Origin: Phenylobacterium sp. Root700
GTDB lineage: Bacteria; Pseudomonadota; Alphaproteobacteria; Caulobacterales; Caulobacteraceae
Assembly: GCF_001429025.1 (NCBI RefSeq)
Contig: NZ_LMHT01000001.1
Location: 1 to 64,000, forward strand
DNA: 64,000 nt
Reading direction: 5' to 3'
Below, in pieces: positions 1-64,000 of this stretch. The position numbers were made by a program, and so were the translations under genes. The notes beneath the pieces are model-generated. The model was not told the DNA's origin, ran no database searches, and saw only the letters and a list, made by a program, of their open reading frames with translations. Positions within the stretch are counted from its first letter, which is position 1. Each line of letters begins with the position of its first letter.

Positions 1-48
1 CGGTAACTCGCCCCTACAGCCGGTCACGAGCGCGTCAGACCGCGGTGC

Positions 49-129
49 TCACCGCATGCTTACCGACATGCCCTCGTCAATCGCGGCGATCACACGCTCG
101 CGAAGATCCACTGACAGCGCCTTGCTCAT
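49..129 (-). pseudogene. IS630-type transposase, N-terminal stub
   Basis: Reading leftwards from the ATG at 129 gives 26 codons ending in TGA at 49-51. The first twenty or so residues (start MSKALSVDLRERVI, then AAIDEGMS) match the usual N-terminus of IS630-family transposases. The homology then stops and the frame closes after SVSMR. The rest of the transposase, normally several hundred residues, is absent, so this is a dead remnant marking past insertion-sequence activity at the left edge of the accessory region. Confidence 0.65.
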
Positions 130-219
130 CCATGCCGGCCTCCATCACCAGCACAGAGCTTGAATCACCCATTCGATGATTTGGGAATCCCGCGCGATTC
201 AATCAGGTCGCAGAATGCT

Positions 220-516
220 CTAGAGCTCAGCCCGGATACTACTCATGCCCCGGTCACCCGGCTTATATCCGGGCCGGGGAGCCTGAGAACCCTCATCGAG
301 GATGACAGCTCCGCTGGCATCGTCCGTGTTCATGAGCTTCCAGCCAACCGCCTCTCCGCTTACACTGCCACCCCTGATCTGCCAGACCCGCATGACAAGA
401 TTTCCCTTGGTGGAGATTCCTACGGCGTGAACCTCCACGCACCGACTATATCCGCTGTACTGAAGCTCAAGGACTTTACCTTGGGCCAATGCGTCGCAGG
501 CTGTATCCATCCACAT
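220..516 (-). CDS. Small WYL-like protein
   Basis: A 98-residue protein. The segment ELQYSGYSRCVEVHAVG followed by RVWQIRGGSVSG and GWKL resembles the short stand-alone proteins related to the WYL sensor fold, which carry a tyrosine-rich strand, an E-x-H motif and a GGS loop. WYL domains are often ligand-sensing parts of regulators in defence regions, but this protein has no DNA-binding domain, so its role is unknown. The start at 516 has a strong ribosome site (GAGGGAGG) just upstream. It is followed at a distance by the stop of sbcC on the same strand and is probably a separate unit. Confidence 0.7.
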   Translation of the reverse strand: MWMDTACDALAQGKVLELQYSGYSRCVEVHAVGISTKGNLVMRVWQIRGGSVSGEAVGWKLMNTDDASGAVILDEGSQAPRPGYKPGDRGMSSIRAEL

Positions 517-664
517 GTTCGTTCCTCCCTCTATGGGAGACCATGGCGCAGCTTGTTGGAGAACGCGAATCCGAGGCGGTCAATTAGACAAGCCTGCGCC
601 GCCTCCGCGGCCCGCGAACCGCTCCCGTCAAATCTACTGCCGCATTTCCGGTCATCGCCGCCCC

Positions 665-3600
665 CTAGATCCCGACCCGTTGGCTAATGACGCTGCCCTG
701 CGGCTGGCGGACCACGTCGAAGCCCATGGGAATCTGCTCTTTCACGGCCTCGACGTGGCTTATGACGCCGACCGCGCGATCTTGCCCCACTAGGTCACGC
801 AAAGTGTCGAGGGCGACATCTAGAGTCTCGTCGTCGAGGTGGCCGAACCCCTCATCGATGAAGATCGCGTCGAGTTTGACCCCGCCGGCTTCAGCTTGGA
901 CGACGTCTGAAAGCCCGAGTGCCAGCGACAGAGATGCGAGGAACCCCTCCCCGCCGGATAGCGTATGAGCGTCGCGCTTCTGATCGGTGTGGGCGTCGTA
1001 AACCTCGATATCCAATCCTGCCCTGGCACGGCCGTCGCCCCCCTCATACTTCCGCAACAGCGAGAACCGTGCGCGCGACATGCGCGCAAAGCGCTGGTTG
1101 GCCGCTTCGAGGACAAGGTCGAACGTCGCGGCGATGGCGAAATCGCGCAGGCGCAGGCGATGGGCATTTCGACCGTCGGTTAGCTGGGCCAGCTCACCCA
1201 GGACACGGTACCGCTCAGTGGCGTCAGCAAGTTCGGCGGCCAGGCGGGCAACAAGGGCGTTAGTGATTTGCAGTTGTGACAACCTCATCGTGGTCGTCGT
1301 GAGGAGCTCCTCAGCCTTGGTCAGGATCGCGTCGGCGTCCGCCAGCGCAGCCGAGCTGGCCTGCAGGTCAGGGCGCTCCAGACCAATGATGGCCGCCACT
1401 GCACGATCCTTCCGATCCTGCGCGGCGGCCAAGCCAGCGACGTAATCGGCGATCGTCCCGGTCAGCTCCTCGATATTGGGGATGTCTGCCTTGGCCGCCG
1501 CGTAAGCAGCATCGTCAAGCCCTGCGGTTGCCTTCGCGGCGACGAACGAAGCGCGCTGGGCGTCACGCGCCGTGGTCAACTCCTTCACCCGATCCTCGGC
1601 GTGATTGAGCCCCGAGCGTGCGGCCTGGGCGGCCTCGCTGGCGCGCCGCTCGTTCTCGACCGCCAGTTGGTGCGCATCGGTCAACTGGTCACGGTGATCG
1701 ACCGCCGCCTGTAGGCGAAGGGTGACCGCCGCAGCGTCGCGCAGATCTTCAGGTACATCCGCGAGTGATGCCGCGAGGGCGGCCGCGGCCGACGTCGCGG
1801 TCTTGTCAGCCGCAACGTGCTGATCGCGGGCGGCGGCGAGCGCTGACGTTGTCGAGGCCAGCTGCAGTTTGGCGGTATCGACAGCCGCCTGGACAGCGGC
1901 CATGTCCGGGCCCGCATGCAGCGCTTCGAGTTCTTCTTCCGCGGCGAGGACATTCGCTGAGATCGCGGCGACATCCCACTCGGGCGCCTTCAACGCCGCC
2001 AAGGTCGTGACCGCTTGCGTCCATTCGCCGTCAGCCCTCGCCGCGACCTGTGCGGCCTGGCGTTCGTCTGCATCGGCGGCTTCTCGCGCGCTGCGGGCTT
2101 GTCGCCACGCGGCGTCAAGGCCGAGACCCTCTTCGGCCCCACCGGCTGGCCGAGGGTGCTCCTTCGCCCCACAGACCGGACATGGCGCCCCATCCTCGAG
2201 TTTGGCTGCCAGGTGCGCGGCTTGCGCCGAAGCCAGCGCCTCTTCGGCAGCAGATTCGGCCGTCCTGCAGGCAGCGAGCGCGTCGACCAGACGTTCATGG
2301 TTCGCCAAAGCGGCCGACCTTGCGGCGGCGAACTTGTCGACAGCGCCGGTGGCGCTCGCGAACTGAGCGGCGTGATCCCGCGCCTGCCTTAAGACCTGCA
2401 GAGCCCCATGGACCTGCGAGATCCGTAGCACCGTCTGCTGTCCGCCGATGAGCTCCGCGGTTGCCGCCGCATGCGCGTGCTCAGCGGCGTCATGGCCTTC
2501 CAAAGCCATATCGAGAGCGGCCTTCGCCTCAACAGCGGCATCCGACGAGCTGCGCGCCGCCTCTCGAAGCGGTTCGGCGCCGGCCACACGCTTTTTCAGG
2601 CCTTCGAGCTGGGTCACCGCCGCGATGGCGGCGTCCCGTTCGAGTTGACGCGTAGCGGAGGCCTGCAGGCCTCCGACGGCCTCCGAAAGTATGCGTGCCG
2701 CCTCACTCGCCTGGTCTGCTGCGAGGGTCCTGGCCGTCAGGCCGGCGATTAGATCATTCTCAGCCTCGTTGGCTCGATCATCGGCAGCGACAGAGGCCAC
2801 AGCGCGCCCAGCGGCCATTTTTCGCAGCTTGAGGACGTCAGTCTCGGGCGCGCGCGCAAGGACGCCATTGAGGCCGTCCAGCGCCGCGTCGTGTTCTTTA
2901 AACCGATCCTGGATCTGCTGGGCCGCTTGCAGCATCACACGGGCCGTGTCCCGGACCGCGCGCGCAGCGTCGCGGCCCGCCGTCTGGTCGCCGGCATCGG
3001 CCATCAGGGTTTCGATCAGCGCCGTCAGCGCATCGGTGTCGGACACGGCATGGGCCTGCAGGTGTCCGTTGATCGCCGACCTGCCCGACTCAACTTCCTC
3101 ACGCAGTACAGAGGCTTCGGCCTTCAGCCGTTCAACAAAGCGTTCGTAGAGGGAGACGTCGAACAACCCCCGCAGCACAGCAGAGCGCTGGTCGCTGGTC
3201 GCCGTCAACAGCTGGCGGAATTGTCCCTGAGGTAACAGCACCACCTGACGAAACTGGGCGGCGCTATAGTTCAAGATCGACCGCATTCGATCGGCCACGA
3301 CCTCGACCTTGCGTTCCTCCATCACGACGCCGGGGTTTTCGACGTCGATGTCATCGACCTCAATGTCGGTCGCGTCGTACAGGGCGGCCCAGTGCTGGCG
3401 CTCGACAAGGGCATCGCCCCGTTTGCCTCGGACCGTCTGACGCGGCCGCCGCACGACATGATATCGCTTGGCGCCAACCTCGAAGATCAGGCTCACCTCG
3501 GTCTCAATATCGGGCGTGGCATGGTGCGAACGCAGGTCATCGCCCTGGCGCTCATGGCCCGAAGATTCTCCGAATAGGGAGAAGCAAACACCGTCAAGGA

Positions 3601-3730
3601 TGGATGTCTTGCCCGCGCCGGTCGGCCCGTAGATCCCGAACAATCGAGCGCCTAACGCGGACCGGAAATCGACAGTTTGCGTGTCAGGGAACGGTCCAAA
3701 AGCCGTCAGGCTCATTTTGATCGGGCGCAT
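665..3730 (-). CDS. sbcC: SbcC, ATPase subunit of the SbcCD nuclease
   Basis: SbcC is the SMC/Rad50-like ATPase that works with SbcD to cut hairpins and blocked DNA ends. The protein is 1,021 residues from the chosen start, a usual SbcC length. It has a Walker A motif GPTGAGKTS at about residue 35, long alanine-rich coiled coils, a zinc-hook CPVC at about 517-520, a signature LSGGEGF and a Walker B ending FIDEGFGHLDD near the C-terminus. The ATG at 3730 lies one base after the sbcD stop (TGAcATG) and uses the GAGGAGG inside the end of sbcD, so the two are translationally coupled. An in-frame upstream start at 3745 is less likely. Confidence 0.95.
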   Translation of the reverse strand: MRPIKMSLTAFGPFPDTQTVDFRSALGARLFGIYGPTGAGKTSILDGVCFSLFGESSGHERQGDDLRSHHATPDIETEVSLIFEVGAKRYHVVRRPRQTVRGKRGDALVERQHWAALYDATDIEVDDIDVENPGVVMEERKVEVVADRMRSILNYSAAQFRQVVLLPQGQFRQLLTATSDQRSAVLRGLFDVSLYERFVERLKAEASVLREEVESGRSAINGHLQAHAVSDTDALTALIETLMADAGDQTAGRDAARAVRDTARVMLQAAQQIQDRFKEHDAALDGLNGVLARAPETDVLKLRKMAAGRAVASVAADDRANEAENDLIAGLTARTLAADQASEAARILSEAVGGLQASATRQLERDAAIAAVTQLEGLKKRVAGAEPLREAARSSSDAAVEAKAALDMALEGHDAAEHAHAAATAELIGGQQTVLRISQVHGALQVLRQARDHAAQFASATGAVDKFAAARSAALANHERLVDALAACRTAESAAEEALASAQAAHLAAKLEDGAPCPVCGAKEHPRPAGGAEEGLGLDAAWRQARSAREAADADERQAAQVAARADGEWTQAVTTLAALKAPEWDVAAISANVLAAEEELEALHAGPDMAAVQAAVDTAKLQLASTTSALAAARDQHVAADKTATSAAAALAASLADVPEDLRDAAAVTLRLQAAVDHRDQLTDAHQLAVENERRASEAAQAARSGLNHAEDRVKELTTARDAQRASFVAAKATAGLDDAAYAAAKADIPNIEELTGTIADYVAGLAAAQDRKDRAVAAIIGLERPDLQASSAALADADAILTKAEELLTTTTMRLSQLQITNALVARLAAELADATERYRVLGELAQLTDGRNAHRLRLRDFAIAATFDLVLEAANQRFARMSRARFSLLRKYEGGDGRARAGLDIEVYDAHTDQKRDAHTLSGGEGFLASLSLALGLSDVVQAEAGGVKLDAIFIDEGFGHLDDETLDVALDTLRDLVGQDRAVGVISHVEAVKEQIPMGFDVVRQPQGSVISQRVGI

Positions 3731-3731
3731 G

Positions 3732-4883
3732 TCAGACCTCCTCACTCTGGAGGTCGGTCAGCGCTTCATAGATCATGCCGGTCTCGACGTTATCTGGCCC
3801 CCTCCCGCGCACCGCAGCGAGAAAGCTGGCCACCAGCTTCACCGGGTCCTGCCGATCAGCTGCGACGGCGGCGGCGCCCGGGCCGACAGCGGCGAGCCTA
3901 TTCAGGCGTTCCAGTTGCAGCACATGGGGGTAGACCGCCCGCAACTGGCCGATTGCATCGATAAGTGCGCCTTCGTCGGTCAACACCGCCTTGATCAGAG
4001 CGCCCGCACCGAGCCCGTCAGGCGCGCGACCCGCCGCGACCAAGTCCGCCAACTTTCCCGTCACGACCCGCAGCGGACGGGGACTGACAAGCGGAAGCTC
4101 GGCCACCCGAGCGACGCCGCCGGCGTCGAGCTCTACCAGGCTCAGGCTTTTCACCTCATCAGCCTCGTCGAAGCCGAAGCCCATCCAGGAGCCGCTGTAT
4201 CGGATGTGGGAGGCACCGGCCTCCTGCGCGCGATGCAGATGCCCCAGGGCGACGTAGGCCGCGCCGTCAAACATTGCTGACGGCACCGTCTCGATACCGC
4301 CCACCTGAGCCAAAGGCCGCTCGGTCTCTGTGATCCGTCCTCCTTCAACAAAGGCGTGGGCTGTGACAACCCAACGCGCACCCGGCGGAACATGCTGGCG
4401 GGCTTGCGCCAGTTGGGCGGAAAGGGCGTGGGCGGGACTGGCGATGCCGACATCTTCGAACGCCTCCCTCGCCGCGAAGATCTCGCAGTAGGGCAAGGCT
4501 GAGAACGCTACTGAGCCGTGCTCGTCGCTCAGGACCAAGGCGTGGGGGCGGTCTCGCAGAGGACCCCTGATCAAGACCCGTCGCGGGTCCTGCAAGGCCG
4601 AGTTGAAGCTAACGCGGTCGGGAGCGTCGTGATTACCCGCGATCGCCACGATCGCCGCGCCGGTCTCGGCATAAACGCGGGCCAGGAAATCGTTGAAGAG
4701 CTGAACCGCTTCTTTGCGCGGCACCGCTCGGTCGAAGAGGTCGCCCGCAATGATCAGCACGTCGACACGATGTTCGACAATTGCCGCAAGGACCTGATCG
4801 AGAAGTTCGGCTTGGTCGTCGAGGAGGCTCTCCTGCGCCAGCGTCCTGCCCAGATGCCAATCTGATGTGTGCAAGATCCGCAT
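3732..4883 (-). CDS. sbcD: SbcD, nuclease subunit of SbcCD
   Basis: SbcD is the Mre11-type metallophosphoesterase nuclease that pairs with SbcC. The N-terminus MRILHTSDWHLGR carries the first metal-binding motif, followed by IIAGDLFDRAVP, IAGNHDAPDRV and GHLHRAQ, in the order expected of the family. From the ATG at 4883 it has 383 residues. AGGAG lies ten bases upstream of that ATG, whereas a TTG three codons earlier is almost on top of the ribosome site and is rejected. It is cotranscribed with sbcC. The AAA ATPase gene upstream ends 73 bases before it on the same strand and may share the transcript. Confidence 0.95.
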   Translation of the reverse strand: MRILHTSDWHLGRTLAQESLLDDQAELLDQVLAAIVEHRVDVLIIAGDLFDRAVPRKEAVQLFNDFLARVYAETGAAIVAIAGNHDAPDRVSFNSALQDPRRVLIRGPLRDRPHALVLSDEHGSVAFSALPYCEIFAAREAFEDVGIASPAHALSAQLAQARQHVPPGARWVVTAHAFVEGGRITETERPLAQVGGIETVPSAMFDGAAYVALGHLHRAQEAGASHIRYSGSWMGFGFDEADEVKSLSLVELDAGGVARVAELPLVSPRPLRVVTGKLADLVAAGRAPDGLGAGALIKAVLTDEGALIDAIGQLRAVYPHVLQLERLNRLAAVGPGAAAVAADRQDPVKLVASFLAAVRGRGPDNVETGMIYEALTDLQSEEV

Positions 4884-4956
4884 CTCGGCCAATCTCCTGT
4901 CTCGCAGGAAAACAAACAGGCGGTCGTCAGGAGAACCAAAGACCGCGTTTCATATC

Positions 4957-7269
4957 TTAAATTTGAGCGGGCTGGTGCGCTGGCGGGGCAACAACCGGCT
5001 TCCAGATTTTGCGAATAATATCCGCGTGTTCTTTGTCCGCGACCCTGATCATATCTAGGAGCGCCGTATTCATTTCTCGTACCTCCTCAATTGTCATGGG
5101 CGAAAGACCCATCAAATCATCGAGATTGTCCGAGTGAGATTCGACCTGGATCAGGCGCTCCAGGGCAATGATCCGCACCGTATCTAGCTGGGGATAGTCC
5201 TCGCAGATTTTGGTCAGCTTTTGCGCGAACGACCGAGTGTCCGGCACTTTGAAGGCCAGGAATACGTCGAGTACCCGGCGCATTGTGTTCGGCATCATGA
5301 ACTGGTGCGGCGAATGGGCAGTGCCTGTGGCCTCGAACTCCAGAAGTTTGCTGCACAGGAACTGGTACTCAGAATCGTATTCCCGCAATAGCGCCGACAT
5401 CGGGACGAGCTTGGACGACCGCAAGGTGCTGCCCTCGGCCACGGTCACGTCGAGGAACAGCAATGCGGCGTCTTTCTTCCAGCGGCGCCAGGCCTTTTTG
5501 AACTCGTTCATGCACTGCCAATTATGGGTCAGTACTATTAGCTGGCCGGCCCCCCTCAAGCGCAACAGCAGCAGAGTGCAGGCGTAGTTCAGCGCCTTGC
5601 TGTCGAGGCTGGAGATCGGATCGTCGATAACGATGATAAGGTCTTTGAGCGCCCGGCCATCCCCACCGAGCGTCGTCAGGAAATAGCAAAGTGCTATGGC
5701 GGTTTTCTCACCCTCGCTGGGCTGACCTTTGACCAGCTTGCCATGGCGGTGAAGCTCATATCCCTCCTTGGAGGCAACCACTGCAAGCTCACCATGGCCG
5801 AGGTAATTGTGAATAAGCTTGGTGATCGTTTCTGCCGCAGGGCCATGGGTCCGCACCTTAGCCCGGAGCGCCTCGATCTTGGTGTCGAGATCGGCCAGCC
5901 CTTTGTCTCGCGCCTCGAGAGCCTTGCTGGCTTCCTCGGCAGCACCTCGGGCTGCGGCAAAGGCAGCCTGCCCTTCGGCAAGCCAATGCTTCCGAAGGTC
6001 TTCCTTGGCCTTGGTCTGCCTGTCGTTAAAGTTCAGCGACGCCGTGTTGTGATCGGCGATCACGGCGTTCACGGCGTTCACGGCTGCATCTAGTGCCTCC
6101 ACAATGGTGCCAACTCCCATCGTATTTGGCAAAGTGTGCTGGACGGACTGCGTCGGTGTCGTTTGCCGGTTAGCAAGTGTTTGCTGCGCCAGCATTACCA
6201 GCTTCGCCGCTCCGTCCGCCGCATGGCTGAGGGCTGTCAGGGCTTCTGTGTAGGCGGCCTGAAGTGACGGGTCGAGTTCAACGGCCTTTGGCCACATATC
6301 AGGACTGAGGACAGGTAACTCCGCAACATCGAGCGCTCCTTTCTTTGCAACCTCTAGGTCTGAAAGCAGCTTGGCTATCTTGTCGTCGAGCGCAGTCGCG
6401 AGCAGCGCCTTCCGTTCGGCAGTGAAGGCACTTCCGCAGAGGAGGCAGGACTTCAGGTCATGGTCCGCATGGTAGTCGTGGCCGTCCTTCAGCCAGGCGA
6501 CCATCGAGGGGTGATTTTGGATCTCTTCAAGCATGGTCGCGCCGATGCTCATTTCCGCGAAACCGCGTGCGCTACCCACCAGTCCTGCGATCCGAAATGA
6601 CTCCGCCGCGAGCAGCGGGACTTCTGGCAAGGGCGCGTTCAAGCGCGCGACCTCTTCTAGAGCGCTCAAGGCTTCGGGTGACAGGATATCCGTCGCTTCG
6701 TAAGCTACTTGTTCGTAATCCGCCTTGAGGTGATTGGCCTCATACTTGCGGCTCTGCATATTGAGGGACTGGTAGAGGACTTTGGCCCTGTCCCGGCAAT
6801 GGTTGCCGAACGCCGTGGCCAATGTCTTGGCAACCTTTTCCTCCGTCACCCTAGACTGCTTTTGCCCCGGAACCGTTGCCTCGGCAGCTTTCAATTCCGC
6901 CGCTGAATCCGCCTGCTCCTGGCTGATATAGAAGATTGATGCCGCCCGGCCCGTTGACCATTGCAGGTTCTCTGCGACGAAATCGGCGTTGAAGACGCAA
7001 ACCCGGGTTTCGAGGCCGGCGAGATTGTCCGGTGCGCCATAAGTTTTTCCGTCGCTCATCTCGAATTCGAAGCTGCAGTCCTCCGGGAGTTCGCGGTGCG
7101 CCTTGCCGGTCTGTAGGCAGCCGAAAATCCTGGACAGGGTGCTTTTGCCAGACCCGTTGAAGCCGTAGGCGAGGTTGACCTTGTCGAATTCAGGCCCCGC
7201 GTCCTTCGCAGTTTTGTTGGCAAGGATGCCCGCGCTCTTAAGCGCGCGGATCTTTTTTATGACCGTCAT
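4957..7269 (-). CDS. AAA_13 ATPase with PrrC/RloC-like features
   Basis: A 770-residue ABC-type ATPase of the AAA_13 class, which includes the anticodon nucleases PrrC and RloC. Walker A is at residues 36-43 (GFNGSGKS), a CxxC pair at 275-278 (CLLC) sits between helical segments like a small zinc hook, the signature PSEGEK is at 517-522 and Walker B VIDDP at about 547-551. The C-terminal 150 residues contain R664-x3-D668 and H712. PrrC/RloC use an R-x3-E...H triad, so an aspartate replaces the expected glutamate. A strong ribosome site (GGAGGGAAA) precedes the ATG. Whether it cuts tRNA cannot be told from sequence. The neighbours sbcDC and a nucleotidyltransferase-HEPN gene suggest a defence or stress role. 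Confidence 0.8.
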   Translation of the reverse strand: MTVIKKIRALKSAGILANKTAKDAGPEFDKVNLAYGFNGSGKSTLSRIFGCLQTGKAHRELPEDCSFEFEMSDGKTYGAPDNLAGLETRVCVFNADFVAENLQWSTGRAASIFYISQEQADSAAELKAAEATVPGQKQSRVTEEKVAKTLATAFGNHCRDRAKVLYQSLNMQSRKYEANHLKADYEQVAYEATDILSPEALSALEEVARLNAPLPEVPLLAAESFRIAGLVGSARGFAEMSIGATMLEEIQNHPSMVAWLKDGHDYHADHDLKSCLLCGSAFTAERKALLATALDDKIAKLLSDLEVAKKGALDVAELPVLSPDMWPKAVELDPSLQAAYTEALTALSHAADGAAKLVMLAQQTLANRQTTPTQSVQHTLPNTMGVGTIVEALDAAVNAVNAVIADHNTASLNFNDRQTKAKEDLRKHWLAEGQAAFAAARGAAEEASKALEARDKGLADLDTKIEALRAKVRTHGPAAETITKLIHNYLGHGELAVVASKEGYELHRHGKLVKGQPSEGEKTAIALCYFLTTLGGDGRALKDLIIVIDDPISSLDSKALNYACTLLLLRLRGAGQLIVLTHNWQCMNEFKKAWRRWKKDAALLFLDVTVAEGSTLRSSKLVPMSALLREYDSEYQFLCSKLLEFEATGTAHSPHQFMMPNTMRRVLDVFLAFKVPDTRSFAQKLTKICEDYPQLDTVRIIALERLIQVESHSDNLDDLMGLSPMTIEEVREMNTALLDMIRVADKEHADIIRKIWKPVVAPPAHQPAQI

Positions 7270-7566
7270 TTTCCCTCCGTGGGGATGGTCAGACGTAGCT
7301 TTTGATCGACCGACGTCCCCAGAAGAAGCTTAACAGCACTCGCGCCGGTAGAAAGGGTCATGCGTGCACTTGTTAGAGCCATGGACAACGGGGTTCCTCC
7401 GCTGACGGCTCGCCGTCAAAAGTCGATTTACCCGGCGCAAGGTCACGGTCCAGAAGCAGATGTTCCAAACTTCGCCTATGAGCCCGGCCACGACATGGCG
7501 ACCGGCCTAGCTGTTACCGCCGAAGAGTGGACCTCCGGAATGACGGCTTAGAGCCCAAAGAGGAGT

Positions 7567-8478
7567 TTAGGGTGCCGATCGCAGCACGGCCAACCGCTCT
7601 TCACATATGGCCTTCACCAGGTCGTGCAGAACGCTAATGCGCTCACTCAGCCAGGCGAGTTCTTCCGAGCTGATCTTGTAGTGAGGCGAATATCGCGCAT
7701 CGACATATGCCCGCCGCAACAGCTCGAAAGACCGTTGCTCGAACTTCGATTCACGCGGCCAAGCTGCGGTGAGCCGCATGTCGAGTTGCTCCCCCTGAGA
7801 ACGTAAGAAGTTGAGACGATGGGACTTGGGGCTGTAGAGCGTCAGCACCAACAACAACGAGGCATACAGGCGCTCGGTGGCTTGGTGAAGATCGAAAGCC
7901 GCATACTTAGGTTCGTTGTCCGCGATGCTGTTTTGAGCACGCTGAACTGCATATTTCGCACTCGAAAGCCCTTCGTCGAAATATCCCTGCGCCTCAGCCA
8001 ATGCTTCAGCCGGTTCCAGAACCTTAGGTCTCTCAAACAGATGGCCGGGAGCCTCATAGAGCGCGATCCCATCCTTGAGGATATCGGTGAAGAAGTACCG
8101 TCCTTGCCGCAGGCGCTTGTTCACGTCAGCCAGGCTGTGGACGATGAAATTGGCAGGGGCCGTGATCCGGTGGGCGAAAGCATACTCGCGCAGCAGATGG
8201 TCGTCGGCTTTGGCCCAGAACTCCAGAACGTCGGTGAGCTTCTCGTCGTTGACCACCACCAGCAGATCGTAATCGGAGACGTAGCCGCCTACCGGATCGT
8301 TCACCCAGTCGCCCCGGGCGTAGGAGCCGAACAGGACCACCTTGAGGATTTGACCCTGGCGCTTGTGGGTCGAGGTCCCCGCCGCGATGGCCGCCTCGAA
8401 CTCAGCGAACAGGATCTCCACCACACGGGCTAACTCCCGGCGCTTGGCGTCTGGCAAATGATCCAGGCTCGTCTTCAT
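7567..8478 (-). CDS. Nucleotidyltransferase-HEPN fusion protein
   Basis: A 303-residue protein with two domains. The N-terminal part is a minimal nucleotidyltransferase with the hallmark GSYARG at 51-56 and the metal-binding DYD at 69-71. The C-terminal part (about 160-300) is a HEPN helical domain ending in RYSPHY (262-267). Separate MNT and HEPN proteins often form toxin-antitoxin pairs in which the MNT modifies the HEPN RNase, but one-chain versions are also widespread and their role is less clear. A short AGGGA precedes the ATG. The upstream AAA ATPase gene lies on the same strand about 300 bases further on. Confidence 0.85.
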   Translation of the reverse strand: MKTSLDHLPDAKRRELARVVEILFAEFEAAIAAGTSTHKRQGQILKVVLFGSYARGDWVNDPVGGYVSDYDLLVVVNDEKLTDVLEFWAKADDHLLREYAFAHRITAPANFIVHSLADVNKRLRQGRYFFTDILKDGIALYEAPGHLFERPKVLEPAEALAEAQGYFDEGLSSAKYAVQRAQNSIADNEPKYAAFDLHQATERLYASLLLVLTLYSPKSHRLNFLRSQGEQLDMRLTAAWPRESKFEQRSFELLRRAYVDARYSPHYKISSEELAWLSERISVLHDLVKAICEERLAVLRSAP

Positions 8479-8507
8479 GTCCCTATTTCCCGCGAACTAG
8501 CTACGGT

Positions 8508-8720
8508 TGCAAGCCGGACGCACCCACTCGCGAAGGCCTGCCCGAGCCTCCGCCAAGCGGCGCATCCAGCCGGGTCCTGAAACTTGTCCGTGCTAGATCG
8601 CCTCCGCGAAGGTTCGAGGCCGTTTCACCGCTTTTCGCGCGGCCGCGGTTGCGACGGGGCCAAGGACACCAGGCGAATCTCATGCAGCTGATTTCAGCGG
8701 GGTTCGAAAGCCGTGCCCCA
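8508..8720. repeat. Imperfect direct repeat, left copy
   Basis: Two blocks of this non-coding stretch recur in the same order and orientation at 9240-9389. Block one (8509-8545) matches 9240-9276 at 30 of 37 positions, starting with an identical 13-base run GCAAGCCGGACGC. Block two (8690-8719) matches 9360-9389 at 23 of 30. The spacing between blocks differs (181 against 120 bases). The pair flanks the small membrane protein gene at 8733-9023. Confidence 0.6.
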
Positions 8721-8732
8721 AATGTGGCCAGT

Positions 8733-9023
8733 TCACCGCACGCTGGTAACGGCTTCCGCGCCGTAGCTCAGCTCCGCGACCCGGTCAGGGTCGGGCGTCC
8801 ACAAGAGCCCGCCGGCGGCCTGCATATCGGCCAGCGCCTTCCGCTCGAGATGGCGGCGAAGGACTCCCAGCGCAGCCGCGACCTGTTCCTCGTCCGACGG
8901 CGGCGTCTGGACCTTCGTATGAACGCCGAGCCGAATGCCGATCAGCAGGGCAATAACCCCGACCGTAAGCAGACCGACGACGTAGCCGAGGGCAGCGGGG
9001 GAGATGAACTCAAGGCCTGCCAT
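8733..9023 (-). CDS. Small single-span membrane protein
   Basis: A 96-residue protein that I do not recognise. It begins MAGLEFISPAAL and has one strongly hydrophobic segment at about residues 12-33. A soluble tail follows, predicted to be mostly helical (DEEQVAAALGVLRRHLE). The start has a clear ribosome site (CAGGAGAG) seven bases upstream, and codon use is typical of the genome, which supports a real gene. It sits alone between two copies of an imperfect direct repeat and next to a tRNA-Gly fragment, so it may belong to the mobile segment. Confidence 0.7.
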   Translation of the reverse strand: MAGLEFISPAALGYVVGLLTVGVIALLIGIRLGVHTKVQTPPSDEEQVAAALGVLRRHLERKALADMQAAGGLLWTPDPDRVAELSYGAEAVTSVR

Positions 9024-9239
9024 GGCGACTCTCCTGATGATGTCCTTCTAAACTTAGGGCGGCGTGAGCCTGGAACAACGATCGTGTGTGACGAGGAACG
9101 ACTCACGACCAAGCGCAGAACCTCGCGAACATTCCTGCCCTCCCCCCTCGCCCAGGCGGTGTTGGGAGACTGATCGCAGATCGGGGGCGTTTCGCCCGGG
9201 CGGTTCAAACGGAGGAGCGGCTCAGCCGGCCGCCACGTG

Positions 9240-9389
9240 CAAGCCGGACGCGCTCGCTCGCAAGGGTTTGCCCGACCCATCTGGAGGAAAGGTTGTTTCA
9301 CCGCTCTTCACCCAGCTGCAGCCGCCTTGGGCTGAGGCGCCAAGCGATTCTCGCGGCGCGATTTCGGAGACGTTCAAAAGCGGCGCCCC
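9240..9389. repeat. Imperfect direct repeat, right copy
   Basis: This is the partner of the repeat at 8508-8720, with the same two blocks (9240-9276 and 9360-9389) in the same orientation. It runs to within about 50 bases of the tRNA-Gly fragment. Sequence identity is about 80 percent in the conserved blocks and poor between them, so the duplication is old. Confidence 0.6.
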
Positions 9390-9438
9390 TAATCTGCCCC
9401 TAAGGTATTTTTTGGGGGGCCAGATTTCCGCTAAGTAC

Positions 9439-9510
9439 TGGAGCGGGCGATGGGATTCGAACCCACGACATTCAGCTTGGGAAGCTGACGCTTACTGAGG
9501 ATTTACCCGC
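9439..9510 (-). pseudogene. tRNA-Gly(CCC) fragment, probable attachment site
   Basis: On the minus strand, positions 9490-9439 give an intact tRNA 3' part. There is an anticodon stem TCAGC/GCTGA with loop TTCCCAA (anticodon CCC, glycine), a T-arm with GTTCGAA, the acceptor 3' strand CGCCCGC and an encoded TCCA end. The 5' part (9510-9491) begins GCGGG, which can pair with the acceptor end, but the D-arm is missing its GG and its stem does not pair. This is therefore either a 3' duplicate left by an integrating element or a decayed tRNA. No integrase gene is visible nearby. Confidence 0.6.
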
Positions 9511-9899
9511 AGTTGGGTGCCAAAGCTATCGACTGGCTCCCTCACGAGACTCGAGATGAACAGCGACGCTTCCCGCCATCCCAATTTGTATTCCGGTCAT
9601 GCGGCCGAACGGCACCATGGGTCCAAGCGCCGTCTTCCTAGCGCCAACACCGGAAATTGCATCGTCGGCCGGAAGCGGACACTCATACCTACCCTCCTCT
9701 ATTCCTGCGCTGAGCTGTTTCGCCGTCGCAGGAGCCTTGTCGCGCCTGAAGGCGGGATCTGCGAGGGCTCCAGCCAGACCCGCGCCTCAACTACCTGGCG
9801 GTCGTGACCAGCGACTTGGTCGCAGCCCAGCTCTTGCCCTTTTGGTGAATCCAAGCCCAACTGCGCGCCGTCGCGGGGGCGATAGAGGGACAATCTGAC

Positions 9900-10301
9900 A
9901 TGGACGCCGTCACATCCGGCCACGCTGCGGCGCTATGGGTCGGCCTGCATCTGATCTTGCTGCTGGTGCTGTCGCTGCTGGTCGTGCGCCAGCGCCAACG
10001 CCACAAGGTCGCGCTGGGCGACGGCGGGGTGCCCGAGCTGGCCCAGGCGATCCGCGCCTTTGGCAACGCCACCGAATATGTGCCCGCCGCCATGGTCGGG
10101 ATCGCGGTGCTGGCGCTGGTCGATGCGCCGCCGCTGGCCATCCACCTGACGGGCCTCTTCCTGTTCGCCGGGCGGCTGCTGCACGGGTTTGGCCTGTCGC
10201 GCAGCGGCGGGACCTCGTTCGCCCGCGCCATCGGCATCACCCTGACCTGGCTGGCCTATGTGTTCGCCAGCGTCGCCCTGCTGTTCTACGCGATCGCCTA
10301 A
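9900..10301 (+). CDS. MAPEG family membrane protein
   Basis: A 133-residue integral membrane protein with four hydrophobic segments. The conserved block AIRAFGNATEYVP is typical of the MAPEG family (membrane-associated proteins in eicosanoid and glutathione metabolism), whose bacterial members are glutathione-dependent transferases or peroxidases of unknown substrate. The length fits the family. AGAGGGA lies before the ATG. It is the first core-type gene to the right of the accessory region and is followed about 30 bases later by pmbA on the same strand. Confidence 0.88.
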   Translation: MDAVTSGHAAALWVGLHLILLLVLSLLVVRQRQRHKVALGDGGVPELAQAIRAFGNATEYVPAAMVGIAVLALVDAPPLAIHLTGLFLFAGRLLHGFGLSRSGGTSFARAIGITLTWLAYVFASVALLFYAIA

Positions 10302-10332
10302 CGCGCTTGCCGCGCGCGCCGCATCCCGCCAT

Positions 10333-11673
10333 ATGGCCAGGATGGAAGAGAGCCTCTTAGCCGATGTCGTCGCCGCCGCGCTGAAAGCCGGGGCCGACGC
10401 TGCTGAAGCCGTGGGCGCCGAGCGGCGCGCGCTTGGGATCAATGTCCGCCTCGGCGAACTGGAAGAGGTGGAGCGCGAGGAAAGCCGCGATCTCGGCGTC
10501 CGGGTCTTCGTCGGCCAGCGCCAGGCGACGGTTTCCGGCTCCGACATCTCCGCTGAGGCCCGCGCCAAGCTGATCGAGCGCGCCGTGGCGATGGCCCGGC
10601 TGGCGCCCGAGGATCCCTATGGCGGCCTGGCCCCCAAGGACCGGCTGGCCCAGGGGCCGTTCGCCGACCTCGACCTCTACGATCCCACCGAGCCGACGCC
10701 GGAATCGCTGGAAGAGGTGGCCCGCATCGCCGAGGACGCCGCCCGCGCCATGCCGCGGATCACCAATTCCGAAGGCGGCTCGGCCTCGAACTCCTCCACC
10801 CATTGGCGGCTGGTCACCTCGGGCGGCTTCTCGGGCGTCTATCGCGCCTCGGGCTTCTCGGTCGGCGCCTCGGTCGTGGCCGGCGACGGCGAGGCGATGG
10901 AGAGCGGCTATGACGGCCGCTCCACCCGCTACCGCGCCGACCTGCCGGACGCCCACGCCATCGGCCAGGAGGCCGGCCGCCGCGCCGCCGCCCGGCTGGG
11001 CGCGCGCAAGATCGACTCCACCACCGCCGCGGTGATCTTCGAGAACCGCTCGGCCATGTCGTTGATCAGCCCGCTGATCGGGGCCATCGCCGGCCCGTCG
11101 ATCGCGCGCGGCACCTCGTTCCTGAAGGACAAGCTGCACCAGCAGATCTTCGCCAAGGGCGTGAACATCACCGACAATCCGCACAAGCTGCGCGGGCTGG
11201 GTTCCTCGCCCTTCGACGACGAGGGCGTGGCCAACCGCGCCTGGTCGCTGATCGAGGACGGGGTGCTGACCACCTGGATCATGAACACCTCCTCGGCCAA
11301 GCAGCTTGGCCTGGAGACCACCGGCCACGCCTCGCGCGGGCTGGCTGGCGCGCCGGGCGTCTCGACCACCAACCTGACGCTGGAACCTGGAACCCGCACC
11401 CAGGCGGAACTGATGGCCGACGCCGGCCAGGGCCTGCTGATCACCTCGATGTTCGGCCCCTCGCTGAACGGCAACACCGGCGACTGGTCGGTGGGCTGCG
11501 CGGGCTTCTGGTTCGAGAACGGCGAGATGGCCTATCCGGTCGCCGAGATCACCGTGGCCGGCAACCTGATCGACATCTACGGCCGGCTCGTCCCGGGGTC
11601 TGATCTGGAATTCCGCGGCTCGGCGAACTCGCCGTCGCTGCTGGTCGACGGCCTGGCCATAGCCGGGCGCTGA
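10333..11673 (+). CDS. pmbA: PmbA/TldE-type metalloprotease homologue
   Basis: PmbA (TldE) forms a heterodimeric protease with TldD that degrades unfolded peptides and matures some microcins. The protein has about 446 residues, the usual length. The N-terminal EREESRDLGVRVFVGQR, the central ARKIDSTTAAVIFENRSA and the C-terminal FWFENGEMAYPVAEITVAGN are family hallmarks. Like other PmbA proteins it lacks the zinc-binding HExxxH of TldD. The start is uncertain between ATG 10333 and ATG 10342; an open frame continues upstream into the MAPEG gene. The stop overlaps the start of the next gene (TGATG). Confidence 0.92.
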   Translation: MARMEESLLADVVAAALKAGADAAEAVGAERRALGINVRLGELEEVEREESRDLGVRVFVGQRQATVSGSDISAEARAKLIERAVAMARLAPEDPYGGLAPKDRLAQGPFADLDLYDPTEPTPESLEEVARIAEDAARAMPRITNSEGGSASNSSTHWRLVTSGGFSGVYRASGFSVGASVVAGDGEAMESGYDGRSTRYRADLPDAHAIGQEAGRRAAARLGARKIDSTTAAVIFENRSAMSLISPLIGAIAGPSIARGTSFLKDKLHQQIFAKGVNITDNPHKLRGLGSSPFDDEGVANRAWSLIEDGVLTTWIMNTSSAKQLGLETTGHASRGLAGAPGVSTTNLTLEPGTRTQAELMADAGQGLLITSMFGPSLNGNTGDWSVGCAGFWFENGEMAYPVAEITVAGNLIDIYGRLVPGSDLEFRGSANSPSLLVDGLAIAGR

Positions 11674-12467
11674 TGCAGGACAGGGCCGCCGACCTCCAGC
11701 TCATCATCGACGCGGCCCGCGAAGCCGGCGCGCTGGCCCAGCGGCTGCGCACCGCCGGCCTCGACGTTCAGTACAAGGAAGGCGACTCGCCGGTCACCAA
11801 CGCCGACCTGGCGACCGACGCCCTGATCAAGGAACGGCTGACCACCGCGCGGCCGGACTATGGCTGGCTGTCGGAGGAGACCGCCGACAACCCCGCCCGC
11901 CGCAACCACCGGCGGCTGTTCGTGGTCGATCCGGTCGACGGCACCCGCGCCTTCATCAAGGATCGGCCCTGGTGGGCGGTCTCCATCGCCGTGGTCGAGG
12001 ACGACCAACCCGTGGCCGGCGTGGTCTTCGCGCCCGACCTGGATGAGACCTATCATTCGACGGCCGGCGGCGGCGCCTGGCTGAACGGCGCAGCCATCCA
12101 CGCCTCGCAGCGCGACGTGGTCGAGGGCTGCGGCATGGTCGGCGACGTCCGCATGTTCAGCCACCCCGCCTGGCCGACGCCCTGGCCGGAGATGCGCATC
12201 GAGGCGCGGAACTCGACCGCCTACCGGATGTGCGTGATCGCTTCGGGCGCCTTCGACGCGACCCTGGCCCTGGTTCCGAAGTTCGACTGGGACCTGGCCG
12301 CCGCCGATCTGATCGCGCGCGAGGCCGGCGCCTTCGTCGGCGACCATCTGGGCCGCCCGTTCTCCTATAACGGCCCAAAACCCGCGCAACCGAGCCTAGT
12401 ATGTGCGGCGCCGCGTCTCGCCCCATTGATCCTGGAGCGCGTACGGCATATTGCCCTAACGAACTGA
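11673..12467 (+). CDS. cysQ: Inositol monophosphatase family, CysQ-like
   Basis: A 264-residue lithium-sensitive phosphatase of the FIG/inositol monophosphatase superfamily. The metal-binding residues are in SEET, VDPVDGTRAF and, near the C-terminus, FDWDLAAAD. The DGTRAFI variant and the overall pattern fit alphaproteobacterial CysQ, which removes the 3'-phosphate from adenosine 3',5'-bisphosphate made in sulfate assimilation. Start and stop of pmbA overlap by one base, implying translational coupling. A general inositol-phosphatase role is possible but less likely, given that a closer inositol monophosphatase is encoded at 49,814-50,647. Confidence 0.85.
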   Translation: MQDRAADLQLIIDAAREAGALAQRLRTAGLDVQYKEGDSPVTNADLATDALIKERLTTARPDYGWLSEETADNPARRNHRRLFVVDPVDGTRAFIKDRPWWAVSIAVVEDDQPVAGVVFAPDLDETYHSTAGGGAWLNGAAIHASQRDVVEGCGMVGDVRMFSHPAWPTPWPEMRIEARNSTAYRMCVIASGAFDATLALVPKFDWDLAAADLIAREAGAFVGDHLGRPFSYNGPKPAQPSLVCAAPRLAPLILERVRHIALTN

Positions 12468-12484
12468 GCAATTTGGGGAATACC

Positions 12485-12721
12485 ATGCCCGAGAAACAGC
12501 TTCTGCATCTCGTGATCGGCGGCGAACTGGAGGATCTGGAGCACAACCAGTTCCGCGACCTCTCCAAGATCGACCTGGTGGGCGCCTATGCCAGCCACGC
12601 CGAAGCCCTCGCCGTCTGGCGGCAGAAGGCCCAGGCCACGGTGGACAACGCGCTGATGCGTTACTTCATCATCCACGCCCACAAGTTGCTCGATCCCGGC
12701 AAGGACCCGCAGCAGGACTAA
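12485..12721 (+). CDS. DUF4170 domain protein
   Basis: A 78-residue protein starting MPEKQLLHLVIGGEL and containing the block IDLVGAYASHAEALAVWRQK, typical of the DUF4170 family, which is common in alphaproteobacteria and usually sits beside the CysQ-like phosphatase and lipid A genes, as here. Function is unknown. The ATG at 12485 is preceded by GGGGAA. A longer in-frame reading from 12401 would run back into cysQ and is rejected. Confidence 0.85.
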   Translation: MPEKQLLHLVIGGELEDLEHNQFRDLSKIDLVGAYASHAEALAVWRQKAQATVDNALMRYFIIHAHKLLDPGKDPQQD

Positions 12722-12732
12722 GCGCCCGCTTC

Positions 12733-12852
12733 AAGATCCTCCCCCGCTGGGGGAGGTGGCGCGCGCAGCGCGACGGAGGGGGCTCTCCGGCGAGGCCGAA
12801 GCCCCCTCAGTCAGCCATTCGGCTGACAGTTCCCCCAGAGGGGGAGCATCTG
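12733..12852. repeat. Intergenic palindromic repeat element
   Basis: A dense cluster of inverted repeats. CTCCCCC pairs with GGGGGAG at 12739-12755. A GAGGGGGCT/AGCCCCCTC pair lies in the middle. GTCAGCC pairs with GGCTGAC around an ATTC loop. A second CCCCC/GGGGG hairpin follows near 12830-12845. Such mosaic hairpin elements are repeated between genes in Caulobacterales and sphingomonad genomes. Here it lies between the convergent DUF4170 and phosphatase genes and may serve as a transcription barrier. Confidence 0.7.
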
Positions 12853-12860
12853 GCGCGGCG

Positions 12861-13526
12861 CTATTCCCGCTTCAGAATGCCTTCGGTCAGCAGCCGGCCC
12901 CACATCTGGGCGCGGAAATCGGCCTTGATGCCGGCCTCGTCGTAGGCGTCGCTCATCACCCAATCGAGGAAGCTCTGTCCCTTGGGTTCGCCCTCGGCCA
13001 GATAGCGCTCGAAGGTGTAGTCCAGCACCCCGGTCTTGCCTTGCTTCACATGCAGGTAGCGCAGGCTGAGCTGGTCCAGGGCATCGCGGATCGGCAGGCC
13101 CTTGCGGAAGTGCATGTAGAACACGCTCATGATGCCGGCCCGGTCCGCGCCCGACTTGCAGTGCATCAGGGCCGGATATTCGATGGTCTCGAACAGCTCC
13201 TTGGCGCCCAGCACGCGGGCGCGGCTCGGCACCTCGCGCGAGGTGATGGTGAAGTCGACCATCTTCAGGCCCAGGCGCTGGCAAGCGTCCTTCTCCAGCG
13301 CGTGGAAGCTGGCGTCGAACCCGCCGCGCAGGTTGATCACCGTCTTGATGCCGCGCTTCTTCCACTCGGCCAGCTGATGAGGCCAGGGCTGGTTGGTGCG
13401 CACCAGCTCGTCGCTGATCCAATGGGCGTTGGAGAAGCCCAGGCGCAGATAGGCGTGATCCTTCCAGAGATAATCCAGATAGGTCGAGATGCGCCCCTTG
13501 GGCGTGGATAGGTCGAAATCGGCCAA
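12861..13526 (-). CDS. Tyrosine/dual-specificity phosphatase family protein
   Basis: A 221-residue protein with the cysteine phosphatase signature H122-C123-x5-R129 (HCKSGADRAG) and an upstream TVINLRGG strand, as in bacterial proteins related to eukaryotic dual-specificity phosphatases. It probably acts on phosphotyrosine or on a phosphorylated lipid or sugar. No ATG fits; the TTG at 13526 has AGGAAG six bases upstream and gives a sensible N-terminus. It is divergent from the msbA-type transporter gene, so the two may share a promoter region. Its position among lipid A genes could point to envelope metabolism, but this is only inference. Confidence 0.82.
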   Translation of the reverse strand: MADFDLSTPKGRISTYLDYLWKDHAYLRLGFSNAHWISDELVRTNQPWPHQLAEWKKRGIKTVINLRGGFDASFHALEKDACQRLGLKMVDFTITSREVPSRARVLGAKELFETIEYPALMHCKSGADRAGIMSVFYMHFRKGLPIRDALDQLSLRYLHVKQGKTGVLDYTFERYLAEGEPKGQSFLDWVMSDAYDEAGIKADFRAQMWGRLLTEGILKRE

Positions 13527-13602
13527 GAGGGCTTCCTGTGTGAGGCGCCTAGATATGCGTTTCGCGCGCCCGGCGAAAGCGCGGTGCGTCGATCAGGCCG
13601 CC

Positions 13603-15428
<1,826 letters not shown>

Positions 15429-15432
<4 letters not shown>

Positions 15433-16148
15433 AGAAACTGCTGAGAAACCCTGGCGTCCAGGCGTTCCTGGGCTGGGCGCTGTGGGCGCACCTGGCGACC
15501 ACCCGCCGCACCCGCCGCTGGCGGCATGAGAACGTGGCGTGCGTCGAGCCGGTGCTGACCACCGGCGTCCCGGCCATCGCGCTCTTCTGGCACGGACGCA
15601 TCCCGATCTGCCTTGGCCTGGCCGAGATCTGGTGGCGGCGCACCAAGCTGCGCTGCATGGTCTCGCCCTCGTCGGACGGCGAATTCGTCGCCCAGGCCCT
15701 GGCCCGCGCCAAATTCCCGGCGATCCGCACATCCTCGGCCAAGAAGGGCGACTCCGCCAAGGCCCGCGCCGCCCTCGCCGCGATCCGCGAGGCCATCGCC
15801 TGGGTCAAGGACGGCGGCGTGCTGATCGTCACCCCCGACGGCCCTCGCGGTCCCAACGAGGTGATCGCGCCGGGCGCGTTGCAGATCGCCAAGCGCACCG
15901 GCGCGCCGATCTACCTGATGGGGGTGGCCGTCTCGCCGGTCATCGTGCTCGACACCTGGGACAAGGTGCGGCTGGGCTTGCCCTTCGGACGCGGCGCCAC
16001 GGTCTGGGACGGCCCCTACTACGTGCCCGCCGACGCCGACGACGACGCCATCGCCGCCCTGGTCGAGGACCTGTCGGCCAAGCTCACGGCGACCAACCGC
16101 CGGGCCGACGCGCTGGTCGGACACGTTGATCCCGCCGCCGGGCGGTGA
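15429..16148 (+). CDS. DUF374 lysophospholipid acyltransferase family protein
   Basis: A 239-residue protein with FWHGRIPICL, SSDGEF, and TPDGPRGPNEVIAPGALQIAKRTGAP split over the catalytic core, the pattern of the DUF374 family of membrane acyltransferases. Members acylate lipid A or lysophospholipid intermediates. The TTG start overlaps the msbA stop by four bases (TTGA), consistent with an operon msbA-DUF374-(CDF)-waaA-lpxK. The substrate is not known. Confidence in the family is high, in the exact reaction low. Confidence 0.85.
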
Positions 16149-16159
16149 CACATAGGGTC

Positions 16160-17146
16160 ATGGGTCAAGACCACGACGGGCAGCACCATCACGGCCACGA
16201 CCATGACCACGATCATGGCGCGCACGCCCATGCGCATGGTCACGCCCATGGACCGGGCGGCCACAGCCACGCCCCCAAGGATTTCGGCCGCGCCTTCGCC
16301 ATCGGCGTAGGCCTGAACTTCGCCTTCGTCCTGGCCGAGACCGGGGTCGGCCTCTGGTCGGGTTCGCTGGCCCTGCTGGCCGACGCCGGCCACAATCTCT
16401 CCGACGTGCTCAGCCTGCTGCTGGCCTGGGGCGCGACGGTGCTGGCCAAGTCCGCCCCGACCTCGCGGCGCACCTATGGCCTGCGCAAGGCGACGATCCT
16501 CGCCTCGCTGGCCAACGCCGTATTGCTGCTGGTCGCCGTGGGCGTGATCGTTTCCGAGGCGATCCACCGCTTCAGCGAACCGACCTCCATCGCCACCTGG
16601 CCGGTGATGATCGTCGCCGCCATCGGCGTGGTCATCAACACCGCCACCGCCCTGATGTTCATGAAGGGCCATGAGGACCTGAACATCCGCGGGGCCTTCC
16701 TGCACATGGCCGCCGACGCGGCGGTGTCGCTGGCCGTGGTGATCGGCGCGGGGATCATCGCCCTGACCAGCCTGTTCTGGATCGACCCGGCGCTCAGCCT
16801 GCTGATCGCCGCCGTCATCGTCATCGGCACCTGGAGCCTGCTGCGCGACTCCGTCGACCTGGTGCTGGACGCCGCGCCCAAAGGCGTCGACGTCGAGGCC
16901 GTCCGCGCCTGGCTGCTGGCCCAGCCCGGCGTGACCGAGGTCCATGACCTGCACATCTGGGCCATGAGCACCACCGAGACCGCGCTCACCGCCCACGTCA
17001 CCCGCCCGCAGAACGAGGACGGCGACAACTTCCTGCACGCGACCTGCGAGGGCCTGGCGGCGAAGTTCTCCATCGGCCACTCCACCCTGCAGGTCGAGGT
17101 CGGCCAGGCCGAGCATTGCCGGCTCGTCCACGCTCACGCGATCTGA
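16160..17146 (+). CDS. Cation diffusion facilitator (zinc-type exporter)
   Basis: A 328-residue CDF transporter. The first 40 residues are extremely histidine-rich (HHHGHDHDHDHG and similar), which usually means zinc binding. Six hydrophobic spans follow, with the metal site LLADAGHNLSD in span 2 and HMAADAAVSL in span 5, and a cytoplasmic C-terminal domain containing VHDLHIWAMS. It most likely exports zinc (CzcD/ZitB type). The ATG at 16160 has AGGG upstream; a GTG at 16145 overlapping the previous gene is also possible. Its place inside the lipid A gene block is unusual. Confidence 0.9.
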   Translation: MGQDHDGQHHHGHDHDHDHGAHAHAHGHAHGPGGHSHAPKDFGRAFAIGVGLNFAFVLAETGVGLWSGSLALLADAGHNLSDVLSLLLAWGATVLAKSAPTSRRTYGLRKATILASLANAVLLLVAVGVIVSEAIHRFSEPTSIATWPVMIVAAIGVVINTATALMFMKGHEDLNIRGAFLHMAADAAVSLAVVIGAGIIALTSLFWIDPALSLLIAAVIVIGTWSLLRDSVDLVLDAAPKGVDVEAVRAWLLAQPGVTEVHDLHIWAMSTTETALTAHVTRPQNEDGDNFLHATCEGLAAKFSIGHSTLQVEVGQAEHCRLVHAHAI

Positions 17147-17154
17147 GCCGCGCC

Positions 17155-18411
17155 TTGCGCCCCCTCTCCCTCGCGCTCTACGCCGCCGCGACGCGGCTCG
17201 CCGAACCTCTGGCGCCTGGCCTGCTCGCCCGCCGCGCGGCGCGGGGCAAGGAAGATCCCGCCCGCGTCGGCGAGCGCCTGGGTCACGCCAGCGCGCCGCG
17301 CCCGCCTGGCCCGCTGGTCTGGCTGCACGGGGTCAGCGTCGGCGAGAGCCTCTCGCTCCTGCCGCTGGCCCAGGCCCTGGCCGCGCCGGGTCGGACGCTG
17401 CTGGTGACCTCGGGCACCCGGACCTCCGCCGAGCTCCTGGCCACGCGCCTGCCGCCGGGCGTGATCCATCAATATGCCCCGGTCGATACGCCGGCCTCCG
17501 TGCGCCGGTTCCTGAACCACTGGCGGCCTGACGCCAGCGTCCTGGTCGAGAGCGAGCTGTGGCCAAACCTGATCCTGGCGGCCAAGGCGCGGGGCGTGAA
17601 ACTGGCCCTGGTCTCGGCCCGGATGACCCAGGCCAGCGCCGACGGCTGGGCGCGGGCGCCCGGCGCGGCGCGGGCGCTGCTTTCCGCCTTCGACCTGATC
17701 CTGCCGCAGGAGGCGCAGACTGACGCCCGCCTCACCAAGCTGGGCGCCACGACCGGGCCGCGCCTGAACCTGAAGCTGGTGGGCGAGGCCCTGCCCTTCG
17801 ACGCCGCCGAGCTGGCCAAGCTGAAGACCGCCATCGGTCCGCGCAAGGTGGTGCTCGCGGCCAGCACCCATCCCGGCGAGGACGAGATCGTCGCGTCGGC
17901 CTTCCGCGCCGCGCAGACGGGCGCCCTGCTGATCATTGCACCGCGCCATCCTGATCGCGGCGAGGCGGTCGCCAGCCTGCTGGCGAGCCAGGGCTTCAAC
18001 ACCGCCCGGCGCGGCGCGGAGCAATCGCCCACCCCCGACACCCAGGCCTATGTCGCCGACACCCTGGGCGAGATGGGACTGTTCTTCCGCGTCGCCGACG
18101 TCGCGGTGATGGGCGGCAGCTATGTTCCCTGCGTCGGCGGCCACAATCCGCTGGAGCCCGCGCGGCTGGGCGTGGCCATCGTCACCGGCCCGCACGCCTT
18201 CAACGCCGCGGCGATCTACGCCGAGATGTTCATCGAGGTCGCCGCCCTCGAAACCCCCGACGCAGCGACCCTGACCCGCGACCTGCGCGGCCTGCTCAAC
18301 CAGCCGCTGGTCGCCCGGCGGATCGGGCAGGCGGCGCTGACCTACGCCGAGCGCCAAGGCGCGGCGCTGGACGAGGCGCTGGCCCTACTCAAACCCTTGC
18401 TGCCCGCATGA
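17155..18411 (+). CDS. waaA: Kdo transferase (3-deoxy-D-manno-octulosonic acid transferase)
   Basis: WaaA adds Kdo sugars to lipid IVA in lipopolysaccharide synthesis. The protein has the N-terminal RRAARGKEDPARVGERLG, HGVSVGES, the FNHWRPDASVLVESELWPN block and a GT30-type C-terminal half with GGSYVPCVGGHNPLEPA. The TTG at 17155 gives 418 residues and starts just after the CDF stop. An earlier TTG at 17116 would overlap that gene by 31 bases, so the start is uncertain. The stop overlaps lpxK by four bases (ATGA). Confidence 0.93.
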   Translation: MRPLSLALYAAATRLAEPLAPGLLARRAARGKEDPARVGERLGHASAPRPPGPLVWLHGVSVGESLSLLPLAQALAAPGRTLLVTSGTRTSAELLATRLPPGVIHQYAPVDTPASVRRFLNHWRPDASVLVESELWPNLILAAKARGVKLALVSARMTQASADGWARAPGAARALLSAFDLILPQEAQTDARLTKLGATTGPRLNLKLVGEALPFDAAELAKLKTAIGPRKVVLAASTHPGEDEIVASAFRAAQTGALLIIAPRHPDRGEAVASLLASQGFNTARRGAEQSPTPDTQAYVADTLGEMGLFFRVADVAVMGGSYVPCVGGHNPLEPARLGVAIVTGPHAFNAAAIYAEMFIEVAALETPDAATLTRDLRGLLNQPLVARRIGQAALTYAERQGAALDEALALLKPLLPA

Positions 18412-19400
18412 AGCTCTCAACCCCCCGCTGGTGGTATGTGCGCGAAGGCGCGCCTGCCCCCGTCACCCGCATCCTGCTCAAGCCCGTCTCCTGGATCTGG
18501 GCGGCGGTGACGGCGCGCAAGATCGCGCGCGCCGTTCCGGTCGATCCCGGCGTCCCGGTGATCTGCGTCGGCAACCTGACGGTCGGCGGCACGGGCAAGA
18601 CGCCAGTGGTCCGCGAACTGCTGCGCCGCCTGCCGAACGCCCATGGCCTCTCGCGCGGTTACGGCGGCTCCGAACCGGGGCCCCTACGGGTCGACGCCCG
18701 CGTCCAAAGCGCCCGCGAGGTCGGCGATGAGCCGCTGATGTTGGCGGGCGAGGCGCCGATCTGGATCGCCCGCGACCGCGTGGCCGGCGCCCAGGCCGCG
18801 GCGAAGGCCGGCGCCAAGGTGATCGTCATGGACGACGGCCACCAGAACCCCAGTCTGAAAAAGACCCTGACCTTCGTGGTCGTCGATGGCGAGACGCGCG
18901 ACGACATCTGGCCGCTGGGCGACGGCTCGGTCTTCCCGGCTGGGCCGCTGCGCGAGCCGTTGGCCGTGGGCCTGGCGCGGGCCGACGCGGTGATCCTGAT
19001 GCTGCCCGCCGACTTGGCCGAGCCCGATCCGGCCCTGATCAGGGCGCTGATCAGCAAGCCCATCCTGGTCGCCCGGCTCGATCCCGCCGCGCCGCCGCCA
19101 CCTGGCCCCCAGGTAGGCTTCGCCGGCATCGGCATGCCCTGGAAGGTCGAGCGGGCGCTGAAGGCGGCCGGCTGCGACCTGGTCGACTTCGCCAACTTCC
19201 CCGACCACTTCGCCTATGACGAGGCGACGCTGAAGATGCTGGCCGACCGCGCAGAGCAGTTCGGCGCGGGTCTGGTCACCACCGAAAAGGACTGGGTGCG
19301 CCTGCCCGCCGCCTGGCGCGAACGGGTGCACGCCTGGCCGGTCCGCGCCGTCTTCGAGGACGAGGCGGTGCTGCGCCGGATGCTCGCGCCGTTCGGCTAG
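18408..19400 (+). CDS. lpxK: Tetraacyldisaccharide 4'-kinase
   Basis: LpxK phosphorylates the 4' position of the lipid A disaccharide at the inner membrane. The 330-residue protein has the N-terminal PRWWYVREGAP, the P-loop VGNLTVGGTGKTPVV, the LSRGYGG block, VMDDGHQNP and a C-terminal FPDHFAYDE with LVTTEKDWVRLP, all family hallmarks. It is coupled to waaA by an ATGA overlap. Its TAG stop overlaps the TAG of the convergent penicillin-binding protein gene at the same few bases. Confidence 0.96.
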   Translation: MKLSTPRWWYVREGAPAPVTRILLKPVSWIWAAVTARKIARAVPVDPGVPVICVGNLTVGGTGKTPVVRELLRRLPNAHGLSRGYGGSEPGPLRVDARVQSAREVGDEPLMLAGEAPIWIARDRVAGAQAAAKAGAKVIVMDDGHQNPSLKKTLTFVVVDGETRDDIWPLGDGSVFPAGPLREPLAVGLARADAVILMLPADLAEPDPALIRALISKPILVARLDPAAPPPPGPQVGFAGIGMPWKVERALKAAGCDLVDFANFPDHFAYDEATLKMLADRAEQFGAGLVTTEKDWVRLPAAWRERVHAWPVRAVFEDEAVLRRMLAPFG

Positions 19401-21382
19401 AAGGGCGGCTGGGCGGCGGCCGGCGCGGCCGGTTGCGCCGCTTCGGCGGGCTGAGCCGGAGCTGCGGACGTTCCGGCCGGCGGCGTCGCGCCGTCAACCG
19501 GCGGAACCGCGCCATCGACCGGCGGCGCCGCCAAGGGATCGACCGCCTCGACCGCGACCGGAGGCGGCGCCACCGGCGCCATGCCGATCCGCTTACCGTT
19601 CACCCGGACCACGCCCTTGCTCATGGCGTAGCGGGCGAAGTCGCGCCAGATCTCGGCCGGCAGGCCCGCGCCGGCCACGCCGTTCATGGGGCTGTTGTCG
19701 TCGTTGCCGACCCAGACCCCAATGACCATGTCGCCGACGAAGCCGACGAACAGCGCGTCGCGATAGTCCTGGGTGGTGCCAGTCTTGCCGTAGGCGTAGG
19801 GCGAGACATTGGCCGTGTTGCCGGTGCCGAAGGTCACTGCCGCGCGCAGAAGGTCGAGCAGGCCGTCACGCTCGGCGCGCGGCAGTTGCCGGGCCGGGGC
19901 GACGCGCACCTGCGGCACGCCATAGGGCGTGACCGGCGCCTGCCCTGCCGCCACGCCCGCATAGGCCGAGGTGAGGTCGAGCAAGGTCATCGGCGCGGTG
20001 CCGAGCGCCAGGGTCAGGTCCGGCGGGAAGTCGGCGCGCACGCCCATGTCCTGGGCGGCGCGGACGATCTGGGCGCGGCCGACCTGCTGGGCCAGCCGCA
20101 CGGCCGCAACGTTCGACGACCCGGCGAAGGCGTTGCGCAGGTGGATCTCGCGATTGGCGTAGTGGCCCTCGTGGTTCTTCGGCGACCAGTCGCCGATGGT
20201 CACCGGCGCGTCGAGGATCAGGCTGTCGGGGGTCATGCCGCTGCGCAGCGCCGCCTGGTAGACGAACAGCTTGAACGCCGATCCCGGCTGGCGCTGGGCG
20301 TCGGAGACCCGGTTGAACTGGCTGGTCTTGTAGTTATCGCCCCCCACCATCACCAGGACCCGGCCGTCCGGCCGCATCGCGACCAGCGCCGCCTGGGTGG
20401 CGTGGAGGTAGCCGCCATGCCGCTTGAGCGCCTGGCTGACGATGGTCTCGGCGCGCTCCTGCAGCACCGAGTCCAAGGTGGTCGGCACCAGCACCTCGCC
20501 ATAGGCGCTCTCGAAGGCGCGGCGGGCCTGAGGCGACACCCAGTCGGCGAAATAGGTCCCGACCGGCAGTTTTTCGCGGCCTTCGCGGACCCGGATCGTG
20601 CGGTTCGCGCGGGCCTGTTGCGGGGTGATGGCCCCGACCTCGACCATGGTGGCCAGCACGACGCGGGCGCGTTCGCGGGCGGCAGGCAGGTCTTCGGTGG
20701 GCGCCAACCTGGAGGGCGCCTTGACCATCCCGGCCAGCATCGCCGCTTCGCCGATGCTCAGCGTCTCGGGCGTCTTGTCGAAATAGTGCCGGGCCGCGGC
20801 GCGCAGGCCAAACACCCCGTCGCCAAAATAGACCGTCGACAGATAGCGCGAGAGGATTTCGTCCTTGGTGAGCCGGGCTTCCAGATAGAGCGCGATCAGG
20901 GCTTCCTGGGCCTTGCGGCGCAGGCTGCGCTGGTTGCTCAAGAACGCGTTCTTGGCCAGCTGCTGGGTGATCGTCGAGCCGCCCTGCTGGACCTCGCCCT
21001 CGCCGACATTGCGCTGCAGAGCCCGCGCGATGGCCCGGAAATCGAGACCGATGTGGCTGTAGAACCGTCGATCCTCGATGGCCACGAAGGCGCCGGGAAC
21101 GTGTTTGGGCAGCTTGGTCACATCGACCGGCTGCTCCTTGTAGGAGCCTCGCCGGGCGAAGGGTTTGCCGTCGGCGCTGACCAGGATCAGCGTCGGATTA
21201 GCCAGGGGCTCCAGCGCGCGGCCCAGCGGCAGCGACCAGACCATGAAGACGATCAGGGCGATAAGCGCCAGCACCGCGCCGCCGGCGACCTGCCAGAGGC
21301 GGCGACGCCAGAACGGCGGCTTGGCGATGGCCGCGCCCATCGGCGCGCGCACGGTCTCAGGTGCGCCGGTAGGGTCGGTCAT
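19397..21382 (-). CDS. Class A penicillin-binding protein (PBP1A type)
   Basis: A 661-residue bifunctional murein synthase. It has a short cytoplasmic tail, one membrane anchor at about 31-50, a GT51 transglycosylase domain with EDRRFYSH (103-110) and GGSTITQQLAKN (134-145), and a transpeptidase domain with SAFK (368-371), SSN (422-424) and KTG (533-535). The last 60 residues are proline- and alanine-rich with two copies of PPVDGA, a flexible tail seen in some alphaproteobacterial homologues. It is convergent with lpxK, with a four-base overlap of the two stop codons. Confidence 0.93.
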   Translation of the reverse strand: MTDPTGAPETVRAPMGAAIAKPPFWRRRLWQVAGGAVLALIALIVFMVWSLPLGRALEPLANPTLILVSADGKPFARRGSYKEQPVDVTKLPKHVPGAFVAIEDRRFYSHIGLDFRAIARALQRNVGEGEVQQGGSTITQQLAKNAFLSNQRSLRRKAQEALIALYLEARLTKDEILSRYLSTVYFGDGVFGLRAAARHYFDKTPETLSIGEAAMLAGMVKAPSRLAPTEDLPAARERARVVLATMVEVGAITPQQARANRTIRVREGREKLPVGTYFADWVSPQARRAFESAYGEVLVPTTLDSVLQERAETIVSQALKRHGGYLHATQAALVAMRPDGRVLVMVGGDNYKTSQFNRVSDAQRQPGSAFKLFVYQAALRSGMTPDSLILDAPVTIGDWSPKNHEGHYANREIHLRNAFAGSSNVAAVRLAQQVGRAQIVRAAQDMGVRADFPPDLTLALGTAPMTLLDLTSAYAGVAAGQAPVTPYGVPQVRVAPARQLPRAERDGLLDLLRAAVTFGTGNTANVSPYAYGKTGTTQDYRDALFVGFVGDMVIGVWVGNDDNSPMNGVAGAGLPAEIWRDFARYAMSKGVVRVNGKRIGMAPVAPPPVAVEAVDPLAAPPVDGAVPPVDGATPPAGTSAAPAQPAEAAQPAAPAAAQPPF

Positions 21383-21456
21383 GGACTTGCGTACTCGGAC
21401 GTTGGCGGCGGGTCAGAGGCCCTCTTGGCCCTCATCGCACGCCGCCGCGCCGGTTT

Positions 21457-22524
21457 CTAGGCCCCGGCCTTCTGGGCGTAGACCCAGGCCGACTTCGCCA
21501 GCAACGGCACGCGTTCGGCCATGGCGGCCGCCTGCGGGCTGTTGGCGGTGCCGTCGCGCACCCGCCCGACGATCCCCTGGCAGATCCCGGCCAGCCGGAA
21601 CATGTTGTAGGAGAAGAACCAGTCGAGGTCGTGCAGGCCGGTCCGGCCGGTCAGACGGCAATATTCGGCGACATACTCGTCGACGCTCGGGATGCCGTGC
21701 GCCTTCAGGTCGGGGATCTGGGCGATCGCGCCGTTCACCCAGTTCATCAGCAGGTAGGTGAAGTCGGCCAGCGGCTCGCCCAGGGTCGACAGCTCCCAGT
21801 CGAGCACGGCGATGACGCGCGGCTCGGTCGGATGCAGGACCATGTTGTCGAGGCGGTAGTCGCCATGGACGACGGAGGTGCGTTCCTGGGCCGGCAGGCT
21901 CTTGGGGAGCCATTCGATCAGGCGGTCCATCTCCTCAAGGTGCTCGGTCTCGGAGGCCTTGTACTGCTTGGTCCAGCGGTCGACTTGCCGGCCCATATAG
22001 TTGCCGGGCTTGCCGTAATCGCCGAGGCCGATGGCCTCGTGATCGGTGTTGTGCAGGTCGGCCAGGGTCTTGAGCTTGGCCATGAAGATGGCGTGGCGCT
22101 CGGCCGGCTCATACTGCGGCAGCTGCTGGTCCCAGAGGATGCGGCCCTCGACCATGTCCATCACGTAGAACATCGTGCCGATGACGCTGTCGTCGGTGCA
22201 GAGGCCGTAGGAGCGCGCCACCGGGAAGCCGGTCGGATAGAGCGCCGAGATCACCTTGTATTCACGGTCGACCGCGTGGGCCGAGGGCAGCAGCTTGCCC
22301 GGCGGCTTGCGACGCAGGACGTACTTCTTGCCCGGGGTGACCAGCTGATAGGTCGGGTTGGACTGTCCGCCCTTGAACTGGCGCACCTCCAGGGGACCGG
22401 CATAGCCTTCGACATTGGCCTGCATCCAGGCGGCAAGCGCGGCTTCGTCGAAGCGATGGCTCTCGGCGACCTCTTTGGTGCCGCTGTTCAGCTGCTCGCG
22501 CTGTTGCTCCGCGGTGTCGGCCAT
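21457..22524 (-). CDS. APH-like phosphotransferase family protein (ACAD10/11 kinase type)
   Basis: A 355-residue protein of the aminoglycoside phosphotransferase fold. It has YVLRRKPPGKLLPSAHAVDREY near the nucleotide site (given here in part as family context), the catalytic VVHGDYRLDN and the metal-binding VLDWELSTLGEP. This subfamily is related to the kinase part of ACAD10/11 and often works with acyl-CoA dehydrogenases, phosphorylating hydroxyacyl compounds, not antibiotics. The ATG at 22524 has AAGGGGAG upstream; an earlier in-frame start at 22590 lacks support. Confidence 0.88.
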   Translation of the reverse strand: MADTAEQQREQLNSGTKEVAESHRFDEAALAAWMQANVEGYAGPLEVRQFKGGQSNPTYQLVTPGKKYVLRRKPPGKLLPSAHAVDREYKVISALYPTGFPVARSYGLCTDDSVIGTMFYVMDMVEGRILWDQQLPQYEPAERHAIFMAKLKTLADLHNTDHEAIGLGDYGKPGNYMGRQVDRWTKQYKASETEHLEEMDRLIEWLPKSLPAQERTSVVHGDYRLDNMVLHPTEPRVIAVLDWELSTLGEPLADFTYLLMNWVNGAIAQIPDLKAHGIPSVDEYVAEYCRLTGRTGLHDLDWFFSYNMFRLAGICQGIVGRVRDGTANSPQAAAMAERVPLLAKSAWVYAQKAGA

Positions 22525-22627
22525 GACGCTCCCCTTAAGTCTCGTACAGTTGTTTGAACCACCATACCGAGGCCCCCGCCCTATGAGCAAGGCGTCACGC
22601 CCAGGAATGCAGGGCGCCGCGGAGAGC

Positions 22628-23902
22628 CTAGCGAGGGGTCAGGGCCCGCCAACCGATGTCCGTACGGTGGAAACCGCCTGGCCAATCGATCCTGGCGATC
22701 GCCCCATAGGCCTTGTCGCGGGCTTCCTGCAGGGTCGCGCCGCGCGCGCAGACGTTCAGGACGCGACCACCTGCCGCACGCAATACGCCGTCCGGGTCGC
22801 GCGAGGTGCCGGCGTGGAAGACCACGACGTCCTCGCCGAAGTCCTGCTCGGCGCCGCGGATGATCGAGCCGCCCACCGGGCTTTCCGGATAACCGTCGGC
22901 GGCCAGGACCACGCAGATCGCCGCCTCGTCGCGCCAGACCGGCGCGGGAAGCTGGGCCAGCGTGCCGTTCGCGCAGGCAACCAGGTAGGGCACCAGATCG
23001 CTCTCCAGCCGCAGCATCAGCACCTGGCATTCGGGATCGCCGAAGCGGACATTGAACTCGACCAGCTTGGGGCCGTCCTTGGTGGCCATCAGCTCGACGA
23101 ACAGCACGCCCTTGTAGGGCGCGCCCTCCGAAGCGATCCCGGCGAAGGCGCGTTCGGCCAGCCGCAGCCGGGTCTGTTCGATCAGCTCGGGCGTGAAGAC
23201 CGGGGCTGGCGAATAGGTGCCCATGCCGCCGGTGTTGGGGCCGATCTCGCCGTCATAGGCGCGCTTATGGTCCTGGGCCGAACCGAAGACGATGGAGTCC
23301 TTGCCGTCGCACAGCGCGAACAGCGAACCGATCTCGCCCTCGAGGAACTCCTCGATCACCACCCGCGCCCCGGCCGCGCCGTACCGGCCGCCCAGCGCGT
23401 CGTCGATGGCCGCCTCGGCCTCGGCCCGGTCCTGGGCGATGACCACGCCCTTGCCGGCGGCCAGACCGTCGGCCTTGATCACATAGGGCGGCTGGAAGGC
23501 GGCCAGCGCCGTCTTGGCCTCATCGGCGGTGTCGCAGACCTTGTAAGCCGAGGTCGGCAGGCCGTGGCGGTCGGTGAAGGCCTTGGTGAAGGCCTTCGAG
23601 GATTCCAGCTTTCCGGCGGCGGCCACCGGGCCGAAGCAGGGAATGGCTGCTGCGTTCAACGCGTCGGCGAGGCCGGCCTCGACCGAGACCTCGGGGCCGA
23701 TCACCACCAGATCGGCGGCGATCTCCTGGGCCAACGCCACCAGGGCTGGAACGTCGGTGGCCTTGAGCGCCCGCAGTTCACCTAGCGAGGCCATGCCGGG
23801 ATTGCCCGGGGCGATGACCAGACGCTTCACCAGCGGCGAGGCCGCGATCTTCCAGGCCAGGGCGTGTTCGCGCCCGCCCGAGCCGACGAGGAGAATGTTC
23901 AT
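22628..23902 (-). CDS. purD: Phosphoribosylamine-glycine ligase
   Basis: PurD joins glycine to phosphoribosylamine in purine synthesis. The protein starts MNILLVGSGGREHALAWK, has the ATP-grasp core (VIKADGLAAGKGV, VVIEEFLEGEIGS) and the family block GPNTGGMGTYSPAP, and is 424 residues, the normal length. The ATG at 23902 is chosen because conserved sequence starts exactly there. An open frame running to 23968 overlaps the end of the upstream gene and is rejected. Confidence 0.97.
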   Translation of the reverse strand: MNILLVGSGGREHALAWKIAASPLVKRLVIAPGNPGMASLGELRALKATDVPALVALAQEIAADLVVIGPEVSVEAGLADALNAAAIPCFGPVAAAGKLESSKAFTKAFTDRHGLPTSAYKVCDTADEAKTALAAFQPPYVIKADGLAAGKGVVIAQDRAEAEAAIDDALGGRYGAAGARVVIEEFLEGEIGSLFALCDGKDSIVFGSAQDHKRAYDGEIGPNTGGMGTYSPAPVFTPELIEQTRLRLAERAFAGIASEGAPYKGVLFVELMATKDGPKLVEFNVRFGDPECQVLMLRLESDLVPYLVACANGTLAQLPAPVWRDEAAICVVLAADGYPESPVGGSIIRGAEQDFGEDVVVFHAGTSRDPDGVLRAAGGRVLNVCARGATLQEARDKAYGAIARIDWPGGFHRTDIGWRALTPR

Positions 23903-23934
23903 GGCCCCGCCTTTGGCGCGCGCAGGCGCGGCGG

Positions 23935-24408
23935 TCAAGGATCGGGAGCCAGGCGCGAGCCCAGCCATCGCTCGACGACCGTGACGGCGCGCTCCGAGGC
24001 CGCGGCCTGCGGCCGGCTCGGCGGGGCCGTGACCTCCAGCACCACGCCGTCGGGATCCTCGAAATAGATCGACTGTTGGGCGCCATGGTCCTCTTCCCAG
24101 AACCCGACCTCGGCCGCCCGCAACCTGGCCCGCCAGCCGGCGAGTTCGGCGACGGCGTCCACCCCCATCGCGTAGTGGCGCACGTCATGGGGCAGATCGC
24201 GATAGCTGGGGGCCGGAGCGCCTCTCAGCTCCACCAGCACGATCTCTCCGCCGCCCGGCACGGCGAAGATCATCATCAGCCAGGGGTAATCGCCCCAGTC
24301 GTCGCCTTCATGCGCCTCGACCAGCGGCAGTCCCACCACGTCGCGATAGAAGGCCAGGCTCGCCCCGGCGTCACGCACCGGGAACACCACATGGTCCAGC
24401 TTGAGCAT
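23935..24408 (-). CDS. VOC superfamily (glyoxalase-like) protein
   Basis: A 157-residue protein with the vicinal oxygen chelate fold. The first half starts MLKLDHVVFPVRDAGASLAFY and ends in a GEIVLVE strand. The second half has HYAMGVDAVAEL and IYFEDPDGVVLEV. The spacing fits glyoxalase I or dioxygenase-like members, but the substrate cannot be inferred. The ATG at 24408 has GGGAGAGG upstream. It precedes purD on the same strand by about 30 bases. Confidence 0.85.
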   Translation of the reverse strand: MLKLDHVVFPVRDAGASLAFYRDVVGLPLVEAHEGDDWGDYPWLMMIFAVPGGGEIVLVELRGAPAPSYRDLPHDVRHYAMGVDAVAELAGWRARLRAAEVGFWEEDHGAQQSIYFEDPDGVVLEVTAPPSRPQAAASERAVTVVERWLGSRLAPDP

Positions 24409-24456
24409 GCGACCTCTCCCTTCAGGGAGCGGGCAACATATCACCGTTCGGAGGGG

Positions 24457-24648
24457 TCAGGCGTCCGTGAAGATCGCGTCGATGGGCATGTCGAACAACC
24501 GGGCGATCTTGAACGCCAGCGGCAGGCTGGGATCGTACTTGCCGGTCTCGATGGCGTTGATGCTCTGGCGGGAGACGTCGAGGCGTTCGGCCAACTCGGC
24601 CTGGCTCCAGCCACGCTCGGCGCGCAGACCCTTGAGGCGGTTTTTCAT
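24457..24648 (-). CDS. XRE-family helix-turn-helix regulator
   Basis: A 63-residue single-domain DNA-binding protein, MKNRLKGLRAERGWSQ onward, with the recognition part LDVSRQSINAIETGKYDPSLPLAFKIA. This small XRE type is usually paired with a short membrane protein of the DUF2178 or related kind, as here. The start lies 13 bases after the stop of the membrane protein gene, so the two form an operon. It probably represses its own promoter through the palindrome at 24894-24911. Confidence 0.92.
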   Translation of the reverse strand: MKNRLKGLRAERGWSQAELAERLDVSRQSINAIETGKYDPSLPLAFKIARLFDMPIDAIFTDA

Positions 24649-24661
24649 CAGGTCGCCACGC

Positions 24662-24859
24662 CTAACGTCCCCAGAAGCTCCAGCCCAGATCGGCCATGGC
24701 CCCGGCGACCTTGAGCACCGGCAAGTTCAGCAGGGTCAGCGGCTCGACCGCCGCGCTGCGCCAGGCCAGGACCGCGCCGCCGGCGAAGAACAACATCAGG
24801 CAAACCAGCGGCAGCAGAAAGCCGGCGCGGATCGTCCATCTGTCGCGACGCGGCGTCAT
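24662..24859 (-). CDS. Small membrane protein paired with XRE regulator
   Basis: A 65-residue protein, MTPRRDRWTIRAG then a hydrophobic segment of about 20 residues, and a second weaker hydrophobic stretch. The ATG at 24859 has GGGAG eight bases upstream. A longer reading from 24898 would start inside the promoter area. I do not recognise a family. Being the first gene of a two-gene unit with an XRE regulator suggests it senses or resists envelope stress, or inhibits the regulator, but that is inference. Confidence 0.72.
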   Translation of the reverse strand: MTPRRDRWTIRAGFLLPLVCLMLFFAGGAVLAWRSAAVEPLTLLNLPVLKVAGAMADLGWSFWGR

Positions 24860-24884
24860 GCCTAGCTCCCCAGTCGATATGACA

Positions 24885-24913
24885 AGGAAACACGACATCG
24901 ATCAAAATGTCAA
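24885..24913 (-). promoter_or_regulatory. Candidate promoter and operator of the XRE operon
   Basis: On the minus strand, TTGACA (24913-24908) is followed after 17 bases by TTTCCT (24890-24885), a good -35 and a weak -10. Between them lies an inverted repeat GACAT-N8-ATGTC (24894-24911). An autorepressor bound there would cover the promoter. The XRE protein encoded downstream is the obvious candidate. Confidence 0.45.
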
Positions 24914-24938
24914 GCGACCATGACACCCGTAGCGACCG

Positions 24939-25835
24939 TCAGTCGGCCCAAAAGCCGTGCGCCGCAAGCCCGACAAGCGCCCGACAGGTGATCTCTCCGG
25001 CCCACTCTTGATGGGCCTTCACGTGCCAGGGCTCCCATCCCGGCCGCCACCCGCCGTCATCGCCCTGCGCCGCGATCAGTCGCGCCGCCTGGCGGGCGAC
25101 ACCATCGCGAACGAGCTCGTAGCCGAAGGAGGACGGGGTCGGCGCGATACGCATGAGATTCAGGTGCGGATCGTCAGGGTCGGCCGCCACAAGCGACGCA
25201 GGCAATCGCCGTTCCAGAAAGTCGCGAACGTCGGCGGGCAGCGCCTTGGTGTGGATCAGGCGCATGCAGCAATAGAGCTCGTAGGCGCTGTCGAGGCGAC
25301 CAACACGGTCGAGCGCCTCCAGCACGGTCGATGTCACGCCCTGCAGAACTTCGCCCGGCACATCGGCCCGATAATCGTAGAGATAGCCGAGCAACTCAGC
25401 GGTCGGGTTGAAGACATAGCCTCTGAAGCGGTCGAGGCCGGGCGCCCACCACGGCGCGTGCGGCCCCTCGTCCACACGCGCATCGACCGCCGGCCAGACC
25501 CACGCCGTCCGATCTACAGTCCGCACCAGATAGTCGATCGCCTTTTGCACCATGGGTAGATCGGCAGGCGCATCGATCGCCCGAAGATATTGAAAGGCGA
25601 TGCTCGTGCCGATGGCGCTGGGCGCGGGCGAGCGGATATCGGGCTCTATGGCGTTTCCAAAGCCGCCTTCCGGCGTCTGATAGCGCTCAAGCTCGCCAAT
25701 GACCCGGTCAAAGGCGGTCTCGTCCCCGCCGCTCGGCGACATGTAGTCGAGGTATGCGCGGTCCAATGGCCGCGCATTGGCCCGCACGAAGGCCCGCGCC
25801 CGCTCGATCGCCGCCTTCGAAATCGACGCTGGCAT
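24939..25835 (-). CDS. Unrecognised alpha/alpha-toroid-like protein
   Basis: A 298-residue soluble protein with no signal peptide. It contains repeats of the form YQTPEGGFGNAIEPD and QGDDGGWRPGWEPWH spaced along mostly helical sequence, reminiscent of the QW-type turns of prenyltransferase and terpene cyclase alpha/alpha barrels. The DxDD acid of cyclases is not obvious, so catalysis is uncertain. The ATG at 25835 has AGGGAGCAG upstream. It lies just downstream of dcd on the same strand (40 bases). Confidence 0.7.
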   Translation of the reverse strand: MPASISKAAIERARAFVRANARPLDRAYLDYMSPSGGDETAFDRVIGELERYQTPEGGFGNAIEPDIRSPAPSAIGTSIAFQYLRAIDAPADLPMVQKAIDYLVRTVDRTAWVWPAVDARVDEGPHAPWWAPGLDRFRGYVFNPTAELLGYLYDYRADVPGEVLQGVTSTVLEALDRVGRLDSAYELYCCMRLIHTKALPADVRDFLERRLPASLVAADPDDPHLNLMRIAPTPSSFGYELVRDGVARQAARLIAAQGDDGGWRPGWEPWHVKAHQEWAGEITCRALVGLAAHGFWAD

Positions 25836-25874
25836 CTCTGCTCCCTTGGGAGGCGGCCGCGCCAAGGGCCGTCG

Positions 25875-26903
25875 TCAGCCCCAGATGCGGAAGTGCTTGG
25901 AGAGCTTCAGGCCCTGGCGTTGATAGTGCGAGCCCTGATCGCCGTAGAGCCGCGAGGGCTTGGCGGTCAGGGGTTCGTAGACCAGGCGGGCGACGGTCTG
26001 GCCGTCTTCCAACAGGAACGGGGTCTCGTGGCTGCGCACCTCCAGCACGCCGCGCGAACCGACGCCGCCGGCCTCCTCGGTCCCGAAGCCCGGATCGAAG
26101 AAGCCCGCATAGTGGACGCGGAACTCGCCGACCGACGGATCGATGGGCGTCATCTCGGCGGCTTCCATCACCGGGATCTCGACCGCCTCCTTGGAGGCCA
26201 GGATGTAGAACTCGCCTGGATCGAGCAGCAGCTCGCCGCGGCGCGGGATCAGCGGCTCCCAGAAGTCCTTCGGGTCGTGGCCGTCCACATAGTCCATGTC
26301 GACCACCCCGGCGTGGCGGCGCGCGCGGAAGCCGGCGACGCCGTCGGAGAGATCGACCCCGACGCTGCGGGTCGACAGTTTCGGCGGATCGCCCCGCTTC
26401 AGGCGAAGCTGGTTGAGACGGGTATTGGTGCGCACCAGGATCGAGAAAGTCTGCGGCGCGATCTCGATATAGGTCGGCCCGGCATAGCCCTCCGACACGT
26501 CGTCGAAGGCGACAGAATTGTTGGTCAGCAGCCGCACGAAGACGTCGACCCGGCCGGTCGAGCTCTTCGGATTGGCCCGCGCCGAAATGCCCTTCGGCAA
26601 GGCCAGGGCTTCCTGAAGCTCGGCGATATAGACGCAGCCGCGCTCCAGCACCGCGCCCTTGGTCAGGTCCAGTTCGTGCATCGCCACGTCGGCCATGCGC
26701 TGCGGCACCGTGCGGCCAAGTCCCGGCAGGAACGAGGCCCGCACCCGCCAGGCGCGCGCGCCGAGCCGCAGATCCAGGCTCGCGGGCTGGACCTGATCGA
26801 GATCAAAGGGCTTGGCGGACGTGATGGCGCCAGAGGCGATCAGGTCGTCGATGGATTGGCAGGGCAGAATGCCAGGGGCGCTGCTGGACGGGGCGTCGGT
26901 CAT
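25875..26903 (-). CDS. dcd: dCTP deaminase, long alphaproteobacterial form
   Basis: A 342-residue protein of the dCTP deaminase/dUTPase superfamily. It is about twice the length of E. coli Dcd, as in many alphaproteobacteria, and appears to hold two dUTPase-like modules. Recognisable motifs are PASLDLRLG, ARANPKSSTGRVDVFVR in the first module and the catalytic-type GYAGPTYIE. It would supply dUTP for thymidylate synthesis. The ATG at 26903 fits conserved sequence; an earlier in-frame codon at 26939 overlaps the intergenic region shared with divergent metZ. Confidence 0.88.
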   Translation of the reverse strand: MTDAPSSSAPGILPCQSIDDLIASGAITSAKPFDLDQVQPASLDLRLGARAWRVRASFLPGLGRTVPQRMADVAMHELDLTKGAVLERGCVYIAELQEALALPKGISARANPKSSTGRVDVFVRLLTNNSVAFDDVSEGYAGPTYIEIAPQTFSILVRTNTRLNQLRLKRGDPPKLSTRSVGVDLSDGVAGFRARRHAGVVDMDYVDGHDPKDFWEPLIPRRGELLLDPGEFYILASKEAVEIPVMEAAEMTPIDPSVGEFRVHYAGFFDPGFGTEEAGGVGSRGVLEVRSHETPFLLEDGQTVARLVYEPLTAKPSRLYGDQGSHYQRQGLKLSKHFRIWG

Positions 26904-27041
26904 CGGCGCGACACTCGCCGCCCGTCGCGCGTCTGGCAAGGCTTAGCCGGCGAGGACCTGCAAGCTGCGTCAGATTTTCCACTGTGGCGGCGGCCCGGCC
27001 TGCGGTTTAGAAGGCCCTGCCCCTGTTGGAAGGATAAGAAC

Positions 27042-28226
27042 ATGGCCGAAGACCCGCGCGATTGGCAGCAAGAAACCAAGCTGGTGCGCGGCGGCATGGC
27101 CCGCTCGCCCTATGGCGAGATTTCCGAGGCGCTCTACCTCACCCAGAGCTTCGCCTATGAGACCGCCGGCGCGGCGGACAAGCGGTTCTCCGGCGAGGAT
27201 CCGGGCTTCATCTACCAACGCTTCGGCAACCCGACGACGCAGATGTTCGAGGACCGCCTCGCCCTGCTGGAAGGCGCCGATGTCTGCCGCGCCACGGCCT
27301 CGGGTATGGCCGCGGTGCATGTGGCGCTGCAAGGCCTGGTGCGGGCCGGCGATCACATCGTGGCCGGCCGGGCGCTGTTCGGCTCCTGCCGCTGGATCCT
27401 GTCGGAATGGATGCCGCGCTTCGGCGTCGAGATCACCTATGTCGACGCCACCGACCTGGAGGCCTGGAAGAACGCGGTCCGCCCCAACACCAAGGCGTTC
27501 CTGGTCGAGACCCCGGCCAACCCGCTGCTGGAAGTGACCGCCATCGGCGCGGTGGCCGAGATCGCCCATGCCGCTGGCGCCAAGCTGGTGGTCGACAACG
27601 TGTTCGCCACCCCGATCTTCCAGAAGCCGTTGGCGCTGGGCGCCGACATCGTCGTCTATTCGGCCACCAAGCATATCGACGGCCAGGGCCGCGTGCTCGG
27701 CGGCGCCATCCTCGGCGCCGAGGATGTGATGACCGAGGCCTATAAGGACATCCTGCGTCACACCGGCCCGGCCCTGTCGCCGTTCAACGCCTGGGTGCTG
27801 CTGAAGGGCCTGGAGACCCTGGAACTGCGCGTGACCCGCCAGACCCAGAACGCCGCCAAAATCGCCGACGTGATCGGCGCCCACGCCAAGACCAAGACCG
27901 TGCTCTATCCGGGCCGTCCCGATCACCCGCAGGCGGCGATCATCGCCAATCAGATGACCGGCGGCGGCAATGTCGTGGCCTTTGACCTCGGCAGCCGCGA
28001 GGCCGCCTGGCGGTTTCTCGACGCGCTGGCCATCGTCGACATCTCCAACAACCTGGGCGACGCCAAGTCGATGGCCACCCACCCCTCGACCACCACGCAC
28101 CGCTCGATGCCGGAAGAACAGCGCCTGGAGATCGGCCTGACCGAAGGTTGGGTGCGGATGAGCGTTGGTCTGGAGAGCGCTGTCGACCTGACGCGCGACG
28201 TCAGCCGGGCGCTCGACGGGGCGTAG
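27042..28226 (+). CDS. metZ: O-succinylhomoserine sulfhydrylase
   Basis: A PLP enzyme of the Cys/Met family that makes homocysteine from O-succinyl (or O-acetyl) homoserine and sulfide. It has 394 residues with YQRFGNPTTQMFEDRLALLEG in its early part (shortened here to YQRFGNPT), ATASGMAA, VVDNVFATP and the PLP lysine in YSATKHIDGQGR. The last motif is typical of MetZ. The ATG at 27042 has GGAAGGA ten bases upstream. A huge open frame that reaches back to 25590 is only an accident of GC-rich sequence. Confidence 0.94.
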   Translation: MAEDPRDWQQETKLVRGGMARSPYGEISEALYLTQSFAYETAGAADKRFSGEDPGFIYQRFGNPTTQMFEDRLALLEGADVCRATASGMAAVHVALQGLVRAGDHIVAGRALFGSCRWILSEWMPRFGVEITYVDATDLEAWKNAVRPNTKAFLVETPANPLLEVTAIGAVAEIAHAAGAKLVVDNVFATPIFQKPLALGADIVVYSATKHIDGQGRVLGGAILGAEDVMTEAYKDILRHTGPALSPFNAWVLLKGLETLELRVTRQTQNAAKIADVIGAHAKTKTVLYPGRPDHPQAAIIANQMTGGGNVVAFDLGSREAAWRFLDALAIVDISNNLGDAKSMATHPSTTTHRSMPEEQRLEIGLTEGWVRMSVGLESAVDLTRDVSRALDGA

Positions 28227-28251
28227 GACTCAGCCGCCTCGCCCGCGAGGT

Positions 28252-28557
28252 CTAGTTCGCGGGCGTCGAAGCGGTCGGGGCGTAGGGCGAGCCCGGTTGC
28301 AGCCACAGCGGAGTCGGCGGCGGCTCCGCGGCGGCCGCAGCCTCGGCCTCGGCCTCTTGCGCCGGGCGCGCCCTGATGACGTCGCCCTCGCCCTCGCGGT
28401 TGTTCAGGCCGTCGATCGTTCTGGTCGCCTCGGCCGCGGCGCCGGTGCGTTCGGCGCTGCTGCGGATGTTTGTCGCCAACCGGGTCACGTCGGCACGCGA
28501 ACAACCGGCCAGGGCCAACAAAAGCAAGACGGCCGCCAGTTGATAGCTCTTCTGCAT
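28252..28557 (-). CDS. Small outer-membrane-type lipoprotein
   Basis: A 101-residue protein with a lipoprotein signal, ending in the lipobox LAGC at residues 16-19, so the mature protein would start at Cys19. The rest is low in hydrophobicity and alanine/glutamate-rich, with a run of alanines near the middle and a proline-rich tail. No family is recognised. It is convergent with metZ, 25 bases from its stop. Confidence 0.75.
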   Translation of the reverse strand: MQKSYQLAAVLLLLALAGCSRADVTRLATNIRSSAERTGAAAEATRTIDGLNNREGEGDVIRARPAQEAEAEAAAAAEPPPTPLWLQPGSPYAPTASTPAN

Positions 28558-28689
28558 TTCAAGCGATCTTCATTGCCCGTTTGAGAGCGCCATCGCCCCC
28601 GTGCTCACGCACGATCATATCGACATCGGAACAACGCGCCAATCCACCGACTGGCGCGCGAAAGGGCCGCCGAGCAAGGCGCTTGCGGG

Positions 28690-29556
28690 TCATGGCGCGG
28701 GCGAAATCCCGCGCTGCTTCAGGAAATCGCTGACCTGCGCCAGGGTCGACGCATAGGGCGACGTCCCGAGCGCGGGGTCCGGCGTCCGCCGGTTGAAGAA
28801 GCCATGGGGTTGGCCGGCGTACTCCTCCAGGCGGCAGTCCTTACCCGCCGTGGTCGCCCTCGCGCAGAAGGTCCGGATGGTTTCGATCGGCACCAGCTGG
28901 TCGTTGGACCCGTGGAGGATGATCATCGGCGGCAGCGGCGCGAGGTCGAGCAAGGCCGGTGAGATCCCCGGGCCATCGTCGGGCTTCATCCCGTTGACGC
29001 CTCGCGTCAGCGGCCCCGTCAGGTCGATCGCCGGATTGAACAGAACCAAGGCCGCCGGTACGGCCTTGGGATCAGCCCGCAGCGCGGTCATCAGCGCCAG
29101 GTGTCCGCCCGCGGAACCGCCCGCCAGCACGACGCGCCGGGGATCGATGTTCAGGTCCGCGCCATGCGCGCGCAGCCAGGCATAGGCCTGTCCGGCATCG
29201 TCCACCGCCGCGACCGGGGTCGTCCCGTCGCGGCAGAACACCCGATAGTCGGCCAGGGCGGCGACATAGCCCTTGGCCTGCAGCGCGCGAACCTGATCCA
29301 CGAACTGGATCACGCTCCCCTGACGCCAGCCCCCCCCGAAGAAGAACAGGATGGCCGGAGCGGGCTGCGCCGCTGGGCCGGCCGGACGGAACACGTGGAT
29401 CTTCAGCGGACGACCGGACGCCTGCGCATAGGTGAAGGTCTGCGCCCCCTCGACGCTGAGCGGCTGCGGTTGAACCCCGTCGCAGGACTGAGCCACAGCG
29501 CCGCCGCCTGACAGCAGGGCGGCCAGACCGGCGATCATGCCGATGATGGGCTTCAT
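28690..29556 (-). CDS. Secreted alpha/beta hydrolase (esterase family)
   Basis: A 288-residue exported protein with a signal peptide ending near GGGAVAQS. The hydrolase core has the oxyanion motif FFFGGGWRQG, the nucleophile GGSAGGHLAL, the acid in HGSNDQLVP and the histidine in GQPHGFF, a complete triad of the BD-FAE/carbohydrate esterase type. It probably removes acetyl or feruloyl groups from a glycan. It is coupled to sulfatase 1: ATG 29574 overlaps that stop (ATGA), but ATG 29556 with GAGGGGG before it starts the signal peptide better. Confidence 0.85.
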   Translation of the reverse strand: MKPIIGMIAGLAALLSGGGAVAQSCDGVQPQPLSVEGAQTFTYAQASGRPLKIHVFRPAGPAAQPAPAILFFFGGGWRQGSVIQFVDQVRALQAKGYVAALADYRVFCRDGTTPVAAVDDAGQAYAWLRAHGADLNIDPRRVVLAGGSAGGHLALMTALRADPKAVPAALVLFNPAIDLTGPLTRGVNGMKPDDGPGISPALLDLAPLPPMIILHGSNDQLVPIETIRTFCARATTAGKDCRLEEYAGQPHGFFNRRTPDPALGTSPYASTLAQVSDFLKQRGISPAP

Positions 29557-29570
29557 CCTCGCCCCCTCGC

Positions 29571-31235
29571 TCATTGCGCCACCGGCGGACGCCACCGATA
29601 GGCCTGGCCCGCCTTGTCGGCGGCGGCCTTCTCGGGGCTGTCAGGGAAGATGCCGTTCATCCGGCCCGGCTCGTTCGGCGCGATCAGCCACTGCGGCGGG
29701 AACTGCGCAGCCTTCGCGCCGTCCTTGTCGCGCTGGACGAGGCCGGCGCTGTAACGCTGGGTGTAGGGCACGACATGCTCGCCCTTGCCGTTCGCCATCT
29801 TCGCGAACAGCCGGCGGCGCAGGTCGATCTTGGTCTCCAGATGGACCGGATCGTCGATGAGGTTGTTCATCTCATCGGGGTCCTTGGCCAGGTCGTACAG
29901 CTCCTCCAGGTCCCACACCCCGTGGTACTGGATGTACTTCATCCGCCCATGCTCGATGGCGAAGGTCGTCGGGGTCTGGGGATAGCCCCACTCCCAGTAA
30001 TATTCGTAGACGAAGTCGTCCTCGACCCAGTCCTTGGCCGCCACCGCCCCGGTCGCCACCGGCAGCACGCTGCGGCCTTCGAACTGCGGCGGAGCCTTGG
30101 CGCCGGCGATCTCCAGGAAGGTCGGCGCCAGGTCGAGATTGCGCACCCGCGCCTCATTGACCACGCCCTTGGGCAGCAGCCCTGGCGCATAGGCCACCAT
30201 CGGCACGCGGACCGAGGGCTCATAGGCGTTGCGCTTGTCGATCAGGCCGTGCTCGCCCATCAGGAAACCGTTGTCGCTGTAGAACACCACCAGGGTGTTC
30301 TTCTCCAGGTCATGCTTGCGCAGATAGTCCAGGGTGCGCCCGACGTTGTCGTCCACCGCGCTGAGCGTCCGATAGTACTCGCGGAAGTTCTCCCGCAGGT
30401 CGCGATCGGTGTGATAGACGAAGTCCGCGCCGTGCCAGCTGTTGCGCTGGTTCTGCACCCACATCGGCTTGCCGCGGTTGTTCTGCGGGGTGTCGGCCAT
30501 GCTGGCCGGCAGCTTGATGTCCAGGCCCTTGTACTGACCCGCATGGCGCGGCGCCGGCTTGGCGTCGGAGTGCACGGCCTTGTGCGACATGTAGATGAAG
30601 AACGGCTTGGACTTGTCGCGCCCCTTGTCGAGCCATTGCAGCTCGTAGTCCGTCAGTTCGTCGGTGATGTATCCCTTCTGGGGGACGAGCTTGCCATCGA
30701 CGTTCAAGGTCTGGGTCTTGCCGGCGGCGACCTCCTGGGGCGTCAAGCCGTCGGTCGGAAAATAGGTCCCCTGCCCCTTGAAGCTGACCCAGTGGTCAAA
30801 GCCTGCGCGCGGCCCGTCGGAACTCGACCCCATGTGCCACTTGCCGAAGAAGGCGGTCTGGTAGCCGGCCTCCTGCATGTACTTGGGAAAGAAGGTCAGC
30901 CCGGCTTCGGATGAGTTGTTGTTGTCCACGATGCCGTGGTTGCGGGTGGTTTGGCCGGTCAGGATCGTGGCGCGGCTGGGCGAGCAGAGCGAGGATGTGA
31001 CCACCGCATTCGGGAAATAGACCCCGTTCTTGGCCAGGTAGTCGATGTTCGGGGTCTTCAGTCCCGGGGTCACAAAACCCATGGCGTCGAAGCGCAGGTC
31101 GTCCACCAGGACGAAGACGATGTTGTAGGGCGCCTTAGCCGGCGCAGGCTTTGGGGCCGACTGCGCCGCCAAGGGAATGGAGAGGGCCGCGAGCGCCAAG
31201 GCGCCGGTCCGGGCGAAGGCCGAAAGCCGTGTCAT
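29571..31235 (-). CDS. Sulfatase 1 (type I, formylglycine-dependent, secreted)
   Basis: A 554-residue arylsulfatase-type enzyme with a signal peptide (cleavage near residue 26). The metal-binding VDDLR is at 44-48, and the modification motif is canonical, C84-S-P-S-R88, followed by ATILTGQ. HMG, SDNGFLMGEHG and the C-terminal DLAKDPDEMNNL match sulfatases acting on glycans. The cysteine must be turned into formylglycine by an FGE, and one is encoded at 32,464. A LacI-type operator overlaps a TTGACA about 60 bases upstream. It forms an operon with the esterase. Confidence 0.93.
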   Translation of the reverse strand: MTRLSAFARTGALALAALSIPLAAQSAPKPAPAKAPYNIVFVLVDDLRFDAMGFVTPGLKTPNIDYLAKNGVYFPNAVVTSSLCSPSRATILTGQTTRNHGIVDNNNSSEAGLTFFPKYMQEAGYQTAFFGKWHMGSSSDGPRAGFDHWVSFKGQGTYFPTDGLTPQEVAAGKTQTLNVDGKLVPQKGYITDELTDYELQWLDKGRDKSKPFFIYMSHKAVHSDAKPAPRHAGQYKGLDIKLPASMADTPQNNRGKPMWVQNQRNSWHGADFVYHTDRDLRENFREYYRTLSAVDDNVGRTLDYLRKHDLEKNTLVVFYSDNGFLMGEHGLIDKRNAYEPSVRVPMVAYAPGLLPKGVVNEARVRNLDLAPTFLEIAGAKAPPQFEGRSVLPVATGAVAAKDWVEDDFVYEYYWEWGYPQTPTTFAIEHGRMKYIQYHGVWDLEELYDLAKDPDEMNNLIDDPVHLETKIDLRRRLFAKMANGKGEHVVPYTQRYSAGLVQRDKDGAKAAQFPPQWLIAPNEPGRMNGIFPDSPEKAAADKAGQAYRWRPPVAQ

Positions 31236-31291
31236 TCTGCGATCTCTCGTCTGGCCAATTGGCGGGAACGCCAGCGATATGCTAGACGAAA

Positions 31292-31303
31292 GACAACGTT
31301 GTC
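31292..31303. promoter_or_regulatory. LacI-type operator in the sulfatase 1/regulator intergenic region
   Basis: The perfect 12-base palindrome GACAACGTTGTC with a central CG, the form bound by LacI/GalR regulators. On the minus strand it overlaps a TTGACA at 31305-31300, which could be the -35 of sulfatase 1. It lies between divergent sulfatase 1 and the LacI-family gene, so it may also control the regulator. The same palindrome recurs at 35933-35944 and in degenerate tandem form at 39469-39492. Confidence 0.75.
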
Positions 31304-31444
31304 AATGCGCGATGCGGGACATGGGCAGACGCGCGCCGGCCGACCGTTCACGAGCCTGGCGCGGCGAGGCGTTCCAGCGTCATTGCCTGGGAAAGGGCCA
31401 GGAATTCCGATAGTCAGCGTGTCCTGACAATGGATGTGAGAGTC

Positions 31445-32467
31445 ATGAGTCGAACCGCGCCGCCACCTCGCCGGCCGACGATCAAGGAGGTCGCCAAACT
31501 GGCGGGCGTCTCCTTCAAGACCGTGGCCCGGGTGGTGAACAACGAGGCCAGCGTGGGGCCGGAGCGGCGCGAGGCCGTGCAGAAGGCCATGGCCATGCTG
31601 AACTACGCGCCGAACATCTCGGCGCGGCAGCTGGCCGGCAATCGTTCGTATCTGATGGCGCTGCTGTTCGACATCGGCCTGGACAATTTCGCACGGGCCC
31701 AGACCGGCGCGATCCGCCGCTGCCGGGAGGCCGGCTATCAACTGATCGTCGAGGAAGTGCCGGCAGGCTCCGAAACCGAGGTCGCCAGCCGCCTGTACAA
31801 TTCGCGCGTCGACGGCGTCATCGTGCTGCCGCCGCTGTCTTTCCACCCCCCCCTGCTGGCGGCGCTGCGTGAGCGAGGCCTGCGCTACGTCCTGATCACT
31901 CCCGACGCGGGCGATCCGGCCGCTCCGAGCGTCGGCCTGGACGACAGGCTGGCCGCCGAGCAGATGACGACGTTCCTCATCGGCCTTGGCCATCGCGACG
32001 TCGGCTTCATCTCCGGCGGCCGCCACCTGGCCTCGACCTATCGCCGCGTCGGTTATCGCGATGCGCTCCAAAAGGCTGGGATTGCATGGCGCTCTGAACT
32101 GGAGGCCGAGGGCGACTTCACGTTCAGAAGCGGCGAGGCTGCGGCGCGCCAGCTGCTGGGACAGGCGGTTTTGCCGACCGCGATCTTCGCCGCCAACGAC
32201 GGCATGGCCCTTGGGGTGATGGCGGCCGCGGCGCGGTTGGGCTTCCAAATACCAGAGGACCTCTCCGTCGCCGGCTTCGACGACATGCCTTACGCCCGCC
32301 TGGTCTGGCCCGAACTCACGACCATCCGCCGGCCGCTGCGGGAGATGGCGGTCGCGGCCGTGGAGCTGCTGCTGGCGCCCGAAGACAACAAGCCGCCTGA
32401 GCACCTGCTCGTGGACTTCAAACTGATCGAACGCGGCTCGGCCGCGGTGAAAGGGCCGGGAAAATGA
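31445..32467 (+). CDS. LacI-family transcriptional regulator
   Basis: A 340-residue regulator. The N-terminal helix-turn-helix is typical (PTIKEVAKLAGVSFKTVAR, shortened by neighbours, then VVNNEASV and the hinge NYAPNISARQLAG). A periplasmic-binding-like sensor domain of about 270 residues follows, ending with VAGFDDMPYARLVWPELTTI. ATG 31445 has GTGAGAG upstream; ATG 31430 lacks a ribosome site. The stop overlaps the FGE start (ATGA). It most likely binds the GACAACGTTGTC palindromes of the sulfatase module; the inducer is probably a sugar released from the sulfated substrate. Confidence 0.92.
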   Translation: MSRTAPPPRRPTIKEVAKLAGVSFKTVARVVNNEASVGPERREAVQKAMAMLNYAPNISARQLAGNRSYLMALLFDIGLDNFARAQTGAIRRCREAGYQLIVEEVPAGSETEVASRLYNSRVDGVIVLPPLSFHPPLLAALRERGLRYVLITPDAGDPAAPSVGLDDRLAAEQMTTFLIGLGHRDVGFISGGRHLASTYRRVGYRDALQKAGIAWRSELEAEGDFTFRSGEAAARQLLGQAVLPTAIFAANDGMALGVMAAAARLGFQIPEDLSVAGFDDMPYARLVWPELTTIRRPLREMAVAAVELLLAPEDNKPPEHLLVDFKLIERGSAAVKGPGK

Positions 32468-33396
32468 GCCGAGCAGCGTCGCTAAGAGGCATGCGCCAGC
32501 TGGACGGCGGCGAGTTCGTCATGGGCTCGGACCGTTTCTATCCCGAGGAGCGCCCGACCCGCCGCGCCCAGGTCGATCCCTTCTGGATCGACGAAACGCC
32601 GGTGACCAATCGCCAGTTCGCCGCCTTCGTCACCGCCACCGGCCACCGCACGCTCGCCGAGATCGCCCCAGACCCGAAGGACTATCCGGGCATGCCGCCG
32701 GAGATGGCCAAGGCCGGCTCCCTGGTCTTCCAGCCCACGTCCGGCCCGGTCTGGCTGGGCGACGCCGGCCAGTGGTGGGAGTTCAAGTTCGGCGCCTTCT
32801 GGCGCCGCCCGCTGGGCCGGCCGGGCCCGATGGCGCTCGACAACCACCCGGTGGTCCACGTCGCCTACGAGGACGCGGCCGCCTACGCCGAATGGGCGGG
32901 CAAGTCGCTGCCGACCGAGGCTGAATGGGAGTTCGCCGCCCGCGGCGGTCAGGCCGGCGAGTTCGCCTGGGGCGATGAACTCGCGCCCGGCGGGGCCATG
33001 CTCGCCAACTACTGGCAGGGCGAGTTCCCGTCGCAAAACCTCAAGCTGGATGGCTGGGAGCGCACCTCGCCGGTCGGGACCTACCCGCCCAACGGCTATG
33101 GCCTGTCCGACATGATCGGCAATGTCTGGGAATGGACGAGCGACTGGTACGCCGACGCAGGCGACCTTGCCCCCGCCAGTCCCTGCTGCGCGCCCTCGAA
33201 CCCGAAGGGCGGCGTGATGGAGAAGAGCTACGACCCCGCCATGCCGGAGATCATGATCCCGCGGAAGGTCATCAAGGGCGGCTCGCACCTCTGCGCGGAA
33301 TCCTACTGCCAGCGCTACCGGCCCGCCGCGCGTCATCCGCAAACGATCGACAGCTCCACCAGCCACATCGGCTTCCGCTGCGTCGTCCGCGCCTAG
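32464..33396 (+). CDS. Formylglycine-generating enzyme
   Basis: This 310-residue FGE (SUMF1 family) oxidises the active-site cysteine of type I sulfatases to formylglycine. It begins with GGEFVMGSDRFYPEE, has TPVTNRQFAAFV and PTEAEWEFAARGG, and near the end carries C277-AESY-C282, the two copper-binding cysteines that separate true FGEs from other SUMF1-fold proteins. RYRPAAR follows, as in characterised FGEs. It is translationally coupled to the LacI regulator, so supply of the modifying enzyme tracks the sulfatase module. Confidence 0.95.
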   Translation: MSRAASLRGMRQLDGGEFVMGSDRFYPEERPTRRAQVDPFWIDETPVTNRQFAAFVTATGHRTLAEIAPDPKDYPGMPPEMAKAGSLVFQPTSGPVWLGDAGQWWEFKFGAFWRRPLGRPGPMALDNHPVVHVAYEDAAAYAEWAGKSLPTEAEWEFAARGGQAGEFAWGDELAPGGAMLANYWQGEFPSQNLKLDGWERTSPVGTYPPNGYGLSDMIGNVWEWTSDWYADAGDLAPASPCCAPSNPKGGVMEKSYDPAMPEIMIPRKVIKGGSHLCAESYCQRYRPAARHPQTIDSSTSHIGFRCVVRA

Positions 33397-33409
33397 CGCC
33401 GAAAGAAGA

Positions 33410-33435
33410 CGGGCTCCCCGCCAAGGAGGAGCCCG
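33410..33435. terminator. Hairpin between convergent FGE and TonB receptor genes
   Basis: An 8-base perfect stem CGGGCTCC/GGAGCCCG with a 10-base loop, placed 13 bases after the FGE stop and 15 before the receptor stop. There is no long T run, but the position between convergent genes suggests a two-way terminator. Confidence 0.5.
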
Positions 33436-33450
33436 CCAGTCAGGGAAAGC

Positions 33451-35871
<2,421 letters not shown>

Positions 35872-35932
35872 GGCGTTCCCCCCTTGAGGATGTTGCGCGG
35901 CCGTTGACGCCGTCTGCGTCGCGGCCGTTCTT

Positions 35933-35944
35933 GACAACGTTGTC
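35933..35944. promoter_or_regulatory. LacI-type operator between TonB receptor 1 and sulfatase 2
   Basis: The same perfect palindrome GACAACGTTGTC as at 31292. It overlaps a TTGACA at 35931-35936 on the plus strand that could be the -35 of sulfatase 2, and sits 62 bases upstream of the receptor start on the other strand, so one site could repress both divergent genes. Confidence 0.75.
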
Positions 35945-36018
35945 TATTCACCGTTGATGTAATCGATGTCAAGCCATGAGAGCGCGACGATCGCAGCGTC
36001 CCACGCCAGGGGAGTTCC

Positions 36019-37563
36019 ATGCCGTCCACCTTCCGCCACGCCGCCCAGACGTCGCTCGTCGCCCTGGCGGCCGCCATGGTTCTGGGGGCCGTGCCGAGCC
36101 TCGCCGTCGCCCAACCGTCGACGCCCGCCGCCAAGACGGCGCCGGCCGCACAGCGCCCGATGAACGTGCTGCTGATCATGAGCGATGACCTCGGCGCCCG
36201 ATTTGGCGGCTACGGCTTTCCCGAGGTGAAGACCCCCAATCTCGACCGGCTGGCGCGTGAGGGCGTCCTGTTCGAGCGCGCCTACACTCAGTTTCCCCAA
36301 TGCGCGCAGAGCCGCGCCTCGTTCCTGACCAGCCGCCGGCCCAACGACACCCGCGTCTTCGATCTGAAGACCAATTTCAGGGTCGCGCTGCCCGACGTCG
36401 TGACCCTGCCCCAGTACTTCCGCCAGCAAGGCTACTTCGCCGGCCGGGTCGGGAAGATCTTCCACCAGGGCGTTCCCAACGACATCGGAACCGGCGGGCC
36501 CGACGACGTCCCGTCCTGGACCGAGGTCGTCAATCCGCGCGGCCGCGACAAGGAGGCCGAGGTCGCCGGAAGGCTGGTGAACATGACGCCCGGCATCCCG
36601 TTCGGCGCCGCCTGGGCCTATCTCGAGGATGAGGGCAAGGACGCCGAACAGACCGACGGGATCATCGCCGCCGAGGCTGTCAAAATGCTGGAGAAGCACA
36701 AGGACAGCCCGTTCTTCATCGCCGCCGGCTTCTATCGCCCGCACGTGCCGGACGTGGCGCCGAAGGCCTATTTCGACCTCTATCCCTTAGACACGATCCG
36801 GCTGGAGCAGACGCCGCCGGAAACAGCTCCGGTCGAGCCGATCATGACCTCGAACATCTGGCCGCCCCACCTTGGGACCTCGGAAGCCGAGCGGCGCAAG
36901 ATGATGCAGGCCTACTACGCCTCGGCCACGTTCATGGACGCCCAGGTCGGCCAGATCCTCGACGCGCTCGACCGGCTTGGCCTGAAGGACAACACCATCG
37001 TCGTGTTCATGAGCGACCACGGTTACCAGCTGGGCGAACATGGCCAGTGGCAGAAGAACACCCTCTGGGAACAGTCGGTGCGCACGCCGCTGATCCTTCG
37101 CGCGCCGGGGGCTCGCGGGAACGGCGCGGCCTCCCCGCGCCCCGTCGAACTGCTCGACATCTACCCGACCCTGGTGGAGCTGGCCGGGCTGCCGGCGAGG
37201 AGTGATCTGCAAGGCGTCAGCCTGACGCCCCTGCTCGCCGCTCCGCGCGCCGATTGGGCGCGCCCGGCCTATTCCCAGGTCCAGGGCGGCCGCAGCGTCC
37301 GCACCCAGCGTTGGCGCTACACCGAGTGGGAAGCGGGCCGCGTCGGCGCCTCGCTCTATGATCTGGCGGCCGATCCCGGAGAGCTGCGCAACCTGGCGGG
37401 CGACCCCAAACACGCCGCCACCGTCGCCCAGATGCACGCCCTGCTGCCCAAGGAAACCGTCGAGCCGCGCGGCCCGGCCATGATCCTCTACAACCGCGAG
37501 GCCAAGACCGTGCGCTTCGCCCCCTATCCGAGGCCGGCCACGGCGGTCTCGAACACCCGGTAG
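36019..37563 (+). CDS. Sulfatase 2 (iduronate-2-sulfatase-like) with variant CAQSR motif
   Basis: A 514-residue secreted sulfatase; signal peptide cleaved near residue 31. SDDLGARFGGYG binds calcium. The maturation motif reads C95-A-Q-S-R99, so the usual proline of CxPxR is glutamine, while the cysteine and arginine are kept. TSRRPNDTRVFDL, GKIFHQG, FIAAGFYRPHVP and SDHGYQLGEHGQWQK match the iduronate-2-sulfatase-like family. GGGGAG precedes the ATG. The end overlaps the convergent sulfatase 3 gene by 40 bases. Confidence 0.9.
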   Translation: MPSTFRHAAQTSLVALAAAMVLGAVPSLAVAQPSTPAAKTAPAAQRPMNVLLIMSDDLGARFGGYGFPEVKTPNLDRLAREGVLFERAYTQFPQCAQSRASFLTSRRPNDTRVFDLKTNFRVALPDVVTLPQYFRQQGYFAGRVGKIFHQGVPNDIGTGGPDDVPSWTEVVNPRGRDKEAEVAGRLVNMTPGIPFGAAWAYLEDEGKDAEQTDGIIAAEAVKMLEKHKDSPFFIAAGFYRPHVPDVAPKAYFDLYPLDTIRLEQTPPETAPVEPIMTSNIWPPHLGTSEAERRKMMQAYYASATFMDAQVGQILDALDRLGLKDNTIVVFMSDHGYQLGEHGQWQKNTLWEQSVRTPLILRAPGARGNGAASPRPVELLDIYPTLVELAGLPARSDLQGVSLTPLLAAPRADWARPAYSQVQGGRSVRTQRWRYTEWEAGRVGASLYDLAADPGELRNLAGDPKHAATVAQMHALLPKETVEPRGPAMILYNREAKTVRFAPYPRPATAVSNTR

Positions 37564-39398
37564 TCGGGCCGGTACTCGCCGCGCAGGACCGCCGCCAAAT
37601 AGCGGCCGGCGCTGCGGACATACTGATCCTTGCTTAGGGCGGCCTGCTCGATCACCGGCAGCGCCGCCTTCGCCTCGTCGCCCACAAAGGTCAGGGCGTT
37701 CAGCGCCATGAGCTGAACCGGCGTCGCCTGGGCTCCGCTGGTCAGGCCCGCCAGGGCCTCGACCGCCGACGGCGCCTGGCCCAGTCCCGCCAGCGCCTCG
37801 GCCGCGACCACCCGCACATAGGGCGAGGTATCGCCGGCCATCGCGCGCCGCAGATCCTCCTGGGCGGGACTCGCCGCGCCGCCCAGCATCAGCAATCCCT
37901 GCGCGGCCCAGAAGCGGACCAGCGCGTTGGAATCCGTCAGCTTGCCCTGGAACAGCGGCAGGTTGCGCACATCCTGGCGCCCTGCCGCCGCGGCCAGGAC
38001 CATCAGCTCTTTCAGCGGATGGGGCCCCTGCGCCCGGCTCTGCAGATAGCCTTCCGGCGCCGCACCCTCGGGGATGAAGCCGTTGTCGTTGATCGCCAGC
38101 ATGTGGCGATCCAGGGCCGCGCTCAGGCGCCGCAGCCGGCCGCATTGATCCGGAGCCGCCGCAAGGTTCCGCAGCTGATCTGGATCGGCCTCGAGGTCGT
38201 ACAGTTCCTCGAACGCCTTCGGGCCGAAGAAGCGGGCCTGGTCGACGGTGAGCTCGCCCGCCCGATAGCGCCGTTCCCAGTCCTGATAGCCCTTGGCCAA
38301 CCACTCGAAGCCGACATGCTGCCCAAGCGGCCGATTGGGCATGTAGTTGCGGATGTAGCGGAAGCGCCCGTCCGACACCGTGCGGATCATGTCGTAGCGC
38401 TCGTCCATCCGGTTGCGCATGCCGAACGCATAGGTCTGCGGCGAGGCCTTCGGGCCGAGGAACGCGCGGCCCTGCATCTGGGCCGGCGCGGCGACGCCGC
38501 CGAGCGCCAGGACGGTCGGCGCCAGGTCGATGAAGCTGACCGGGCGCTCTTCGACGCCGCCCGCGGCCTTGGGCGCCAGGTGCGCGAAGCGTTCGGGCAG
38601 GCTGACGATGAGCCCACAGCGAAGCCCTTCCTCATAGCAGTAGCGCTTGCTGCGCGGCAGCACCCCGCCGTTGTCGGAGTAGTAGAAGACGATGGTGTCG
38701 TCGCTGAGCCCGTCGGCCTCCAGCTCGGCCAGCCGGGCGGCGATCTGGCCGTCCATCACCTCCATCAGGTTGCGGTAGCTGGCGATGTCGCGGCGAATGT
38801 CCGGCGTGTCGGGGAGGTAGCCCGGGACCCGCACCTGTTCGGGCTTCACCCGCCCTGAGACGGCGGCGAAGATCCGCGACTCGTGCGTGGTCTCATGGTT
38901 GAAGACCGCCATGAACGGCTGGCCCGCCGAGCGGCCACGCCAGTGAGCCTTGGCGCCGGTCGCATCCCAGATCGCCGCCGGATCAATGTCGCAGTTGTAG
39001 TCGGTCTTGCTGCTGTTGGTGCAGTAGTAGCCGGCCTGCCGCATCAGCTCCGGATAGGTCTGCAACAGGCCCGCGACCTTGGCCCTGGCCCGCATGTGGT
39101 GCGCCGGCCCCGCCGCCTCCGGATAGACGCCGGTCAGGATGGCGAACCGCGAGGGCGCGCAGACTGGCGCGTTGCTATAGGCCCGGTCATAGCGGATTCC
39201 GCGCCGCGCCAAGGCGTCCAGTGTCGGGGTATGGGTCAGCGGCTCGCCATAGGCGCCGATGAACGGATTGTTGTCCTCGCTGACCAGCCAGAGGATGTTG
39301 GGCCGTGCCCCCTGCGCCGACCGCGCGCTTCTGGCCAAACTCGCCAGGGCCAGGGCGCCAGCGCCGCTCACCACCGATCGCCGCGTCGCATTGGTCAT
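37524..39398 (-). CDS. Sulfatase 3 with C-terminal HEAT-like repeats
   Basis: A 624-residue sulfatase. The N-terminus TRRSVVSGAGALALASLA looks like a Tat signal. SEDNNP replaces the usual DD metal motif form, and the maturation motif is canonical, C80-A-P-S-R84. The sulfatase core ends near residue 460 with LYDLEADPDQLRNLA. About 150 residues of helical repeats follow (for example SPYVRVVAAEALAGLG and DQYVRSAGRYLAAVL), resembling HEAT repeats seen in heparan N-sulfatase-like bacterial enzymes. ATG 39398 has GGGAGAAG upstream. It overlaps sulfatase 2 tail to tail by 40 bases. Confidence 0.9.
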   Translation of the reverse strand: MTNATRRSVVSGAGALALASLARSARSAQGARPNILWLVSEDNNPFIGAYGEPLTHTPTLDALARRGIRYDRAYSNAPVCAPSRFAILTGVYPEAAGPAHHMRARAKVAGLLQTYPELMRQAGYYCTNSSKTDYNCDIDPAAIWDATGAKAHWRGRSAGQPFMAVFNHETTHESRIFAAVSGRVKPEQVRVPGYLPDTPDIRRDIASYRNLMEVMDGQIAARLAELEADGLSDDTIVFYYSDNGGVLPRSKRYCYEEGLRCGLIVSLPERFAHLAPKAAGGVEERPVSFIDLAPTVLALGGVAAPAQMQGRAFLGPKASPQTYAFGMRNRMDERYDMIRTVSDGRFRYIRNYMPNRPLGQHVGFEWLAKGYQDWERRYRAGELTVDQARFFGPKAFEELYDLEADPDQLRNLAAAPDQCGRLRRLSAALDRHMLAINDNGFIPEGAAPEGYLQSRAQGPHPLKELMVLAAAAGRQDVRNLPLFQGKLTDSNALVRFWAAQGLLMLGGAASPAQEDLRRAMAGDTSPYVRVVAAEALAGLGQAPSAVEALAGLTSGAQATPVQLMALNALTFVGDEAKAALPVIEQAALSKDQYVRSAGRYLAAVLRGEYRPDYRVFETAVAGLG

Positions 39399-39468
39399 CG
39401 CGTCTTCTCCCGCCGAGACCACCACGCGCCTCGCCCATCACCAGCCTTAGCGCACAGGCGCCAGCCAT

Positions 39469-39492
39469 GACAACGTTGCCATCAACGTTGTC
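39469..39492. promoter_or_regulatory. Tandem degenerate LacI-type operators upstream of sulfatase 3
   Basis: Two adjacent copies of the palindrome, GACAACGTTGCC (39469-39480, one mismatch) and ATCAACGTTGTC (39481-39492, two mismatches), centred 12 bases apart. They lie 71-94 bases upstream of the sulfatase 3 start on the minus strand. The core CAACGTTG is kept in both. Confidence 0.65.
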
Positions 39493-39597
39493 CTCGGTCG
39501 ATGCTACGAATGAAGGGGCGGCCGCGCTTGAGCTCCCCGAGGAGCCCAGCGCCGGCTAGGGCCGCCGCCGCGTCAGCAGCGGCCTGGTAGGCGGCTT

Positions 39598-39630
39598 GAC
39601 CCGGTGAAGCTGATGGAGCTCCACCGGGTC
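39598..39630 (-). terminator. Hairpin downstream of TonB receptor 2
   Basis: A perfect 9-base stem GACCCGGTG/CACCGGGTC with a 15-base loop, 10 bases after the receptor stop on the minus strand. It lacks a clear T run, so it may be a weak terminator or an RNA-end stabiliser. Confidence 0.5.
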
Positions 39631-39639
39631 TCGACGAAG

Positions 39640-41880
39640 TTAGAAGCGCTTCGTGAGCTGGACGCCGTAGGTGCGCGGCTCGTTGACGAAGGCCGTCAGG
39701 TTGTTGAAGTCGATCGCGCCGATGACGTTCGTCTCGTCGGTGACGTTGCGCACATAGACCGCCGCTTCCAGGCCGTGGCCCTGGTTACGCCAGCCGGCGC
39801 GGACGCCGCCTTCGAAGGCCGTGTCCTGCATGAACTCAACCGACTCATAGAGGAACAGGTTGAAGTTCTTCTGCATGACCCAGTCGGTCGAGGCGAAGAC
39901 CTCCGAGCCGTTCTCGAGCGCGTGCACGTAGTTCAGCGTGACGTTGGCGGTGTATTCCGGCGCCTGCGGGAACGGGTTGCCGTTGATGTTGGCGCGACGC
40001 GTCGTGCCGACATTGACGATCGGATCGGTCACGGTGCAGCCCGCGCCGCAGAAGGCCACCAGCAGGTCGCTGTCCTTGATCTCGGTGTGGTTCCAGGCGA
40101 AGCCGCCGGCCAGGTTGAAGCCCGCGCCCAGATAGACGTCGCCGTCGATCTCGACGCCGTAGCCTTCGCCCTTGTCGGCGTTGATCAGCTGGTTGAAGTT
40201 GCCCTCGCCGCCGATCGCCGTGAACTGCGGATCCGACACCTCATAGAAGTAGGCCGTGGCGTTAAGGCGAGCGCGGCCCTCCCACAGGCGCGACTTCAGG
40301 CCGGCCTCGTAGGACATGACCGTTTCGGAGTCGGCGGTGGTCACGAAGTTGGAGGTGGCGATCCGGCCCTGAATCGAGGGGCCGCGATAACCCTTGGCCA
40401 CGCGGGCGAAGAGGTTCAGCTCGTCGTTGACCTCATAGAGGGCGCTGACGTCCCAGCTCACCTGTTCGTCGCCGACCTTCTTGGTCACATCCAGCGCCGG
40501 GCCGAGCACCCGCTGACCGCGGAAGTTCCGGCTGTCGTCGGTGTAGCGCAGGCCGCCCGTCAGCTTCAGGGCGTCGGTGACCTGATAGTGGCCCTGGCCG
40601 AACACCGACCAGGATTCCGAGCGCTGGACGATGTCGGTGATAATGGTCGGCAGCACGCCGCCCGTGCCGTTGAACGTCGCCGAGATCAGGTTGAAGCGTT
40701 CGTCCCAATAGAAGGCGCCGACCTGCCAGCCCAGGGGTCCGTCGCCGTTCGAGGACAGGCGCAGTTCGTAGGTGTTCTGCAGCAGGTCGCTGTCGAGGGT
40801 GCCGGTCTCGGAGTTGAACGGCGTCTTGTAGGACGTGCCGGCCGGGGCCGAAGCCACGCCGCCGTCGATGTCGCCATCGCCGGAGGACGAACCCTGGTAC
40901 GAGCCGACCACGCCGGTCAGGGTCGCCGGTCCAAAGTCATAGGCGACCTGCAGCGACTGCGACGTGGTGTTCTGCTTCTGGAAATTGTTGCGACCGCCGT
41001 CGTAATGGACCGTGTCACGGTCGAAGTTGGCGTTCAGCTTGTTGGAGCCCTTGGTCAGGACGTTGGCCCGGTTCATCGTGCCCGTGCCTTCGTAGTCGCG
41101 GGCCTGCAGGGTCAGCAGGGCCGACAGATGGTCCGTCGGCGCCCAGGCGATGTGGATCCGCCCGGCGACGTCGTCGAAGTTGCCCAGGTCATCGCCGTCC
41201 GGATCGGCGAAGGACGCGTTGTAGGCGTTGTCGACCCAGTCGGCCCGATGGTTCCACAGGCCCGACACCCGCACCTGCAAGGTCTCGGTGAGCGGCATGG
41301 TCACGCCGGTCTCGGCGCGGACCGAGCCCAGGTTGCCGTAGGCGAGCGAGCCGAAGGCGTTGAAGTCGTGCGACGGCTTGACGGTGTCGATCTTGACCAC
41401 GCCGGCCGGAGTGTTGCGGCCAAACAGCGTGCCCTGCGGGCCGCGCAGCACTTCCAACTGCTGGACGTCGAAGAGCGGGAAGCCCTTCAGGAAGACGTTC
41501 TCGAGCACGACGTCGTCGAGCACGACGGAGACCGGCTGCGAGGCGTTGAAGTCGAAATCCACATTGCCAAGGCCGCGGATGTAGAAGCGCGGGGCGTAGC
41601 GGCCGTTGGAGCTTTCGACCTGGAGGCTGGGCACGCGAGCCGACATCGACAGGATGTCGCCGCCGCCAGCGGCCACCTCGGCCATGGTCTCTTGGTTCAC
41701 CGCGGTCACGGCGAACGGCACGTCGCGAATGTTCTCGCTGCGGCGCTGGGCCGTGACGACAACGTCTTCGACAGTGAAGGCCGCGTCCGACGGGGCCGCC
41801 GACTGCGCCAGGACAGGCGTGGAGACAAGAAGAGCCAGACCGCTCACAGAGCAGGCCAGCACGCCGAGACGACGAGACAT
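39640..41880 (-). CDS. TonB-dependent receptor 2
   Basis: A 746-residue outer membrane receptor. The signal peptide ends at LVSTPVLAQS, followed by EDVVVTAQRRSENIRDVPFAV, a plug with FYIRGLGNVDFD and VLRGPQGTLFGRNTPAGVV (motifs shortened), and a barrel ending in LTKRF with the terminal Phe. The ATG at 41880 has a purine-rich GAGG upstream. It has no LacI palindrome in front, so it seems outside the sulfatase regulon. The divergent neighbour is a 5'-nucleotidase-like phosphatase, which may hint at a phosphorylated substrate; the substrate is otherwise unknown. Confidence 0.93.
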   Translation of the reverse strand: MSRRLGVLACSVSGLALLVSTPVLAQSAAPSDAAFTVEDVVVTAQRRSENIRDVPFAVTAVNQETMAEVAAGGGDILSMSARVPSLQVESSNGRYAPRFYIRGLGNVDFDFNASQPVSVVLDDVVLENVFLKGFPLFDVQQLEVLRGPQGTLFGRNTPAGVVKIDTVKPSHDFNAFGSLAYGNLGSVRAETGVTMPLTETLQVRVSGLWNHRADWVDNAYNASFADPDGDDLGNFDDVAGRIHIAWAPTDHLSALLTLQARDYEGTGTMNRANVLTKGSNKLNANFDRDTVHYDGGRNNFQKQNTTSQSLQVAYDFGPATLTGVVGSYQGSSSGDGDIDGGVASAPAGTSYKTPFNSETGTLDSDLLQNTYELRLSSNGDGPLGWQVGAFYWDERFNLISATFNGTGGVLPTIITDIVQRSESWSVFGQGHYQVTDALKLTGGLRYTDDSRNFRGQRVLGPALDVTKKVGDEQVSWDVSALYEVNDELNLFARVAKGYRGPSIQGRIATSNFVTTADSETVMSYEAGLKSRLWEGRARLNATAYFYEVSDPQFTAIGGEGNFNQLINADKGEGYGVEIDGDVYLGAGFNLAGGFAWNHTEIKDSDLLVAFCGAGCTVTDPIVNVGTTRRANINGNPFPQAPEYTANVTLNYVHALENGSEVFASTDWVMQKNFNLFLYESVEFMQDTAFEGGVRAGWRNQGHGLEAAVYVRNVTDETNVIGAIDFNNLTAFVNEPRTYGVQLTKRF

Positions 41881-42052
41881 TTGAATATTCCCCGAGGAGT
41901 AGATTTGGGGCCGCCCTACGTTGTGGCGCTGCTGAGCGCCAACACAAAACGGCGTTCAGTTCGTGAATTTTTGACTACGTGACCACAATCACGCATTGCG
42001 CCGCCTCGCTGCGCCATTGCCTGCGCTCCGGAATGGTGAAATCAGGCGCGCT

Positions 42053-43414
42053 GTGCCTCAGCTCCTCGCCCCCACCGATCGCCGACAGGCCCTCAAAGGT
42101 CTGGCCGCGATCGCCGCCAGCCCGCTCCTGACCGGATTCGCCTCACCGATCATCGGGCGGGTGCTCGCCATGTCGGACCTGCACTCGGCCTATGAGCGGA
42201 CGGGCCAGTTGCTCGCCGCCCTGGAGGCCGAGGTCGCCGCCCAGCCCGTTCCGCATGTCATCGCCGTCAATGGCGATACGTTCGAGCACGGCAATGTCGC
42301 GGCGGTGCGATCAGGCGGCGCCATCGATTGGGCGTTCCTGGGCGAGCTGCCGAAGATCGCGCCGACGGTCTTCAATCTCGGCAACCACGACAACGACATC
42401 ACCCCGGACCTGGCCGAGGTCGTGGCCCGCCTGCGCGGTCTGGGGATCACGGTCGTCAGCACCATCATCGACGCCCGGACCGGCGCGCCGTACGCGCCGG
42501 CCACGGCCGTCCTGCCCTTGGGCGCCCGAAGCCTGCGGGTGGTCGGGGTCGCGACGAATTCGCTGAACACCTATCCGGCCGCCAGCCGCCCGAACCTGAC
42601 CATCCCCGCGCCCGGCGAATGGGCCCGGGCGAACCTCGCCAAGGCCCTGGCCGGCGCCGACCTGGCGATGGTCATGAGCCATGCGGGCGTGGCGGCCGAT
42701 CGAGAAATCCTCCCCCTGCTGCCGGGCGGCGCGCTGATGGTCGGCGGGCACAACCACCTGCTGTTCCAGCATCGCCAAGGCGCCAGCCTCTATGTGCACA
42801 CCGGCTCGTGGAGCAACGCCTACACCGCCGCGCCCCTGCGAGCGGCCGGGCCAGGCGACGCCGTCTCGCGCCCGGTCGCGCTGGACGCCCCCTCTTCACC
42901 GCGCCTCGCAGCGCTGATCTCGGACGTTCTGGCGCAGGACGTGACGGAACAGGAGCGGGCGACCCTGGGCATGTCCGCACGCGCCCTATCGCTGGGCGAG
43001 ACCGGACGCGCGGTCGCCGGAGCGATGGCACGGGCGAGCGGCGCCGAGGCCGGTTTCATCGGGCACACCACGCTGGGCACGGGCCTGCCCGCAGGGCCGT
43101 TGTCGCGCTTCACCTTCGACGCCGTCGTGCGTTTCGAGGGCAAGTTGATGGTCGCCGAGGTCCCCCGCGACCAGCTCGCTCGGTTCCTAGAGCGGGCGAA
43201 CCAGGACCGCCCGATGCCGCTCGACCAGCGGAACGGCGATTTCCTCTACGCCCAGACGCTCACCCCCGCGGCCGGCAAGCTCGCGCGCATCGTCACGACG
43301 GACTGGTGCGCGTCGAACCAAGCCGAATATTTCGGCGCCACGGGTCTGGTGTTCAGCGAGCTCCCCGACCTGCGACTGAAGGCGGTCGCGGCCAAGGCGA
43401 TGCTTGCCGCCTAA
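42053..43414 (+). CDS. 5'-nucleotidase/metallophosphatase family protein
   Basis: A 453-residue protein with the two-domain 5'-nucleotidase layout. The metallophosphoesterase part has MSDLHSAYE, VNGDTFEHG, NLGNHDND, MSHAG and GGHNHL. The C-terminal part (FIGHTTLGTGL onward) is a 5_nucleotid_C-like substrate domain. A twin-arginine-like DRRQALKGLAAIAAS near the N-terminus suggests export. The start is uncertain: GTG 42053 with AGGCG upstream is chosen, and a TTG at 41996 would add 19 residues. It would release phosphate from nucleotides or other esters in the periplasm. Confidence 0.82.
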   Translation: MPQLLAPTDRRQALKGLAAIAASPLLTGFASPIIGRVLAMSDLHSAYERTGQLLAALEAEVAAQPVPHVIAVNGDTFEHGNVAAVRSGGAIDWAFLGELPKIAPTVFNLGNHDNDITPDLAEVVARLRGLGITVVSTIIDARTGAPYAPATAVLPLGARSLRVVGVATNSLNTYPAASRPNLTIPAPGEWARANLAKALAGADLAMVMSHAGVAADREILPLLPGGALMVGGHNHLLFQHRQGASLYVHTGSWSNAYTAAPLRAAGPGDAVSRPVALDAPSSPRLAALISDVLAQDVTEQERATLGMSARALSLGETGRAVAGAMARASGAEAGFIGHTTLGTGLPAGPLSRFTFDAVVRFEGKLMVAEVPRDQLARFLERANQDRPMPLDQRNGDFLYAQTLTPAAGKLARIVTTDWCASNQAEYFGATGLVFSELPDLRLKAVAAKAMLAA

Positions 43415-43429
43415 AGACCGCTCAAGGCG

Positions 43430-43759
43430 TCAGCCGCCGTTCTCGTCGACGACGATGGTGACCGTCTTGCCGCGGGACAGCGGGTCCCATCCCACCGCGA
43501 TGGCCGACGCGATGGCTCTCGCCACAAGCTCGGGGTCGATCAACGCGGGCTGCAATTGCGGCGTACCGAACTTGCGCTGGGGCCCCACCGGGAACTCCAT
43601 CACGGCTTCGCGCTGCCCTTCCTTGTGACGCGCGGCGAGCGCCATGCCGCGAAACTCCGCGGTGTCGCTGGACCACTGGGGCTGGCGGTGAAGCCGCCAG
43701 ACAAAGGGCTCTCCGTCGACCTCGATCTCAAATTCGGGGCTTTGCTTGTTTCGTGCCAT
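43430..43759 (-). CDS. Conserved small protein of unknown function
   Basis: A 109-residue protein starting MARNKQSPEFEIEVDGEPFVW (shortened), followed by WSSDTAEFRGMALAARHKEGQREAVMEFP in the middle and ending in GKTVTIVVDENGG. The beta-rich pattern looks like a compact soluble domain, and similar proteins are common in Caulobacterales and xanthomonads, but no function is known to me. The longer open frame to 43933 overlaps the upstream receptor gene and lacks such conservation. It lies downstream of TonB receptor 3 and is convergent with the 5'-nucleotidase gene. Confidence 0.7.
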   Translation of the reverse strand: MARNKQSPEFEIEVDGEPFVWRLHRQPQWSSDTAEFRGMALAARHKEGQREAVMEFPVGPQRKFGTPQLQPALIDPELVARAIASAIAVGWDPLSRGKTVTIVVDENGG

Positions 43760-43929
43760 TTGAGGGAGATAGCTCGGCAAGCGCGTCCAAGCCACCCCGC
43801 TTGGGTGCGGGGACCTCTCGCCGGAGAGATCGGCCTCCAGCGATCTCGCGGCGCGGACGTCGACCTCGGCCAGGTCACCGTGCCGGAACCTAGCGCGCAG
43901 CTCGCCACGGCTGATCAGGGCGCCGCGCC

Positions 43930-45951
43930 TCAACGGCCGAAGGATCTCTGGACGGTGATCCCCGCCGATGGGCCGAAGTCGAGGCTCCGGGTTTCGATCC
44001 GCTTGAGCCCCGCGGCGCCGCGCGGTCCGGCGTATTGCTCCCGCCGCCGCTCAGCCTTGCCGCTGGCGACGTTGTCGGCATGGATCCGGATGTTCCAGGC
44101 GGGCGCCGGGCGGTACTCGGCGAACAGGCCGTAGCGCGTATGGTTCTCGTCCCGCCGGACCTCGTTGAACCGGTACTCATAGCTCTTCTCCCCGATCACC
44201 ACGTCCACGCCCCAACGGACCCGATGGGCCGGCAGGTCCTGGGTGAAGTGGATCGCGCCCTCGAAAGGCGCCTCCCCGGAGATCACGCGCTCCAGGCCGG
44301 TGGTGGGGTCGGTCACCCGGCTGCGCCGCCAGATCGCGGCGGTCTTGAGCAACCCGCCCGGGATTTTCAACGCGTCGAGCGGCAGGGTCGCGCCGAGTTC
44401 GAATTCCGTCCGCTCGCCATCACCGATGTTGCCCGGGGCGTCGAAGATGAAGCCCGGTCCGGCCACCGGCGTTCGGTCGATGACGTCCGCGATCCAGTCG
44501 CGCCGCAAGGTCATCACCACGACGGCGTCATGCGCAAGCCGCCGCTCCCAGGTCGCCGCCACGCGCCAAGTCTTGTCCGGCTCGAGATCGGCGTTGCCGG
44601 CCGAGACCAGGTTCGAGGTCAGCGAGGTGGAGCTGACGAAATCTTCGAAATCCAACTGCCCGACCTGGCGCTCGACCTCCAGCCGGAGCTGATCGGAGGC
44701 GCCGGGGCTCCAGGTCAGCAGCCCGCGCGGCTTGAGGTAGTGAAACGATTTCTCCATTTGGCTGTCGCCAGTCTGGGTCAGCCGCGAGACCTCGAAGCGT
44801 GAGCCGGCTTCGGCCGTCAAGGTCGAGGCGAGCCGCCAGGTCGCGGTGGCGAAGACCTCCCCCCGCTGCTCCTCGATCCTGACATTGGCCGCGGGCAGGA
44901 ATACCGGCGCGCCGTTCTCCTCAAGGCCGCTGTGGCTGTCGAGAATGTTGACCGCCGCCTCCGCGCCCAACTCCAAGGTCGTCGCCCCAGCCTGACGGCG
45001 CAGGGTCCCGCGCGCGATGGTTTCGCTGGCGTCGGAGGCGACGCGAGTGGCGGTGACGTCCGCGCCTTCCCACGCCGTATCCCCGCCCCGCACGCGGGCC
45101 TGGTGATGCAGGGCCAGCAGGTCGACGCGCCAGCGGTCACCCAGCTGGCGATCGTAGCGGCCCCCGACCTCGAACTCGGTCAGAGTTTCGCGCTCGTCCA
45201 CCACCTCCTGACCAGCGGTCGGAAGCGTTGATACGTCCAGGATGTCGGCGGCGGTGCGCTCGCGCCGCGCCGAGGCGTCCAGGCGCAACTTGCCGCCGGC
45301 GAGCCCCCGCTCGTAGCCAGCTGCGGCGACAGCCGTGTCGATGGCCTGGTCCTCCCGGTAGATCGCCTGTTCCAGCAGGTCTCCGCCAGGACCTCGGCGG
45401 ACTCGCGGCCCGCGTCCCTTCTCGGGATCATACTCGCGTCCCGCCTTGGCCGAGAGCTCCAGCAACTGGCCCGGCGAGCGCCGTGACATCTCCGCGGCCA
45501 GGCCGGGGGCGATCAGCCCGCCGCGCGCCACCGCTGTCGCGGCCTCCATACGCCCCTGGCTCACGGCCGCGCGCACCCGCACCACATTGGCCAGCAGCCC
45601 CCGCCCCTGCATGTCGACGCCTGGCGCGCCAGGGCGGATCAGCTCGATCCGCTCCACCGACGTCGCAGGTATTCGGCGCAGGATCGCCTCGAGGCTCTCC
45701 TGCTTGCCGGTCGGCGGCTTGCCGTCGATCAGGACGTTTCCGCCCGCGCCGGCGAGGCCGCGCACCTCGCGGTCGCCGCCCTCGAAGGAAAAGCCCGGCA
45801 GGCGCGCGATCATGTCGAGCGCCGAGTAGGGTTGAGCCGCCGCGAAATAGGCGGCGGGAAAGGCGTTGATCGCACCGTCCGCCGCCCAGGCCCCGCCCCC
45901 AAAGACAAAGAAGGCGAGCGAGGCGGTGGTCAGCAGCGGCGTCCTGATCAT
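43930..45951 (-). CDS. TonB-dependent receptor 3 (beside a two-component system)
   Basis: A 673-residue outer membrane protein. The signal peptide ends at GGGAWAADG. The plug has MIARLPGFSFEGGD, GNVLIDGKPPTGKQESLEAILRRIPA (shortened) and ERIELIRPGAPGVDMQGRG, the form seen in receptors of the DUF/outer-membrane beta-barrel class, and the barrel closes with GITVQRSFGR instead of a terminal phenylalanine. No clear TonB box is seen. GGGGAT precedes the ATG. It is divergent from a PepSY-response regulator-kinase operon, so its expression is probably tied to that system. Confidence 0.87.
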   Translation of the reverse strand: MIRTPLLTTASLAFFVFGGGAWAADGAINAFPAAYFAAAQPYSALDMIARLPGFSFEGGDREVRGLAGAGGNVLIDGKPPTGKQESLEAILRRIPATSVERIELIRPGAPGVDMQGRGLLANVVRVRAAVSQGRMEAATAVARGGLIAPGLAAEMSRRSPGQLLELSAKAGREYDPEKGRGPRVRRGPGGDLLEQAIYREDQAIDTAVAAAGYERGLAGGKLRLDASARRERTAADILDVSTLPTAGQEVVDERETLTEFEVGGRYDRQLGDRWRVDLLALHHQARVRGGDTAWEGADVTATRVASDASETIARGTLRRQAGATTLELGAEAAVNILDSHSGLEENGAPVFLPAANVRIEEQRGEVFATATWRLASTLTAEAGSRFEVSRLTQTGDSQMEKSFHYLKPRGLLTWSPGASDQLRLEVERQVGQLDFEDFVSSTSLTSNLVSAGNADLEPDKTWRVAATWERRLAHDAVVVMTLRRDWIADVIDRTPVAGPGFIFDAPGNIGDGERTEFELGATLPLDALKIPGGLLKTAAIWRRSRVTDPTTGLERVISGEAPFEGAIHFTQDLPAHRVRWGVDVVIGEKSYEYRFNEVRRDENHTRYGLFAEYRPAPAWNIRIHADNVASGKAERRREQYAGPRGAAGLKRIETRSLDFGPSAGITVQRSFGR

Positions 45952-46059
45952 GTCGGATCCCCAATCGAACGCGTCTCGCGCCCCGGGAACCTCTCTGACC
46001 GCCGCCGCCTGACGTTTGGGCGCCGATCTCCGTCAGCGGCGTGTCAGGATGAGCGTGGA

Positions 46060-46383
46060 ATGTTCAGCGTCATGACCCAACACCCCCCCCTCTGGCTCAT
46101 CCTCGCCGCCGTCGCGGCGTTCGGCGCCCCGGCCCAGGCCGGCGACAAGGCCTCCGACCACGAAGCCGCGCGAGCCGCGCTACGGCGCCATGAAATCCTG
46201 CCGCTCACCCGCATCCTGACCATTGTCGAGAGCCGGGTGCCCGGCGACGTCCTCAAGGTGAAACTTGAAGAGGACAAGGGCAGGATGATCTATGAGTTGA
46301 AGGTCCTCGGCGTGAACGGCCGTGTGCGCGAAGTCGAGATCGACGCCAAGAACGGCGCGGTGCTGAAGGTCGAGGACGATTGA
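46060..46383 (+). CDS. Secreted PepSY-domain protein
   Basis: A 107-residue exported protein with a signal peptide ending near FGAPAQAG. The mature part has a PepSY-type domain: RRHEILPLTRILTIVE, then GDVLKVKLEEDKGRMIYELKVLG (shortened) and VREVEIDAKNGAVLKVEDD. PepSY proteins near two-component systems are thought to inhibit proteases or act as periplasmic sensors. The stop is followed directly by the GTG start of the response regulator, so the three genes form an operon. Confidence 0.9.
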   Translation: MFSVMTQHPPLWLILAAVAAFGAPAQAGDKASDHEAARAALRRHEILPLTRILTIVESRVPGDVLKVKLEEDKGRMIYELKVLGVNGRVREVEIDAKNGAVLKVEDD

Positions 46384-47043
46384 GTGCGCGCCCTTGTCGT
46401 CGAAGATGATCCCGACGTCGGCCCCGATCTCGTCCGCGCCCTGACGGCGGCCGGCTTCACAGTCGACCTGGCCAAGGATGGCGAGGACGCCTCATTCAAG
46501 GGCAGCGTCGAAACCTATGCCGCGGTCGTGCTCGATCTGGGCCTGCCCCGGCTCGATGGACTGTCGGTGCTGCGCCGGTGGCGCGCCGAGGGTCTCGCCT
46601 TTCCGGTCCTGGTGCTGTCGGCGCGGGGCGACTGGACCGAGAAGGTCGAGGGTATCGAGGCCGGCGCCGACGACTATCTCGCCAAGCCGTTCCAGATGGG
46701 CGAGCTGGTCGCCCGGTTCCGCGCCCTGGTGCGGCGCGCGGCCGGCCGCACCTCGCCGGTCATTACGCTCGGCCGGCTGAATCTCGACACCCGCCGCATG
46801 TCGGCGACGCTGGATGGCGCGCCCATCCGCCTCTCGCCCCTGGAGTTTCGGCTGCTCGACTGCCTGGCGCACCAACCGGGCCGAGCGGTCTCGGCCGGGG
46901 AGTTGGCCGAGCACCTTTACGGTGCGGCCGAGAGCGGCGACGCCAACGCCATCGAGGCGCTGGTGACGCGGCTGCGGCGCAAGATCGGCGCGGACGTGGT
47001 CGAGACCCGCCGTGGCTTTGGCTACCTGCTGGCCACCGGGTGA
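46384..47043 (+). CDS. OmpR-family response regulator
   Basis: A 219-residue regulator starting from GTG, directly abutting the PepSY stop. The receiver domain has the acidic pocket VVEDDPD, the phospho-acceptor D51 in VVLDLGLPRLDG and the lysine in YLAKPFQ. The C-terminal winged helix (LSPLEFRLLDCLAHQPG, then EALVTRLRRKIG and TRRGFGYLL) is OmpR/PhoB type. It probably controls the divergent TonB receptor gene. The stop overlaps the GTG start of the kinase gene (GTGA). Confidence 0.95.
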   Translation: MRALVVEDDPDVGPDLVRALTAAGFTVDLAKDGEDASFKGSVETYAAVVLDLGLPRLDGLSVLRRWRAEGLAFPVLVLSARGDWTEKVEGIEAGADDYLAKPFQMGELVARFRALVRRAAGRTSPVITLGRLNLDTRRMSATLDGAPIRLSPLEFRLLDCLAHQPGRAVSAGELAEHLYGAAESGDANAIEALVTRLRRKIGADVVETRRGFGYLLATG

Positions 47044-48392
47044 AGGCGCGTTCGCTTCATCTGCGGCTGATGGGCGGGGCCATGGTGGCGATCTTCGCCG
47101 CCCTGGCGCTCGCCTGGCTGGCCATGACCTGGCTGTTCGAACGCCACATCGAGCGGCGCGAAGCTGCCGAACTGCGCCGCAGCGCCCTGGTCCTGGTCGA
47201 GGGCCTTGGGATCAAGCCGGACGGCGGCCCGCGCGCCGATCGCCACCCGACGGACCCCCGGTTCGAAGGGCCCGCCAGCGGCCTCTATTGGCAGGTCTCG
47301 ACCCCCCAAGACGCGGTCAGGTCGCGGTCCCTGTGGGATCAGACGCTGTCATCGCCGAAGAGCGCGCCCGCCGAGACGTGGCGCACGCGGGTCGGGCCCG
47401 GCCCCTACGGCGACCGCCTGCTGCTGGTCGAACGCTCGGTGCGGCCAGATCGGAGCGGCGCGGCGGTGCTGGTGCAGGTGGCGGCCGACGAAAAGGATCT
47501 GGCGGCGGCGCGGCGCGAATTCGGCCGAGACCTGGCGCTGTTTCTAGGCGGCCTGTGGGCGGTGCTGTCGCTCGCGGCCCTGGTCCAGGTGCGGCTGGGA
47601 CTGCGGCCCCTCAGCCGCCTGCGGGAGGAACTGCGACGGCTGCGGCGTAACCCTTCGGCCCGGCTAAGCCTCGAGCATCCACGAGAGATCGAGCCGCTGA
47701 TCGGCGCCATCAACGCCCTGGCCCAGGCCCGGGAGGGCGACCTGGAGCGCGCCCGGCGCCGCGCCAGCGACCTGGCTCACAGCCTCAAGACGCCGCTGGC
47801 CGCCCTGGCCGCCCAGAGCCGCCGGGCGCGAGCCGATGGCGCGAGCGACGCCGCCGACGGCCTGGACCGCGCCATCGCCGCCGTCGGCGCGGCGCTCGAA
47901 ACCGAACTGGCCCGCGCCCGCGCCGCGGCGATGCGGGAAACGACGGGCGAGGCCGAGGCGGCGCCCGCCGCCATCGCTGAGCGCCTGATCGGCGTGGTCG
48001 AACGCACCGATGACGGGGCGAAGCTGATCTTCGACCAGGCCATTCCCGAGGACTTCCGGCTACCCGCGCCGGAAGAGGCGGTCACGGAAATCCTGGGCGC
48101 CCTGATCGAGAACGCCGCCCGGTTCGCGCGGCGGCTCGTCCGGATCTCGGTGGTGGAAAGTGCGGAAGCGGTCGGCGTCGCCATCGACGACGACGGTCCG
48201 GGGATCGAGGACGGCCGGGCCGAGGCCGCCCTGCTCCGCGGCGGCCGACTGGACGAGGCCGGCGCGGGTCACGGCCTAGGCCTGGCCATCGTGCGCGACC
48301 TGACCGAGGCGACCGAGGGGGAGATCAACCTCGGCCGATCCCCGATGCAGGGCCTGAGGGTCGTGGTCTCTTGGCCACGGGACCGCGCCTAG
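47040..48392 (+). CDS. Sensor histidine kinase
   Basis: A 450-residue membrane kinase. The first membrane span is at about 12-33 and the second at about 165-184, enclosing a periplasmic domain of about 130 residues. A HAMP-like linker follows, then the H box with H247 in DLAHSLKTPLAAL and the ATPase domain with the N box ALIENAARFA and DDDGPGIEDG. It resembles the PhoQ-like subgroup. It starts with GTG overlapping the response regulator stop and ends directly against the convergent PhoD gene with no gap. Confidence 0.94.
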   Translation: MKARSLHLRLMGGAMVAIFAALALAWLAMTWLFERHIERREAAELRRSALVLVEGLGIKPDGGPRADRHPTDPRFEGPASGLYWQVSTPQDAVRSRSLWDQTLSSPKSAPAETWRTRVGPGPYGDRLLLVERSVRPDRSGAAVLVQVAADEKDLAAARREFGRDLALFLGGLWAVLSLAALVQVRLGLRPLSRLREELRRLRRNPSARLSLEHPREIEPLIGAINALAQAREGDLERARRRASDLAHSLKTPLAALAAQSRRARADGASDAADGLDRAIAAVGAALETELARARAAAMRETTGEAEAAPAAIAERLIGVVERTDDGAKLIFDQAIPEDFRLPAPEEAVTEILGALIENAARFARRLVRISVVESAEAVGVAIDDDGPGIEDGRAEAALLRGGRLDEAGAGHGLGLAIVRDLTEATEGEINLGRSPMQGLRVVVSWPRDRA

Positions 48393-49817
48393 TCAGCGCG
48401 TCTCCGGCGCGTAGTAGGCGCCGCCGGCTCGATATCGCTCGAGCCGCTTCAGCTCCTTCGGATCGATCTTGGAGCGCCAGGTCGAGACGCCGTTGACGAG
48501 ATCGGCCGGCGTCAAGCTCAGCGGCGCCCAGACCGGCGCGCCGGTGACGTCGTAGAGATTGTAGGTCAGGCGGGGCGAGCCGGTCAGGTCGAACTCCAGC
48601 AGGCCAAAGTTCGAACCTTTGGCGAAGACCGGCCGCATCCGGGCCTCTGGGACCTGATCTGGCCACTTGTCGTTCGGCGTTTGGGCCAGCGGCGAGGCGA
48701 CCAGATCGTAGATGTCGTAGCCGCCCTGCTCGGCGCGCGGGATGCAGTTGAGTTCGCCCACATGGGTGTCGCCCGACAGACAGACGACGCCGCTGATCTG
48801 CTCGTCGCGGATGAAGTCGAAGATCTCGTCCCGTTCATGGAGATAGGCGGCGAAGGAGTCGCCCGGCCGCTCGGCCAGGGACCAACCCGTGCCGCTGATC
48901 AGGATCTTGAACGGCGCGCGGCTGGCCTTGAGCGCCGCCTTCAGCCAGCGTTTCTGACCGGCGCCCAGCATGGTCTTTTCGGGGCCATCGAGCTTGTCGC
49001 CAGGGTCGCGGTGGTAGCGCCCGTCGAGATGGAAGAAGTCCACCCCGCCAAAGCTGCTCTGAAAGAAGACGCCGGGGGTGTCGGCGGTCCCGTAGAACGG
49101 ATTGGCCCAGTGGCGTTTGAACAGCGCCAGGCTGGCCTCCTTCACGGGGCTGCGAGCGTCGGAGTCGTTGTAGCCGAAGTCGTGATCGTCCCAGATCGCC
49201 AGGCTGGGCGTCGAGCGCAGCAGGGGCGCCAGCCGCTCCACGCCGCGCTGACGCCGATAGGTGTCGGCGATCGCTTCGGGCTGGTCGCTGTCGGCGTAGA
49301 TGTTGTCGCCCAGCCAGAGGAAGAGGTCGGGCTCAAGCGCCTGAACCGCGGCGAAGATCTTCTGCTCGCTGTCGTACTGGAACCGCGCGCAGGACCCGAA
49401 AGCGACCCTGAACTTGGCGGGCCCGGCGGGCGCCGTCCGCACCTTGAACGGCACAGGCGCGTAGCGATCCAGCACCCCGTCGATGCGATAGCGGGCATAG
49501 TAGGTCGTGGCGGGCTTCAAGCCCTCCAGGCGTATGACGGTGGTCAGGTCGTTGGCCGCGTCGGCCCGGACCGGGGCGCTGAGCTTTGCATCTGCAAACG
49601 CGCGATCGGACGCGTACTCGACTTGAACCATCGCCGCCGCGCTGGAGCGCGACCAGATCGAGATGTGGCTGGGGCCGGTGTGACCGATCATCGGCCCCTG
49701 CATCAGGCGCGGATAGCCCAGCACTCCGGCGAGACTGGCGCGGGCCGATCCCAGCACGGCGCCCAGGGCCGTGGCGGCCAGAAGCCCCCGGCGAGCAAGT
49801 CGAACTGGCAGGGTCAT
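48393..49817 (-). CDS. PhoD-like metallophosphatase (secreted)
   Basis: A 474-residue protein of the PhoD alkaline phosphatase/phosphodiesterase family. The N-terminus LARRGLLAATALGAVLG looks like a Tat signal, then a fibronectin-like PhoD N-domain to about residue 120, and a catalytic part with AFGSCARFQYDSE, WLGDNIYAD, WDDHDFGYND and LSGDTHVGEL. PhoD enzymes cleave phosphodiesters and monoesters with iron and calcium. It is the last gene of the MFS-IMPase-PhoD operon; its ATG overlaps the IMPase stop (ATGA). In this context inositol-containing esters are plausible substrates. Confidence 0.9.
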   Translation of the reverse strand: MTLPVRLARRGLLAATALGAVLGSARASLAGVLGYPRLMQGPMIGHTGPSHISIWSRSSAAAMVQVEYASDRAFADAKLSAPVRADAANDLTTVIRLEGLKPATTYYARYRIDGVLDRYAPVPFKVRTAPAGPAKFRVAFGSCARFQYDSEQKIFAAVQALEPDLFLWLGDNIYADSDQPEAIADTYRRQRGVERLAPLLRSTPSLAIWDDHDFGYNDSDARSPVKEASLALFKRHWANPFYGTADTPGVFFQSSFGGVDFFHLDGRYHRDPGDKLDGPEKTMLGAGQKRWLKAALKASRAPFKILISGTGWSLAERPGDSFAAYLHERDEIFDFIRDEQISGVVCLSGDTHVGELNCIPRAEQGGYDIYDLVASPLAQTPNDKWPDQVPEARMRPVFAKGSNFGLLEFDLTGSPRLTYNLYDVTGAPVWAPLSLTPADLVNGVSTWRSKIDPKELKRLERYRAGGAYYAPETR

Positions 49818-50647
49818 GGCGCGGGACTGGGCCAGGCGGTCGGGCCGGAGTTTTCCACGGGCGCGAGCGCTTTCAGCAGTTCGGCCTGAATCTGCGGCGT
49901 GCAGTTCAGGACCGTCCCCGCCATCAGGTCCAGAGGGCCGCCGCGCGTGTCGGTGACCACGCCGCCCGCCTCGCGCACCAGGATATCCCCGGCCGCCATG
50001 TCCCAGGCGCTGACCGACTGTTCCCAATAGGCGTCGAACCGGCCGCAGGCGACATAGGCGGTGTCGACCGCGCCCGCGCCCAACCGGCGCACCGAGGCGA
50101 TACGCGGGGTGAGGCGCGCCATCTCGGCCAGGAACTGGTCGTGGCGCGGCTTGCCCGCGAAGGGGATGCCCACCGAGATCACCGCTTCTTCCAGCGTGGC
50201 GCGCTGGGAGACTCTGATCGGCTGGCCGTTCAGCCACGCCCCCTGGCCGAGCTCGGCCCAGAACATCTCGTCCATCATCGGAATGTAGGTGACGCCGGCG
50301 ATCACCGTGCCGGCCTTGGCCAGCGCCACGTTCACCGCGAACAGCGGAATGCCGCAGACGAAGTTCATGGTCCCGTCGAGCGGATCGACGATCCAGACGT
50401 GGTCAGGATCCTCGCCCTCGGTGCGGCCGCCTTCCTCACCCAGGAACCCATAGGTCGGACGCGCCTTGGCCAGCAGGGTCCGGACGGTTTCCTCGGCCCG
50501 CTCGTCGGCGATCGAGACCGGGTCGCCGTGACCGCCCTTGATGCGGATCTCCAGGTTCGCAAGGTTCGCGAAGTCCAGCTTCAGTTGATCGCCCGCCACG
50601 CGCGCGGCGTCGATCATGGCCTGCAACAGCTCCGATGGCTTACTCAT
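49814..50647 (-). CDS. Inositol monophosphatase
   Basis: A 277-residue enzyme of the inositol monophosphatase family. It has the metal-binding GEEGG, WIVDPLDGTMNFV and SAWDMAAGDIL, matching SuhB/IMPase more closely than CysQ. It would release myo-inositol from inositol phosphate. The ATG at 50647 overlaps the MFS stop by one base (TGATG) and its own stop overlaps phoD. Close coupling to a transporter that shares an IolR-type operator with the iol operon fits a job in feeding inositol to catabolism. Confidence 0.92.
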   Translation of the reverse strand: MSKPSELLQAMIDAARVAGDQLKLDFANLANLEIRIKGGHGDPVSIADERAEETVRTLLAKARPTYGFLGEEGGRTEGEDPDHVWIVDPLDGTMNFVCGIPLFAVNVALAKAGTVIAGVTYIPMMDEMFWAELGQGAWLNGQPIRVSQRATLEEAVISVGIPFAGKPRHDQFLAEMARLTPRIASVRRLGAGAVDTAYVACGRFDAYWEQSVSAWDMAAGDILVREAGGVVTDTRGGPLDLMAGTVLNCTPQIQAELLKALAPVENSGPTAWPSPAP

Positions 50648-52002
50648 CAATCCCTCAACTTGGTGCGCCACAGGCTGGTGGCGAGCACCAGGGAGGCCAC
50701 GGAAGCCCCGATCCAGAACAGGATCGCGGGGCCAAAATCATAGTGCCGGACGCCGTCGATCATCACGGTGCCCTTCTCGATCAGAGCGCCGGAAACCTGC
50801 TCCTGGATGGCCGCGCCGAGGTAGCTGAACACCCCGATCATGCCGAGCGCCGCGCCCGCGACCCGCTTGGGGCAGATGTCCGTGGCGAAGAGGCCGCCCA
50901 GCGACGTCACCAGCCCGGTCATGCCCAATCCAAACAGGACCATGCCCAGCACCAGCACATAGTTGTTGGTCGGCCCGAAGAAGATCAGGCCGAGCCCGAC
51001 CAGTTCGAGCAGGCCAAACAGCAGGTTGGCCGGCGGCCGGCGCGCCGCGAAATACTTGTCCGAGATGTAGCCGAAGGCGATGGCGCCCGCGACGCCGGCC
51101 AGGGTGCTGACGAACAGCAGGCTGCCGGCGGCGGGCAACGAATAGCCACGCGCCTCCTGCAGATAGAGAACCCCCCAGCTGTTGATGGCGTAGCGCGTCA
51201 CGTAGGTGAGGGCGCTGGAGACGGCGAGGATCCAGACCGCCGGCATTTTCAGGAGCGAAAGCTGGGTGGCGAGGACGGGGCCCTCAGCCGAGGCCTGGAC
51301 CTGGGCCTTCTCGCCCTGCCAGTGGTCGTTGCGCCAGTCGGCCACCGCCGGAAGGCCAAGGGTCTGGGGACGATCCTGCATCCAGAAATAGCACCAGACA
51401 GCCGCGCCGATGCAGAGGGTCGCCGGCACGAAGAAGCCGAAGCGCCAACCCAAGGCGGCGACGATGGCGCCGATGACCAGGAAGTTCAGCCCCTCGCCGA
51501 TGGAGTGGGCCGTGCTCCAGACGCCGTAGAAGCGTCCACGTTCGCGATTGGAGAACCATTGAGCGAGCGCCACCACGCAGGCCGGCGCGCCGAAACTCTG
51601 GAACCAGCCGTTCAGGCCCCAGAACACCACCGCCATGGCGACGCTGGTCGACAGCCCCATGCCGATATTGCACAGCGCCGACAGAAACAGACCAAAGGCG
51701 AAGAAGCGTTTGACGTTGGCGTGGTCGGCCAGGAACCCGTTGGTCAGCTTGCCGAAGGCGTAGGTGTAGAACAGCGCCGAGCCGATCAAGCCGAGGTCGG
51801 CGGCGCTGAAAACGCCCTGGTCGATCAGCGGCTTCTTCACCACCCCCAGCGCCAGGCGGCAGGTGTAGGACAGGCCGTAGCCGAGCGTGATGGCCATCAT
51901 GATGCGGAAGCGATGGCGGGTGTAGAGCGTGTCGACATCGCTGGACACGGTTCGCGGCGCCGCGTCCGCGCCGACCGCGAATAGGGACAGTATGGCTTTC
52001 AT
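50647..52002 (-). CDS. MFS transporter, organophosphate:phosphate antiporter (UhpC/GlpT) type
   Basis: A 451-residue permease with 12 predicted membrane spans. TLGYGLSYTCRLALGVVKKPL, DQGVFSAADLGLIGSALFYTYAFGK (shortened) and the pattern GPACVVALAQWFSNRERGRFYG match the OPA family, whose members exchange sugar phosphates or glycerol phosphate for phosphate, or sense them. An exact GGAA-N6-TTCC site lies about 80 bases upstream, as in front of iolC. It is first in the operon with IMPase and PhoD. Likely substrates are inositol or inositol phosphate; sequence alone does not decide. Confidence 0.88.
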   Translation of the reverse strand: MKAILSLFAVGADAAPRTVSSDVDTLYTRHRFRIMMAITLGYGLSYTCRLALGVVKKPLIDQGVFSAADLGLIGSALFYTYAFGKLTNGFLADHANVKRFFAFGLFLSALCNIGMGLSTSVAMAVVFWGLNGWFQSFGAPACVVALAQWFSNRERGRFYGVWSTAHSIGEGLNFLVIGAIVAALGWRFGFFVPATLCIGAAVWCYFWMQDRPQTLGLPAVADWRNDHWQGEKAQVQASAEGPVLATQLSLLKMPAVWILAVSSALTYVTRYAINSWGVLYLQEARGYSLPAAGSLLFVSTLAGVAGAIAFGYISDKYFAARRPPANLLFGLLELVGLGLIFFGPTNNYVLVLGMVLFGLGMTGLVTSLGGLFATDICPKRVAGAALGMIGVFSYLGAAIQEQVSGALIEKGTVMIDGVRHYDFGPAILFWIGASVASLVLATSLWRTKLRD

Positions 52003-52081
52003 CGACTTCCCGCGCCCTCCAACCCCTAGGGCTCTAACGGCCCGCTTATCTTGATCAGTCTATTTCATTTTTTTGTGTCTT

Positions 52082-52095
52082 GGAAGTTTTCTTCC
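52082..52095. promoter_or_regulatory. IolR-type operator upstream of the transporter operon
   Basis: An exact GGAA-GTTTTC-TTCC, part of a 16-base palindrome TGGAAGTTTTCTTCCA. GGAA-N6-TTCC is the motif reported for the RpiR-type inositol repressor IolR of Sinorhizobium meliloti. The same motif precedes iolC at 59200-59213. It lies about 80 bases upstream of the MFS start on the minus strand, in unusually AT-rich sequence, where a promoter is expected. Confidence 0.7.
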
Positions 52096-52130
52096 ACATT
52101 TGGAATGAAATCTGCTCACCCGAAAAGAGC

Positions 52131-52156
52131 GCCCCTGCGCGACCTAGCGCAGGGGC
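52131..52156 (-). terminator. Terminator of the iol operon
   Basis: A perfect 10-base stem GCCCCTGCGC/GCGCAGGGGC with a 6-base loop, 30 bases past the iolA stop on the minus strand, followed in that direction by GCTCTTTTC. It separates the iol operon from the transporter operon transcribed in the same direction. Confidence 0.75.
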
Positions 52157-52185
52157 AGTCGGGGAAATTCGGAGAGCGGCGCGCC

Positions 52186-53682
52186 TCAGCGCATAGTCGG
52201 AATGACGAAGCTCTGCTCGACCTCGCCGCCTGACGGCCAGCGCTGGGTGACGATCTTCTGACGCGTGTAGAACCGGACGCCGTCTTCGCCATACTGGTTC
52301 AGGTCGCCGAAGCCCGAGCGCTTCCAGCCGCCGAAGGAGTGGTAGGCGACGGGCACCGGCAGCGGCACATTGATCCCCACCATGCCGACCTCGACCTGAT
52401 CGGCGAATTGCCGGGCCGCGTCGCCGTTGCGGGTGAAAATGGCCACGCCGTTTCCGTACTGATGGCGGGTCGCGAGCTGCAGCCCCTCGTCAAAGGTCTG
52501 GACACGGACGATCTGAAGCACCGGGCCAAAGATCTCGTCCTGATAGCTCTTCATGTTCGGAGTCACCCGGTCGAACAGGGTGGGGCCGACGAAGAAGCCG
52601 CCTTCCGCGCCCTGGAGCGTGAAGTCCCGACCATCGATGACCAGCTCGGCGCCTTCCTCGACGCCCATCTGGATGTAGGCCTCGATGCGGGCCTTATGGG
52701 CGGCGCTGACCACCGGGCCGTAGTCGGCGTCGGGATCGGTGGAGACGCCGACCCGCAACCCTTCGATCGCGGCCACCAGCTTGGCGCGTAGAGCATCAGC
52801 CGTCGCTTCGCCCACCGGCGCCACCACCGGCAGCGCCATGCAACGCTCCCCGGCCGAGCCGTAGGCCGCGCCGATGATGTCGGCCACCGCCCGGTCAAGA
52901 TCGGCGTCCGGCAGGACAACGCCATGGTTCTTGGCGCCCCCCATGGCCTGGCAGCGCTTTCCCGCCGCCGCCGCGCGGGCATAGACGGATTGGGCGATGT
53001 CGGAAGACCCGACGAAGCTGACGGCCTTGATGTCGGGGTGCTCGAGGATGGCGTCGACCGCGGCCTTGTCGCCCTGGACGACATTCAAGATACCCGGCGG
53101 CAGGCCGGCCTCGATCATCAGCTCCGCCAGGCGCAGCGGCACGGACGGGTCACGCTCCGAAGGCTTGAGGATGAAGGCGTTGCCGGTGGCGATGGCCGGG
53201 CCGAACATCCACATCGGGATCATGGCCGGGAAGTTGAACGGGGTGATCCCCGCCACCACGCCCAGCGGCTGGCGCATCGAATAGACGTCGATCCCAGGCC
53301 CCGCGCCCTGCGTGTAGTCGCCCTTCATCAGATGCGGAACGCCGCAGGCGAATTCGATCACCTCCAGGCCCCGCATGATGTCGCCGCGCGAGTCGGCGAT
53401 CACCTTGCCGTGCTCCGAGGAGAGCAGACTCGCCAGCTCGTCCATATGGACGTCCAGCAGCCGCTTGAACTCGAACATCACCCGCGCGCGGCGCTGGGGA
53501 TTGGTCGCCGCCCAGCCAGGCTGCGCGGCCTTGGCGCTGGCGACGGCGGCGGCCAGTTCGGCGGCGTTGGCCAGCGGCGCCTGCGCCTGCACCGCGCCGG
53601 TGTTGGGATCGAACACGTCGCTGAACCGGCCGGAGACGCCGTCTACGCGGCGACCGTCGATGAAGTGGGACAGGGTACGCAA
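52186..53682 (-). CDS. iolA: Methylmalonate-semialdehyde dehydrogenase (CoA-acylating)
   Basis: IolA (MmsA) converts malonic semialdehyde to acetyl-CoA, the last step of inositol breakdown. The 498-residue protein has the MmsA marks GITPFNFPAMIPMWMFGPA (shortened), LKPSERDPS and the active-site C281 in GERCMALPVV. The last gene of the operon, it starts four bases after the iolB stop with TTG at 53682 (AAAGG upstream). No good ATG exists near the conserved N-terminus RTLSHFIDGRRV. Confidence 0.95.
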   Translation of the reverse strand: MRTLSHFIDGRRVDGVSGRFSDVFDPNTGAVQAQAPLANAAELAAAVASAKAAQPGWAATNPQRRARVMFEFKRLLDVHMDELASLLSSEHGKVIADSRGDIMRGLEVIEFACGVPHLMKGDYTQGAGPGIDVYSMRQPLGVVAGITPFNFPAMIPMWMFGPAIATGNAFILKPSERDPSVPLRLAELMIEAGLPPGILNVVQGDKAAVDAILEHPDIKAVSFVGSSDIAQSVYARAAAAGKRCQAMGGAKNHGVVLPDADLDRAVADIIGAAYGSAGERCMALPVVAPVGEATADALRAKLVAAIEGLRVGVSTDPDADYGPVVSAAHKARIEAYIQMGVEEGAELVIDGRDFTLQGAEGGFFVGPTLFDRVTPNMKSYQDEIFGPVLQIVRVQTFDEGLQLATRHQYGNGVAIFTRNGDAARQFADQVEVGMVGINVPLPVPVAYHSFGGWKRSGFGDLNQYGEDGVRFYTRQKIVTQRWPSGGEVEQSFVIPTMR

Positions 53683-53685
53683 AAA

Positions 53686-54492
53686 TCAGACCTTTCGGGC
53701 GATCCAGTCATGGGCGGGGTCGTTGCGGAAGATCCACTCCCGCTTCGGACCAGCCATGACATTGAGGTAGTAGAGGTCGTAGCCATGAGGGGCGCCCACG
53801 GGATGGTAGCCGCGCGGCACCATCACCACGTCGCCGTCCTCGACGGCCATGGTCTCATCGAGGCTGCGATCGTCGGTGTAGACCCGCTGGAAGGCGAAGC
53901 CCTGCGGCGGGTTGAGGCGGTGATAGTAGGTCTCTTCAAGCGCCGTCTCTTCGCTCGCCGTGGCGGTGTCGTGCTTGTGCGGCGGGTAGCTGGACCAGTT
54001 GCCGCCCGGCGTGATCACCTCAACGACCAGCAGGCTCTGGGCCGGCTCGGTTTGCGGCAGGATGTTGCGGACATAGCGGGTGTTGGTCCCCTGCCCGCGC
54101 ACCTCGCGGCTCATCTTGGCAGGCTCGATCAACCGGGCCTGGCCGTCCGGCGAGGCCGGCGCGCTGCACACCGCCAATTCGACGGCGCCATGGGCGGTCA
54201 CCGTCCAGCTCGCCCCGCCCGGCGCATAGACCGCCGCCGGCGCGGCGTCCTCGAACACGCTGGTCCGACCGCCGATGCGGGTGAACCTCTGGGCGCCGAC
54301 GGCGACGTCGGCGGTCCCACTGAGGATCACCAGGCAGACCTCGCGCCCGGCTTCGCCGCCGCTCAGGACGACGTCGGGGCCAAGCTCATGGACCTTGAAG
54401 CCGACATGCGACCAGCCCGCGCTTTGCGGGGTGACGTCCAGCACGCAGCCGGTGGGATCGGGCGCGTGCGGGCGGACGAGCAGGCTGCCCAT
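53686..54492 (-). CDS. iolB: 5-deoxy-glucuronate isomerase
   Basis: IolB isomerises 5-deoxy-D-glucuronate to 2-deoxy-5-keto-D-gluconate. The 268-residue cupin-type protein has the family marks WSHVGFKVHEL, NWSSYPPHKHD (metal-binding histidines), LEETYYHRLNPPQGFAFQRV (shortened) and VMVPRGYHPVGAPHGYDLYYLN (shortened). It starts one base after the iolE stop, so translation is coupled. Confidence 0.96.
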   Translation of the reverse strand: MGSLLVRPHAPDPTGCVLDVTPQSAGWSHVGFKVHELGPDVVLSGGEAGREVCLVILSGTADVAVGAQRFTRIGGRTSVFEDAAPAAVYAPGGASWTVTAHGAVELAVCSAPASPDGQARLIEPAKMSREVRGQGTNTRYVRNILPQTEPAQSLLVVEVITPGGNWSSYPPHKHDTATASEETALEETYYHRLNPPQGFAFQRVYTDDRSLDETMAVEDGDVVMVPRGYHPVGAPHGYDLYYLNVMAGPKREWIFRNDPAHDWIARKV

Positions 54493-54493
54493 C

Positions 54494-55393
54494 TCAAGCC
54501 GCCTTCTTCAGGCCGGCGGAAGCGGCTGCCCGCTCCAATGTACGCAGGCCCAGCTCGCCATATTTGCGGGGATCGGCAACCGCCGGATCCTGCTCGGCCT
54601 CGATGATGATCCAGCCGGAATAGCCGACCGAGGCCAGGGCCTGCATGACCTTGCCGTAGTCCAGGTCGCCGTCGCCGGGCACGGTGAACATGCCGGCCAG
54701 GACGCCGTCCAGGAACGAGCGGCCATCGGCCCGCACCTCCTGGAACACTTCGCCCCGGACGTCCTTGCAATGGACATGGGCGATCCGTCGCGGATGGGTG
54801 CGGATGACCTCGACGGGATCGATGCCGCCCAGCGCCGCGTGTCCGGTGTCCAGGGTCAGGCCGACGTTCATGCTCGTTCGCCGCAGGAATTCCTTCAGGT
54901 CGGCGGGCCGCTCCACCACCGTGCCCAGGTGGTGGTGATAGGCGAACTTCAGGCCCTGGCCCGTCACATAGTCGGCGAGGTCGGAGAGCCGACGCGCGAA
55001 CGTCTTCCACTGGCCCTCGTCAAGCTGGGGCGTGGCGGTCAGCGGCTTGGTCCGGTCGCCGTGGATGGCGTTGCTGGTCTCGGCATGGACGAAGACCGTG
55101 CTGCCCATGGCTTTAAGCAGCGCCAGGTGATCCTTGGCGGCGACGATCTCGGCGTCGACGCTGTGGGTCAACAGATTGCCGCTGAACCAGCCGCCGACGA
55201 TGTCGAGGCCGTAACTGGCCATCAGCGGTTTCAGGATCGCTGGATCGCGCGGGAACTTGCCGCCCAGCTCCACGCCGGAGAAGCCGATATCTCGGGCGTC
55301 GGCCAGGATGGTTTCCAGCGGCGTATCGCCGCCCAGTTCGGGCATGTCGTCATTGACCCAGGCGATGGGACTCACGCCGAAGCGGATGGTCAT
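54494..55393 (-). CDS. iolE: myo-Inosose-2 dehydratase
   Basis: IolE dehydrates 2-keto-myo-inositol to the trihydroxycyclohexane-dione intermediate. The 299-residue xylose isomerase-like TIM barrel starts MTIRFGVSPIAWVNDDMPELG (shortened), has FAYHHHLGTVVE, LTLDTGHAALGGIDPV and HCKDVRGEVF, all typical. It follows iolD by a few bases on the same strand. Confidence 0.96.
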   Translation of the reverse strand: MTIRFGVSPIAWVNDDMPELGGDTPLETILADARDIGFSGVELGGKFPRDPAILKPLMASYGLDIVGGWFSGNLLTHSVDAEIVAAKDHLALLKAMGSTVFVHAETSNAIHGDRTKPLTATPQLDEGQWKTFARRLSDLADYVTGQGLKFAYHHHLGTVVERPADLKEFLRRTSMNVGLTLDTGHAALGGIDPVEVIRTHPRRIAHVHCKDVRGEVFQEVRADGRSFLDGVLAGMFTVPGDGDLDYGKVMQALASVGYSGWIIIEAEQDPAVADPRKYGELGLRTLERAAASAGLKKAA

Positions 55394-55396
55394 GGG

Positions 55397-57235
55397 TCAG
55401 TCTCCCGTGCGTTGATCTTGAATCTTGGTTTCGTAGGTCTCGCGGGCGGCCCGCACCGCGGGCCGAACCGACACCTGCGGCACCGCGACATCCCACCAGG
55501 CGCCGCCGGCCTCGGTGACGATGGCCGGGTCGGTGTCGACCACCACCACATAGGTCCGGTCGCTGGCGCGAGCCCGAACCAGGGCGGCCTCGAGATCGGT
55601 GACGCCGACGACCTTTTCCGCGCGCGCGCCAAGACTGGCGGCGTGAGCGGCGAAGTCGATGCCTGGCAGCACCTGATGGAAGCTGTCGGCCAACAGGTTG
55701 TTGAACGGCGCGCCGCCGGTGGCCTGCTGCAGCCGGTTGATGCAGCCGAAACCTCGATTGTCGAGGACGACGATGGTCAGCTTGACCCCCATCATCACCG
55801 AGGTGGCGATCTCGGAGTTCATCATCATGTACGAGCCGTCGCCGACCATGACGAAGACCTCGCGGTCCGGCGCGGCCATCTTGGCCCCCAGCCCGCCGGC
55901 GATCTCGTAGCCCATGCAGGAAAAGCCGTATTCCACGTGGTAGCCACCGGGCCGGCGCGTGCGCCACAGCTTGTGAAGCTCGCCAGGCAGGCCGCCCGCC
56001 GCGCACACCACCACCGCATCCTCGCCCGCCGATCGCCAGACCGCGCCCACGACCTGGGCGTCGGACGGCAGGTCAGTGTCGGTGGCGGCGGTCGCCGCCT
56101 CCCAGGCCTGGTTCCAGGCCTGCATGTTCTGGGCGCGGTCTGCGTTCGGCGCTTTCCAGTCGCCGAGCAGCCCGCGAAGGTCTTCCAGCACCGCGCGAGC
56201 GTCGCCGACCACCGGCAGAGCGCCGTGCTTGTGCGCGTCGAAAGCGCCGACATTGATCTGCACGAGCCGGCGCGCGGGATTGGCGAACAGCGCCCGCGAC
56301 CCCGTCGTGAAATCCTGCAACCGCGTGCCGACCCCGATCACCAGATCGGCGGCCTCGGCGGCAGCGTTGGCGGCGGCCGAGCCGGTGACCCCGACCGAGC
56401 CCAAGGCGGAGGGATGATCCCAGACCAGCGAGCCCTTGCCGCCCTGCGTCTCGGCCACCGGCAACCCGGTAGCTTCGGCCAACTGAGCCAGGACCGTCTC
56501 GGCGCCGCTGTAGAGCACGCCGCCGCCGGCCACGATCAGCGGCGCCCGGGCCGCCGTCAGCAATTGGGCGAGACCGGCCAACTCGCGTGGATCGGCGGGC
56601 TGGCGGCGTTGGCGCCAGACGCGGCGCGCAAAGAAGCTTTCCGGGAAATCAAAGGCCTCGGCCTGGACGTCCTGGCAGAAGGCCAGCGTCACCGGACCGC
56701 AATCGGCCGGATCGGTGAGGACCGCCATGGCGCGCGGCAGGGCGGCCAGCAGCTGTTCAGGGCGGGTGATGCGGTCGAAGTAGCGCGACACCGGGCGGAA
56801 GCAGTCATTGGCGCTGATCGTGCCATCGCTGAAGCTCTCGACCTGTTGCAGCACCGGGTCAGGCCGGCGGCTGGCGTAAACGTCGCCTGGCAGGAACAAC
56901 ACCGGCAGACGGTTCACATGGGCGAGCGCCGCGGCCGTGACCATGTTGGTGGCCCCTGGGCCGATGGAGGTGGTGCAGATCATGGCCCGAGCGCGCCGCA
57001 TCTGCTTGGCGTAGGCGATCGCGGCGTGCGCCATGCCCTGTTCGTTGTGCGCCCGCCAGGTCGGCAGTTGGTCGCGGGCGCCATGCAGCGCCTCGCCAAG
57101 ACCCGCCACATTGCCGTGGCCGAAGATCGCCCAGACGCCGGCGAAGAACGGGACCTCCTGACCGTCCAGCTCCACGAACTGGCCGGCCAAGTATCGAACC
57201 GCCGCCTGGGCCCCTGTCAGTCGCACATTACTCAC
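55397..57235 (-). CDS. iolD: 3D-trihydroxycyclohexane-1,2-dione hydrolase
   Basis: IolD opens the ring of the dione intermediate to 5-deoxy-glucuronate. It is a thiamine diphosphate enzyme of 612 residues, with the N-terminal ALHGARDQLPTWRAHNEQGMA (shortened), TTSIGPGATNMVTAAA, and the cofactor motif VGDGSYMMMNSE. The start is GTG 57235, overlapping the iolC stop (GTGA), which couples the two genes. Confidence 0.96.
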   Translation of the reverse strand: MSNVRLTGAQAAVRYLAGQFVELDGQEVPFFAGVWAIFGHGNVAGLGEALHGARDQLPTWRAHNEQGMAHAAIAYAKQMRRARAMICTTSIGPGATNMVTAAALAHVNRLPVLFLPGDVYASRRPDPVLQQVESFSDGTISANDCFRPVSRYFDRITRPEQLLAALPRAMAVLTDPADCGPVTLAFCQDVQAEAFDFPESFFARRVWRQRRQPADPRELAGLAQLLTAARAPLIVAGGGVLYSGAETVLAQLAEATGLPVAETQGGKGSLVWDHPSALGSVGVTGSAAANAAAEAADLVIGVGTRLQDFTTGSRALFANPARRLVQINVGAFDAHKHGALPVVGDARAVLEDLRGLLGDWKAPNADRAQNMQAWNQAWEAATAATDTDLPSDAQVVGAVWRSAGEDAVVVCAAGGLPGELHKLWRTRRPGGYHVEYGFSCMGYEIAGGLGAKMAAPDREVFVMVGDGSYMMMNSEIATSVMMGVKLTIVVLDNRGFGCINRLQQATGGAPFNNLLADSFHQVLPGIDFAAHAASLGARAEKVVGVTDLEAALVRARASDRTYVVVVDTDPAIVTEAGGAWWDVAVPQVSVRPAVRAARETYETKIQDQRTGD

Positions 57236-59154
57236 GCCACCAGCTCCACCTTGCCCCGCGCCTTACGCCAGGCGAGGACCAGGAAGGTCAGTCGCTCGGC
57301 CAGGGTCCGCACCGCGGTTTCGTCGTCGATTTCTCCGGCCAACCAGGCGCGCGCCGGCTCCTGGAAGATGGTCCGGCCCACCGCAAAGCCCTTCACGGCC
57401 CGGACCTTGGCGGTGGCGTCGAACGCCGCCAGCAAGGTTTCGGTGGGCTGCGAAAGACCGAGCAGCACCACGCCCCGGCAGAGCGGATCGCAACGGGCGA
57501 TGACCGCCTCGATATTGCGCCAGGCGCCGGCGTCGTCCATCGGCTCAAGCTTCCACCAGTCGGGACGAACGCCCAGGGCGTAGAGCCGCTCCAGCACCGT
57601 GGCGATGGTCGAGGCGTCGACCGCCATGCCAGCTGGCACGATGATCTCCACCAACAGTTCGTGGCGTGTCTTGCGGCAGGCGTCGAACAGCCGGAGCAGC
57701 TGGCGCTCCTGGCGCTCGCGCAACTCCACCGGATCGTCAGGGTGGTAGAAGACCAGCACCTTGACCACGTGGTTCAGGGGCCACTCGGCGAGTTCGGTGG
57801 CTACGTCGGCGGAGCTTTCGAATTCCAGCGGCCGCGACTTCGGCAGTTCGATCGGTCGACCGATCCAATAGCGATGGTCGGCGGCCTGGGCCAAGGCGTC
57901 GAAGCCGAAGCGGCCGTCCAGCAGGATGCCGAACCGCTCGTCGCCCTTGGCCACCTGATGCATGGCTTGCAGAGCCAAGGTCTTGAAGGCCGAGATGCGG
58001 GCCGGATCGGCGCCCAGCTCCTGGGCCAGATCCTCGAACTGACTGCGGTGGTCGATGGCCAGCACCGTCAGCTCGTCATAGGTCCCGGTGCGGGTGGTCG
58101 CCCAATGCAGGTGCTCCAACTCGGCGTCTTCACGCAGCCGGAACGGGCGATCGCGGTCCGCCAGGAAGCTTTCCATCTCCGTCCAGGTCGGCATCGCCGG
58201 CGCGCAGCCGTGGCGCGAGACCACGATGGCTCCAGCCGCATTGGCCAGTTCGCAGCATCGTTCCAGCGGCAGGTCGCGCAGCCAGCCGCGCAGGAAGCCG
58301 CTCATGAAGGCGTCGCCCGCCCCCAGCACGTTGAACACCTCGACCGCGAAGCCCGGCCCCACGATCCCGTCGGCGAGATCATCGGCGATGGCGCCGGGGA
58401 AGGCCGAGCAGCCGTCAGGCCCGCGCTTGCAGACCAGCAGGGCGTTCGTGCTTTGGCGGATCGTCCGCAGCGCGGCGATGGTGTCGGTCGTGCCGCCGAG
58501 GATATGAATCTCTTCCTCGGTGCCGACGATCAGGTCGCAGAGCGGCAGGACCTGCTGCAAGATCCGGGTCACCGCCTCGTGGGCGACGAAACGGTTCTCG
58601 CCGAGGTCGCGGGCGGTCAAGCCCCAGAGCACCGGGCGGTAGTCGATATCGAACACCACCTTGCCGCCGCCGGCCTTGGCCAGGCGCGCCGCCTTCATCG
58701 AGGCGGCCAGCACGGAAGGTTGCGACAGATGCGTGCCGTTGATCAGCACCGCGCCGGATCTGGCGACAAGCGCCTCGTCGACGTCGGCCTCGCACAGCGC
58801 CATGTCGGCGCAGTCCTCGCGATAGAAGATCAGCGGGAAATTTTCACGGTCGCGAATGCCCAGGATGACCAGGGCCGTCAGCCGTTGTTCGTCGGTCAGC
58901 ACGCCGGCGACATCGACGCCTTCACGCACCAGCTGCTCGCGAATGAAGCGGCCCATGTGATCGGCCCCGACCCGCGTCAGCACCGCTGTCTTCAGGCCTA
59001 GCCGGGCCCCGCCCACGGCGGTGTTGGTCGGACTGCCTCCGACATACTTGGCGAAGGACGCCATGTCCTCCAGCCGGCCGCCTATCTGCTGACCATAGAG
59101 ATCGACGCTCGACCGACCAATGGCCAGGAGATCGAGGGATTTGTCCTGCGCCAT
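57232..59154 (-). CDS. iolC: IolC-DUF2090 fusion: 5-dehydro-2-deoxygluconokinase with aldolase-like domain
   Basis: A 640-residue protein in two parts. Residues 1-330 are a PfkB-type kinase, IolC, starting DLLAIGRSSVDLYGQQIGG (shortened) and with the catalytic GAGDAFMSGFLRG. Residues from about 340 to the end are a DUF2090 domain (AIDHRSQFEDLAQELG, ILLDGRFG, KLEPMDDAGAW), which resembles class I aldolases and is thought to split the phosphorylated product, replacing IolJ. The ATG at 59154 has GGGAGGA upstream. It is the first gene of the iol operon, behind an exact GGAA-N6-TTCC site. Confidence 0.93.
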   Translation of the reverse strand: MAQDKSLDLLAIGRSSVDLYGQQIGGRLEDMASFAKYVGGSPTNTAVGGARLGLKTAVLTRVGADHMGRFIREQLVREGVDVAGVLTDEQRLTALVILGIRDRENFPLIFYREDCADMALCEADVDEALVARSGAVLINGTHLSQPSVLAASMKAARLAKAGGGKVVFDIDYRPVLWGLTARDLGENRFVAHEAVTRILQQVLPLCDLIVGTEEEIHILGGTTDTIAALRTIRQSTNALLVCKRGPDGCSAFPGAIADDLADGIVGPGFAVEVFNVLGAGDAFMSGFLRGWLRDLPLERCCELANAAGAIVVSRHGCAPAMPTWTEMESFLADRDRPFRLREDAELEHLHWATTRTGTYDELTVLAIDHRSQFEDLAQELGADPARISAFKTLALQAMHQVAKGDERFGILLDGRFGFDALAQAADHRYWIGRPIELPKSRPLEFESSADVATELAEWPLNHVVKVLVFYHPDDPVELRERQERQLLRLFDACRKTRHELLVEIIVPAGMAVDASTIATVLERLYALGVRPDWWKLEPMDDAGAWRNIEAVIARCDPLCRGVVLLGLSQPTETLLAAFDATAKVRAVKGFAVGRTIFQEPARAWLAGEIDDETAVRTLAERLTFLVLAWRKARGKVELVA

Positions 59155-59199
59155 GGTCCTCCCACTATCACTGAGACGCCACACTCCGCGGCGCGATGT

Positions 59200-59219
59200 G
59201 GAATGAGTATTCCATTATA
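59200..59219 (-). promoter_or_regulatory. iol operon promoter -10 with abutting IolR-type operator
   Basis: On the minus strand a perfect -10 TATAAT (59219-59214) is directly followed by GGAATACTCATTCC (59213-59200), an exact GGAA-N6-TTCC. A repressor bound there would cover the transcription start. The best -35 candidate is TTGAAA with a long 19-base spacer. The divergent or neighbouring RpiR-type gene encodes the expected regulator. Confidence 0.72.
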
Positions 59220-59263
59220 ATTTTCGATGCAATGTTCATTTCAATTTTGGAACGTGCGGTGCG

Positions 59264-60139
59264 TCAGTCCTTTCGGCGGCGGCTTCTCGCCTCCTCCTTG
59301 CGCGAGGCCTCGAAGGCGAATCCGATCACCAGCGCCTGGGCGAGACAGATCGAGGCCGACAACGAACGGAACGCGCGGATCTCCGACTCGCGGACCTGCA
59401 AGGTGACGTCGGCGGGCTGGGCGATCGGGCTGACGAGGCTGTCGCTCAGCGACAACACCTTGGCGCCGCGGCTCACAGCCGTCTCCACTGCGTGCACGGT
59501 TTCGTCCGCATAGGGGTGGTAGCTCACCGCGACCATCAGATCCTTCGGCCCGATGGTTTGCACCTGCTGGCGCGCTAGGCCCGCGACGCCATCGACGAAC
59601 ACGGTCCGCTTGCCCGCCTGTTGCAGCGAATAGGCCAGGTAGGACGACACCGGGAACGCCCGACGGAAGCCGACGACATAGACGGACTCCGCCGCCTCGA
59701 TCAGCCTCACCGCCGCGGTGAGATCGGCGTCCGCCACGGTCTGGCTAAGGCTTTGCAGGGCCAGGGTGTTGCCCTCCACGAACTCGGAAAGCAGCTCCCC
59801 CGCCCCGCCGCCGGTACGCTTGTCCACGGCGCGGGTGAAGTTGCGAACCCGCTCGCCGTAGCCCAGCACCGCATGGCCCGAGAGCAGCCCGTCGCGGAAC
59901 AGCCGCTGCATCTGAGTGGCCCCGTCGAAGCCGAAGCTCTTGGCGAACCGCACGATGGCCGAGGGCTGAACCCCGCTGCGCTCGGCGATCACCGCCAGGG
60001 TTTCCAGCGCCAACTCGTTGGGCTCGTCCAGCACATAGCGGGCGATCTGCTGCAGCCGTTTGCTCAAGCTGTCATAGCGCTCAAGAATCGCCGCGCGGAG
60101 ATCCTCGGCCGTGGTCGGCGCGATAGGCGTGTCGGTCAT
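59264..60139 (-). CDS. iolR: RpiR-family regulator, probable IolR
   Basis: A 291-residue regulator with an N-terminal RpiR helix-turn-helix (YDSLSKRLQQIARYVLDEP shortened, then ERSGVQPSAIVRFAKSFGF) and a C-terminal SIS sugar-phosphate domain (SVYVVGFRRAFPVSSYLAYSL shortened). In alphaproteobacteria this type represses inositol genes and is relieved by a phosphorylated intermediate. ATG 60139 has GGATCA upstream; the long open frame to 60334 runs through the operator region. It sits between iolC and the divergent iolG pair. Confidence 0.9.
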   Translation of the reverse strand: MTDTPIAPTTAEDLRAAILERYDSLSKRLQQIARYVLDEPNELALETLAVIAERSGVQPSAIVRFAKSFGFDGATQMQRLFRDGLLSGHAVLGYGERVRNFTRAVDKRTGGGAGELLSEFVEGNTLALQSLSQTVADADLTAAVRLIEAAESVYVVGFRRAFPVSSYLAYSLQQAGKRTVFVDGVAGLARQQVQTIGPKDLMVAVSYHPYADETVHAVETAVSRGAKVLSLSDSLVSPIAQPADVTLQVRESEIRAFRSLSASICLAQALVIGFAFEASRKEEARSRRRKD

Positions 60140-60166
60140 CAACAGTGATCCAAATGTTCCCGTAGT

Positions 60167-60252
60167 AGAATATGCGTTCCGCACTGGAACACAAACCCTG
60201 AGGCCGATCCGTTGGAATGTTCCATTTTTCTTGTGATCGAAATGTTTGTTCC
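60167..60252. promoter_or_regulatory. Cluster of GGAA/TTCC sites between iolR and the iolG pair
   Basis: The 139-base divergent region holds several related sites: AGAA-N6-TTCC (60167-60180), GAAA-N6-TTCC (60239-60252), both one base off the GGAA-N6-TTCC consensus, an inverted pair GTTCC-N5-GGAAC (60176-60190) and the palindrome GGAATGTTCC (60214-60223). The RpiR-type regulator probably binds here to control itself and the dehydrogenases. Confidence 0.55.
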
Positions 60253-60278
60253 ATAGAACGACAGCCATGGGAGACGAC

Positions 60279-61265
60279 ATGGTCAAGATCGCGCAGATCG
60301 GCGCCGGGCGGATGGGCTCGGTCCACGCTCGCAACGCCGCGGGTAACGCCCGCCTGGAGCTTGCCTATCTGGTCGATCCCCAGCCGGAAGCTGCGCAGGC
60401 CCTGGCCGCCGAGACCGGGGCCAAGGTCGTCAGTCTCGATCAGGTTCTGAACGACCCCGCCGTGCGCGGGGTCATCGTCGCCAGCTCCACCGCCGCCCAC
60501 CTGGACAACACCCTGGCCTGCCTCGCCGCCGGCAAGGCGGTGTTTTGCGAGAAACCTCTGGATCTCGACCTGGCCAGCCTGCGCGCGGCCGAGGCCGAGC
60601 TCGCGAAATCTGAAGCGTCGCTGTTCGTCGCGTTCAACCGCCGCTTCGATCCCCACTTCCGCGCCTTGAAGGCCAGGATCGAGTCGGGCGTTATCGGTGA
60701 GCTGGAGGCCCTGCAGATCGTCAACCACGACCCCGCGGCCCCGCCGGCCCACTTCATTCCGACCAGTGGCGGCCTGTTCAAGGACTTCACCATCCACGAC
60801 TTCGACATGGCTCGCTGGCTGTCGCCGGAGGAGCCCGTGGAGATCTTCGCCTGGGCCAGTTGCCTGGTGGACCAGGCCATCGCCGAAGCCGGCGACACCG
60901 ACACCGCGCGGGTGATGTTGCGGGATCAGGCCGGCCGGCTGACCACGATCTGCAACACGCGGCGCAGCGGCTGCGGCTATGATCAGCGTATCGAGGCTTT
61001 CGGCTCGCGCGGCATGGCGACCGCCAGCGACCTGAGCCCCGACACCGTGCAGGTCTGGACGCAGGCCGGCCAGGCCGCCGCCGCGCTGCATCCGAACTTC
61101 ATGAGCCGCTACGCCCAGGCTTATCGCAACGAGATGAACCATTTCGCCGACATTCTCGCCGGCCTGGCGGTTCCAGAAACAGGTTACGAGGCCAGCGTTC
61201 GCTCGCTGGCGCTGGCTGAAGCCGCGGCCCTGTCGGTGAAGACCGGCGGGCCGGTGCGGCTCTAG
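60279..61265 (+). CDS. iolG: Inositol 2-dehydrogenase family protein 1
   Basis: A 328-residue Gfo/Idh/MocA oxidoreductase. It starts MVKIAQIGAGRMGSVHARNAA (shortened) with the NAD fold glycines, has the lysine motif FCEKPLDLDL and the catalytic GGLFKDFTIHDFDMARWL (shortened), the DxxxH-type site of inositol dehydrogenases. ATG 60279 has GGGAG upstream. It lies 24 bases before a close paralogue. One probably oxidises myo-inositol and the other a related isomer such as scyllo- or D-chiro-inositol; which is which cannot be told. Confidence 0.9.
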   Translation: MVKIAQIGAGRMGSVHARNAAGNARLELAYLVDPQPEAAQALAAETGAKVVSLDQVLNDPAVRGVIVASSTAAHLDNTLACLAAGKAVFCEKPLDLDLASLRAAEAELAKSEASLFVAFNRRFDPHFRALKARIESGVIGELEALQIVNHDPAAPPAHFIPTSGGLFKDFTIHDFDMARWLSPEEPVEIFAWASCLVDQAIAEAGDTDTARVMLRDQAGRLTTICNTRRSGCGYDQRIEAFGSRGMATASDLSPDTVQVWTQAGQAAAALHPNFMSRYAQAYRNEMNHFADILAGLAVPETGYEASVRSLALAEAAALSVKTGGPVRL

Positions 61266-61289
61266 CCTCCCATTTCCAGGAGAGTTTCG

Positions 61290-62267
61290 ATGTTCAAGAT
61301 CGCGCTGCTCGGCGCCGGACGGATCGGGCGCATTCACGCCGCCAACGCCGCCGCGCACCCCGCCCTCACGCTCAGCCATGTGGTCGATCCGGTCGCCGAG
61401 GCCGCCCAGGCCCTGGCCCAGGAAACCGGCGCGACGGTCGCGACGCTGGACGCGGTGCTGGCCGATCCCTCGGTGGCCGGGGTCATCGTCGCCAGCTCCA
61501 CCGACACCCATCTCGACTACTGCCTGAAAGCCCATGCCGCGGGTAAGGCGATCTTCTGTGAAAAGCCGATCGACCAGGATTTGGCGCGCGCCCGCAGCGC
61601 CGCCGGCGCCCTGGCCGGCGCCCGGCTGTTCCTCGGTTTCAACCGCCGCTTCGATCCGAACTTCCAGGCGCTGAAAGCCCGGCTCGACGCCGGCTCGGTG
61701 GGCGCGCTGGAAACCTTGCAGATCACCAGCCACGACCCGGCCCCGCCCCCCGTCAGCTACATCAAGGTCAGCGGCGGCCTCTTCAAGGACATGGCGATCC
61801 ACGACTTCGACATGGCCCGTTGGCTGCTGGCTGAGGAACCGTCGGAGGTGTTCGCCTGGGGCAGTTGCCTGGTCGATCCGGCGATCGGGCAAGCCGGCGA
61901 TATCGACACCGCGCGCACCATCCTGAAGACCCCCTCCGGCCGGCTCTGCGTGATCAGCAACAGCCGGCGTTCGGGCTACGGATATGACCAGCGCATCGAG
62001 GCGTTCGGCTCGGCCGGCATGGCGCGGGCCGGCAACGTCACCGAAAGCACCGTTCAGGTCTGGACCGAAAGCGGCGCGGCAGCCGACCGATTCCAGAACT
62101 TCTTCCTGGACCGCTACAGCGACGCCTATCGGCAGGAGATGGCCCACTTCGCCGACGTTCTGGCCGGGGCGACCGCCTCGGTCGGTTACGCCGACGGCGT
62201 CGCCGCGCTCGCCCTGGCCGAGGCCGCCGCGCAATCGGTCAACACCGGCAAGCCCGTCCGCCTCTGA
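61290..62267 (+). CDS. iolG: Inositol 2-dehydrogenase family protein 2
   Basis: A 325-residue paralogue of the preceding gene with the same layout: IALLGAGRIGRIHAANAAAHP (shortened), EKPIDQDL, GGLFKDMAIHDFDMARWLL (shortened) and SRRSGYGYDQRIEAFGSAG (shortened). The two share long identical stretches and probably arose by tandem duplication. AGGAGAG lies seven bases before the ATG. A strong bidirectional terminator follows the stop. It is likely cotranscribed with the first copy under the same operators. Confidence 0.92.
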   Translation: MFKIALLGAGRIGRIHAANAAAHPALTLSHVVDPVAEAAQALAQETGATVATLDAVLADPSVAGVIVASSTDTHLDYCLKAHAAGKAIFCEKPIDQDLARARSAAGALAGARLFLGFNRRFDPNFQALKARLDAGSVGALETLQITSHDPAPPPVSYIKVSGGLFKDMAIHDFDMARWLLAEEPSEVFAWGSCLVDPAIGQAGDIDTARTILKTPSGRLCVISNSRRSGYGYDQRIEAFGSAGMARAGNVTESTVQVWTESGAAADRFQNFFLDRYSDAYRQEMAHFADVLAGATASVGYADGVAALALAEAAAQSVNTGKPVRL

Positions 62268-62288
62268 CGCTCCTCCCCCAAACACGAA

Positions 62289-62320
62289 AAAACGGCGGCT
62301 CCGCGAGGAGCCGCCGTTTT
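62289..62320. terminator. Strong bidirectional terminator
   Basis: A perfect 14-base stem AAAACGGCGGCTCC/GGAGCCGCCGTTTT with a GCGA loop. The stem ends in an A run on one side and a T run on the other, so it works in both directions between the convergent iolG2 and histidine phosphatase genes. Confidence 0.93.
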
Positions 62321-62341
62321 CATGTCGGACCTGCGCCTGGG

Positions 62342-63580
62342 CTAAGGCGCGGGATGATCGAGCTTGGCCTGGACGATCTGCTGGAACCTGGCCAATGGGC
62401 AGGCCTGCGCGGCGTCGCTCGTGCAGCCGGTGATCGGGATATAGACGAAGGCGGGCGGCGCTTCGACGGTCAGCGGCGTCAGGTTGCGAAGCTGGTCCAT
62501 GGTCTGGGCCTGATAGAAGGCCCGCACGAACTTCGTCCCCGACGCGTCGCTGAGCAGTTCGAAGCCAAGCGCGCCGCCGGGGGGCGGATCGTCGGTCGGA
62601 TAGTCGCCCACGGTCCAGTGGAGATCCAGAAGCCCGCCCAGGGCCGCGATGTTGGTGTCGTGCCCGACCAGCACGGTCAGCTTGCCCGTGCCCGGCCCGC
62701 CCTCCAGGGCGCTCAGCACCCGCCGGGCGACCGGGGCGGCGTAACGCTCGGCGACATAGGGCGTGCGCGTCTCGTAGAAGAACTTGGTGGTGTGGAAGTT
62801 CAGCAGCGACCCGATGTCGGCCTTGGACGCCCGCCCCCAGCCGACCTGGTCCATCGGCTTACCTTCAAGGTACTCCAGCAACACCGTCTGGCCCGCAGTC
62901 GAGGCGATCCCCAGCGCGCCGCTCAGATCGGCGTTGTCGCCCGGGTGGGCGGTGATCTCGGTCGGCTGATCCAGCAGGTTGCAGGCCGCGCCGCCGCATC
63001 CAAGAACCCGCGCGAGGACCGCGAAATCCTTGGCGTGGGCCTGCTGGACCGCCTTCAGCCCGCCGGCCGGGAGCTGGGCTTCCGTCGCGCTCTTGGCGCG
63101 GTCGCCGTCAATGCCGCCAGCCCCGGCGTCGGACGGATGGAAGACGGTGTCGTCCTTCTCCGTCGCGGGATAGGCGACCGGTACGTCGCACCCGGGGAAC
63201 ATGCCGGCGGCGAAGTTCTTCGCCGTATCGATGGCGCGCGACTTGCCGCTGGCCACCACCGAGACCTCGCCGGCCGCCGGGCATCCGCTCGCCGCGACCA
63301 GGCCGCGCCCCGCGTACAGGCCACGATCATATTTCCCCATCAGCCGCGCGCCCTCGGCGCCGTGCGGCGTCAGTTCGCCGAAGGGCGTGGTCCAGGCTGA
63401 CCAGGGCTGGGCGCTCATGCCGGGCGGGGTGACATCGGCCTTGGTCGGCGGACGCACGCCATGGCGCATCAGCATCACCACCCGCTCGAGCTTGAGAGGC
63501 TGTTCCGCCGCGCCGGGCGTCGCGCCGCCCGCCAGGGCGAGCGCCGCTAGGGCCGGGGCCAGGATCTTCAGGGTCTTCAT
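62342..63580 (-). CDS. Histidine acid phosphatase, AppA phytase/glucose-1-phosphatase type
   Basis: A 412-residue periplasmic enzyme with a signal peptide ending near TPGAAEQ. It has the phosphohistidine motif R39-H40-G-V-R43-P-P, then TPHGAEGARLMG, and the proton donor H307-D308 in GHDTN, with the Cys-rich mid-section typical of branch-2 acid phosphatases. The closest pattern is AppA/Agp, whose members remove phosphate from phytate or glucose-1-phosphate. AGGAGCG precedes the ATG. Next to an inositol locus, phytate is the natural guess, but the substrate is not proven. Confidence 0.9.
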   Translation of the reverse strand: MKTLKILAPALAALALAGGATPGAAEQPLKLERVVMLMRHGVRPPTKADVTPPGMSAQPWSAWTTPFGELTPHGAEGARLMGKYDRGLYAGRGLVAASGCPAAGEVSVVASGKSRAIDTAKNFAAGMFPGCDVPVAYPATEKDDTVFHPSDAGAGGIDGDRAKSATEAQLPAGGLKAVQQAHAKDFAVLARVLGCGGAACNLLDQPTEITAHPGDNADLSGALGIASTAGQTVLLEYLEGKPMDQVGWGRASKADIGSLLNFHTTKFFYETRTPYVAERYAAPVARRVLSALEGGPGTGKLTVLVGHDTNIAALGGLLDLHWTVGDYPTDDPPPGGALGFELLSDASGTKFVRAFYQAQTMDQLRNLTPLTVEAPPAFVYIPITGCTSDAAQACPLARFQQIVQAKLDHPAP

Positions 63581-63632
63581 GAAAAGCGCTCCTAGTTCGG
63601 GCGCGCCAGCGCCCTGTAGCCCCGCATGCGAA

Positions 63633-63653
63633 CGGCTTCCGATCAGGAAGCCG
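63633..63653 (-). terminator. Hairpin after TonB receptor 4
   Basis: An 8-base perfect stem CGGCTTCC/GGAAGCCG with a GATCA loop, 31 bases past the receptor stop on the minus strand. There is no T run, so termination may be partial and the downstream phosphatase could be cotranscribed. Confidence 0.45.
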
Positions 63654-63683
63654 CCGCCGAGGTTCAGTCGAGATCGAAAGCGA

Positions 63684-64000
63684 CTAGTAGGTGTAGGACA
63701 GACCGAAGCGGTAGGAGCGTCCGTAGCGTTCGGCCTCCACCATCCGGCTGCGCGTGCGCGCGTAACGATAGTCCAGCTCGTCGTTGAGGTTGTTGCCCTC
63801 GACGAAGACCTGGAACTGCTTGGTGACGTTGTAGGCCGCCCGGGCGCTCAGGCTGCCCTGCTTGCCCCAATAGATGTCGTCGTTCTCCGTCGTCCCGACC
63901 AGTTCGAGATATTTGGAGTGGTAGGTGTAGGCCACGCGCCCCGAGAAGCCGAACTTCTCGTAGTAGATCTGCGCGCTGGCGACCCGCTTTGACTGCAGGA
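63684..64000 (-). CDS. TonB-dependent receptor 4, C-terminal part (cut by window edge)
   Basis: The last 105 residues of an outer membrane receptor; the open frame continues past position 64000. The strands YEKFGFSGRVAYTYHSKYLE (shortened), the block VEGNNLNDELDYRYA and the end YRFGLSYTY are typical of TonB receptor barrels. It lies upstream of the histidine acid phosphatase on the same strand, about 100 bases apart, so it may import the substrate or product of that enzyme. Confidence 0.88.
   Translation of the reverse strand, partial: LQSKRVASAQIYYEKFGFSGRVAYTYHSKYLELVGTTENDDIYWGKQGSLSARAAYNVTKQFQVFVEGNNLNDELDYRYARTRSRMVEAERYGRSYRFGLSYTY

Follow-up and report, generated by a model that had tools for sequence, protein, structure and literature searches.

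An operon for an MFS transporter, an inositol monophosphatase (IMPase) family protein and a PhoD-like phosphatase in Phenylobacterium sp. Root700 appears to be under IolR-type control, as an earlier note on this DNA had proposed, and the proposal is supported by a phylogenetic footprint across bacterial classes, by overlaps between the genes of the operon and by a terminator giving it a promoter of its own. Taken together, the sites and their placement probably describe an IolR regulon for the uptake of phytate or inositol phosphate as a carbon source; IolR binding, induction by inositol, transport of inositol phosphate and the direction of flux are what we infer from sequence.

Sites for an IolR-type regulator

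The DNA examined, here called the window, comprises positions 1-64,000 of contig NZ_LMHT01000001.1 (assembly GCF_001429025.1, genome of 4.58 Mb). Exact GGAA-N6-TTCC sequences are present, as the note had stated, at 52082-52095 and 59200-59213; both are intergenic, and the window holds no others. They form the cores of two predicted IolR-type operators, neither assigned to a strand: TGGAAGTTTTCTTCCA at 52081-52096, before the MFS-IMPase-PhoD operon and predicted from the extended palindrome and its conserved position in relatives, and TGGAATGAGTATTCCA at 59199-59214, over the predicted transcription start of iolC, where it is touched by a perfect TATAAT −10 box (59219-59214, minus strand), again as described before. 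The one-mismatch sites placed between iolR and iolG are also there (AGAATATGCGTTCC at 60167-60180 and GAAATGTTTGTTCC at 60239-60252, no strand assigned) but are no evidence by themselves, the window holding 19 such sites against 18.9 expected. For exact sites the count is 2 against 0.67 expected, with at least two in 12 of 100 shuffles; taken by itself, the number of sites in the window is weak evidence.

Genome-wide the exact motif occurs 66 times, against 43 for a reversed-pattern control, and 13 of the 15 sites checked (the first 15 loci of the 66) lie inside ORFs of at least 139 aa, the exceptions being those at 52082 and 59200, the latter overlapped solely by an opposite-strand ORF of 105 aa. 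The longer form TGGAA-N6-TTCCA occurs five times in the 4.58 Mb, against none for its reversed control, and only the MFS and iolC sites fall outside long ORFs, the other three lying within ORFs of 398-434 aa, one of them a peptidase gene by family match. Two other exact copies, at 64289 and 69004 of the contig, were considered as further operators and rejected, being inside the TonB receptor and ppc genes.

The regulator itself, iolR (59264-60139, minus strand), encodes an RpiR HTH and a SIS domain (PF01418 and PF01380 above cut-off) next to iolC, as expected of an RpiR-type IolR, and the palindrome in the target promoters fits an IolR regulon. Downstream on the minus strand follow iolC, a kinase-aldolase fusion (57232-59154, likely starting at the ATG at 59154 after GGGAGGACC and not at the GTG at 59184), iolD (55397-57235), iolE (54494-55393), iolB (53686-54492) and the methylmalonate/malonate-semialdehyde dehydrogenase gene iolA (52186-53682), and on the plus strand lie an iolG/idhA-like dehydrogenase gene (60279-61265) and a second iolG-like one (61290-62267). 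The motif had been attributed to RpiR-type IolR in Sinorhizobium; it was first defined, with its RpiR-type IolR, in Caulobacter crescentus and then found in Sinorhizobium promoters in the same paper (Boutte et al. 2008, PMC2597717). As in the C. crescentus regulon described there, an RpiR-type IolR stands beside idhA and iolCDEBA, GGAA-N6-TTCC is found in the promoters and the order is iolG-iolR-iolC-D-E-B-A. The predicted iolC site is poorly conserved, the exact copies seen at this promoter being limited to L035 and L036 among the family relatives and to one Rhodanobacter locus (L126); it lies 45 bp before the ATG, placed like motif 2 of Boutte, the mutation of which is reported to be without effect in the C. 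crescentus assay (PMC2597717).

The operon and its own promoter

All three genes are read from the minus strand, the MFS gene at 50647-52002, the IMPase gene at 49814-50647 and the gene for the PhoD-like phosphatase/phosphodiesterase at 48393-49817, with the MFS stop and IMPase start overlapping at 50647 and the IMPase stop and PhoD start at 49814-49817. An intrinsic terminator after iolA (52130-52157, minus strand; 11-bp stem, T-rich tail) cuts the operon off from iolA, and so a promoter of its own is predicted. A simple sigma-70 scan gave no promoter at the MFS site, and the −10 box TAGACT (52057-52062, minus strand), 19 bp after TTCC, is therefore proposed because this arrangement is conserved. 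The IMPase scores 226.6 bits with PF00459 (cut-off 27), carries DPLDGT and WD-AAG motifs and by eye has no signal peptide, whilst its 185 bits are below the 332 of the NCBIfam inositol-1-monophosphatase equivalog; four further IMPase-family genes are present in the genome. The PhoD-like protein has a Tat-like leader, as judged by eye.

Among 40 loci with the MFS gene behind iolA or iolB, a site with at most one mismatch occurs in 14 of 15 gaps of at least 95 bp versus 2 of 25 shorter gaps (Fisher p 7e-8, a value that overstates independence since the loci are interrelated and some genomes are also in the family set); shuffles average 0.33 of 15 and none of 500 reach 14. The 95-bp threshold and the position range of −130 to −75 were chosen after the sites were known. 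The single long-gap exception is L169, and in 14 of 14 long-gap sites a TANNNT box follows after 19 bp, the site spanning the −35 region, a spacing seen for 18 of 26 sites overall. Upstream regions of 200 bp hold the exact site in 12 of 77 cases against 0.0066 expected per region. The regions come from the window and from 77 of the 80 named loci, less L125, which nearly duplicates L124; the three named loci not among them are L129 and L174, with the MFS at a contig end, and L172. Within the family the site, with at most one mismatch, is carried by 8 of 8 loci in which roughly 100 bp or more separate iolA from the MFS gene, by none of the 6 with the MFS gene close behind iolA or iolB and, within about 400 bp, by none of the 4 MFS loci devoid of iol genes. 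A short gap is thus predicted to mean read-through from iol and a long gap a promoter and operator proper to the operon, the terminator being seen for the window. It could be argued from the non-significant window count, and from one-mismatch sites at chance level, that these are fortuitous matches to a short palindrome, but such a reading, to which we give next to no credence, is already contradicted by a position and spacing conserved across Alpha- and Gammaproteobacteria far above shuffles, and it is this conservation that gives decisive support to the predicted sites being real.

An OPA-group transporter linked to inositol genes

Overlooked in the earlier note, the MFS protein is by sequence and predicted fold a member of the OPA group (GlpT/UhpT/PgtP-like). 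Its closest match is GlpT (E 7e-54), and GlpT and glucose-6-phosphate exchangers are the top fold matches of a predicted structure model used for fold comparison only. Residues R49, K85, H166 and R270 align with R45, K80, H165 and R269 of GlpT and do not vary among 30 sequences drawn from several phyla; the two arginines, with the lysine and histidine, we take to be the phosphate-binding residues of GlpT. In fold, sequence and these residues the protein resembles the OPA family (GlpT, UhpT, PgtP and the SLC37 glucose-6-phosphate exchangers). It differs from its members in its linkage to iol and phytase genes and in falling below every curated OPA cut-off listed, with 235 of 632, 161 of 497 and 159 of 750 bits for the NCBIfam GlpT, UhpT and PgtP models. 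Members of the subfamily occur in Proteobacteria as well as in MAGs that bear the labels Acidobacteria, Ignavibacteria and others. Among the papers listed in a literature search none could be identified as dealing with a bacterial importer of inositol phosphate, the function predicted here from profile, alignment and fold.

Linkage to inositol catabolism is marked, for of 249 family genomes the MFS gene is in 18, iolC in 39 and both in 14 (Fisher p 1e-9), and 13 of those 14 have a phytase gene no more than about 16 kb from the MFS gene; the four MFS genomes without iol have no PF02333 match anywhere. In some lineages the MFS gene is without a nearby IMPase gene, and at 9 of the 80 named loci the flanking DNA examined has no gene related to inositol or to phosphatases. 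The uptake genes of C. crescentus are those of the ABC transporter ibpA-iatA-iatP (PMC2597717), whereas in this genome the PF02653 permease family is absent (a C. vibrioides control was positive) and PF13407 matches are present. The known ABC transporter for inositol would be expected to have a permease of the PF02653 family. The absence of this family would suit an IolR-controlled operon in which the MFS protein stands in for the missing transporter and takes up free myo-inositol, with IMPase and PhoD as accessories, as would the many genomes with the MFS gene close behind iolA or iolB, at times without an adjoining IMPase gene, and some Acidobacteria-labelled MAG loci with only dehydrogenases beside it in the flanking DNA examined. 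Against this stand the invariant OPA residues, the translational overlap of IMPase with MFS, the phytase linkage and 36 PF00083 hit segments in the genome as other candidates for free inositol, and we consider it unlikely. Replacement of the ABC transporter was also considered through co-occurrence and is unsupported, since PF02653 permeases are found in 6 of 14 genomes with both MFS and iolC versus 17 of 25 with iolC and no MFS (p 0.18). Import of inositol phosphate is the preferred reading.

Phytases, receptor and tandem sites

The regulon very likely includes the neighbouring phytase, receptor and histidine acid phosphatase, which the first reading of this DNA missed. On the minus strand lie an AppA-like histidine acid phosphatase/phytase gene (62342-63580; motifs RHGVRPPTK and HDTN, a signal peptide as judged by eye, PF00328 above cut-off, 249 of the 585 bits of the curated NCBIfam AppA equivalog) and the 3' part of a TonB-dependent receptor gene (63684-64000), which runs on to contig position 66254. 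Outside the window, beyond the receptor gene, come two putative tandem operators (contig 66327-66342 and 66357-66372) and a double-domain beta-propeller phytase (contig 66438-68474) with 445.8 bits for PF02333 in two stretches. The divergent promoter here carries a pair of degenerate sites, spaced by 30 bp, in all 13 family regions tested. This is the sole best spacing in 12 (L194 ties with 25), and the mismatch sum is 55 at 30 bp, compared with 85-115 for the other spacings and 123 for shuffled sequence. In other lineages (20 of 27 phytase-hit loci, excluding seven at 29-32% identity: L107, L135, L164, L170 and L176-L178) it is 89 versus 134-169 and 183, with L138 lacking the pair and L120 a tie. 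Five Sphingopyxis promoters are without a clean 30-bp pair (best spacing 34). No tandem pair was found in 12 control phytase promoters, namely seven of single-domain phytases off the locus (six from genomes with the MFS, the seventh from G194, where iolC is present and the MFS is not) and five of double-domain phytases in MFS-less genomes (four without iolC and G077 with it, where iol genes and phytase share one contig and yet the tandem site is missing).

The pair in this genome departs from consensus at 5 of 20 positions, and such degenerate sites could serve another RpiR protein. That a paralogue and not IolR binds the sites in general seems improbable, the palindrome being identical to the Caulobacter IolR motif, exact copies also occupying the iolR-iolG gap in 9 of 12 family relatives, and iolR adjoining the iol genes in most complete clusters.

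Discussions of bacterial phytases usually treat them as enzymes for scavenging phosphorus. An operon for phosphate acquisition under PhoB, with organophosphates imported or cut for phosphorus and the inositol link incidental, would accord with the PhoD-like and acid phosphatase genes. It would also accord with the finding that, in the related genus g22, 6 of 7 phytase promoters contain Pho-box-like repeats (GTCA-N7-GTCA), which L186 and L187 have on the opposite strand. In this genome, however, simple patterns revealed no Pho-box-like repeat in the MFS, iolC, iolG or phytase promoters, and IolR-type sites and the gene order with iol are what is conserved, so that this explanation is held to be very improbable. 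The enzymes with a TonB receptor as neighbour resemble other beta-propeller and AppA-type phytase systems; in contrast to those, they are here wired to inositol-regulator-type sites and lack the repeat of the g22 relatives.

Proposed mechanism and significance

In the proposed IolR regulon 52081-52096 would be a working operator at which IolR, when inositol is lacking, occupies the −35 region and silences the MFS-IMPase-PhoD promoter, releasing it for expression once inositol breakdown is under way. The same IolR would control iolC and iolR/iolG, and the weaker tandem pair with its 30-bp spacing would place the beta-propeller phytase and the receptor-phosphatase operon under it as well. The phytases and PhoD would cut phytate, or other inositol phosphate esters, to inositol monophosphate outside the cytoplasm, the GlpT-like protein would import it, probably in exchange for phosphate, and the cytoplasmic IMPase would free myo-inositol to be burnt by the iol enzymes. 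The S. meliloti IolR is likewise an RpiR-like repressor of iol genes, with DKGP proposed as its releasing signal (Kohler 2011, as cited in PMC8877191), and by that model this intermediate may be the inducer here. Binding sites there are given upstream of iolY, iolR and iolC, with no phytase or inositol-phosphate uptake branch mentioned in the relevant part of PMC8877191; similarly the account of the C. crescentus regulon in PMC2597717 names no OPA transporter, IMPase or phytase, the words phosphatase and phytate being absent from its available text and phytase occurring in a reference title only.

In this bacterium and many relatives the inositol switch appears also to run a transporter of sugar-phosphate type, a phosphatase and phytate-digesting enzymes, which suggests that phytate is eaten for carbon and imported as inositol phosphate. 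A bolder version, a little less likely than not, is a widespread carbon-controlled phytate regulon in which phytase, receptor, a so far unassigned OPA subfamily (as the first dedicated bacterial inositol-phosphate importer), IMPase and iol genes are all switched by IolR, with two IolR dimers 30 bp, or three helical turns, apart at the phytase promoter. The sites predict that phytases in many bacteria of these groups would respond to inositol and belong to a pathway for eating the carbon ring, and they offer inositol phosphate as a testable substrate for this OPA subfamily.

Palindromes and gene order at the iol locus

The earlier note claimed exact GGAA-N6-TTCC sites before the MFS-IMPase-PhoD operon (52082-52095; operon on the minus strand, 48393-52002) and on the iolC promoter (59200-59213), with one-mismatch versions between iolR and iolG, and read them as IolR sites through which inositol would induce the transporter operon. 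Both exact sites are present as described, and the window has no others. Window counts of exact sites are weak evidence: two stand against 0.67 expected, at least two occur in 12 of 100 shuffles, and the 19 one-mismatch sites equal the number expected by chance. Over all 4.58 Mb of the genome, in 35 contigs, exact sites number 66 and matches to the reversed pattern 43, and so the majority are due to chance; of the first 15, 13 lie inside ORFs of at least 139 aa and the other two are the MFS and iolC sites. The extended form TGGAA-N6-TTCCA occurs five times genome-wide (reversed control, none), and since the remaining three lie within ORFs of 398-434 aa, one a peptidase gene by family, the MFS and iolC sites are the only ones outside long ORFs.

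Leftward from iolR the order is iolC (kinase-aldolase), iolD, iolE, iolB, iolA and then MFS, IMPase and PhoD, with base 50647 common to the MFS stop and IMPase start, and an ATGA (49814-49817) common to the IMPase stop and PhoD start. Rightward follow two dehydrogenases, a histidine acid phosphatase that resembles AppA but scores under the curated cut-off for it, and a TonB receptor, and beyond the window a double-domain beta-propeller phytase and a gene which, from its sequence, we take to be ppc. The arrangement iolG-iolR-iolCDEBA also occurs in C. crescentus (CC1296-CC1302; PMC2597717). In that species Boutte 2008 defined IolR and its motif, which precedes iolC by 104 bp (motif 1) and again by 45 bp (motif 2); when motif 2 was mutated, no effect was seen in rich medium. 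The exact iolC site here occupies the place of motif 2, 45 bp upstream of the likely start codon (ATG, 59154), and an upstream partner TGAAATGAACATTGCA is 29 bp away.

Elsewhere in the window, a second inositol-monophosphatase family gene lies at 11700-12446 (five in the genome), and beside PhoD (43930-48392) are a TonB receptor, a small PepSY-like protein (by eye) and a response regulator/PhoQ-like kinase pair, of which the receptor and kinase matches recur close to MFS-IMPase-PhoD in relatives. A nucleotidyltransferase fused to a HEPN domain (7567-8478) adjoins AAA_13 and SbcC/SbcD-like genes (665-7269).

Conservation of the probable MFS operator

A strong terminator with an 11-bp stem (52130-52157) ends the iolA transcript, and transcription of the MFS operon must therefore start from a separate promoter; the IolR-type site is located between this terminator and the MFS gene. 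Among 249 Caulobacteraceae genomes 18 have the MFS gene, 39 have iolC and 14 have both, and in all 14 (13 relatives and the window) MFS is inside the iol cluster. A site with no or one mismatch is found in all eight family loci with an iolA-MFS gap of about 100 bp or more, in none of the six where MFS lies close behind iolA or iolB, and in none of four MFS genes without iol (about 400 bp searched).

The wider set comprises 80 named loci, including Sphingopyxis, Luteimonas, Pseudoxanthomonas, Rhodanobacter, Steroidobacter and others. In the 40 loci (39 named and the window) with MFS directly after iolA or iolB, gaps of at least 95 bp carry the site in 14 of 15 cases and shorter gaps in two of 25, as against 0.33 of 15 in mononucleotide shuffles of the long-gap set, figures to be read with a gap threshold and position range chosen after the sites had been inspected and with loci that are related to each other. 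In all 14 long-gap sites N19 and then TANNNT come after the right arm, so that this arm would cover the −35 region, in keeping with a repressor that blocks polymerase. The same spacing is seen in 18 of the 26 sites of the position range; the other eight are in promoters of a different layout, mostly of the Steroidobacter type and common to a divergent phytase. The proposed link of the MFS operon to an IolR-type site is supported by this conservation at fixed spacing, and regulation of the operon through the site is very likely.

Near the 80 named MFS genes, many on short contigs, at least two of iolB-E are found in 48, IMPase in 47 and a phytase or acid phosphatase in 33, with none of the sought neighbours in nine. 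MAG loci labelled Acidobacteria, Ignavibacteria, KSB1 and similar (L141, L153, L156, L163, L164, L170, L176-L178) show no iolBCDE set in the DNA around their relatives of MFS, which adjoin phytase-like genes, TonB receptors and dehydrogenases in varying sets; this may point to a different inositol route. L124 and L125 are nearly identical loci under different genus titles (Phenylobacterium and Rhodanobacter); a wrong name or wrong binning is probable for one of the MAGs.

A probable tandem operator at the phytase promoter

The logic of the MFS-site finding was applied as a test to the neighbouring phytase promoter. Outside the window, the receptor-phytase divergent region holds a pair of degenerate sites with a spacing of 30 bp, ACGAACAAAAATTCTA and TAGAATATTTCTTGCA (contig 66327-66372). 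Spacing 30 gives the best pair in all 13 phytase regions of family iol-linked MFS genomes, as sole best in 12 and tied with 25 in L194; the fourteenth such genome, G247, gave no match to phytase. At spacing 30 the mismatches add up to 55, as against 85 to 115 at other spacings (18 to 43) and 123 in shuffles. In 20 regions from other lineages the sum at spacing 30 is 89, as against 134-169 at the other spacings, with spacing 30 sole best in 13, the exceptions being five Sphingopyxis loci, L120 (a tie) and L138.

Control phytases, seven single-domain away from the locus and five double-domain from MFS-less genomes, lack the pair (mismatch sums 8-10 against 3-6). An exception is G077, where iol genes and phytase share a contig yet the pair is absent. 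Several loci of the Steroidobacter type have a single promoter with such a pair, from which phytase and MFS are transcribed in opposite directions. TGGAA-N6-TTGCA occurs ten times in the 1.81 Mb of DNA compared (some loci counted twice); six of these occurrences are in the phytase promoters described here, and one more (L143) immediately precedes a further phytase gene. It is likely that the phytase branch belongs to the IolR-type regulon.

Six of seven presumed Caulobacter-genus loci (L191, L193-L197; not L188) have a Pho-box-like GTCA-N7-GTCA repeat placed between the tandem sites and phytase, which suggests that phosphate and inositol act together in control there. A Pho-box-like repeat is on the opposite strand in L186 and L187, and the MFS, iolC, iolG and phytase promoter regions of the present genome have none.

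The transporter and its likely substrate

All 30 aligned MFS members match the UhpC, PgtP and GlpT models, and the window's protein, the member for which cut-offs were compared, falls far below each curated one; by its sequence it is assigned as an OPA-type protein. GlpT is the closest solved sequence and tops the fold comparison of the model (pLDDT 90.6), with human glucose-6-phosphate exchangers next. At the positions of R45, K80, H165 and R269, the phosphate-binding residues of GlpT, the aligned residues are invariant in 30 of 30. Because a cytoplasmic IMPase adjoins and phytases act outside, inositol monophosphate would be the most economical substrate, and transport of an inositol phosphate is on balance probable. 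The strengths given to MFS-operon regulation, the phytase branch and the substrate are judgements.

PF02653, the permease family in which the known inositol ABC transporter would fall, has no member in this genome (Caulobacter vibrioides control positive). Among iolC-containing genomes such a permease occurs in 6 of 14 with MFS against 17 of 25 without; since p is 0.18, substitution of MFS for the ABC transporter is suggested and not more. The possible inositol phosphate carrier named in PMC2597717 is an HlyB-type transporter and not an OPA protein, a DKGP model is reported for S. meliloti (PMC8877191, in part), and in the available part of the survey PMC9430895 the word monophosphatase is absent. 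Neither a bacterial inositol-phosphate importer nor a phytase under IolR was recognisable among the literature matches listed, where subscription journals are mostly outside coverage. A sugar-pathway repressor with several operators is a known kind of system; what would be new is its extension to phytate and to the uptake of inositol phosphate.
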